A DNA stretch of 33,361 bases from Deltaproteobacteria bacterium (GCA_024276465.1 JAJRXD010000109.1:1-33361), one strand, 5' to 3'; counted from the stretch's first letter, positions 1 to 33,361 are shown. Notes: generated by a model from the sequence alone, not told the origin. Made by a program: numbers and translations.

Positions 1-579
1 CTTTCTGTTGCAGTCCGAAGGGGGTTTTTTAAGAAGTATCTGTATTATTCAGGAAAGATTTTCCCCTGGACAACAATTATCTGTTTGCTGATAGCCCCTT
101 TTGTAATATGGGATATTATAGGGTTAAACATTATGTCTTTCGTTTTATCAGGAGCAATGATGATATTGCTCTATATCTGCATGCAGAACAGTCAAATAAA
201 AAAAATTATCATAGTTTTTATTTCTATCCCACTGCTTTATACTTATATTGATTTTTCCAATTCTTTGAATAATGAGATTACTTCAAGGGCAAAGAGAGCT
301 TGTGATGTTTTGACAAAAAATAAAATAGAATCAACAGAGGTTGTGGTGTTTCGAGATTGTGGAAGGCTGAGAGAGATCTTCAGTTTTTATTTTAACAGGA
401 TTATTGACTGCACTGGTGAGGTAAATCTGCTGAAAAATTACAGCGCAATCATAACAAAAAAGTCAAACCTCCCTCTGCTTAATCAGAATGGATATCTAAT
501 TACAACCATTGCCGGGAATAAGCATCGAAAAAATGATCTGTTAATTCTCATTAATGAAGATTTATTAAAACATTTCTGA
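1..579 (+). CDS. C-terminal part of an integral-membrane protein, probably an ArnT/PMT-like glycosyltransferase (5' end outside window)
   Basis: The reading frame is open from base 1 to the TGA at 577-579, so the gene starts upstream of the window. An internal ATG at 85 is not a convincing start because hydrophobic coding sequence continues upstream of it. About 192 residues are visible. The first 80 or so form several hydrophobic helices with short basic loops. The rest is a soluble tail with alternating beta-like hydrophobic stretches. This layout (last membrane helices followed by a small C-terminal domain) matches the C-terminus of ArnT/PMT family lipid-linked sugar transferases such as the gene at 2052. 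The catalytic N-terminal loop is not in the window, so the family call is inference. It could be another multi-span envelope protein. Confidence 0.5.
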   Translation, partial: LSVAVRRGFFKKYLYYSGKIFPWTTIICLLIAPFVIWDIIGLNIMSFVLSGAMMILLYICMQNSQIKKIIIVFISIPLLYTYIDFSNSLNNEITSRAKRACDVLTKNKIESTEVVVFRDCGRLREIFSFYFNRIIDCTGEVNLLKNYSAIITKKSNLPLLNQNGYLITTIAGNKHRKNDLLILINEDLLKHF

Positions 580-588
580 GGCCGACGT

Positions 589-612
589 GTTGCGAGTTTT
601 GTGTTGCAAGTT
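589..612 (+). repeat. Short direct microrepeat GTTGCRAGTT x2
   Basis: GTTGCGAGTT (589-598) and GTTGCAAGTT (603-612) are direct copies differing at one base, with starts 14 bp apart. A diverged inverted copy, AACCCGCAAT, lies at 631-640. It sits just after the stop of the partial first gene. No function is evident. Confidence 0.35.
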
Positions 613-663
613 AAAAATATGAATTATTAAAACCCGCAATTAGTAACATTTGGTAAACAAGAG

Positions 664-689
664 ATGACATAAAATAAATTACTTGTCAT
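664..689. promoter_or_regulatory. Dyad ATGACA-N14-TGTCAT, possible operator
   Basis: A perfect 6+6 inverted repeat (664-669 and 684-689) lies about 90 bp upstream of the oxidoreductase start, in the only intergenic region that could hold its promoter. A second small hairpin, CACAGA/TCTGTG (720-725/733-738), lies between it and the ribosome binding site. The dyad could bind a dimeric regulator. No specific family is claimed. Confidence 0.25.
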
Positions 690-777
690 AATAAAAGTCT
701 TGACAACAATAAACCAGCTCACAGAAAAATGCTCTGTGGTTAAATTTTGACAATACGTCATTAGAAAAAAGGAGAGT

Positions 778-1761
778 ATGAAAATGAAAATACTTTTAGT
801 TGGTGTTGGGCGATGGGGCAAAAATCATTACAGGATTCTTTCACGGATCAGGGACGTAAAGCTTTATGTTTCTGATACTGACCCGGCTTCAGCATCCTAT
901 CTGGAAGCCCAGGGCATGGATATGAAAAATTTTTCTCATGATTATCATGATTTTCTTTTATCTGCAGATGCTGTTTTTGTGGTTATACCAGCCCAGGTAC
1001 ATTTTCCAGTATGTATGGAGGCATTACAGGCTGGCTGTGATCTTTTTATAGAAAAGCCTGTATGCCATGACTATCAGGACTCTCTGCGCATACACGAAGA
1101 ATCTGAAAAAGGGAATAAAATAACCCAGGTCGGGCATATTTTCCGCTATCACCCTGTTACGCAGGAGCTGCTGGACAATCATTTAAATAACAATGCACTT
1201 GGTTCTGTAAAGTATATGAAGGGAATGTTTAAGGGTTTTAAAAGGCCACGGATGGATGTCGGTGTTACAATGACTGACACCATTCATTTTGTAGATCTGT
1301 TCAGCTGCCTTGTGGGACAGTGGCCTGTTTGCGTTTATGGAAAATCCAGTGAAATTCTTGGAAGGGGAATGGATGACCTGTCTTTGTCGCATCTGTTTTT
1401 TGAAAACGGGACAACCGGGTTTATTGAATCCGGATATTTTCAGCCCAGGACATTGCGCGAAGTGATGATCGCAGGTGACCGGAAATCACTGATAGCAGAT
1501 TACAAAGCCCTCAGGGTAACAGTCAGGGAGAACATACATATTAAACGGGAAAATGGGTGGGAGGCCCGAATAGGAGAAAGCAGGGAGATTGATATTGAGG
1601 CAGGTGAACCCCTCAGCATAGAAATAGAGTCATTTATAAGTTCAGTTAAAACAAGAAAAAAACCGCTGGTTACAGCCATGGAAGGAGCAAAGGCTGTGAA
1701 GGTTATAGAAACCCTGTATGAATCATCTTTAAAGGGAAAAGAGCTGGCTGTAGACTATTAG
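778..1761 (+). CDS. Gfo/Idh/MocA family NAD(P)-dependent sugar oxidoreductase
   Basis: A 327-residue cytoplasmic dehydrogenase of normal family length. The N-terminal Rossmann fold carries the dinucleotide-binding loop VGVGRWG at about residues 8-14. The family EKP motif is at residues 92-94, where Lys is the usual catalytic residue. The C-terminal alpha/beta domain includes a D-x-x-H-F-x-D segment near residue 160, which normally lines the sugar site. The start is well supported: ATG at 778 follows AAAAAAGGAGAG by a few bases. Members oxidise or reduce hydroxyls of free sugars or nucleotide sugars. In this envelope-sugar neighbourhood a nucleotide-sugar substrate is a reasonable inference, but the sequence does not show which one. 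It is flanked by gaps of about 200 and 290 bp, so it is probably transcribed alone. Confidence 0.85.
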   Translation: MKMKILLVGVGRWGKNHYRILSRIRDVKLYVSDTDPASASYLEAQGMDMKNFSHDYHDFLLSADAVFVVIPAQVHFPVCMEALQAGCDLFIEKPVCHDYQDSLRIHEESEKGNKITQVGHIFRYHPVTQELLDNHLNNNALGSVKYMKGMFKGFKRPRMDVGVTMTDTIHFVDLFSCLVGQWPVCVYGKSSEILGRGMDDLSLSHLFFENGTTGFIESGYFQPRTLREVMIAGDRKSLIADYKALRVTVRENIHIKRENGWEARIGESREIDIEAGEPLSIEIESFISSVKTRKKPLVTAMEGAKAVKVIETLYESSLKGKELAVDY

Positions 1762-1787
1762 CCTGCCTTTATTAAATTTTATGCTTC

Positions 1788-1820
1788 TGTTGCAGGAGCA
1801 ACATTAATGATTGAGTTTTT
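1788..1820 (+). terminator. Weak stem-loop after the oxidoreductase gene
   Basis: TGTTGC-AGGA-GCAACA is a perfect 6-bp stem with a 4-base loop (1788-1803), 27 bases after the stop codon. A T-run (1815-1821) follows after an 11-base gap, further than in a canonical intrinsic terminator. The rest of the gap (1822-1960) holds no gene that I can see. Confidence 0.3.
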
Positions 1821-1963
1821 TTAACATAAAAGAAATAAAATTATACTCTCATCAACAAGCATGGGTTTTCTCCCCGCAAAAGGCAGACCAGGAATCTGCT
1901 GTCATGTCAGTATCCTCTGTTTTTCTGAAAACCTCAGTCTAAATTACAATAAAATAATCTCCT

Positions 1964-1996
1964 TTTAATAATTTATTAATCTGCAGATGTTATTCT
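1964..1996 (+). promoter_or_regulatory. Promoter with PmrA/PhoB-like tandem box upstream of the ArnT-efflux operon
   Basis: TTTAAT (1964-1969), 5 bp, ATTAAT (1975-1980), 10 bp (1981-1990), then a -10-like TATTCT (1991-1996). The half-sites repeat every 11 bp in the same orientation, as for OmpR/PhoB-family response regulators. The tandem site takes the place of the -35 box. The start codon at 2052 lies about 50 bases after the predicted transcription start. The same geometry recurs at 16058 and 27774. The function is inferred from pattern only. Confidence 0.5.
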
Positions 1997-2051
1997 TTTC
2001 ATGACATTTGCTGCAAAGGTTAATGAACCTGACTGTTAAAGGATTTTATTT

Positions 2052-3536
2052 ATGTGTAAACGAGAGATTATAATACTTGTTTGTCTTTCAGCGGTTATTG
2101 CCATTGTTTTTAATGGCTCAAGAGGGTTGTATGAAACCACCGAAGGACGCTATGCAGAATGTGCCATGGAAATGATTGAAACAGGGAACTATCTGGAACC
2201 TGTTCTTGACTACAGTCCTCACTGGTCAAAACCTCCTCTTACCTACTGGCTCATAGCCGGAGGCATGAAACTTCTGGGATACAACGAATGGGGTTCACGG
2301 CTTTATACAGCGGTTTGTTTTTTCCTGACAGTATTTGTTGTTGCAGGTCTTGGTTCAGTTCTGTGGAACCCAAAAACAGGGGTTGTTGCAGGATTTGTTT
2401 ATGCTACCTCACCATTTGCAGTAATCAGTGCAAATGTTGTCTCTACCGATATTGTGCTTACTCTCTGGGAAACAGCAGCGGTTTTATCTTTCCTGAAAGC
2501 TTTCAACTCTGACACCCGGCGTTCAGAATATATTTGGGCAGCATTAATGTGGGTTTTTTTCGGGCTTGGTTTTCTTACAAAAGGCCCTCCATCTCTTCTG
2601 CCGCTTATTCCCATATTGATCTGGAACTGCAGAAACAATAATCCGGCAAAAATTCTGAATATTACAGGTGTTTTGATGTTTATCATAATAGGACTGTCAT
2701 GGTATTTTGTTTGCCTGACTGATCATCCCGGGCTGTTTTCATACTGGATCGGACACGAAATTGTTGACAGGACAGTTTCGGGAGATTTCCACAATAACAG
2801 ATGGTACAGTCCTTTTGTTTTGTATGTACCTGTACTGGCTCTGGGATCTGGTCCGTGGCTTTTTTATCCCTTAAGAAAGTTTTTGAGTGAAAAAGTTCCC
2901 CAAAAAAAACAGATCTGGTGCTGCATTAAGGAAAACAGCAGGAATCTGTTTCTGCTGTTGTGGATACTGATTCCCCTGACGGTTTTTTTTCTTGCAAAAT
3001 CCCGCCTTGTTTTATATGTGCTTCCCATTTATGTTCCTGTTGCCCTGATTGTTTCCCGCATTGTTTGTATTTCCATTACTAAACAGCATCTGTTTAAAAA
3101 AGTAATCTCTTTTGCCATTGTTGCCGGTCTTTTTCTGGTGGGAATAAAAGGAGCTATTGCATGGTATCCATCTGGAAAAGATATGGAGGCACTTTACCAG
3201 TTGTGCAGCAGGTTCGACAATAAAAAAACCTCCTGTATTGTGTTTGGCGAGGATAAGCTTTTTGGTTTTCAGTTTTACCTTAACAATGACCTCACAAGAA
3301 TATCGTTGTCAGGAGATGTGAAAATAAGAGGGGAAAAGAAAAAGCTTAAAGATGTTCTTAACCGTATAAAGGCAAGCTGGCCGGAAAGGCAGGTAATTAT
3401 TATATCAAGCTGCAGTCATTCAACAAAGCTTGAAAGGGCATTGCATAAAAACGGGTTTTTGTTTTCCTGCAGCGGGAACAGATTTTGGAAATTGTATAAT
3501 GTTCGCCCTTCAGAAGAACAAACAATTAAAAAATAA
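2052..3536 (+). CDS. ArnT-type (GT83/PMT) polyprenyl-phosphate-sugar glycosyltransferase, inner membrane
   Basis: A 494-residue multi-span membrane protein. After the first helix, the first periplasmic loop carries TTEGRYAE (about residues 30-37), closely matching the TETRYAE loop of ArnT. A second family signature, HWSKPPLTYW, follows at about residues 57-66. About ten further hydrophobic helices and a C-terminal soluble domain of about 110 residues follow. Family members transfer a sugar such as L-Ara4N from undecaprenyl phosphate to lipid A on the periplasmic side. It is the best ArnT candidate in the window, although E. coli ArnT is about 550 residues and the acceptor is unproven. The start has AAAGG nine bases upstream. 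It heads an operon with TolC, adaptor and RND genes, with 21 bp to the next gene. Confidence 0.8.
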   Translation: MCKREIIILVCLSAVIAIVFNGSRGLYETTEGRYAECAMEMIETGNYLEPVLDYSPHWSKPPLTYWLIAGGMKLLGYNEWGSRLYTAVCFFLTVFVVAGLGSVLWNPKTGVVAGFVYATSPFAVISANVVSTDIVLTLWETAAVLSFLKAFNSDTRRSEYIWAALMWVFFGLGFLTKGPPSLLPLIPILIWNCRNNNPAKILNITGVLMFIIIGLSWYFVCLTDHPGLFSYWIGHEIVDRTVSGDFHNNRWYSPFVLYVPVLALGSGPWLFYPLRKFLSEKVPQKKQIWCCIKENSRNLFLLLWILIPLTVFFLAKSRLVLYVLPIYVPVALIVSRIVCISITKQHLFKKVISFAIVAGLFLVGIKGAIAWYPSGKDMEALYQLCSRFDNKKTSCIVFGEDKLFGFQFYLNNDLTRISLSGDVKIRGEKKKLKDVLNRIKASWPERQVIIISSCSHSTKLERALHKNGFLFSCSGNRFWKLYNVRPSEEQTIKK

Positions 3537-3560
3537 ATATAAAATGTTTTTCATGAGTTG

Positions 3561-5009
3561 ATGAGACCAAAATCAGTGTTTAACCTGCTTTTTATTATAA
3601 TTATTAACATAGTTCTTTTAGGGGGCTGTACCAGGTATATACCAATGCCTCTCAGCAAAGAAGCTGTTAAGCGCAGACTTGCCGGACCCGACATGCGGAA
3701 TATCCCTGTTCTGGAAGCATCGATCAGACATCCTGTGCTGAAGCCGGTCAGCTTTAACATTCATGATGGATTGTCTCTGGATGAAGCTGCAATTTTGGCT
3801 GTTATAGCCAATCCGGATCTTTGCACAGAGCGTGATCGCCTCAGCCTGGCAACTGCCCAACTGCTCCAGGCCGGACTTTTACCTAATCCACAACTTTCCT
3901 ATGCAGTTGATATTCCAAAAGGTGGAATAACCGAAGGTGCAAAAACAGCATACAGGCTTGGAACAGACTGGGTGGTAACCGCTCTTTTAGGGAGGCAGAT
4001 AAAAAAGGATGTGGCTGAACTCAATCGTGAACAGATAAATCTTTCTGTTGCATGGAAAGAACTTCAGACAGCACATGCAACACGCATGGCCATGATTCAT
4101 GTTATTGCCGTAAGGGAACAAATTAAACTCCAGAAGGAAATGGAAAAAATTATTGACAGCAGTTTTTCCGATGCAGAAAAAGCCGTGGAAAAAGGATTGA
4201 TGACAGAGTCGAACTTAGCTGGAATCAGAGCAGAACAGAACACAGTACAGAGCGCCATACTTGCAATGGAAAAGGAGTATAAAAAACAGTTAATATATTT
4301 AAAAAAATTAATGGGGCTTCCTGCAGGCTATAAAATAACCGTTCAGAATAATATCAGTTTGCCTGATCATATCAGCCTTCCTGTTTTTTCGGAGTTTACA
4401 GGAAACATGCAGAATCGCCGCCTTGACATGCTTGCCCTTAAACATGGATATGAAAGCCAGGAAGCAGCTGTAAGAGCAGCTATACTTAAACAGTTTCCCG
4501 GAATTACACTTGGAATAAACCGTGCTGGTAATGATACTGATTTGCATACCATTGGTCTTGGCATATCAATTGAGATACCTGTTTTTGACATGGGTCAGGG
4601 TAAGATAGCTATAGAGCATGCTACAAGGCAAAAACTTTTTGATGAATACGTCAGCAGGGTTTTTAATGCGGAATCAGATATGGCAATGATGGAAACTTCC
4701 ATAGAATCGCTCAACAAACAGATTGCCCATGCCCAGAAAGAAGTAGAGGGATTGGAATTCCTTGTGAGGATATATTCAACTGCACTCAATAAGGGCCTGA
4801 CTGATATGCTTACATATTACAACACATTTAACAGGCTCACAGAAAAGCGAGTAGACATGATTGGACTGAAAAGCGCATTAATACAAACAGCCATGAGTAT
4901 GGGAATTGAAGGGGGGTATTATATCCCTGAAAAGTCCCTGCTGGCAGGTATAATTTCAATTAAGGGACAAGTTCCCGACAACGCTGAACCAAATATGGGG
5001 GGACAATGA
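3561..5009 (+). CDS. TolC/OprM-like outer membrane efflux lipoprotein
   Basis: Outer-membrane channel of a tripartite efflux pump, 482 residues from ATG 3561. A TTG at 3558 is the alternative start. The signal peptide ends in a lipobox, LLGGC, with the lipidated Cys at about residue 23, so the channel should be lipid-anchored like OprM. Two outer-membrane efflux repeats follow, rich in long amphipathic helices. Seen features include the phrase LLPNPQLSYA in repeat 1 and GLGISIEIPVFDMGQGK in repeat 2, both typical of the family. No strong ribosome binding site is visible. A tiny ATG-AGT-TGA ORF just ahead ends within the start region, so expression may be coupled to the gene upstream. Its stop overlaps the adaptor start by four bases (ATGA). 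Confidence 0.9.
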   Translation: MRPKSVFNLLFIIIINIVLLGGCTRYIPMPLSKEAVKRRLAGPDMRNIPVLEASIRHPVLKPVSFNIHDGLSLDEAAILAVIANPDLCTERDRLSLATAQLLQAGLLPNPQLSYAVDIPKGGITEGAKTAYRLGTDWVVTALLGRQIKKDVAELNREQINLSVAWKELQTAHATRMAMIHVIAVREQIKLQKEMEKIIDSSFSDAEKAVEKGLMTESNLAGIRAEQNTVQSAILAMEKEYKKQLIYLKKLMGLPAGYKITVQNNISLPDHISLPVFSEFTGNMQNRRLDMLALKHGYESQEAAVRAAILKQFPGITLGINRAGNDTDLHTIGLGISIEIPVFDMGQGKIAIEHATRQKLFDEYVSRVFNAESDMAMMETSIESLNKQIAHAQKEVEGLEFLVRIYSTALNKGLTDMLTYYNTFNRLTEKRVDMIGLKSALIQTAMSMGIEGGYYIPEKSLLAGIISIKGQVPDNAEPNMGGQ

Positions 5010-6115
5010 AAAAACGAGGATGCATTTTTCAATGTACAATATGTCTTTTGATGACAGTAGCTGCAGGAAGTTATATTTTTGCGTATAAAACTAATTCCAC
5101 ACTGAGTTGTAAAGTTTTTAAAGAAAACAGATCTTCAGCCATCAGTCACGATATTCCTGTCGCCACGGTGACTGCAGATTTTCTTCACCGCGACAATATA
5201 AGTGAAACAATCATTGCCTATGGCACGGTAAAACCTCTGCCGGGTAAAATTTACACCTTTGATGTTCCATACGATTGCCTGATACGCAAAATTAATGTTA
5301 CGGAGGGACAAATTGTTCATTCCGGGGACGTTCTTCTTGAACTCAGTCCTGCTCCAGATGTTTTGCTCCAGATGGAACAGCTCCGCAGTGAACTTGTTGT
5401 TCAGCACATGATGAAAAAAATGCTGCAGGAACGCCTTGGACTTAAACTGGCAACACATGAAGATCTGCTGATGATGCAGGGTCGTATCAAGCAACTTGAA
5501 CAGCATTTAGATAATTTAAATGCACGCGGGATCAGCGCTCAGAAAAAAATTTGTGCCCTGGCAGATGGAATTGTCTGTTCAATTAACAGTTCTGCCGGAA
5601 AACTGCTTTCAGCTGGTGTTAATCTTATTCAGGTAGTGGATAAAGAGCAGATCATAATCAGTTTCGGGGTAGAGCCGGAAGATATAATGTGTCTGAAAAA
5701 AGGCCTGCCAATAGAGATTATATCAACAGGTAATCAGAAAAACCATAAAGTACCAGGAAGTATTTACACCGTTACACACCAGGTTGATCCTTCATCCAGG
5801 CTTGTGACGGTTCTTGCCCGACCTGATATTACTGAAGGGTTGCTTTTTAATGACTTTGTTGAAGTCAGGATCATAATTGCAAGACATGAGGCCTTTGTTG
5901 TTCCACGAACTGCTGTTCTGCCTGATGATAAGGGATTTTTCCTGTTTACGGTTAAAAACGGAAGGGCTGTAAGGCATGACATAGATATAGGCCTGGAGGC
6001 ACCAGAGAGAATTGAAATTATGGCAAAAGACCTTACCGGCGGTGACAAGGTGATAATTGCCGGAAACTATGAACTCACAGACGGAATGCATGTTAAGGTA
6101 GTGAAAAACAGATGA
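5006..6115 (+). CDS. RND efflux periplasmic adaptor (membrane fusion protein, HlyD/CusB-like)
   Basis: A 369-residue adaptor linking the RND pump to the outer-membrane channel. One N-terminal membrane segment (about residues 8-26) anchors it. The first half of a lipoyl domain lies at about residues 85-115 (IRKINVTEGQIVHSGDVLLE). An alpha-helical hairpin rich in Gln, Glu and Leu (about 120-175) follows, then the second lipoyl half and beta-barrel domains to the C-terminus. This is the normal domain order and length. Both ends overlap neighbours by ATGA (5006-5009 and 6112-6115), so it is translationally coupled to the channel and permease. The substrate cannot be read from this subunit. Confidence 0.9.
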   Translation: MKKRGCIFQCTICLLMTVAAGSYIFAYKTNSTLSCKVFKENRSSAISHDIPVATVTADFLHRDNISETIIAYGTVKPLPGKIYTFDVPYDCLIRKINVTEGQIVHSGDVLLELSPAPDVLLQMEQLRSELVVQHMMKKMLQERLGLKLATHEDLLMMQGRIKQLEQHLDNLNARGISAQKKICALADGIVCSINSSAGKLLSAGVNLIQVVDKEQIIISFGVEPEDIMCLKKGLPIEIISTGNQKNHKVPGSIYTVTHQVDPSSRLVTVLARPDITEGLLFNDFVEVRIIIARHEAFVVPRTAVLPDDKGFFLFTVKNGRAVRHDIDIGLEAPERIEIMAKDLTGGDKVIIAGNYELTDGMHVKVVKNR

Positions 6116-9100
6116 ATATACCCCAATGGGCACAGTCCCATCAGCGCCCTGTCCTGTTTGCTTTGACTGCTTTTGCAATTGCCGGGTTTATAATGATTTT
6201 TAATATTCCGGTGAGCCTGTTCCCGGCCGTAACTTTTCCAAGGGTGGTTATTTCAATTGATGCCGGAGATCGTCCTGCTGAACGGATGGTTGTTGAAGTA
6301 ACCATGCCTGTGGAGGAAGCTGTACGCAGCGTGCCTGGTGTCAGGGATGTCAGGTCAACCACAAGCCGGGGCAGCACGGACATATCCATTAACTTCAGCT
6401 GGCACACAGACATGATATCTGCCATGCTGCAGACAGAGTCTGCAGTTTATCAGATTTTTACATCTCTTCCTCCAGGTACCAGATTTAAGGTCAGAAGAAT
6501 GGACCCCACAGTGTTTCCGGTTCTGGGCTACAGCCTCACTTCCGATAATCATTCGATGGTAGAGTTACGTGATTTTGCACTCTTTCAGCTGCGTCCGATT
6601 TTATCAACAATACCCGGGGTTGCCCGTGTAGGCGTACTGGGCGGCGATGAGGCTGAATATCAGGTAATGGTTAATCCTGCCAGGCTGGCTTCTTTAGGTC
6701 TTGATATCCAGGCCGTAGCACAGGCTGTTGCTTCAGCCAATGTTTTAAAAGCCGTGGGCAGACTGGAAGAAAACTATAAGCTCTACCTTGTGCTTTCAGA
6801 CAGCCGTTTGGACAGTAGCAGGGAAATAGAAAAAATAATCATAAGGAAAAATCAGCATGGAATTATATATCTGGACGACATTGCAATAATCAAACGCAGT
6901 GTTTCTCCCAGGTGGACACGTGTGACAGCTGACGGACATGATGCTGTTCTGTTTCAGATATATCAGCAGCTTGATGGCAATACCGTTAAAATTGCCGAAG
7001 ATGTAGAGCAAAAAACAGTGGAAATCAGCAGACATCTTCCCGCCGGAATCCATATCTCCAACTGGTATGACCAGAGCAGATTAATTATATCATCAGCACA
7101 CAGTGTCAGGGATGCCATAGTGACAGGTGTAGGGCTTGCAGCTATAGTTCTGTTTCTGTTTCTCCGCAACTTAAAAATTACGGCCATTGCCCTGGTAATT
7201 GTGCCTGTAGTGCTCTGCACAACAATACTGCTTTTACATGCACTTGATATGAGTTTTAACACCATGACCCTTGGAGGAATGGCAGCAGCTATTGCCCTTG
7301 TAATAGATGATGCCATTGTGATGATTGAACACATTATAAGGCGTATGCAGGATGCAGGAGGCAGTTACGGCGATTCTATAAATAAATCAGTGGTTGAATT
7401 TACCCGTCCGCTGGCAGGTTCTTCTGCAGCAACCATAATTATTTTTGCTCCCCTTGCTTTTATAAGCGGTGTTACGGGTAGTTTTTTCAAGGCGTTTTCT
7501 CTGACCATGGCAGCTGCCCTTATTATATCCTTTCTTATGGCATGGATTGCAATACCTCTGATGTCTTTGCATCTCCTGAAGCATAATAATGCACATCAAA
7601 ACAGGGCGGGTGGATCTACGGAATTTTTTCACAGGCATTATGATAATTTGATGAAAAAACTTTTTTCCCGGCCTTTTCTTGTTTTTGCCTTTATTGTTCC
7701 TTTTGTCGCACTGGGATATTTTGCTTTTCAAAATATTGGTTCAGGATTTATTCCTTCAGTAGATGAAGGTGGTTTTATTATTGATTACAGGGCAGAATCC
7801 GGGACATCTCTTACTGAAACCAACCTGTTATTGCAACATGTTGAGAAGATTCTGCTGAAAACCCCGGACGTTCTTACATATTCCAGGAGAACAGGACTGA
7901 GTCTTGGCGAACATATAACAGAGGCTAATGAAGGTGATTTTTTTGTCAGGTTAAAGCCTCCACCAAGGCGCGGTCTTGATGTGGTCATGGACGAGTTAAG
8001 GCAGCGCATAATCACAGAAGTTCCGGGTCTTCAAATTGAGATGGCCAGACTTATGGAAGACCTTATAGGTGATCTGACAGCTGTTCCACAACCAATCGAG
8101 GTAAAACTGTTTTCCGACAACGGGAGTTGTCTCCAGAATATTGCCATCAGGGTTGCAGAAAGCCTGAAACATGTCCGGGGAGTCGTTGATGTTGCTGACG
8201 GTGTTGTGCTGGCAGGCAATGCACTGAATGTATATGTAAACCATGTTAAAGCTGCAGCAGACGGAATTACCCACGGAGATGTGACTGAGAAAATTGAAGA
8301 GTATCTGACAGGTGTCGTTGCCACTGAACTGCAGGAGGGCCCCAAAATGGTCGGCGTGCGCATCTGGGTTCCGGAATCGCAGCGAAGTTTAAGCATGGCT
8401 GTAAAAAAACTTCTAATAAGGACTGGCGACGGGCATCTGGTTCCTCTAAAGCGTATTGCCAGGCTTGTTCCTGAAGCAGGCCAGCCACAGATAATGAGGG
8501 AGAATTTAAAGAGAATGGTTGCTGTAACAGGAAGAATAAGCGGGCGCGATATGGGTTCTACGATTGCAGATGTTATGAAAGAGCTCAAAAGACCCGGCCT
8601 TATACCAGAACATATTTATTACACCATGGGTGGGATGTACGAACAGAAGCAAATTGCATTTCGTGGCCTGCTTGGCGTTTTCATAAGTGCTGTTGTACTT
8701 GTTTTTATCCTTTTGCTTTATCTCTATGAAAGCTTTGCTGCTGCCTTTTCCATGATTCTGACATCACTGGTTGCTGTGTCAGCAGTTTTTACCGGGCTAT
8801 GGTTAGCAGGTACGGACATGAACATAACCGCAATGATGGGAATGACCATGGTTATCGGTATTGTTACTGAAATTGAAATATTCTTCTATTCGGAATTTGT
8901 TGGTCTTGATGATGCTCTTCCCCGGCATTACCGCCTTATCCTTGCCGGCAGGAACAGGATGCGTCCAATAGCAATGACAACTGTTGCAGCAATTTTAGCA
9001 TTTGCTCCCCTTTCACTGGGCATTGGAGACGGATCCGCCATGCTTCAACCCCTTGCAATTGCAATAACATCAGGCCTTTTTGTTCAAATCCCGCTTGTGC

Positions 9101-9165
9101 TTGTTTTTATGCCGATTCTTATTTGTCTGTTTTTTAATAAAAAATTCTTTGTGAAACACGACTGA
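6112..9165 (+). CDS. RND family efflux permease (AcrB/CusA superfamily)
   Basis: A 1017-residue proton-driven inner-membrane pump of typical length, with two halves of six helices each and two large periplasmic porter loops. TM4 carries the acidic pair D399-D400 in VIDDAIVMIEH, as in hydrophobe/amphiphile pumps of the AcrB type. TM10 has IGIVTEIEIFF with E920 and E922 where AcrB has a Lys. An acidic residue there is usual in heavy-metal CusA/CzcA pumps. I see no methionine-rich metal relay, so the substrate class is open. The operon context (ArnT-like enzyme, YejM-like protein) favours an amphipathic envelope-active compound or a lipid, as inference. It is followed after 21 bp by the YejM-like gene. 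Confidence 0.92.
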   Translation: MNIPQWAQSHQRPVLFALTAFAIAGFIMIFNIPVSLFPAVTFPRVVISIDAGDRPAERMVVEVTMPVEEAVRSVPGVRDVRSTTSRGSTDISINFSWHTDMISAMLQTESAVYQIFTSLPPGTRFKVRRMDPTVFPVLGYSLTSDNHSMVELRDFALFQLRPILSTIPGVARVGVLGGDEAEYQVMVNPARLASLGLDIQAVAQAVASANVLKAVGRLEENYKLYLVLSDSRLDSSREIEKIIIRKNQHGIIYLDDIAIIKRSVSPRWTRVTADGHDAVLFQIYQQLDGNTVKIAEDVEQKTVEISRHLPAGIHISNWYDQSRLIISSAHSVRDAIVTGVGLAAIVLFLFLRNLKITAIALVIVPVVLCTTILLLHALDMSFNTMTLGGMAAAIALVIDDAIVMIEHIIRRMQDAGGSYGDSINKSVVEFTRPLAGSSAATIIIFAPLAFISGVTGSFFKAFSLTMAAALIISFLMAWIAIPLMSLHLLKHNNAHQNRAGGSTEFFHRHYDNLMKKLFSRPFLVFAFIVPFVALGYFAFQNIGSGFIPSVDEGGFIIDYRAESGTSLTETNLLLQHVEKILLKTPDVLTYSRRTGLSLGEHITEANEGDFFVRLKPPPRRGLDVVMDELRQRIITEVPGLQIEMARLMEDLIGDLTAVPQPIEVKLFSDNGSCLQNIAIRVAESLKHVRGVVDVADGVVLAGNALNVYVNHVKAAADGITHGDVTEKIEEYLTGVVATELQEGPKMVGVRIWVPESQRSLSMAVKKLLIRTGDGHLVPLKRIARLVPEAGQPQIMRENLKRMVAVTGRISGRDMGSTIADVMKELKRPGLIPEHIYYTMGGMYEQKQIAFRGLLGVFISAVVLVFILLLYLYESFAAAFSMILTSLVAVSAVFTGLWLAGTDMNITAMMGMTMVIGIVTEIEIFFYSEFVGLDDALPRHYRLILAGRNRMRPIAMTTVAAILAFAPLSLGIGDGSAMLQPLAIAITSGLFVQIPLVLVFMPILICLFFNKKFFVKHD

Positions 9166-9186
9166 AAACTGAAATTAAGACAAATC

Positions 9187-11133
9187 ATGAAAAATACTGT
9201 TCTACGCAACCACAGCTGTCCTGAGCAAATATCCGTGCAATCGGGTACAGAGCCATTCAAAAGCCTGTCATCCACCCTGGGAATTTATTATCTGTTTACA
9301 TACGCGGCTACCGTTGTAAATGCTTTTCCATATATCAATTTCATGAACTTTGAAAGTCCTTTAGCTTATGTACTCAGCACATTAATCTATTTTTCCCAGT
9401 GTGTTATCTATCTCCTGCCTGTCATTGTACCTGTCTGTCTTTTAGCATGGTTCACCTCCGGATTCCGGAGGCTTAATACCATGCTTGTCTGCGTTACAGC
9501 TGTTGCCGGCACATCAGCCATACAGATCCTGATTTATCTCGATAAACTCATCTTTCGCATGTACAGGTTCCACATTGACAACGGTTTTGTGCTGAATCTG
9601 ATTACCACAAAAGGAGGGGTCGAGTCCATGGAAGCAGACAAAAATACAATTGCAACGCTTGTACTGGTGATTGCCTGTTTTCTAATGCTGCAGACGGTAT
9701 TGATGCTTATGGCATTCTGTTTAAGAAACATCAGCCCGGCACTGCGGCGATTTTATTCATCTCGCATGCCTGCCATTATCGCCATAATTGCGTCAGGGGC
9801 TCTGATTTTCAATACAATGGCTTACAGCATCAGTGATTTTATCGGATATTCCCCCGTTATTTCAGTTAGCCGTTTTTTCCCACTTTATCCGAATTTAACC
9901 ATCAGGAGCTTTGGTAAAAGTTTAGGATTTAAGCCTTCCAAAAGCTCCACATTTAAACTTACTCCTGGGGCGGGGGCACTGCTCTATCCTCTCCGCCCAC
10001 TCAGAACCGCTTCGTCTGCAAAAAACTATAATATAATGCTGCTTGTATCCGAATCCCTGAGGTGGGACATGCTGGACCCGCAGATCATGCCTGCCACCTG
10101 GAGTTTTGCACAGCAGTCCACGTGGTTTAAACAGCATTACAGTGCAGGGCATGATACCCGCTCGGCCCTGTTTGGACTGTTCTATGGACTCTATGCCCCT
10201 TACTGGTTTGCTTTTCGGGAACAGAGATGTGGTCCTGTGCTCATTGACACGCTTCTGGACAGGAAATATCAGATGTTCCTGTACAGCAGCACAAAATTCA
10301 GCTACCCTGAATTTGACAGCACAATTTTTGCCAGAATACCACGTGAGCAGTTGCATCCATGCGGACCCACCAGGACAGAAAAGTGGAAAGATGACCGCAA
10401 ACAGGTCAGCAGGCTTCTATCTTCTCTGAGCAGAAGAAATTCCGACCAGCCGTTTTTTGCCTACATGTTTTTTGAATCACCACATGCAAGGTATTTCTTT
10501 CCAGAAGAGTGTGCCATACGCACGCCATATCTTAAGGAGGTGAACTACCTGACTATGGATCTTAACAGAGACATTCAGCTGATAAAAAACCGGTACATCA
10601 ATTCATGCTATCATCTTGACACACAGATTAAGCGCCTGCTTGTTTATCTTAAAGAGCACCATCTCACGGATTCTACTATTATCATTATTACCGGGGACCA
10701 TGGCGAAGAATTCATGGAAAGAGGACACTGGGGACATTCCTGTGGCTACCCGCAGCAACAGATCCGTGTTCCTATGATCATTCGGGTACCAGGCAAACCT
10801 CCCTCTGTTGTTAGCCGACTGACCAGCCACCTTGATATACCTGCAACCTTATTGAATCTGCTTGGTGTCACAAATCCTGGAGATGATTATTCATTTGGCT
10901 TTGACATGTATGCAAAAACGCATCGTGATTTCACAGTTGTAAGCGGGTGGGGTGGAATGGCGTATATGGATGGACAGTATAAGGCAATATTGCCTGCAGG
11001 AAGTTACCAGCTTGCCCGGGAAAGGGTTACAAACATGAATGACAATGAAACTCTGGACACAGAAACCTTCAACATGACGCACATGGACACGCTGGTAAAG
11101 ATCCTGTATCAGCTGAAACTGTTTTACAGATAG
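9187..11133 (+). CDS. YejM/PbgA-like inner-membrane protein with periplasmic sulfatase-fold domain
   Basis: 648 residues: five predicted N-terminal membrane helices (about residues 30-50, 58-88, 98-122, 155-180, 195-220) and a periplasmic alkaline-phosphatase-superfamily domain from about residue 280. This is the same plan as E. coli YejM (586 residues, five helices). The segment HYSAGHDTRSALFGLFYG closely parallels the corresponding YejM region and includes the nucleophile-position Thr. The metal-site motif TGDHGEEFMERGHWGHS is complete here, whereas YejM itself has lost it. This copy may therefore be a real hydrolase or phosphotransferase rather than only a lipid-A sensor. YejM controls LpxC through LapB and binds lipid A. 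A link to lipid A is inferred here from homology and operon position. It is the last gene of the operon. Confidence 0.82.
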   Translation: MKNTVLRNHSCPEQISVQSGTEPFKSLSSTLGIYYLFTYAATVVNAFPYINFMNFESPLAYVLSTLIYFSQCVIYLLPVIVPVCLLAWFTSGFRRLNTMLVCVTAVAGTSAIQILIYLDKLIFRMYRFHIDNGFVLNLITTKGGVESMEADKNTIATLVLVIACFLMLQTVLMLMAFCLRNISPALRRFYSSRMPAIIAIIASGALIFNTMAYSISDFIGYSPVISVSRFFPLYPNLTIRSFGKSLGFKPSKSSTFKLTPGAGALLYPLRPLRTASSAKNYNIMLLVSESLRWDMLDPQIMPATWSFAQQSTWFKQHYSAGHDTRSALFGLFYGLYAPYWFAFREQRCGPVLIDTLLDRKYQMFLYSSTKFSYPEFDSTIFARIPREQLHPCGPTRTEKWKDDRKQVSRLLSSLSRRNSDQPFFAYMFFESPHARYFFPEECAIRTPYLKEVNYLTMDLNRDIQLIKNRYINSCYHLDTQIKRLLVYLKEHHLTDSTIIIITGDHGEEFMERGHWGHSCGYPQQQIRVPMIIRVPGKPPSVVSRLTSHLDIPATLLNLLGVTNPGDDYSFGFDMYAKTHRDFTVVSGWGGMAYMDGQYKAILPAGSYQLARERVTNMNDNETLDTETFNMTHMDTLVKILYQLKLFYR

Positions 11134-11274
11134 TGTCTGACCGAAAACCAGGATTCAGGTTGAAATCTGAAAAATAATTTTTGCAGGCTGTATCAGATCA
11201 ATTTTTCACAGCTAAAGCCGGGTCCTGCAGACGCCGATAACAAAAAAAGTAATCGCAGCTGTTAAAAAAAGAAT

Positions 11275-12927
11275 TTACCTGTTACATAAAAGAAGATATT
11301 GCTTCCAGGATCTGCGCTCTGCATACCTGCTTTCAAGCATTATTTTCCATGGCATATCAGAATATTTTTTTTCAAAATTTCCCGAGGTCATTATTATATA
11401 CCGTTTTTCGGGTAAAGACATAAATCTTTTGGCATCTTCAATTTGACGCCTGGTGAAATATGTTATGTCTCTGCGGGAATAAAATCTCAGGGCATAGTTT
11501 TCATAGGATCCGTAGTATCCCAGAGGTTCTCCGTGGGACAGGACAGAACCAACATATCTGTAAAAAGACTTTGCAGATCCCTCAACATTTATTACAGGGA
11601 CTGAATATGTCAGGTAGAGAAAATGAAACAACAGGACAATTCCTGAAATTGAGAAAAAACAGGCCGTCCCTGGCCGAAGATGCCGACAATATTTATTCAA
11701 CCCTGCGACCAGCATAAAACAGAGGCCAGTAAAAAGAAGGAAACAGGGCAGGTGGGGAAAATGGTCTCCAGGAAAATTTATTTCAAATGGATCGCCTGTA
11801 AAAAAGGAGGCAATGGCTAATACTGCACCTGCATAAAAAAATATGCTTTGAACAGTAGTTGAGGATTTATGTTTCAGTTTCTCTGAGAACCTGTCCCAGA
11901 AAGCATGCCATGCAGCCCCTGTAAGAATTGCCACAGCAGGGGCAAGCGGGGCAAGATAATATTCCCTTTTTGCACTTGAAAATGAAAGAAAAAGCATATT
12001 GCCGAAAATCCACAGAAGGATAAATACATATTCACGACAGAGTTTTTCACCCTGTTTTCTGAAGGCAATCCACAGGGCAGCCGGGAGAAAGAAAATCCAG
12101 GGAAAGAAAACTTTGTAGGTTTTTGCAATATAAAAATAAAATGGTTTGCTGTGTTCATATCCTGCTGAGTAGTATAATATGGTTTCCCAGAACAAAAGAT
12201 GAAAAAATCCCGGAAACCTGTTTAAGATATAGACCACCCATGGAAGCACAATAACAGAAAACAATGCCAGGCCGTATAGAAACGGCCTCCTTATCATGAA
12301 TCCCGCTTCTTTGTACAGAAAAAGATATGCTGCAAGCGGAATGAGGGGAAAAGTAAATGCAAAAGGCCCTTTTGTTATTGTGCCAAAGCCCATCATTGCA
12401 AAAGCACACACAACCCATCGTCCTTCACGGGAACGGTTTTTGTATGCCTTCAGGAAGCAATATACTGCAGCTGTTATAAAAAAAATCAGCAGAGACTCCA
12501 TTTCAGCATAGCGGGCCTCATAGATAAAGATATTTGTGACAAGCAGTGCAACTACAGATAAAACAGCTGATTTTTTATCAAAAAGAAGGCGTGCTATAAG
12601 AAAGGTAAAAAAAAGGGTGCCCAGCCCTCCAACAGCAGATGGAATCCTGGCAGTAAGTTCGCTTACCCTTTGTCCGGGCGTGCAGAGTGCCACAGCCCAG
12701 TAATATAAAGGCGGTTTGGTAAGCATTGGGTTACCACAAAGACGGGGTACAAGCCAGTCACCGGTTTCAATCATTGCCTGTGCTGTCTGAACGCGGCGGG
12801 ACTCCAGTCTTACATGGTAAAAATTAGGGTCTCCAAGCCTGTAAAACAGCACCCATGCTGATACCAGCAATAATAATATGACTATTAAGAGATCACTATA
12901 GCGCGTATGGTGTCCTGATATCTTCAC
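11275..12927 (-). CDS. ArnT-like/PMT family glycosyltransferase, inner membrane (second copy)
   Basis: A 550-residue integral-membrane protein, the same length as E. coli ArnT. The first periplasmic loop reads RLESRRVQTAQAMIETGDW followed by a TKPPLYYW signature (about residues 70-77). In place of the R-Y-A-E core seen at 2052 it has R-R-V-Q, so its donor or catalytic details may differ. Around ten more helices and a C-terminal soluble domain follow. The start is GTG at 12927, supported by AGGA seven bases upstream. It lies 121 bp downstream of the VTT gene and is probably the last gene of the minus-strand cassette. It would transfer the lipid-linked sugar made by that cassette to an unknown acceptor. 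The opposite-facing YejM-like gene ends 141 bp away. Confidence 0.78.
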   Translation of the reverse strand: MKISGHHTRYSDLLIVILLLLVSAWVLFYRLGDPNFYHVRLESRRVQTAQAMIETGDWLVPRLCGNPMLTKPPLYYWAVALCTPGQRVSELTARIPSAVGGLGTLFFTFLIARLLFDKKSAVLSVVALLVTNIFIYEARYAEMESLLIFFITAAVYCFLKAYKNRSREGRWVVCAFAMMGFGTITKGPFAFTFPLIPLAAYLFLYKEAGFMIRRPFLYGLALFSVIVLPWVVYILNRFPGFFHLLFWETILYYSAGYEHSKPFYFYIAKTYKVFFPWIFFLPAALWIAFRKQGEKLCREYVFILLWIFGNMLFLSFSSAKREYYLAPLAPAVAILTGAAWHAFWDRFSEKLKHKSSTTVQSIFFYAGAVLAIASFFTGDPFEINFPGDHFPHLPCFLLFTGLCFMLVAGLNKYCRHLRPGTACFFSISGIVLLFHFLYLTYSVPVINVEGSAKSFYRYVGSVLSHGEPLGYYGSYENYALRFYSRRDITYFTRRQIEDAKRFMSLPEKRYIIMTSGNFEKKYSDMPWKIMLESRYAERRSWKQYLLLCNR

Positions 12928-13048
12928 TGATAATCCTGATGCAGGTTAATGTTTAAGCCGGTTTAGGATATGATGGAATTAAATATAGCAGTTCTGAAGT
13001 TGTATCCTTATCTGTCTGTTTTCCATGGCACCTTTGTTTTAGAAGTTT

Positions 13049-13846
13049 TCATGTTGCCTGAGTATAATTATCTTCTGTAGTCTTGTTTCTGTTTTTTATT
13101 TTGCCGGAAATTTTTCTGACAATTTCTGCTATTGGCAATTGTGATGAGCGCAGATACCACGCTGCAGAAATCCATATCAAAACAAGTCCTGAAACAGCTG
13201 TAATTATAAAAAAAACGGACCTTGGGGTTCCTGCAGTTATTGCTTCTGAACCAATAAGAGTTGCCGGTATTGCTTCAGGTAATATTCCGAGGGCTGTTCC
13301 AAGGAGAAAATCGCGATGTCTGACCGAAGACAGTCCAAGGAGCACGTTAATATAGACACCTCCAACAGGCATCTGCCTGACAACAAAGACAGTGGCTATA
13401 CCCCGGCTTTCAAACAGAGAAGAAAAACGGTTTAACGATGGCCATTTATTAAGTACCAGATCGCGGCCCAGCAACCGAACGACCAGAAAAGTCATGTAAG
13501 ACCCGAGAATTGTACCTGCCTGTGCCCAGAGCAAACCATATATAAAACCAAAGGTCATTCCGGATATGGGGCAAAGAAGAAGCCGGGGACAGCCAATGGA
13601 AACAAGGAGTGCGGCAGCAAGCGTAAAGACAACCGGCGCTGCCCAGCTGGTTGATATAATCATGTCTCTCATTGCATGAACATGCCTTAACTGATCACGC
13701 AGTGGTGACAAATATACAACCCCCAGCCCGCCAAGCAGAATAATAAGAAGCATTGATCCCTTAAGAACAGGATGCTGCCAGATCTTTACCCCTTTGCTGT
13801 CAGCAGAAGAGGTAATCCGGGCCGGACACGAAAAAAAAGGACCCAT
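13049..13846 (-). CDS. TVP38/TMEM64 (VTT domain) inner-membrane protein
   Basis: A 265-residue membrane protein with one N-terminal helix (about residues 28-46) and a VTT/SNARE-associated core. The core includes GCPRLLLCPISGMTFGF and a following G-rich helix with LWAQAGTILGSY (about residues 89-120). The segment VFVVRQMPVGGVYINVLLGLS fills the conserved re-entrant R-x-x-P-x-x-P-x-x-x-x-N position, though with some changes. The C-terminus is basic. VTT/DedA proteins move or scramble lipids, and some recycle undecaprenyl phosphate, so returning the lipid carrier for the adjacent GT2 and ArnT-like enzymes is a reasonable inference. The start ATG overlaps the stop of the upstream glycosyltransferase by one base (TAATG), a sign of tight coupling. 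Confidence 0.85.
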   Translation of the reverse strand: MGPFFSCPARITSSADSKGVKIWQHPVLKGSMLLIILLGGLGVVYLSPLRDQLRHVHAMRDMIISTSWAAPVVFTLAAALLVSIGCPRLLLCPISGMTFGFIYGLLWAQAGTILGSYMTFLVVRLLGRDLVLNKWPSLNRFSSLFESRGIATVFVVRQMPVGGVYINVLLGLSSVRHRDFLLGTALGILPEAIPATLIGSEAITAGTPRSVFFIITAVSGLVLIWISAAWYLRSSQLPIAEIVRKISGKIKNRNKTTEDNYTQAT

Positions 13847-14616
13847 TACCTGCTGTCTCCTGATATGTTTTTCTCAGAATTCAATCTTTTGCCGGTGACA
13901 CAGCGCATGGCATACCAGCGCATGGCAAAGCAGTCTATAACACCCCTCCACAACCTGTTTCCCACACCATATTTGGAGACACCTGCTGTTCGAGGGCGAT
14001 GGTTAACCAGAACTTCAACAACACAATAACCCTGCATCCGAAGCATGGTGGGTAAAAATCTGTGCATACCATTGAAAACAGGAATTTCCTTCAAGGCTGT
14101 GCGTCTGATCGCCCTGTATGTACATCCTGCATCAGTTATTTTGTCAGCTGTTATTATATTGCGGCATCTGTTGGCTATTTTTGATGAAAGACGTTTAACA
14201 AAATCATCTTCCCGTTTACGTCTGACCCCGCAAACACAGTCTATAGCCGGTCCAAGAGCTTTCAGAAGAACAGGGATGTCTGCAGGATCATTCTGTCTGT
14301 CTCCATCCATGGTTATGATGATATCAGCCCGTGCAGACCTGAAGCCTGTTGCCTGGGCAGCACTCTCGCCACAATTGATTTTGTGCTCAACAACACGCAG
14401 CCACGGAAATGTCTGTTTTAGTTGTGTCAATATTTTCAGACTGTTATCAGTACTTTTATCATCTATGCATATAACTTCAAAACTGCTGTTCAGGAAAGAA
14501 ACAGCCTGATTTATTTCATTAATTAGCACTGCAATATTATCCTGTTCATTAAATACAGGGATAATGACAGAAACCCCGGGTTCTGAAAAAACATTTGGTG
14601 AATTATTTTCTGACAT
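13846..14616 (-). CDS. Dolichol/undecaprenyl-phosphate-type family 2 glycosyltransferase
   Basis: A 256-residue GT-A enzyme. The nucleotide-sugar site begins VSVIIPVFNEQDNI (about residues 15-28), followed by CIDDKSTDNS, and the metal-binding DxD is MDGDRQNDP (about 107-115). Later segments, DAGCTYRAIRR and PRTAGVSKYGVGNR, match DPM1/ArnC-like enzymes. It lacks the two C-terminal membrane helices present in ArnC, so it is probably peripheral. It would move an (amino)sugar from a nucleotide to a polyprenyl phosphate on the cytoplasmic side. It overlaps the upstream DegT gene by 14 bases and the downstream VTT gene by one base. Confidence 0.88.
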   Translation of the reverse strand: MSENNSPNVFSEPGVSVIIPVFNEQDNIAVLINEINQAVSFLNSSFEVICIDDKSTDNSLKILTQLKQTFPWLRVVEHKINCGESAAQATGFRSARADIIITMDGDRQNDPADIPVLLKALGPAIDCVCGVRRKREDDFVKRLSSKIANRCRNIITADKITDAGCTYRAIRRTALKEIPVFNGMHRFLPTMLRMQGYCVVEVLVNHRPRTAGVSKYGVGNRLWRGVIDCFAMRWYAMRCVTGKRLNSEKNISGDSR

Positions 14617-15718
14617 TTTTATAATATTCTTTTATTGTCCTGCACACAAACCCTGTCTGCTCAGGGGAAATATCCGGAAACATTGGAAGAGAAAGAATTT
14701 CCTGTGCTGCTTTTTCTGCTTCCGGAAAGCATCCTGAGCCCAGACCAAGCCTGGCATAAGCAGGCTGAAGGTGAAGAGGCCTTGGATAATGCAGTCCGGT
14801 GGCAATACCTTTTTCTTTAAGGAAAGCTGCAAGGCTGTCCCTGTCAGGAATCCTTATGACATAAAGATGGTAAACAGATTCACAGTTTTCCGGGGGAACA
14901 GGTGTTATAACCTCATCTGTTTCTGAAAGACCCTCATCATACAATGCAGCAGCGGCCCTCCGTTTCCGGTTCCATTGATCAAGGTATTTTAGTTTTACCC
15001 TCAAAACAGCAGCCTGTAAATTGTCAAGGCGGTAGTTATAGCCCTCAAATTCATGAACATATTTTTCCTTTCTGCCGTGATTTGCAAGCATGGCAGTTCT
15101 GTTAATAAGTTCTGAATCCATTCCTGCCACTGCGCCACCATCTCCAAAAGCTCCAAGATTTTTGGAAGGAAAAAAACTGAAACAGCTGAGAATTCCAAAA
15201 GTGCCGGCTTTTTTCCCATGATAAGCAGCCCCCTGTGCCTGAGCAACATCTTCTATCACATAAAGGTTATATTCTGAAGCAATGTTTAATATCTCATTCA
15301 TAGGCACAGGAAACCCATAGAGATGTACGGGGATAATAGCTTTGGTGTGTGATGTTATGGCATTGTGGACAGATGCAGGGTCAAGGGTGAAAGTTCCTGG
15401 TTTAATGTCGGCAAACACCACATTGGCACCACTTGCTGTAATGGCCTCACCGGTAGGTATGGCTGTATTAACCGCTGTAATTACTTCATCATTGGAGCCA
15501 ATTCCCAGAGCTTCTAATGCCAACTGTAAAGAGCAGGTGCCACAGGAAGTTCCAGTAACCGCTTTTGCTCCAAGCCATCCGGCCATTTCCTCTTCAAACA
15601 TCTGCAAATCTTTCTGTTTTATGTAGGCGTTTCTGTCAACAACAGAAGAGATTGCATCATCTATTTCATTGCGGATAGGATCATGCAGTTTCTTTAAGTC
15701 TACAAAAGGTACTTTCAT
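14603..15718 (-). CDS. DegT/DnrJ/EryC1/StrS family nucleotide-sugar aminotransferase
   Basis: A PLP-dependent aminotransferase of 371 residues from ATG 15718. That start is chosen over GTG 15733 because GGAGG lies eight bases upstream of the ATG, inside the longer reading. Seen motifs are TGTSCGTCSLQLALEALG for the PLP phosphate, IEDVAQAQGA for the pyridine Asp, and SFFPSKNLGAFGDGGA with the Schiff-base Lys at about residue 186. The C-terminal GLHYPRPLHLQPAY fits the VioA/FdtB/DesV-like branch that aminates keto nucleotide sugars. It starts a four-gene minus-strand cassette (aminotransferase, GT2, VTT, ArnT-like) that would put an aminosugar on a lipid carrier and hand it on. The exact sugar is unknown. 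Confidence 0.88.
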   Translation of the reverse strand: MKVPFVDLKKLHDPIRNEIDDAISSVVDRNAYIKQKDLQMFEEEMAGWLGAKAVTGTSCGTCSLQLALEALGIGSNDEVITAVNTAIPTGEAITASGANVVFADIKPGTFTLDPASVHNAITSHTKAIIPVHLYGFPVPMNEILNIASEYNLYVIEDVAQAQGAAYHGKKAGTFGILSCFSFFPSKNLGAFGDGGAVAGMDSELINRTAMLANHGRKEKYVHEFEGYNYRLDNLQAAVLRVKLKYLDQWNRKRRAAAALYDEGLSETDEVITPVPPENCESVYHLYVIRIPDRDSLAAFLKEKGIATGLHYPRPLHLQPAYARLGLGSGCFPEAEKAAQEILSLPMFPDISPEQTGFVCRTIKEYYKNVRK

Positions 15719-15882
15719 CTTAAGGGCCTCCACAACTGTTACGCACCCAGAGTGTTGGCACTTCAGGCATCATGGTTAATAATGCTGCGACCTTCCATGG
15801 GGTGCTGGTTCATAAGACTGGTAACAACACAATTTTCATGCCTTAAAACTTTTTTGTGTGAAACAAAAAATATAATGAACTA

Positions 15883-15902
15883 CCCCGCCGCAAGTTGCAG
15901 GG
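15883..15902. repeat. Degenerate GC-rich inverted repeat in the 15734-16287 intergenic region
   Basis: CCCCGCCGCAAGTTGCAGGG is an imperfect hairpin resembling REP-type intergenic elements. Just upstream, around 15849-15869, an A/T hairpin pairs TTTTTTGT with ACAAAAAA. The rest of this 550-bp stretch between divergent genes holds the promoter at 16058 and a possible 24-codon leader ORF at 16129. I see no full gene in it. Confidence 0.3.
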
Positions 15903-16057
15903 CATCAAACCTGTGTTGATACCTGCTTAAAGAAAGTAAGCTTCGGGAAATTTACCCCTGTGAGATTAAAAACAAGTTAAATGCAAATTAATAATATTTA
16001 ATCTTCAAATATTGTCTCAGCTGTGTCACCGATAAAGTTACTTTTTATTAATTTCAT

Positions 16058-16090
16058 TTTAACTTCTGTTTAACATTAACTCTTTATACT
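16058..16090 (+). promoter_or_regulatory. Promoter with PmrA/PhoB-like tandem box upstream of the LtaS-like gene
   Basis: TTTAAC (16058-16063), 5 bp, TTTAAC (16069-16074), 10 bp, then TATACT (16085-16090) as the -10. A further ATTAAC (16075-16080) directly abuts the second half-site. Spacing is identical to the boxes at 1964 and 27774. The predicted transcript has a leader of roughly 190 bases before the ATG at 16288. Confidence 0.55.
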
Positions 16091-16128
16091 GTTTCTATCT
16101 ATAAGTCCAAAACAAGCATGATCAGGTC

Positions 16129-16203
16129 ATGAAAAAAATTATTTTTAAACACGCTAATGTCACAAAAGAGAACTCAAACCACAAGGTTCTTGTTGTTGAA
16201 TGA
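16129..16203 (+). CDS. Possible 24-codon leader ORF
   Basis: ATG at 16129 to TGA at 16201-16203 encodes a basic, Lys/Asn-rich 24-residue peptide (MKKIIFKHANVTKENS, then NHKVLVVE). It sits in the long leader between the tandem-box promoter and the LtaS-like gene. An AGG lies four bases before the ATG, which is weak. The final KVLVVE resembles the first strand of a response-regulator receiver domain, but no receiver domain follows. It may be a leader peptide, a remnant or chance. Confidence 0.2.
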   Translation: MKKIIFKHANVTKENSNHKVLVVE

Positions 16204-16287
16204 ACTGCCAGGCCTCAAAACAGGGGTATCATTATAATATGTCCTCATCATGCCTGAACAGATTAATAACCGGATAAGGTTAAAAAT

Positions 16288-18216
16288 ATGTCAAGAGCAT
16301 CAGCAAACCGTTTTGGAATTATTATCATCCTGTTTTTTATCTTTGAAACCACCTCCATGGCCACCAGGTCTGTACTTGTCTGGTCAAGTTTCAGTGATAT
16401 TGACACAACCCTTGCCGGGATTGTGAAAGTTTTTTTCACTGGCTTAATTTATGATATCGCAGCATTTTCTTATCTCGTAATTCCTTTTACATGCTATCTT
16501 GTTCTGATGCCTGTCAGTTTGTTTCGATCAGGAATCAACAGATGTTTTCTGTATGCTACTGTTCTTGCGGGCATATGGCTTCTTGTTTTTACAGGGGTTG
16601 CCGAATTTTTTTTCTGGGATGAGTTCGGTACCCGGTTTAACTTTATTGCTGTTGACTATCTTGTATATACAAATGAAGTCCTTGGAAACATAAGAGAATC
16701 ATATCCGCTTACAACACTTTTTACGCTTACCGGTGTTGCATCACTGCTTCTTTTTGCTATATGCATGAAACCTGTTAAAATTATGCTGAACACATCAGAT
16801 GCTTTAAAACAAAGAGCAGTACGTGCAGTTCCTGTTTTAAGCCTTTCGCTTATATGCTATGCCTGCATTAATACAGCTGTTCCACGTGTATCTGAAAACA
16901 AATATAACAACAACCTGGCTGCTAACGGAATTTATACTCTTTTTTCAGCATTCAGAAACAACAGTCTGAACTATTATGAATTTTATGCTACCCGCAGCAA
17001 AAAAAAGGTTTTCAACACTCTTCACAAAATGCTTGGGGACTCACATACCGGCTTCACGGATGACAGCACCGGATTTTCTGTCCAGAGGATTATTAAAAAC
17101 AACGGTGGAAAGGAGAAGCAATATAATGTCATTCTTATAATGATGGAAAGCATGAGTGCGGAATACCTGGGGGGCTTAGGAAACACTGACACCCTGACTC
17201 CAAACCTGGATCGCCTCGCAGAAAACGGTCTTCTGTTTACAAACTTTTATGCAACAGGTACGCGTACTGTGCGGGGGATGGAAGCAGTCTGTCTCTCTCT
17301 TCCCCCTACACCTGGGCGCTCCATTGTAAAGCGTCCCCACAATGAAAATCTTTTTTCCATTGGAACTGTGTTTAAGCAAAAAGGCTATGAGAATAAATTC
17401 ATCTATGGTGGTTATGGATATTTTGACAACATGAATTATTTTTTCAGCCACAATGGTTTCCAAATTGTTGACAGGACAAAATTATCTAAAAATGAAATCA
17501 GCTTTGCCAACATCTGGGGAGTATGTGACGAAGACCTGCTTGGAAAGGTTATAAAGGAGGCTGACAAGTCCTTTAATTCAAAAAACGCTTTTTTCTTTTT
17601 TGTTATGACAACCTCCAACCACAGGCCATACACATTTCCTGCTTAAGCGGAAAAAAGCATAAACATTCCTGAAGCTGCAAGGCACAGAGGAAGAAAACGG
17701 GGCGTTAAATACACAGACTATGCTATTGGCAGGTTTTTCGCATCTGCAGAGAAAAAAGCATGGTTTAAAAATACAATTTTTGTTCTTGTTGCAGACCATT
17801 GCGGAAGCAGTTCAGGGAAAACAGACCTGCCTGTAAGAAGATATCACATTCCTCTCATAATATATGCTCCTGGAATTATAAAACCCGGGCGTATGACCAG
17901 GCTGGCAAGCCAGGCAGACACAGCACCAACTATTTTTGATATGCTCAACTGGACATACAAAAGCGCTTTCCTGGGATCATCCATGCTTCACACAAAGAAA
18001 TGTAACGAAAGGGCATTCATCGGCAACTATGAAAAACTTGGTTACATGAAAGACAATATTTTTGTTATGCTTTGTCCGAAAAAGAAGATCAAAACATTCC
18101 AGCTCAGTCATCCTGAAGCTGATCCTCAGGCTGGCCCTGTTCAGGAGCATTATGTTGATGAAACAATTGCATATTACCAGGGAGCAAGCACTGTTTTTGG
18201 ACATCACCGGCCATAA
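16288..18216 (+). pseudogene. LtaS/OpgB-type sulfatase-fold phosphotransferase interrupted by an in-frame TAA
   Basis: Five N-terminal membrane helices (to about residue 200) are followed by a periplasmic alkaline-phosphatase-superfamily domain of the LTA synthase type. These enzymes move phosphoglycerol or phosphoethanolamine to envelope glycans or lipids. The metal Glu lies in IMMESMSAEY (about residues 287-296) and the nucleophile-position Thr is T327 in ATGTRTVRGMEA. At 17644-17646 (codon 453) a TAA follows NHRPYTFPA. The same frame then stays open for 189 more codons to TAA 18214-18216 and carries the rest of the domain: GVKYTDYAIGRF, VADHCGSS (metal Asp-His, codons 503-504) and HIPLIIYAPG. 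Translation ending at 17646 gives 452 residues without the second metal site, so it should be inactive. Everything else is intact, so the change is recent or a sequencing error. Confidence 0.85.
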
Positions 18217-18426
18217 CGATTATCTCTAATAGTTAGATTAAAAAAATTAACTTCACCTGGTTTGGGCAACAACCTGTTAAATTACCGCTGCGATGTTATA
18301 GCAGGTCAAAAGCCTGTTGTTGTTTAACATTATGGATGTTCCTTTTCCAGAGTCACAATACTGTACAAAGGGTTTCCTGAAATGCCTTCAAAACATTGGT
18401 AAATATTTGGACTTGCAAAAAATGAC

Positions 18427-18640
18427 TTGACATATCTGCATCGCAGGGTTAATCATCTCGGTAGAAAACCTGTTCAAAAAGGCCTTCAACATTTTGACGT
18501 TTCACACAAGACCTTGTATATGACTTACAGCACAAACGCATTGACAGATTTGTTGCGTTTGCGCCTTCAACGCAAACAACTTCAGGCTAATTTGTTTATA
18601 GAGGACTGAGCAAAGTTGACGGTTATGGCGTTAAATTAAA
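18427..18640. other. Gene-poor stretch with small inverted repeats (18217-18798)
   Basis: Between the LtaS-like gene and the hydrolase, 580 bases hold no gene I can support. A 60-codon frame at 18427-18609 starts with TTG, lacks a ribosome binding site and matches nothing I recognise. A 7-bp hairpin, GTTTGCG/CGCAAAC, lies within about 18556-18577. The downstream promoter of the 18799 operon should be in the last part of this stretch. Confidence 0.3.
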
Positions 18641-18672
18641 TTTATTTAATTTAATTTTAATTTTTTTTTAAT
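18631..18672. repeat. Perfect AT-only palindrome followed by a T-rich run
   Basis: TTAAATTAAA (18631-18640) and TTTAATTTAA (18645-18654) pair perfectly around a 4-base loop. They are followed by a run of mostly T to about 18672. It could be a weak terminator for the upstream region or a curved UP-element ahead of the hydrolase operon. The sequence alone does not decide. Confidence 0.35.
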
Positions 18673-18798
18673 TTTGCTTTGCTATTTAGCATAATTTTGA
18701 ATAAACTCTTTTCTCTGCTGAATAGCCTGAATACACTATATGGCAAACAATGAAACTGTTTTTTTAATACGCAGCAGCATGAATTGAAAGAATTTAAA

Positions 18799-19710
18799 AT
18801 GTCACTGAATTTTTCTTTTAAAGTAAAAAAGACACGGGGGGAGGGATCAGGAAACAGCTTGCTGAAAAAAAACGGTCTTTTTTTAAAGGGTGACAGCGGG
18901 GAAACCATTCTTTTAATACACGGGCTTACCGGAACACCAAATGAGATGCGATTTCTGGCAAACTTCTTTAACAAAAAAATGGGCTATACAGTGGTGTGTC
19001 CAAGGCTTGCAAAACATGGTGAACCGATAAACACGCTGAAAAAAATAACCTGGCAGGATTGTTATCAATCCGTCCGTGAGGCTTTTTTGCAGATGCGCAA
19101 CAACAGTAAAGGAGCGGTTTTTGCGTCCGGGCTCTCAATGGGTGCGCTTCTCGCCCTGCTGCTTGGCGAAGAATTCAGTGACACTATTTCCGGCATAACA
19201 TGCCTGTCTCCTACTCTTTTCTATGACGGATGGAACGTACCATGGTATTCTACAATCCTTCTGCCGCTGTTCTATGCAACTCCTCTGAAACATGTTGTCT
19301 ACTTCAAGGAAGATCCTCCTTATGGTTTTAAAAACAAGGCATTACAAAAACGTGTTCATAAACATTTCAGCAGAGCGCGACTAAATGACCCGACCATGGT
19401 TGAACAGTACGGATATCCCTATTTCCCGTTAACACTCCTGCATCAGCTTAACCTGCTGGTAAAGCATCTCACAAAACTGCTGCCTGACATAAATGTGCCT
19501 GTACAACTCATACAGGCAAAAGATGACGATATGACCAGTATCAGAAACTCCACCTTTATTTTAGACAAAATCAATTCAAAAACAAAAGAGCTGGTGCTGC
19601 TTAATGATTCCTATCATGTCATCACTGCTGACCAGGAGCGCGACACAGTGGCGAACAGGATGTATGATTTTTATAAACGAATTACAGGCAGCACGAAAAA
19701 GGAAAACTAA
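18799..19710 (+). CDS. Alpha/beta hydrolase (serine carboxylesterase/lipase-like)
   Basis: 303 residues from ATG 18799. A TTG at 18784 would add five residues but has no better ribosome site. The oxyanion-loop motif LLIHGLTGTPNEM lies near residue 38. The nucleophile elbow GLSMG (Ser near residue 114), an acidic residue in QAKDDDMTS and a His in NDSYHVIT complete a catalytic triad in the usual order. There is no signal peptide, so it should be cytoplasmic. Family members cleave esters, thioesters or amides. Here it begins a five-gene operon with a HAD phosphatase, class III aminotransferase and SMR pair (23 bp to the next gene), so it probably acts on the same small-molecule or lipid intermediate. 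The substrate is unknown. Confidence 0.82.
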   Translation: MSLNFSFKVKKTRGEGSGNSLLKKNGLFLKGDSGETILLIHGLTGTPNEMRFLANFFNKKMGYTVVCPRLAKHGEPINTLKKITWQDCYQSVREAFLQMRNNSKGAVFASGLSMGALLALLLGEEFSDTISGITCLSPTLFYDGWNVPWYSTILLPLFYATPLKHVVYFKEDPPYGFKNKALQKRVHKHFSRARLNDPTMVEQYGYPYFPLTLLHQLNLLVKHLTKLLPDINVPVQLIQAKDDDMTSIRNSTFILDKINSKTKELVLLNDSYHVITADQERDTVANRMYDFYKRITGSTKKEN

Positions 19711-19733
19711 AAAATCTTCTAAGGATAAAAGCC

Positions 19734-20507
19734 ATGCCCTCCAGATATCTGAATGTTATAACCTCGGCACATAAAAAAGATTCTCGCCTGTCACCTGCTT
19801 CACCTGAATCATTCTCGGATATTACAAACTGTATGGTCTGTTTTGACTTTGATAACACCATTACCCCTTTTGATGTACTTGACAGTATCATAGAACGGTT
19901 TTCAATTAACAGAGACTGGATGATATTTGAAAAGGCCTGGAGCAACAGACTTATAGGGTCCAAAGAATGCCTGGAGGGACAGCTCAGTTCAATCCATGTA
20001 ACGAAAAAGGACCTTACTGCATATCTCTCCACAATACCAGTGGATCCATGCTTTATTAAACTTCTTGCTTTGATAAAAAAGATAGGCATGACTCCTGTCA
20101 TATTAAGTGACAGCTTTTCATTTCTAATTAAAACCATCCTGAAAAATAACAAAATCAGCGGTGTCAGGATATATTCAAACACCCTCAGGTTCCGTAAAGA
20201 CCGGCTCATACCTTCATTCCCTTATACTAACCTCCTGTGTGCACATTGTGCCCACTGTAAAACAAGCAATCTCGCAAACAAAACTCATCCGGAAAAAAAG
20301 ATTTTATACATAGGGGATGGACTTTCCGATATCTGTCCTGCACATCATTCCGACATTGTATTTGCCAAAAGCACGCTGCTGAAGCATTTCAGAGAAACGC
20401 AGAGACCCTGCCTGTCTTTTAATGACTTCGGAGATATTTACAACTATATGAGGGAGTATGACAATGAGTCAAGATCAAAGCGAATGCCAACAGCTGCTTC
20501 TGTCTGA
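19734..20507 (+). CDS. HAD-superfamily phosphatase (MtnX/SerB-like, class IB)
   Basis: A 257-residue cytoplasmic phosphatase. Motif I is FDFDNTIT with catalytic Asp38 and Asp40, motif II lies in PVILSDSFSFL, and motif IV is YIGDGLSDICPAH. A helical cap sits between motifs I and II. A short Cys/His cluster, CAHCAHCK, near residue 165 resembles the HC-x-x-C loop of MtnX-like relatives and may bind a metal. The start has AAGGAT about eight bases upstream. The last 44 bases overlap the aminotransferase gene, so the two are co-translated. It probably removes phosphate from an intermediate that the neighbouring aminotransferase makes or uses. The methionine-salvage assignment is not supported by context. 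Confidence 0.8.
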   Translation: MPSRYLNVITSAHKKDSRLSPASPESFSDITNCMVCFDFDNTITPFDVLDSIIERFSINRDWMIFEKAWSNRLIGSKECLEGQLSSIHVTKKDLTAYLSTIPVDPCFIKLLALIKKIGMTPVILSDSFSFLIKTILKNNKISGVRIYSNTLRFRKDRLIPSFPYTNLLCAHCAHCKTSNLANKTHPEKKILYIGDGLSDICPAHHSDIVFAKSTLLKHFRETQRPCLSFNDFGDIYNYMREYDNESRSKRMPTAASV

Positions 20508-21876
20508 GGAAGCAGACCTTCTCGATCTGGAGGCCAGATATTGCTCCTGGGGTGATACAGTCCACTATGCCGGGAAGTTGAATATTTTTATTGCTGCTGA
20601 GGGGAACTGCCTTTATGACCGGAATGGCACTGAATATTTTGATCTTCAGATGTGGTATTCGGCAGCCAGTTTCGGCTACAAAAACAACAGGTTAAACAAT
20701 GCACTGAAAAGGCAGATTGATACACTGCCCCAGCTTGCATGTCAGTATCTGCACGAGGAGAAGATACAGTTAGCCGCAAAACTTGCACAGGGGATAGAAA
20801 AATCTTTTGGCATAAAAGGAAGGGTTCACTTCAATGTGGGTGGGTCCGCTGCTGTTGAAGATTCCCTGAAGATTGTCAGGAACCATTCAGGCAAGAATCC
20901 TGTATTTGCCTTCATGGGCAGTTATCACGGCAGAACCCTTGGTGCGTCTGCTATCACTTCAAGCTACAGATATAGAGAGAAGTTCGGCCATTTTGGTGAC
21001 AGGGCATGTTTTGTTCCATATCCCTACTGTTTCAGGTGTCACTATGAACAAAAAAAAGAAGACTGCGACCTGTACTGCCTGCGACAATTTGAAAAACTGT
21101 TTGAAACCGAATATCATGCAGTCCTGAACACCAAAACAGACAAGTGTGAATTCGGTGCCTTTTACATTGAGGCCATGCAGGGGACATGCGGTTACATCTA
21201 CCCCCCTGCCAACTACTTCCGCGGATTGAAAAAAATCCTTGACAGGTACAATATCCTTATGGTTGATGATGAAATCCAGATGGGTTTTTTCAGGACAGGG
21301 AAGTTCTGGGCCATTGAGCACTTCAAGGTAGTACCGGATATAATAACATTTGGAAAAGCACTCTCAAACGGACTTAATCCTCTTTCCGGCATTTGGGCAA
21401 AAGAGGAGCTTATATGTCCAGAGGTTTTTCCTCCAGGCTCAACTCACTCAACTTTTTCTTCAAACCCCCTTGGCACTGCCGTTGGACTGGAGACAATGAA
21501 ACTTATTGAAGAATCCGATTTTGCCACACAGATTCCTCAAAAAGGCGCCTATTTTGCAGAGCGGCTGCAGGGGCTTCAGAAAAGATACCCCCAGATTGGC
21601 GATGTTGACGGACTTGGACTTGCAATACGGGTTGAGATATGTCAGAAAGATGGTTACACACCAGACAAAAAACTTACTGATGCTGTAACAAACATAGGAT
21701 TAAACGGTGACTTGACTGCTGGTGGCAAAAAGAGGGGTTTGATTCTTGATGTCGGTGGTTACTATAAAAATGTATTCACCATAGCCCCGTCATTTTACAT
21801 AACGTATAAAGAAATAGACCTTGCAGTTGATCTGTTTGAAGAGGCTCTGCAAAAAGGCATTGAACTGTTAAAATAG
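20464..21876 (+). CDS. Class III PLP-dependent aminotransferase
   Basis: 470 residues from ATG 20464, which has GAGGGAG about seven bases upstream. An ATG two codons earlier is too close to that site. Seen features include NVGGSAAVEDSLKIVR, SYHGRTLGA for PLP binding, a Cys-rich insertion YCFRC...DCDLYC (about residues 190-207) common in GABA-transaminase relatives, VDDEIQMGFFRTG with the pyridine Asp, and FGKALSNGLNPLSG with the Schiff-base Lys near residue 297. Such enzymes transfer an amino group to or from an omega-amine or keto group. It overlaps the HAD gene by 44 bases and is 20 bp from the SMR pair, so the product is probably an amine-bearing compound that is then moved across the membrane. 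The substrate is unknown. Confidence 0.9.
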   Translation: MSQDQSECQQLLLSEEADLLDLEARYCSWGDTVHYAGKLNIFIAAEGNCLYDRNGTEYFDLQMWYSAASFGYKNNRLNNALKRQIDTLPQLACQYLHEEKIQLAAKLAQGIEKSFGIKGRVHFNVGGSAAVEDSLKIVRNHSGKNPVFAFMGSYHGRTLGASAITSSYRYREKFGHFGDRACFVPYPYCFRCHYEQKKEDCDLYCLRQFEKLFETEYHAVLNTKTDKCEFGAFYIEAMQGTCGYIYPPANYFRGLKKILDRYNILMVDDEIQMGFFRTGKFWAIEHFKVVPDIITFGKALSNGLNPLSGIWAKEELICPEVFPPGSTHSTFSSNPLGTAVGLETMKLIEESDFATQIPQKGAYFAERLQGLQKRYPQIGDVDGLGLAIRVEICQKDGYTPDKKLTDAVTNIGLNGDLTAGGKKRGLILDVGGYYKNVFTIAPSFYITYKEIDLAVDLFEEALQKGIELLK

Positions 21877-21896
21877 ATTGCGGGCATGGTCAGTAA

Positions 21897-22307
21897 ATGC
21901 AAAGAACAAAAGGCAGACTTACCCCTGTAGTTTTCACCCTCATCATAATGACCGACATCATTGAGTCGTTTGCTGAGTTGTTTTTTAAAAAGGCAGCCAT
22001 GGCAACCAACATCCCTGACGTGGGCTTTTCCAATTTTTTCGACTTCCTTTCACGTATGGCCAGTGGCTCCGGTTTCTGGATTGGCATTTCCTTTTATGTG
22101 ATAAATTTTTTCCTCTGGATTGCAGTACTCTCCCAGATTGACCTGAGTGTTGCATTTCCGACCGGGAGTACCAGCTATATCATTGTTGCACTGTTGTCAA
22201 TTATCTTTTTAGGCGAGCAGGTATCCCCGGCTCAGTGGACAGGAATCCTGTTCATAATTACAGGTATATTTTTTATATCCAGGTCAACTCAGAAAGAGGC
22301 AGAGTAA
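21897..22307 (+). CDS. SMR/DMT-type small transporter subunit (ArnE/ArnF-like), first of pair
   Basis: A 136-residue protein with four membrane helices (about residues 10-28, 58-80, 88-106, 113-131). TM1 contains acidic residues in MTDIIESFAELFFKKAA. TM3 carries LSVAFPTGSTSYI, the V-A-(Y/F)-P signature shared with ArnE/ArnF and other SMR proteins. Two different small subunits from adjacent genes normally form a heterodimer with opposite topologies. ArnE/ArnF flip undecaprenyl-phosphate-Ara4N. This pair could do that for the arn operon 5 kb away, or flip the product of its own operon. Its stop is directly followed by the ATG of the second subunit. Confidence 0.82.
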   Translation: MQRTKGRLTPVVFTLIIMTDIIESFAELFFKKAAMATNIPDVGFSNFFDFLSRMASGSGFWIGISFYVINFFLWIAVLSQIDLSVAFPTGSTSYIIVALLSIIFLGEQVSPAQWTGILFIITGIFFISRSTQKEAE

Positions 22308-22682
22308 ATGACTTTGAAAATATTCATGCTCATCCTGTTAGCAGAAATATGCAGCGCCGGCATGCATATCCTGTATAAAAAAGGGGCCAACAGTCTGGAA
22401 AATGAACCTACAAAAAGCATAAAAGATTATATAATATTTGCTTTCAAGATTTTAAAAATTCCTGTTATATGGTGCGGCCTGGTCATGGTCTGCTGCGGTA
22501 TGGCCATGTGGCTCATAGTACTGGCCCATACTGACCTGAGTGTTGCATTTCCTCTCGACAGCATACAGTACATTATCATACTGGCAGCTTCATTTTTCTT
22601 CCTTGGGGAAAAGTTAAACCGGGAGCGGATCATGGGCACTTTGTTTGTGGTGTTAGGCATTGTACTTGTGGCAACAAAATAG
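22308..22682 (+). CDS. SMR/DMT-type small transporter subunit (ArnE/ArnF-like), second of pair
   Basis: A 124-residue, four-helix protein. TM1 has LLAEICSAGMHILYKKG with a Glu at the position used by SMR drug transporters. TM3 has LSVAFPLDSIQYI, sharing LSVAFP with its neighbour and paralleling VGIAYPMLS in ArnE. FLGEKLNRERIMGTLFVV is the normal SMR loop before TM4. TAA and ATG abut (22305-22310) and AGAGGCAGAG gives a strong ribosome site. It is the last gene of the 18799-22682 operon. Direct downstream DNA is the folded 201-bp repeat element. The flippase role is inferred from family and pairing. Confidence 0.82.
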   Translation: MTLKIFMLILLAEICSAGMHILYKKGANSLENEPTKSIKDYIIFAFKILKIPVIWCGLVMVCCGMAMWLIVLAHTDLSVAFPLDSIQYIIILAASFFFLGEKLNRERIMGTLFVVLGIVLVATK

Positions 22683-22699
22683 TGCCGTGTTAACTTACA

Positions 22700-22900
22700 C
22701 CTAAATTGAGCGATTCTAAATATATACTTTTTGCAAAGGACAGTCACAGCAATAACTTTGAACGGATTTAAGCATTACATAAGTTTCACCTGGAGGGTGA
22801 AGCGTAATGCTTACCTCGGAGGCAGTCAGGGATGTCTGCCGAGAATGAGTGAAAAGCTGTTGCTGTGACCTCTGCAATATGAAAAATCGCTCAGTTTAGG
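22700..22900. mobile_element. MITE-like 201-bp element with 16-bp terminal inverted repeats and nested hairpins
   Basis: The ends CCTAAATTGAGCGATT (22700-22715) and AATCGCTCAGTTTAGG (22885-22900) are inverted copies matching at 15 of 16 bases. Inside, TCACAGCAA/TTGCTGTGA (22744-22752/22860-22868), TAAGCATTAC/GTAATGCTTA (22769-22778/22804-22813), TTCACC/GGTGAA (22785-22790/22796-22801) and CTC-GGCAG/CTGCC-GAG (22815-22825/22836-22843) form further stems. TTAC occurs one base outside the left end (22695-22698) and directly at the right end (22901-22904), a possible 4-bp target duplication. There is no coding capacity. It fills the gap between two convergent genes, so it could also end transcription in both directions. 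A structured RNA is an alternative. Confidence 0.65.
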
Positions 22901-22933
22901 TTACGGTTGTCATTTCCAATGGTCCAAAATGCT

Positions 22934-23863
22934 TCAGTTTATCAACGCTTTTAAAAGCTTGATATTCGTCTGCCCGTTTATCGAACGTATAGACGCTGCA
23001 TTTTGCCCTTTGGCAGTGTAATTGTTCGGGTGGTCAATGAGCGAACATATGGTTTTAAACCACCCTGCCAGTTTTGGTGCCGAATAATCTCCTGCTATAT
23101 CAACACCGCAAATATCCATATGCTCTTTTATCATCCGCAGCAACAGGAGCAGTTCACTGAGATCAAAACATCCTTCTTCCCAGTTTGTCAGAGCATAATC
23201 AGCCTTCAGGCAGTCCTTGTCAATACTGACATACACACGTTTAGTCTCAACCTCTGACAGGACATTTAAAAAAAACTCCTCTAAATTCCTGCCCCTGAGT
23301 CCCTGCCAGTATATATCCCTGCACAGCCATTTTCTTTTTATACGGATAGATCTATTGGACGGTACATGCTTGAAGACATTGATGGTAGGCTGGTGTGCAT
23401 AAGGGTATATCTCCACTCTGTTACCGGACAAAGATCGCAGATTGGCACTGTAAATCGACAGGCTTGAGATGTCGGAAGAAGATATGCCGCAGAGGATTAC
23501 TTTTTTAACATTCCGTTTTTCGAGGATCTTCGTTACCCATGAACCGCATGCCGCGCTGGGTGGAAGCATGTTCCAGTCAGGGTGATGGTCAAATATGATT
23601 ATGCTGATGGGTTCATCAAATTGACCGATCAGAAGGCTGGAGATATGGTGAAAGTCCCCTGACCCTATAAACGTTATGGAGTTCTTCTTTGCCGGTTCCA
23701 GAGCCTTTGTGACTTCCCGGGCTGCTCCGGCACTTAGCCAAAGCCGGCTTGCAGGTCCGATTCTTTTAAGGTCAACAATTTCAGGGCTGAACTGTTCAAT
23801 AAGATTGTTCTGTTCAATAAGGCTATCATCAAAATTAAGTATGCGAATTGACTCAGACAGCAT
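22934..23863 (-). CDS. Arginase/ureohydrolase-fold enzyme of unknown substrate
   Basis: A 309-residue protein with the ureohydrolase metal ligands in the expected order: GSGDFHH (residues 67-73) for the first His, FDHHPDWN (D92, H94, D96) and SIDKDCL (D215, D217). This supports a binuclear manganese centre. The usual substrate-recognition loops of arginase (S-H-G-D and the E-V-N-P-like motif) are not recognisable; the latter position reads GVDIAGDYS. It may therefore act on a guanidine or amide other than arginine. AAAGG lies about ten bases upstream of the ATG. It faces the aminotransferase-SMR operon and shares the minus strand with the acyltransferase-like gene upstream, 61 bp away. A link to amine metabolism is inferred from these neighbours. 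Confidence 0.78.
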   Translation of the reverse strand: MLSESIRILNFDDSLIEQNNLIEQFSPEIVDLKRIGPASRLWLSAGAAREVTKALEPAKKNSITFIGSGDFHHISSLLIGQFDEPISIIIFDHHPDWNMLPPSAACGSWVTKILEKRNVKKVILCGISSSDISSLSIYSANLRSLSGNRVEIYPYAHQPTINVFKHVPSNRSIRIKRKWLCRDIYWQGLRGRNLEEFFLNVLSEVETKRVYVSIDKDCLKADYALTNWEEGCFDLSELLLLLRMIKEHMDICGVDIAGDYSAPKLAGWFKTICSLIDHPNNYTAKGQNAASIRSINGQTNIKLLKALIN

Positions 23864-23924
23864 ATATTTAAAAACCTTTTATCTGTATCAGGGGCATAAA
23901 AATGACACAAACCAATAAGCGCGC

Positions 23925-25022
23925 TCAGACAGACAAAAATTTTGAAAGAATCTTTAACACGAGATTAAGCAGAGGGTTAGTGTGTTTTACATATGCATAG
24001 AGGGGAACGAGTTTTCCTCCCAGTTGTTTTTTGGGGGCATAATCAGTCTGCCCCACCTGGTAATGGTGTATGGAGTTTTGCAGACACCAGTCCACATTAT
24101 AGCACCAGCTTAAAAAATACAAGCTGTAATCATAGGCTATATCGTAATCAAAACCAATAAATTTATCAATGAGCAAATCCCTGTGGACAAAACAGAGGTT
24201 GAAAGCCGCAAGCCGTCCGTTTACATGATAAAGAAAATATTTACACCCTGGGCCTAAATTTTCTGCTATTTTTGTAAAAAATTCTTTGGTGAGTTTTTCA
24301 AATCTTGTCTTGCCGGCATTATGGGTGTTTTCATAAAGCCTGTAGATATCATCAACGATATCTGCAACGTTCTGTACAACCATTACAGTAATGTCAGCCT
24401 TTGCATAGGCTTTCCTGAGCTTGCGCCTCAGGCTCTTTCTTGTTCCACGGCTTAAACTTTTAAAGTATGCATCCATTGAGTCAAACCCCAGATCAACAAT
24501 GGCTGACGGAAAGCTGTCGGTCTTAAAAAAACCATGTTCTGTGAGACAATCAAGGGTTTGGGTATCAGCCTCCATAAAATCCTTAAAAACAATCAGAGAA
24601 ACATCATTTTTTTCAGCAAACATGTTAAGTATGTTAATCAGTTGAGAGATGATGCCCGGATTATCCTGCCTGTTATTTGCAATGCCCAGCATTCCGTTTT
24701 CACCAAACGGTGATCCGCAAAACAGTGTTTTAAAAACAAGAAATTTTGGTATAATCCTGCGAATACGCCGGATTGAACTGCCAACAGTCTCCTCAAGGAC
24801 AGAATCGACATCAAACCTGGTGATGAACAGGGGTGCTATTAAAACAGGCTTTTCATCTTCATAAAGAAGGACATAATAGAAGGAAAATTCTTCAAGACCG
24901 GATTCCTCAAGTGCTTTATAAAAGCGATACCCTTCTGGAATATCTCCAAAAATCAGATCCCACTCCTGTTTTTTTATTTTACTAATTGAGTCTATAATTT
25001 TATAATTAATAGTGTCTGTCAT
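23925..25022 (-). CDS. FemAB/GNAT-fold acyltransferase-like protein
   Basis: A 365-residue soluble protein with no signal peptide. The pattern is two GNAT-like halves, as in FemAB/BioF2-type proteins. The first half contains FKTLFCGSPFGENGM. A basic central helix, SLSRGTRKSLRRKLRKA (about residues 190-206), follows. The second half contains KYFLYHVNGRLAAFNLCF and LYFLSWCYNVDWCL, then the ending HHYQVGQTDYAPKKQLGGK, which is typical of this group. Relatives attach amino acids or acyl groups to lipid- or sugar-linked amines. It is probably co-transcribed with the arginase-fold gene (61 bp gap) and is divergent from the DegT gene at 25099. A role in N-acylating an aminosugar or amine is inference. 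Confidence 0.7.
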   Translation of the reverse strand: MTDTINYKIIDSISKIKKQEWDLIFGDIPEGYRFYKALEESGLEEFSFYYVLLYEDEKPVLIAPLFITRFDVDSVLEETVGSSIRRIRRIIPKFLVFKTLFCGSPFGENGMLGIANNRQDNPGIISQLINILNMFAEKNDVSLIVFKDFMEADTQTLDCLTEHGFFKTDSFPSAIVDLGFDSMDAYFKSLSRGTRKSLRRKLRKAYAKADITVMVVQNVADIVDDIYRLYENTHNAGKTRFEKLTKEFFTKIAENLGPGCKYFLYHVNGRLAAFNLCFVHRDLLIDKFIGFDYDIAYDYSLYFLSWCYNVDWCLQNSIHHYQVGQTDYAPKKQLGGKLVPLYAYVKHTNPLLNLVLKILSKFLSV

Positions 25023-25098
25023 TACAGCAAAGACCTGTAAAGTGTTTGCAGTTTTGCACGAATTGTAGCACAGCTTTAATCCTGATTAAATAAAGAAG

Positions 25099-26337
25099 AT
25101 GAATATTTTCAGAGAAATACCTCCAACAGCCGGCTTTCCCCTCCATGCAAAAGATTTCTTGTCGGCGTTTACGGCAAAAGTCAGGCAGGATGACTGTCTG
25201 GAAAAGGATTTTAAAAATTACCTTGATGTTCCATCTGCACACATAACCTGTTCCGGCACCGCTGCATTATATATCATTGCCAAGACATTAAAGGAAATAT
25301 CTCTGAAAAGGACCATCATTATACCTTCATTTATATGTCCCCTTGTGCCCCTGGCTGTAAAAAGGGCTGGTTTTGATGTGGAGGTATGCGACATAGAAAA
25401 GGACTCCTTTAACTTTAACTCTGATGAGTTGGAAGCAATATGTTCCGGCAGGGATGACATTGCCGCTGTTATCATCAATCACCTGGCAGGTATTCCGTTT
25501 GATTTTGACAGTATAAAAGATGTTGTTAAAAAACATGGACTGTTTGTTATTGAGGACTGTGCTCAGGCACTGGGTGCACTATATAAGGGAAGAAAAGTGG
25601 GAACGCTGGGAGATTTTTCGTTTTTCAGCCTTGCTGCGGGAAAAGGCCTGACGCTCTATGAAGGCGGGGCTGTCCTGACAAACAGAATGGAATACGCCAC
25701 GGCAATTGAAGATAAGACAAAACAGCTTCTGCAGGGCAATATCATCAACGAAAGCATGCGGGTGCTTCAGTTGATAGGCTACGGGGCTTTTTACCGGCCA
25801 GAACTGTTCTGGTTCGTGTTCAGGCTTCCTGAAATGTTCTGGGACCTGCAGGGCAAAAAGCTGAGAGCTGCAAGGGAATACTTTACCATTGATTTTCCCC
25901 TGCATTCAGTGTCCCGGTTCAGAAAATCAGTGGGCCATGTTACGTTTAGCAGTCTGAATGACCAGATAGACAGACAAAGGGCAAAAGCATCAGACATAAT
26001 AGAAGGACTTAAGGGTCTTAAAGGCATCAGGGTATTAACAGAGGCCCCCCATGACAGGGCAACCTATCCGTATGTAGCAGTACTGTTTGATGAGCAGGCT
26101 AAACAAAAAAGAGCTCTGGAAATGTTTAAAAATTCAGGGCTTGGCATATCCAGGATCTATGCTCTCGCTGTTTCCGATTACGACTATCTGAGCGATTTTG
26201 TTCCTGACAGAAACTGCTCCAACGCCCGTTCTGTAGCAGACAGGGCCATTACCCTGTCCACAAGCTTCTTTTTAGATCAAAACGAGATTGATAAGATAGT
26301 ACAAACAATGTCTCACCTGAGTTCTTCCCTTTTCTGA
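25099..26337 (+). CDS. DegT/DnrJ/EryC1/StrS family aminotransferase (divergent member)
   Basis: 412 residues, longer than the other two family members in the window. PLP features are present: CSGTAALYIIAKTL for the phosphate site, VIEDCAQALGALYKGR with Asp153, and FFSLAAGKGLTLYEGGAV with the Schiff-base Lys182. An insertion of about 40 residues follows (about 215-255, YRPELFWFVFRLPEMFWDLQ), hydrophobic and aromatic, and absent from the ArnB-type copy at 27947. It could touch membrane or an acyl-linked substrate. The start has only a weak AAAGAAG site. It is divergent from the acyltransferase-like gene (76 bp), and its 3' end overlaps the opposite-strand nuclease-like gene by 25 bases. Confidence 0.82.
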   Translation: MNIFREIPPTAGFPLHAKDFLSAFTAKVRQDDCLEKDFKNYLDVPSAHITCSGTAALYIIAKTLKEISLKRTIIIPSFICPLVPLAVKRAGFDVEVCDIEKDSFNFNSDELEAICSGRDDIAAVIINHLAGIPFDFDSIKDVVKKHGLFVIEDCAQALGALYKGRKVGTLGDFSFFSLAAGKGLTLYEGGAVLTNRMEYATAIEDKTKQLLQGNIINESMRVLQLIGYGAFYRPELFWFVFRLPEMFWDLQGKKLRAAREYFTIDFPLHSVSRFRKSVGHVTFSSLNDQIDRQRAKASDIIEGLKGLKGIRVLTEAPHDRATYPYVAVLFDEQAKQKRALEMFKNSGLGISRIYALAVSDYDYLSDFVPDRNCSNARSVADRAITLSTSFFLDQNEIDKIVQTMSHLSSSLF

Positions 26338-27002
26338 CTTGTATTGTCTTTTATATCTTCTTCAGGTTCTTCAAAAAGCGGACAGCAACGCCAGTCCTGC
26401 GCAAAACCCCTGCGCAGGGCTTCCTCTTTTGTTCTCAGGATAATCCTGTCGTCAAAATCGAGATGGTTTGCATGGAAACATCCGGGACGATGAAATTCTT
26501 TTTTATTTTTCGATCCGATATAATACGGCTCAGCGCTTATGTCCTCGAAAACCCAGAAGCCCCTTTTCTCTTTTCTTGCTGCTTTTTGCAGTGAAAAAAA
26601 TTTGTCTTTATATCTTTCATTGGGTGGCATATTACAGGCAAGAGCACATCCCAGCCTTATGAGTTCTGCGTTGACAAACAAATCTCCCACATAAACATAT
26701 GCAAGCACTTTGCCGTTCTCATCCTTTTCCAGCAGATCTGTTTTTATTACAATCTCTTTTTTGTTAACCAGCTTTTTGTTTGCTTCTTTGCACATCCTGT
26801 AGAACGGTAAACCTTTTTTGTCAGGAGCATCAATACCGATATATTTCACTTTTGTTCCATCCCGCATCTTTATGGTATTTCCGTTGTAGACTCTTTTAAC
26901 AATGGTTTTCTCTTCAGCATGAACCTGTTGACAAAGAAAAAATACTTTAACAACCACTAATAAAACAATTAATGTAAATTTTACATTTTCCGCCTTAGTC
27001 AT
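26313..27002 (-). CDS. Secreted staphylococcal-nuclease-like protein with Ada-type metal-binding tail; catalytic residues substituted
   Basis: 229 residues from ATG 27002. The frame is open to 27146, but the upstream 48 residues do not look like coding sequence and would bury the signal peptide. A signal peptide with a VHA cleavage site covers residues 1-29. The SNase fold covers about 32-155, but VYNGNTIKM replaces the Ca-binding D-G-D, K53 replaces the catalytic Arg35, D61 replaces Glu43 (IDAPD) and K98 replaces Arg87 (GKVLAYVY). A C-terminal module (about 160-208) with FHRPGC and WRCCP resembles the Cys-rich metal-binding domain of Ada. It is therefore probably a weak or inactive nuclease used for binding. 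The tail overlaps the DegT gene by 25 bases. Confidence 0.78.
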   Translation of the reverse strand: MTKAENVKFTLIVLLVVVKVFFLCQQVHAEEKTIVKRVYNGNTIKMRDGTKVKYIGIDAPDKKGLPFYRMCKEANKKLVNKKEIVIKTDLLEKDENGKVLAYVYVGDLFVNAELIRLGCALACNMPPNERYKDKFFSLQKAARKEKRGFWVFEDISAEPYYIGSKNKKEFHRPGCFHANHLDFDDRIILRTKEEALRRGFAQDWRCCPLFEEPEEDIKDNTSQKREELR

Positions 27003-27106
27003 AATTGTTCTCAGCACGTTTGAAATCGTGTAAAGAAATTCTGTTACCCCTGTTTTCTCATATACTCCTTTAGTCAGTAAAACAGCTGGTGGACACAAAA
27101 CTCCAT

Positions 27107-27652
27107 TCATGACAGCCCCTTGTATCTGAGAAACAGGGCAGACCATATGGAAAGAACAATCAGCAGGAAATACTGTTCCCGGTTTTCCTGCCAGAACAAA
27201 TCAAAGCTCCATTTCCTTTTTACGGCAGCCGGATAGGGCTTTAGCCTGGGAATAAGGCTTCTGGCATAATCAGCATATCTCACATAAGAATCACCGAACA
27301 GGTCCTCAAGCCAGGCCATCTCCTTTTTGTATTTCCGGGGAAGATAGTTAAGAAAGAATATTCCAAGCGCAGCAGGAAGCAGGATCAGACTGTAGCTCCA
27401 GCCCATTGTGCAGAAGCCTACAATTAAAAAAAATCTTCCGAGATACAGGGGATCCCTTACGTAAGCGTATGGCCCCGAGGTTGTAAGCTCTTTTTTTCTG
27501 AGAAGATGCCCTGCTGCCCACATTCTGATTGTCTCTCCGATACAAACTATAATGCCACCGGCCATCATTGAGGCTTTACTGGGACTTGCAAGCAGTATCA
27601 GCACTATAACACCTGCTATGAGACCTGCGGTTTTTTTCTGACTTGTTCTCAT
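27107..27652 (-). CDS. ICMT/PEMT-type membrane methyltransferase
   Basis: A 181-residue membrane protein with about four hydrophobic helices. The SAM-binding signature of the isoprenylcysteine carboxyl methyltransferase/phospholipid methyltransferase family is present as TSGPYAYVRDPLYLGRF (about residues 59-75; most relatives have R-N-P-x-Y). FGDSYVRYADYARSLIPR is the usual C-terminal motif. AAGGTG lies seven bases before the ATG. Substrates in bacteria are mostly unknown small molecules or lipids. It lies 104 bp upstream of the nuclease-like gene on the same strand and is divergent from the arn operon. Confidence 0.82.
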   Translation of the reverse strand: MRTSQKKTAGLIAGVIVLILLASPSKASMMAGGIIVCIGETIRMWAAGHLLRKKELTTSGPYAYVRDPLYLGRFFLIVGFCTMGWSYSLILLPAALGIFFLNYLPRKYKKEMAWLEDLFGDSYVRYADYARSLIPRLKPYPAAVKRKWSFDLFWQENREQYFLLIVLSIWSALFLRYKGLS

Positions 27653-27762
27653 TTGTTCACCTTAAAAAATTTCTGAAATATAAAAGAGGGTTAAAACGTT
27701 AAAACAGATCCCATAATATGGGTATCTTAGCAGATATTACCAGCACTCCAAAATTAATTTAT

Positions 27763-27806
27763 TTTAATGTTATTTTAACCTTCTTGTAATTTGCTTCATG
27801 TATTAT
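27763..27806 (+). promoter_or_regulatory. arn operon promoter with PmrA/PhoB-like tandem box (three half-sites)
   Basis: TTTAAT (27763-27768), TTTAAC (27774-27779) and TGTAAT (27785-27790) repeat every 11 bp. They are followed by 10 bp and a -10-like TATTAT (27801-27806). The last two half-sites and the -10 have the same spacing as those at 1964 and 16058. The leader to arnB is about 135 bases. In enterobacteria the arn operon is controlled by PmrA, whose site is also a tandem T-T-A-A-type repeat with 11-bp spacing. The match here is to layout, not to a proven regulator. The remaining part of 27653-27946 contains nothing else that I recognise. Confidence 0.55.
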
Positions 27807-27946
27807 ATTGTATGAATAGCATTGCACTCCTGATAAAAAACCGGAAACATACCGTGATGGGTGAACATATCCGGCAGGAATCACGAATCCGTACACCTCT
27901 AAAATCATCTTCTTTTTATAGCTGCTGAGAAGCGACAAGGAAGCAA

Positions 27947-29074
27947 ATGAAAAAAGAATTTATCCCCATGAGCAGGCCGTTTCTTGGAACAGAAGAGACA
28001 GAGGCCGTAGCTGCTGTTATGAAATCGGGCTGGATAACAACAGGCGCCAAATGCGCAGAGTTTGAAGACAGGTTTGCAGAACTTACAGGGGCAAAGCATG
28101 CATTAGCATTAAGCTCGGGCACTGCGGGAATGCACCTGATGCTTAGGGCCCTTGGCATAAAAAAAGGCGATGAGGTAATAACCCCTTCCATGACATTTGC
28201 CTCCACTGTAAACCAGATAGTGCTTGCCGGAGGAAAGCCTGTTTTTGCCGATATTGATTACGACACCATGCTTATTAAACCTGCTGAGATAAAAAACCTT
28301 ATAACTGATAAAACAAAAGCTGTTATTCCTGTTCATTTTGCCGGGGCGCCGGCAGACATGGATGCCATTGAGACAGCAACGGGCAATATTCCGATTATAG
28401 AGGATGCTGCCCATGCAATCGGCACCCGGTACAGGGAAAAACATGCAGGATATAAAAACCCTGCCATATTTTCATTTCATCCCATTAAGAACATTACAAC
28501 AGGGGAGGGAGGGATGATAACCGGCAATGATGGGCAACTGATGCAGCAACTGAAACTGATGAGGTTCCACGGTATTGAACGCGATGCCTGGAAGCGCTAC
28601 GGCAAGGGATCTGACCCGGGTTATGACATATCAGAACCAGGATTTAAATACAACATGACTGACATCCATGCTGCCATCGGTCTGACTCAGATGAAACGTC
28701 TCAATACAATTACACGCAGGAGAAATGAAATTGCCTCTCAGTACATTCAGAGCCTTTCCGGGATAGACGGCCTGGATCTCCCTGGTGTTCCAGTGTTTAA
28801 CCATGATCATTCGTGGCACCTTTTTGTTGTGAAAGTCAAATCCATAAGCAGGAAAGATTTTATGACGGGTCTGGCAGAAGAGAATTTAGGATACGGGCTT
28901 CATTTTCCGGCATGTCATACCATGACCTACATAAAGAACCTCTTTGGTGTAAGCAGACTGCCTGTAACAGAGAGCCTGGCTGGAAAAATTATAAGCCTGC
29001 CAATCTATCCGGGAATGGATGACATGCAGGTTCAGCGAGTCATTGATGTGGTAAGGAATCTTGTGAAGAGATGA
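27947..29074 (+). CDS. arnB: ArnB: UDP-4-amino-4-deoxy-L-arabinose-oxoglutarate aminotransferase
   Basis: A 375-residue PLP enzyme close to E. coli ArnB throughout. Shared landmarks are SGWITTG (residues 28-34), SSGTAGMHLMLRALG, PVHFAGAPADMDAI, IEDAAHAIGT with the pyridine Asp, and FHPIKNITTGEGG with the Schiff-base Lys181. It makes UDP-L-Ara4N from the 4-keto sugar and glutamate in the cytoplasm. The ATG is preceded by AAGGAAG at a good distance. It is the first gene of the arn operon, with 72 bp to arnC. Of the three DegT-family proteins in the window, only this one carries the ArnB signature, so the assignment is strong. Confidence 0.93.
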   Translation: MKKEFIPMSRPFLGTEETEAVAAVMKSGWITTGAKCAEFEDRFAELTGAKHALALSSGTAGMHLMLRALGIKKGDEVITPSMTFASTVNQIVLAGGKPVFADIDYDTMLIKPAEIKNLITDKTKAVIPVHFAGAPADMDAIETATGNIPIIEDAAHAIGTRYREKHAGYKNPAIFSFHPIKNITTGEGGMITGNDGQLMQQLKLMRFHGIERDAWKRYGKGSDPGYDISEPGFKYNMTDIHAAIGLTQMKRLNTITRRRNEIASQYIQSLSGIDGLDLPGVPVFNHDHSWHLFVVKVKSISRKDFMTGLAEENLGYGLHFPACHTMTYIKNLFGVSRLPVTESLAGKIISLPIYPGMDDMQVQRVIDVVRNLVKR

Positions 29075-29146
29075 ACTCCCTGTCACATGCCTGAGCAGGA
29101 TTAAGCAAAATCCTGACTGTATATTCAAACTATGGAGTCATAAAAA

Positions 29147-30121
29147 ATGCATGCAAAAAAAATATCCGTTGTTATTCCTGTTTATAACGAAAGCAGGGTG
29201 CTTGAAAAACTTTTTGCAAGGCTGGTTCCGGTCATGGAACACCTGGGCCGTGACTACGAAGTGCTGTTAGTGGATGACGGAAGCACAGACAACTCTCTTG
29301 AAATCCTCATGCAGCATGCAGGCAGTAAAATAACGGTAATTGAGCTTACACGAAACTACGGCCAGCATGCTGCTGTCTTTGCAGGTTTTGAGAACAGCCG
29401 GGGTGAGATTATTATCACCATGGATGCAGACCTTCAGAACCCGCCCGAGGAGATCCCAAGAATCATCCAGGTCATGGAACAGGGAAACTATGAAGTGGTC
29501 GGTACCGTTCGCAGAAACAGACAGGACTCGATATTCAGAAAAGTTTCGAGCAGTGCTGTAAATGCCTTTACCCGCCGCATTACAGGTGTCTGCCTCAAAG
29601 ACTGGGGTTGCATGCTGCGGGGCTACAGGCGTCATGTTGTGAATTACATGCTGGAAAGCCGTGAGCACTCTACATTTATCCCTGCCCTGGCCGCCTCATT
29701 TGCCAAGGACGTTATTGAAATAGAGGTTGATCATGAGGCACGCTATGCAGGCAAATCAAAATACTCCCTGCCAAAGCTCATATCCCTGCAGTTTGACCTG
29801 GTCACCTCATTTTCAGATTTCCCCCTGAAATTCATGTTTTATGCAGGCATGTTTCTGGCGTTTTTCGGTATTACATTTGGAACAATCCTGGCAATTGCAA
29901 GACTCTGCTTTGGCGCTGCCTGGGCAGTTGAAGGTGTATTTACTCTTTTTGCAGTACTTTTCTTTTTAGTTGGCGCCCAGTTCCTTGCCTTTGGTGTTAT
30001 GGGTGAGTATGTCGGGCGTATATACAGAGAGGTCAAAAAGAGGCCTCCATATACTGTACGGAGGATTCACGAAAAGTCGCCCAAGGGCGCACTATACAAA
30101 ATCAGGGAAATCTGCTTTTGA
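29147..30121 (+). CDS. arnC: ArnC: undecaprenyl-phosphate 4-deoxy-4-formamido-L-arabinose transferase
   Basis: 324 residues, against 322 in E. coli. The N-terminal GT2 domain has VVIPVYNES, VDDGSTDNS and the metal-binding MDADLQNPPEE (DxD at residues 93-95). It then carries RRITGVCLKDWGCMLRGYRR, typical of ArnC. Two C-terminal membrane helices (about residues 230-255 and 265-290) hold it to the inner membrane. It moves formyl-Ara4N from UDP to undecaprenyl phosphate. GGAG lies about ten bases before the ATG. Its TGA overlaps the TTG start of the next gene. Confidence 0.94.
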   Translation: MHAKKISVVIPVYNESRVLEKLFARLVPVMEHLGRDYEVLLVDDGSTDNSLEILMQHAGSKITVIELTRNYGQHAAVFAGFENSRGEIIITMDADLQNPPEEIPRIIQVMEQGNYEVVGTVRRNRQDSIFRKVSSSAVNAFTRRITGVCLKDWGCMLRGYRRHVVNYMLESREHSTFIPALAASFAKDVIEIEVDHEARYAGKSKYSLPKLISLQFDLVTSFSDFPLKFMFYAGMFLAFFGITFGTILAIARLCFGAAWAVEGVFTLFAVLFFLVGAQFLAFGVMGEYVGRIYREVKKRPPYTVRRIHEKSPKGALYKIREICF

Positions 30122-31032
30122 AGACTGTAGTGTTTGCTTATCACAATATGGGAGTCCTGGGGATAAAAGCGCTTCACAGGGCCGGTTTTGACATACCCCT
30201 GGTTTTCACACACAGGGACAGCGCAGAGGAAAACATATGGTTTAACTCTGTTGACCGGCTTTGCAGACAGAAAGGAATAAAGTGTGTAAAACCTGAATCT
30301 TCCAATACGCGGGAATGGACAGCATGGATAAAGGCTGAAAGTCCTGACATCATATTCAGTTTTTATTACAGGGAAATGCTCTCTAAAGAGATTATTGAAA
30401 CTCCATTGTCCGGGGCATACAACCTTCATGGGTCATATCTGCCTGCATACAGGGGCAGGTGCCCTGTAAACTGGGTACTTATAAACGGGGAGAAACACAC
30501 AGGCGTAACCCTGCATGAAATGGTGGAAAAGCCTGATGCCGGACCCATCGTGGCTAAAAAAAAGGTCGCAATAGCCCATGATGATACTGCATTGACCCTT
30601 TTCAGAAAGCTTGAGCAGGCTGCTGATGTTATGTTAGCCCATATCCTGCCGCAGATAAAGCGAGGGGAGTTTCAGAAGACATATCAGGACTTAAGCCTGG
30701 GATCATACCACAAAGGCAGAAAGCCGGGGGACGGCCGCATTTCATGGCAAAAACCTGCTGAAAAAATTTACAACCTTGTACGCGGAATTACTTATCCCTA
30801 CCCTGGGGCCTTCTGCTTTCATGCGGGGAAAAAGATGATCTTGTGGCAGGTACTTCCGCATGCAAAAGCTTCTTCAGCTCCCGGCCGCATAAAAATTGCC
30901 GGCAGCCGGGTTTTATTCGGCACAACAGAAGGAAGCGTGGAACCTGTTGAGGCTGAAATTGACGGCCGTAATTTAAAGGGCGATAATCTGCTGAGTTATT
31001 TTAAAAATCATGAAGGAGAATACCTGCAATGA
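30118..31032 (+). CDS. arnA: ArnA formyltransferase domain as a separate protein
   Basis: 304 residues, equal to the N-terminal half of E. coli ArnA. It formylates UDP-L-Ara4N with N10-formyl-tetrahydrofolate. The catalytic residues fall at the same numbers as in E. coli: Asn102 and His104 in [13 protein letters not shown], and Asp140 in [10 protein letters not shown]. The start is TTG at 30118. The next residues, [11 protein letters not shown], match the ArnA N-terminus exactly in register, which settles the start despite the rare codon. Its TGA overlaps the decarboxylase start as ATGA (31029-31032), so the two halves are made as separate, coupled polypeptides. In enterobacteria they are fused. 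Confidence 0.92.
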
Positions 31033-32087
31033 AAATACTTATTCTTGGTGTTAACGGGTTTATCGGATCACATCTCAGTGAGAGGATTTTAAATGAGACC
31101 GGCTGGGAGATTTACGGAATGGACCTTGGCAGAAACAAGCTTTCAACCATTTCTCACAGTAAAAGGTTCCACTTTATTGAGGGGGATATTTCAATAAACA
31201 AGGAGTGGATAGAATATCATATAAAAAAATGCGATGTGGTGCTGCCGCTCGTTGCTATCGCAACTCCAAGAACCTATATAGAGGACCCCCTGGGGGTGTT
31301 TGAGCTGGACTTTGAAGAGAACCTGAGGATAATCAGGCAGTGCGTAAAGTACAGAAAAAGGGTAATATTCCCTTCCACATCCGAAGTCTATGGCATGTGT
31401 ACAGATGAGGAGTTTGACGAAAGCACGTCCAATATTGTTCTCGGCCCTATTTACAAGCAGCGATGGATATACTCATGCTCCAAGCAGCTTCTTGACAGGG
31501 TAATCTGGGCATACGGACAAAAAGACGCTCTGGATTTTACCCTGATAAGGCCGTTTAACTGGATCGGGCCCAGGCTTGATTCCATCGAAACAGCAAAAGA
31601 AGGTTCATCCCGTGTGGTAACCCAGTTTATAGCCAACCTGGTTCATGCTGAACCGATAGTGTTAGTTGACGGAGGCAGCCAGAGCAGGTCCTTTACCTAT
31701 ATTGATGATGGAATTGACGCTCTGATAAAAATCATTGCAAATGATAAGGGTGTTGCAAGCGGTCAAATATTTAACATAGGCAATCCTGCCAACAACTGCA
31801 CCATAAAAGAACTTGCCGAAAAGCTGTCTGATATTTACAGGGATCATCCGTCAAACATAATCTCAGGACCTTGCTCTGAAATCATTGTTAAGGATGCCGA
31901 TATATACTACGGTCAGAGTTATCAGGATATCCATTCACGGGTTCCGAACATTCAAAAAGCTCAAAAGATTTTAGGATGGGCTCCAAAGATACCCCTTGAC
32001 GATGCATTGAAGCAGACGATTAACAGCTTTTTAGAAGATATAATTCCGCTGACCAGGGAAAAAGGGCCGGCTGTCTGCCATGCATAA
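31029..32087 (+). CDS. arnA: ArnA decarboxylase domain as a separate protein (UDP-glucuronate decarboxylase)
   Basis: 352 residues, an NAD-dependent SDR enzyme equal to the C-terminal half of E. coli ArnA. It oxidises and decarboxylates UDP-glucuronate to the 4-keto-pentose used by ArnB. Seen features are the NAD loop GVNGFIGSH (residues 8-16), [29 protein letters not shown] with Ser118 and Glu119, and YSCSK with catalytic Tyr148 and Lys152. DIHSRVPNI near the C-terminus holds an Arg at the position of ArnA Arg619. Its ATG overlaps the formyltransferase stop. Its own stop overlaps a possible small ORF that leads into arnD. Confidence 0.93.
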
Positions 32088-32172
32088 AGCTGTTAAACAA
32101 AAAAACCCCTGTTTTATCTGTGGCTTTCCACGTGATGCGGGATATCATTCAAACAACAATATGAAACTATGA
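32080..32172 (+). CDS. Possible 30-residue CxxC small protein or coupling ORF between arnA and arnD
   Basis: ATG at 32080 overlaps the last 8 bases of the decarboxylase gene. The frame runs 30 codons to TGA 32170-32172, which overlaps the arnD start as ATGA. The peptide has an N-terminal basic stretch and a C-F-I-C pair (residues 11-14). No ribosome site is seen before arnD, so translation of this frame could deliver ribosomes to arnD. AGGG lies 12 bases before its ATG, which is weak. A chance frame is possible. Confidence 0.3.
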
Positions 32173-33023
32173 CTGTACTTGTCCTTAAGGTGGATGTTGA
32201 TACCTTCAGGGGAATGAAGGAGGGTGTACCACGGATTGTCAGAACTCTTGGCAAATGTTCCGTGCCGGCCAGCTTTTTTATAAGCTTTGGTCCTTACCGC
32301 TCAGGACTTGCAGTCTTACAGCTCATGCGCCCGAAGTTTCTTATAAAGATGATCCGCACCAATGCCCCGGCCATGTACGGCCTTAACACAGCCCTTTACG
32401 GCACCATCCTTCCTGCCCCTATAATAGGAAAAAGGTTTCCCCGCACTATAAAAAACCTTGTTGACCTTGGACATGAAGTGGCATGTCACGCATGGGACCA
32501 CAGGCTGTGGCAGGACTGGCTTTTTTTAATGGGCCGGCAATCCATTGACAGATGGTTCGAAAAAATGGTGGAAGCCTGCATAAGCATAACAGGCATAAGG
32601 CCAATGGGTTTTGGTGCACCTGGCTGGCGCATAAACAAAAAAGCTCTCAGGTCTGCAGGCGCATCAGGTTTTGCATACCTCAGCAGCAGCCGGGCAGAAA
32701 AGCCATACATTTTTAAGGAGAACGGCATGTTAGAGATTCCATCCAACCTCCCATGTATCGAAGAAGCAGGAGTAGCAGGCGTTCTTGCAGAACTCGAGAA
32801 AAATGCGGCAAGCTCCATCATACAGGTTCTGCCTGTTCATGCTGAAGTTGAGGGAGGGGTGTACAGTAAAGCGTTCGAGAATATACTTAATAGAGCCCTT
32901 TCCCTCGGCTACAAAGTAAACAGGATGTCTGATGTGGCATCTGATCTGGACAAATCAGGTCTTGAATCACGCCCGATCAAACAGGGGATTGTAGCAGGCA
33001 GGGCATTTAAGTGTGCAGTTTAA
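32169..33023 (+). CDS. arnD: ArnD: 4-deoxy-4-formamido-L-arabinose-phosphoundecaprenol deformylase
   Basis: A 284-residue polysaccharide-deacetylase-fold enzyme, slightly shorter than E. coli ArnD (296). Seen features are VDVDTFRGMKEGVPR with metal/base Asp9 and Asp11, CHAWDHRLWQ with His107 and His111, FGAPGWRINKKAL, and PVHAEVEGG near the C-terminus, all parallel to ArnD. It removes the formyl group from undecaprenyl-phosphate-linked Ara4FN, the last cytoplasmic step before flipping. No arnT or arnE/F follows. The window offers candidates for these at 2052 and 21897-22682. A hairpin starts 21 bases after its stop. Confidence 0.92.
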   Translation: MTVLVLKVDVDTFRGMKEGVPRIVRTLGKCSVPASFFISFGPYRSGLAVLQLMRPKFLIKMIRTNAPAMYGLNTALYGTILPAPIIGKRFPRTIKNLVDLGHEVACHAWDHRLWQDWLFLMGRQSIDRWFEKMVEACISITGIRPMGFGAPGWRINKKALRSAGASGFAYLSSSRAEKPYIFKENGMLEIPSNLPCIEEAGVAGVLAELEKNAASSIIQVLPVHAEVEGGVYSKAFENILNRALSLGYKVNRMSDVASDLDKSGLESRPIKQGIVAGRAFKCAV

Positions 33024-33043
33024 TCCGGAAACATAGTAAAAAT

Positions 33044-33062
33044 CCGGGTCCAGAGGACCCGG
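33044..33062. terminator. Perfect GC hairpin after arnD
   Basis: CCGGGTCC-AGA-GGACCCGG is an 8-bp perfect stem with a 3-base loop, 21 bases after the arnD stop. No T-run follows on the + strand. Read on the - strand it is followed by ATTTTTACT, so it looks more like an intrinsic terminator for transcription entering from the right. It may still slow or protect the arn mRNA 3' end. Confidence 0.5.
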
Positions 33063-33148
33063 CATTGATAAGCCCTGGAGGGGCGTGCTTTTTGTTTTTC
33101 AAATCCCATGCAACGCAGCCGAGCTTGTCGTATTTGAATGCGGATAAA

Positions 33149-33197
33149 GGGTCCAAACTGTCTGAGTTCCGCCTCAGCGGAACGAGTTTTTGGACCC
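33149..33197. repeat. Nested inverted repeat in the terminal intergenic region
   Basis: The outer arms GGGTCCAAA (33149-33157) and TTTGGACCC (33189-33197) enclose inner arms GTTCCGC (33166-33172) and GCGGAAC (33177-33183) with a CTCA loop. The GGGTCC/GGACCC core is shared with the hairpin at 33044. I see no credible gene in 33024-33361. Confidence 0.55.
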
Positions 33198-33260
33198 GCC
33201 GCAGGCAAACACACAAGCGCGGGCAGCCGAAGGCCAAAGTTGCGGGCGGCCTTTCTTTTG

Positions 33261-33293
33261 CTTCATTTTCTTTGGCCGTCAAAGAAAATGAAG
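33261..33293. repeat. 14-bp perfect inverted repeat, REP-like
   Basis: CTTCATTTTCTTTG (33261-33274) pairs perfectly with CAAAGAAAATGAAG (33280-33293) around GCCGT. It lies in a GC-shifted stretch unlike the genes upstream. Such stems are common as dispersed intergenic repeats in proteobacteria. Copies elsewhere cannot be checked from this window. Confidence 0.55.
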
Positions 33294-33361
33294 GTTAGCT
33301 TTTGGCCATTCATTTCTTCTTATGGCTTAGCCTATGATCTGTGACCTTGCCCTCAGGGCAA

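Follow-up and report, generated by a model that had tools for sequence, protein, structure and literature searches.

Eight genes in the window, by which we mean the whole 33,361-nucleotide stretch of DNA analysed here, probably constitute a single conserved cassette that would make an amine-bearing envelope lipid and translocate it, a reading that we favour on balance. If it is true, an entire class of membrane lipid in bacteria, together with its flippase, has been overlooked so far. The enzymes themselves belong to known families and it is their combination that appears to be undescribed. We found no published description of the gene set in the open-licence literature, an absence that is therefore weak, and a paper on the besRS regulon of B. 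thailandensis names no aminotransferase and no arginase in its main text (PMC9426598).

Genes of the cassette and their protein families

An ORF scan of the window recovers all seven open reading frames of the initial annotation (Table 1), including the tight junctions it had described: 23 bp separate ABH from HAD, HAD overlaps AT3, 20 bp lie between AT3 and SMR1, and SMR1 abuts SMR2 directly (0 bp). The start of AT3 is ATG 20458 or 20464, within HAD, whose stop ends at 20507, and on the minus strand ARG and FEM are separated by 61 bp. The families proposed for the seven proteins are borne out as well, since all seven exceed the curated Pfam cut-offs and the folds modelled for ARG and FEM agree. 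The membership list was correct in what it named and yet incomplete, as the cassette also takes in DEGT, which recurs with it in Omnitrophota, in relative G003 and in several Proteobacteria. DEGT is not ArnB: the ArnB model scores it at 74 bits, as against 453 bits for the ArnB of the window (27947). The initial annotation makes no mention of the split arn operon to which the latter belongs.

Table 1. Features of the window that bear on the cassette
Feature	Assignment	Position	Strand	Scores and remarks
ABH	alpha/beta hydrolase (S33 / Est30-like)	18799..19710	+	Pfam Hydrolase_4 59.5 bits; GLSMG nucleophile motif
ABH alternative start	TTG	18784	+	
HAD	MtnX-like HAD-IB phosphatase	19734..20507	+	TIGR01489 112.5 bits (cut-off 81.55); Put_Phosphatase 61.1 bits
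AT3	class III PLP aminotransferase, defining gene	20458..21876	+	Aminotran_3 (PF00202) 261.8 bits (cut-off 30.5)
SMR1	SMR/EamA-type small transporter subunit 1, ArnF/ArnE-like	21897..22307	+	EamA 37.7 bits; several TM-like segments
SMR2	SMR/EamA-type small transporter subunit 2	22308..22682	+	EamA 40.3 bits
ARG	ureohydrolase-fold metallohydrolase	22934..23863	-	Pfam Arginase (PF00491) 35.2 bits (cut-off 22)
FEM	FemAB-like tandem-GNAT acyl or aminoacyl transferase	23925..25022	-	PF04339 59.7 bits (cut-off 27)
DEGT	DegT-family PLP aminotransferase, eighth member	25099..26337	+	PF01041 162.4 bits
PEMT-like	PEMT/ICMT-like membrane methyltransferase, optional partner	27107..27652	-	PEMT 25.2 bits
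Split arn operon	ArnB-ArnC-formyltransferase-UDP-4-ketopentose synthase-ArnD	27947-33023		near cassette; contig ends at 33361
ArnT-like proteins	two proteins	2052 and 11275		

The PLP lysine of AT3 (K295, query numbering) is invariant across the aligned homologues, which extend across phyla at 56-78% identity to the protein of the window. The edge of this family is sharp: a tblastn search of plasmids yielded 34 records whose identity is 57.6% or higher, with none further down to E 1e-60. Against the substrate-specific class III equivalogs of NCBIfam, AT3 scores 288.5 bits at best where the cut-off is 552, none of the 25 matches listed reaching its cut-off, and a PDB sequence search returned general class III homologues only. 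In the homologues of HAD the catalytic motifs DFDxT, S, K and GDGxSD are conserved, and its PDB matches are mainly relatives of MtnX and of phosphoserine phosphatase. It is not MtnX proper of methionine salvage, as it scores 68.7 bits with TIGR03333 against an equivalog cut-off of 303.2. In Desulfobacterota other than this one, HAD-IB relatives carry a further HAD domain as a fusion, which offers no hint of a substrate.

ARG had been described as retaining all metal ligands, and the six canonical ureohydrolase positions (H72, D92, H94, D96, D215 and D217) are indeed invariant in 26 homologous sequences. Its AF2 model (pLDDT 92.8) matches arginase, formimidoylglutamase and guanidinase folds with Z of 22-23 over 233-235 residues at 2.6-2.7 Å. 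Gathering score, fold and the six ligands all place ARG in the ureohydrolase superfamily (PF00491). While fold and metal ligands are shared with arginases and agmatinases, ARG differs from the solved ureohydrolases, with 12-17% identity and with conserved motifs of its own (GSGDFHH, DxHPDW and TNW). FEM is FemAB-like by its PF04339 gathering score and by the tandem GNAT fold of its AF2 model (pLDDT 92.9), which matches FemX, FemA and aminoacyl-tRNA-dependent peptide synthases with Z of 21-22 (about 273-305 residues, 3.1-5.4 Å), the MprF catalytic domain with Z of about 18 and N-myristoyltransferases with Z of about 17. This fold is common to acetyl-, myristoyl- and aminoacyl-tRNA-dependent transferases, users of acyl-CoA included. 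PDB sequence searches with ARG and FEM gave no significant match.

Recurrence of the cassette across genomes

Queried with AT3, species-representative genomes gave 80 loci, mostly from Omnitrophota and further from Acidobacteriota, Actinomycetota, Alpha- and Betaproteobacteria, Desulfobacterota and one Myxococcota. The Omnitrophota that make up most of the retrieved loci are represented here by metagenome-assembled genomes only. The 34 plasmid records come chiefly from Rhizobium and Agrobacterium, joined by Bartonella, Phyllobacterium and Xanthomonas sacchari. When neighbouring ORFs were clustered without prior labels, the six commonest neighbours of AT3 turned out to be HAD, ABH, SMR, FEM, DegT and ARG. 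Across 99 loci found with diverse queries, a set chosen by AT3 similarity in which some loci are nearly identical and one genome appears twice (L091 = L113), HAD is present in 89, ABH in 61, the SMR pair in 48, FEM in 44, ARG in 41 and the DegT family in 32. Many of these loci lie on short contigs, and the taxonomy of metagenome-assembled genomes may be wrong. Wherever HAD occurs (89/99), it lies directly beside AT3 on the same strand, and in 87 of these loci it is upstream. Seventeen arrangement strings hold five or more of the six partners; because some are truncated versions of others, we count at least 15 arrangements, spread over Omnitrophota, Desulfobacterota and the Alpha-, Beta- and Gammaproteobacteria. 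The possibility raised in the initial annotation that the cassette is not conserved beyond this strain is thus refuted: it is conserved, in re-ordered form, across phyla. That gene content is kept while order and strand vary argues strongly for a functional link.

The grouping of the cassette genes is far beyond chance, both across phyla and, in an independent test, within a single phylum. Of 247 genomes from Desulfobacterota, nine contain AT3 at E 1e-120 or better. ARG is found in four genomes, three of which carry AT3 (more than expected, hypergeometric p = 1.3e-4), FEM in seven, four of them with AT3 (again more than expected, p = 2.8e-5), and HAD in 43, including all nine with AT3 (p = 6.9e-8). 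In the three genomes that have both AT3 and ARG, the two genes reside on one contig within 7 kb. In an AT3 tree, 67 rows form a supported group (SH-aLRT 97) that includes the sequences of the window and its family members and is made up largely of Omnitrophota (61 rows); the AT3 sequences of other Desulfobacterota families are placed elsewhere. It is likely, judging from this tree, that AT3 was transferred between Omnitrophota and Desulfobacterota, in either direction.

A putative route to an amine-bearing lipid

Around the observed linkage, catalytic residues, folds and partner content, we infer each enzymatic step from the family of the protein concerned. Since AT3 and HAD are near-obligately adjacent, AT3 would aminate a phosphorylated keto compound and HAD would then strip the phosphate, leaving an amino-alcohol core. 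Serinol phosphate is an attractive product because RtxA forms it from DHAP (PMC3222319); AT3 is not tied to RtxA by sequence, so that we retain serinol phosphate as a candidate for assay only. FEM would attach an acyl or aminoacyl group through an amide linkage, ABH and ARG may release, transfer, trim or deprotect a group, and DEGT could install a second amine. ArnE/ArnF flip undecaprenyl-phosphate-Ara4N across the inner membrane, and the SMR pair, to judge by its family, would flip the finished lipid in the same manner. The weakest step is the likely benefit, which may be an envelope that carries less negative charge and so resists cationic peptides. The earlier proposal of one pathway, in which an amine-bearing compound or lipid head group is moved across the inner membrane, gains from the re-ordered co-occurrence and from partners that are lipid enzymes, but for the guanidine-bearing alternative that came with it nothing speaks except the ureohydrolase fold. 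This fold hydrolyses guanidines and does not make them, and we have dropped such a product because ARG would take the group off rather than put it on.

The partner genes at other loci share a theme that appears to be lipid and envelope chemistry, with HAD-AT3 as its constant core. Some members of the cassette are replaced by KS and ACP or by an AMP ligase in variant loci. Two Desulfobacterota loci with a KS of the FabF class read HAD-AT3-ACP-KS-ABH (L117, where the KS exceeds the FabF cut-off) and ACP-KS-HAD-AT3-ABH (L113), and a KS is present in Omnitrophota as well (L017, L066, L083 and others). In Xanthomonas sacchari, HAD-AT3 is accompanied by KS-ACP, a GNAT, an arginase, DegT, an EamA pair and ABH, followed by HlyD/ABC/TolC. 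Acidobacteriota loci hold two MGDG-synthase-like glycosyltransferases and a polysaccharide deacetylase along with HAD, AT3 and an AMP ligase, three Omnitrophota loci (L031, L038 and L048) have a PEMT-like methyltransferase between AT3 and FEM, and one locus (L101) carries EptA and a diacylglycerol kinase. KS-ACP, the AMP ligase or FEM may each serve as an acyl-activating module that attaches acyl or aminoacyl groups. As a point against the lipid reading, the only candidate acyl-chain enzymes in the cassette of the window are FEM and ABH; KS/ACP, desaturase and cyclopropane synthase are found in some loci only. More tentatively, and with less confidence than we place in the lipid reading as a whole, the AT3-HAD pair might open a hitherto undescribed route to an amino-alcohol membrane lipid of non-glycerol or amide-linked type. 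Omnitrophota, Acidobacteriota and Desulfobacterota would share this route, which Rhizobiales would have on plasmids, and it would combine exchangeable modules for acyl activation (KS and ACP, AMP ligase, FemAB-like transferase) with an SMR-pair flippase of its own.

In Rhizobiales the order is two-component system, HAD, AT3, arginase, EamA, fatty acid desaturase, ABH, FEM, EamA, cyclopropane fatty acid synthase and MipA/OmpV, where the desaturase and the cyclopropane fatty acid synthase are present in some strains only. The two-component system is best described from its sequence as PmrAB/QseBC-like, its best models (QseB 207.9, PmrA 193.6, QseC 187.7 and PmrB 142.8 bits) all remaining below cut-off. 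MipA of P. aeruginosa binds polymyxin and acts with, and is controlled by, ParRS (PMC10936184). This regulatory context suggests that the cassette may help to withstand cationic peptides. Rhizobium, Agrobacterium and Phyllobacterium, all of which can be cultured, carry the cassette on plasmids with a two-component system linked to it, so that the proposal can be tested at once by deletion and lipidomics.

Known systems resemble the cassette in part. Aminolipids of the ornithine-lipid type (OlsB/OlsA) are amide-linked, amine-bearing membrane lipids, the same kind of compound as the proposed product, and alternative lipids of this kind are linked to antibiotic tolerance by one paper (PMC11828411). 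However, the GNAT of the cassette belongs to another family, the cassette has its own dedicated transaminase and phosphatase, and a Pfam scan of its eight proteins detects no OlsB-type N-acyltransferase. Nor does it contain the serine palmitoyltransferase of bacterial sphingolipid synthesis, its PLP enzymes being of class III and DegT type only. The lysyl-phosphatidylglycerol synthase/flippase MprF has in common with FEM the tandem-GNAT fold of its catalytic domain and with the cassette the logic of a transferase joined to a flippase; in contrast to MprF, the cassette has no MprF flippase domain and a separate SMR pair, and identity amounts to 10-15%. Accessory clusters of exosortase A (PEP-CTERM) likewise combine acyl activation with a FemAB-like protein and alpha/beta hydrolases at a single locus, but neither an exosortase nor a decarboxylase was found among the recurring partners of the cassette.

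Alternative products and the neighbouring arn operon

It is conceivable, albeit rather unlikely, that the product is instead a specialised metabolite that is soluble and bears an amine, for instance a small amino alcohol or amino acid in N-acylated form, which the SMR pair and adjoining efflux pumps would export. Tripartite efflux genes (HlyD/ABC/TolC) adjoin the cassette in Xanthomonas sacchari and on two Agrobacterium plasmids, so an exported soluble compound would fit too, and the best Foldseek matches of FEM include aminoacyl-tRNA-dependent peptide synthases of streptothricin-type pathways. However, efflux genes are absent from the recurring neighbours, and the desaturase, cyclopropane synthase, FabF/ACP, MGDG-synthase-like and PEMT-like partners indicate a lipid.

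Of lower probability is a scenario in which the cassette is an accessory to Ara4N and lipid A modification, the SMR pair acting as ArnE/ArnF for the nearby arn operon and the remaining genes tailoring lipid A or an undecaprenyl-linked aminosugar. The window does hold the split arn operon and two ArnT-like proteins, and a single further relative of SMR1 was found in this genome, one that carries a stop. The Ara4N pathway (arnBCADTEF) also resembles the cassette in its pair of small SMR-type proteins, ArnE and ArnF, to which SMR1 and SMR2 are weakly similar, and in a DegT-family PLP aminotransferase, and the two-component system linked to the cassette in Rhizobiales is of an envelope-stress type. 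Yet UDP-sugar enzymes, a formyltransferase, a deformylase and ArnT are all missing from the conserved cassette; ArnA, ArnC, ArnD and ArnT are not among its recurring partners; and SMR1 and SMR2 score below half of the ArnE/ArnF equivalog cut-offs (ArnF model 41.3 bits against 99, ArnE model 38.2 against 92). We regard cassette and operon as separate because no other cassette locus compared has an ArnA or ArnD homologue and because relative G003 carries the whole cassette with no arn genes across 36 kb. In this strain the SMR pair could serve both, and intact arnE/F genes may be located past the contig end.

About equally improbable is a role of the cassette in modifying surface polysaccharide, in which a capsule, an O-antigen or the like would receive an amino alcohol or aminosugar in amide linkage, with undecaprenyl phosphate as the carrier. 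DegT, GT2 and PMT genes lie nearby in the window, and Acidobacteriota loci have glycosyltransferase and deacetylase partners, but most rhizobial and Acidobacteriota loci are without DegT and no glycosyltransferase is constant. That the genes are chance neighbours without a joint function, as might be imagined from how common each enzyme family is when taken singly, is ruled out by the recurrence across phyla in the 99 loci, where the specific subfamilies reappear in re-ordered clusters, and by their co-occurrence across genomes.

Further genes in the window

The arn operon is split and reaches the contig end, and its ArnA is represented by two separate proteins. An AcrB/HlyD efflux pair is followed immediately by the YejM/PbgA-like homologue, and the reading frame of the sulfatase-family gene is interrupted by a single in-frame TAA (17644-17646); the interruption may mark a pseudogene or reflect an assembly error.

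Further features of the window
Feature	Position	Detail
ArnT-like protein	2052-3536	
YejM/PbgA-like envelope metalloenzyme homologue	9187-11133	179.9 bits; cut-off 825
ArnT-like protein	11275-12927	
Sulfatase-family gene	16288-18216	N-terminal membrane part
Split arn operon	27947-33023	ArnB, ArnC, formyltransferase, UDP-4-ketopentose synthase, ArnD

Cassette relatives in other genomes

The class III aminotransferase AT3 is solitary in one Omnitrophota clade (loci L072, L074 and L075), with neither the HAD phosphatase nor other partners close by. A plasmid of a Bartonella isolate from bat faeces (L098:11929-17932) encodes AT3, the FemAB-like transferase and an ARG-like (ureohydrolase-fold) protein. 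In place of the usual cassette partners it has an AlgX-like SGNH protein together with an MBOAT acyltransferase. In Acidobacteriota (L079, L080, L086 and L088), HAD-AT3-AMP ligase is preceded by a polysaccharide deacetylase and by MGDG-synthase-like glycosyltransferases, of which L079 and L080 have two each. Some of these loci also have genes for ABC transporters and radical SAM proteins still further upstream. This gene set is possibly an undescribed glycolipid cluster. In other Desulfobacterota (L146, L147 and L148), HAD-IB proteins related to the cassette phosphatase carry a second, fused HAD phosphatase domain.
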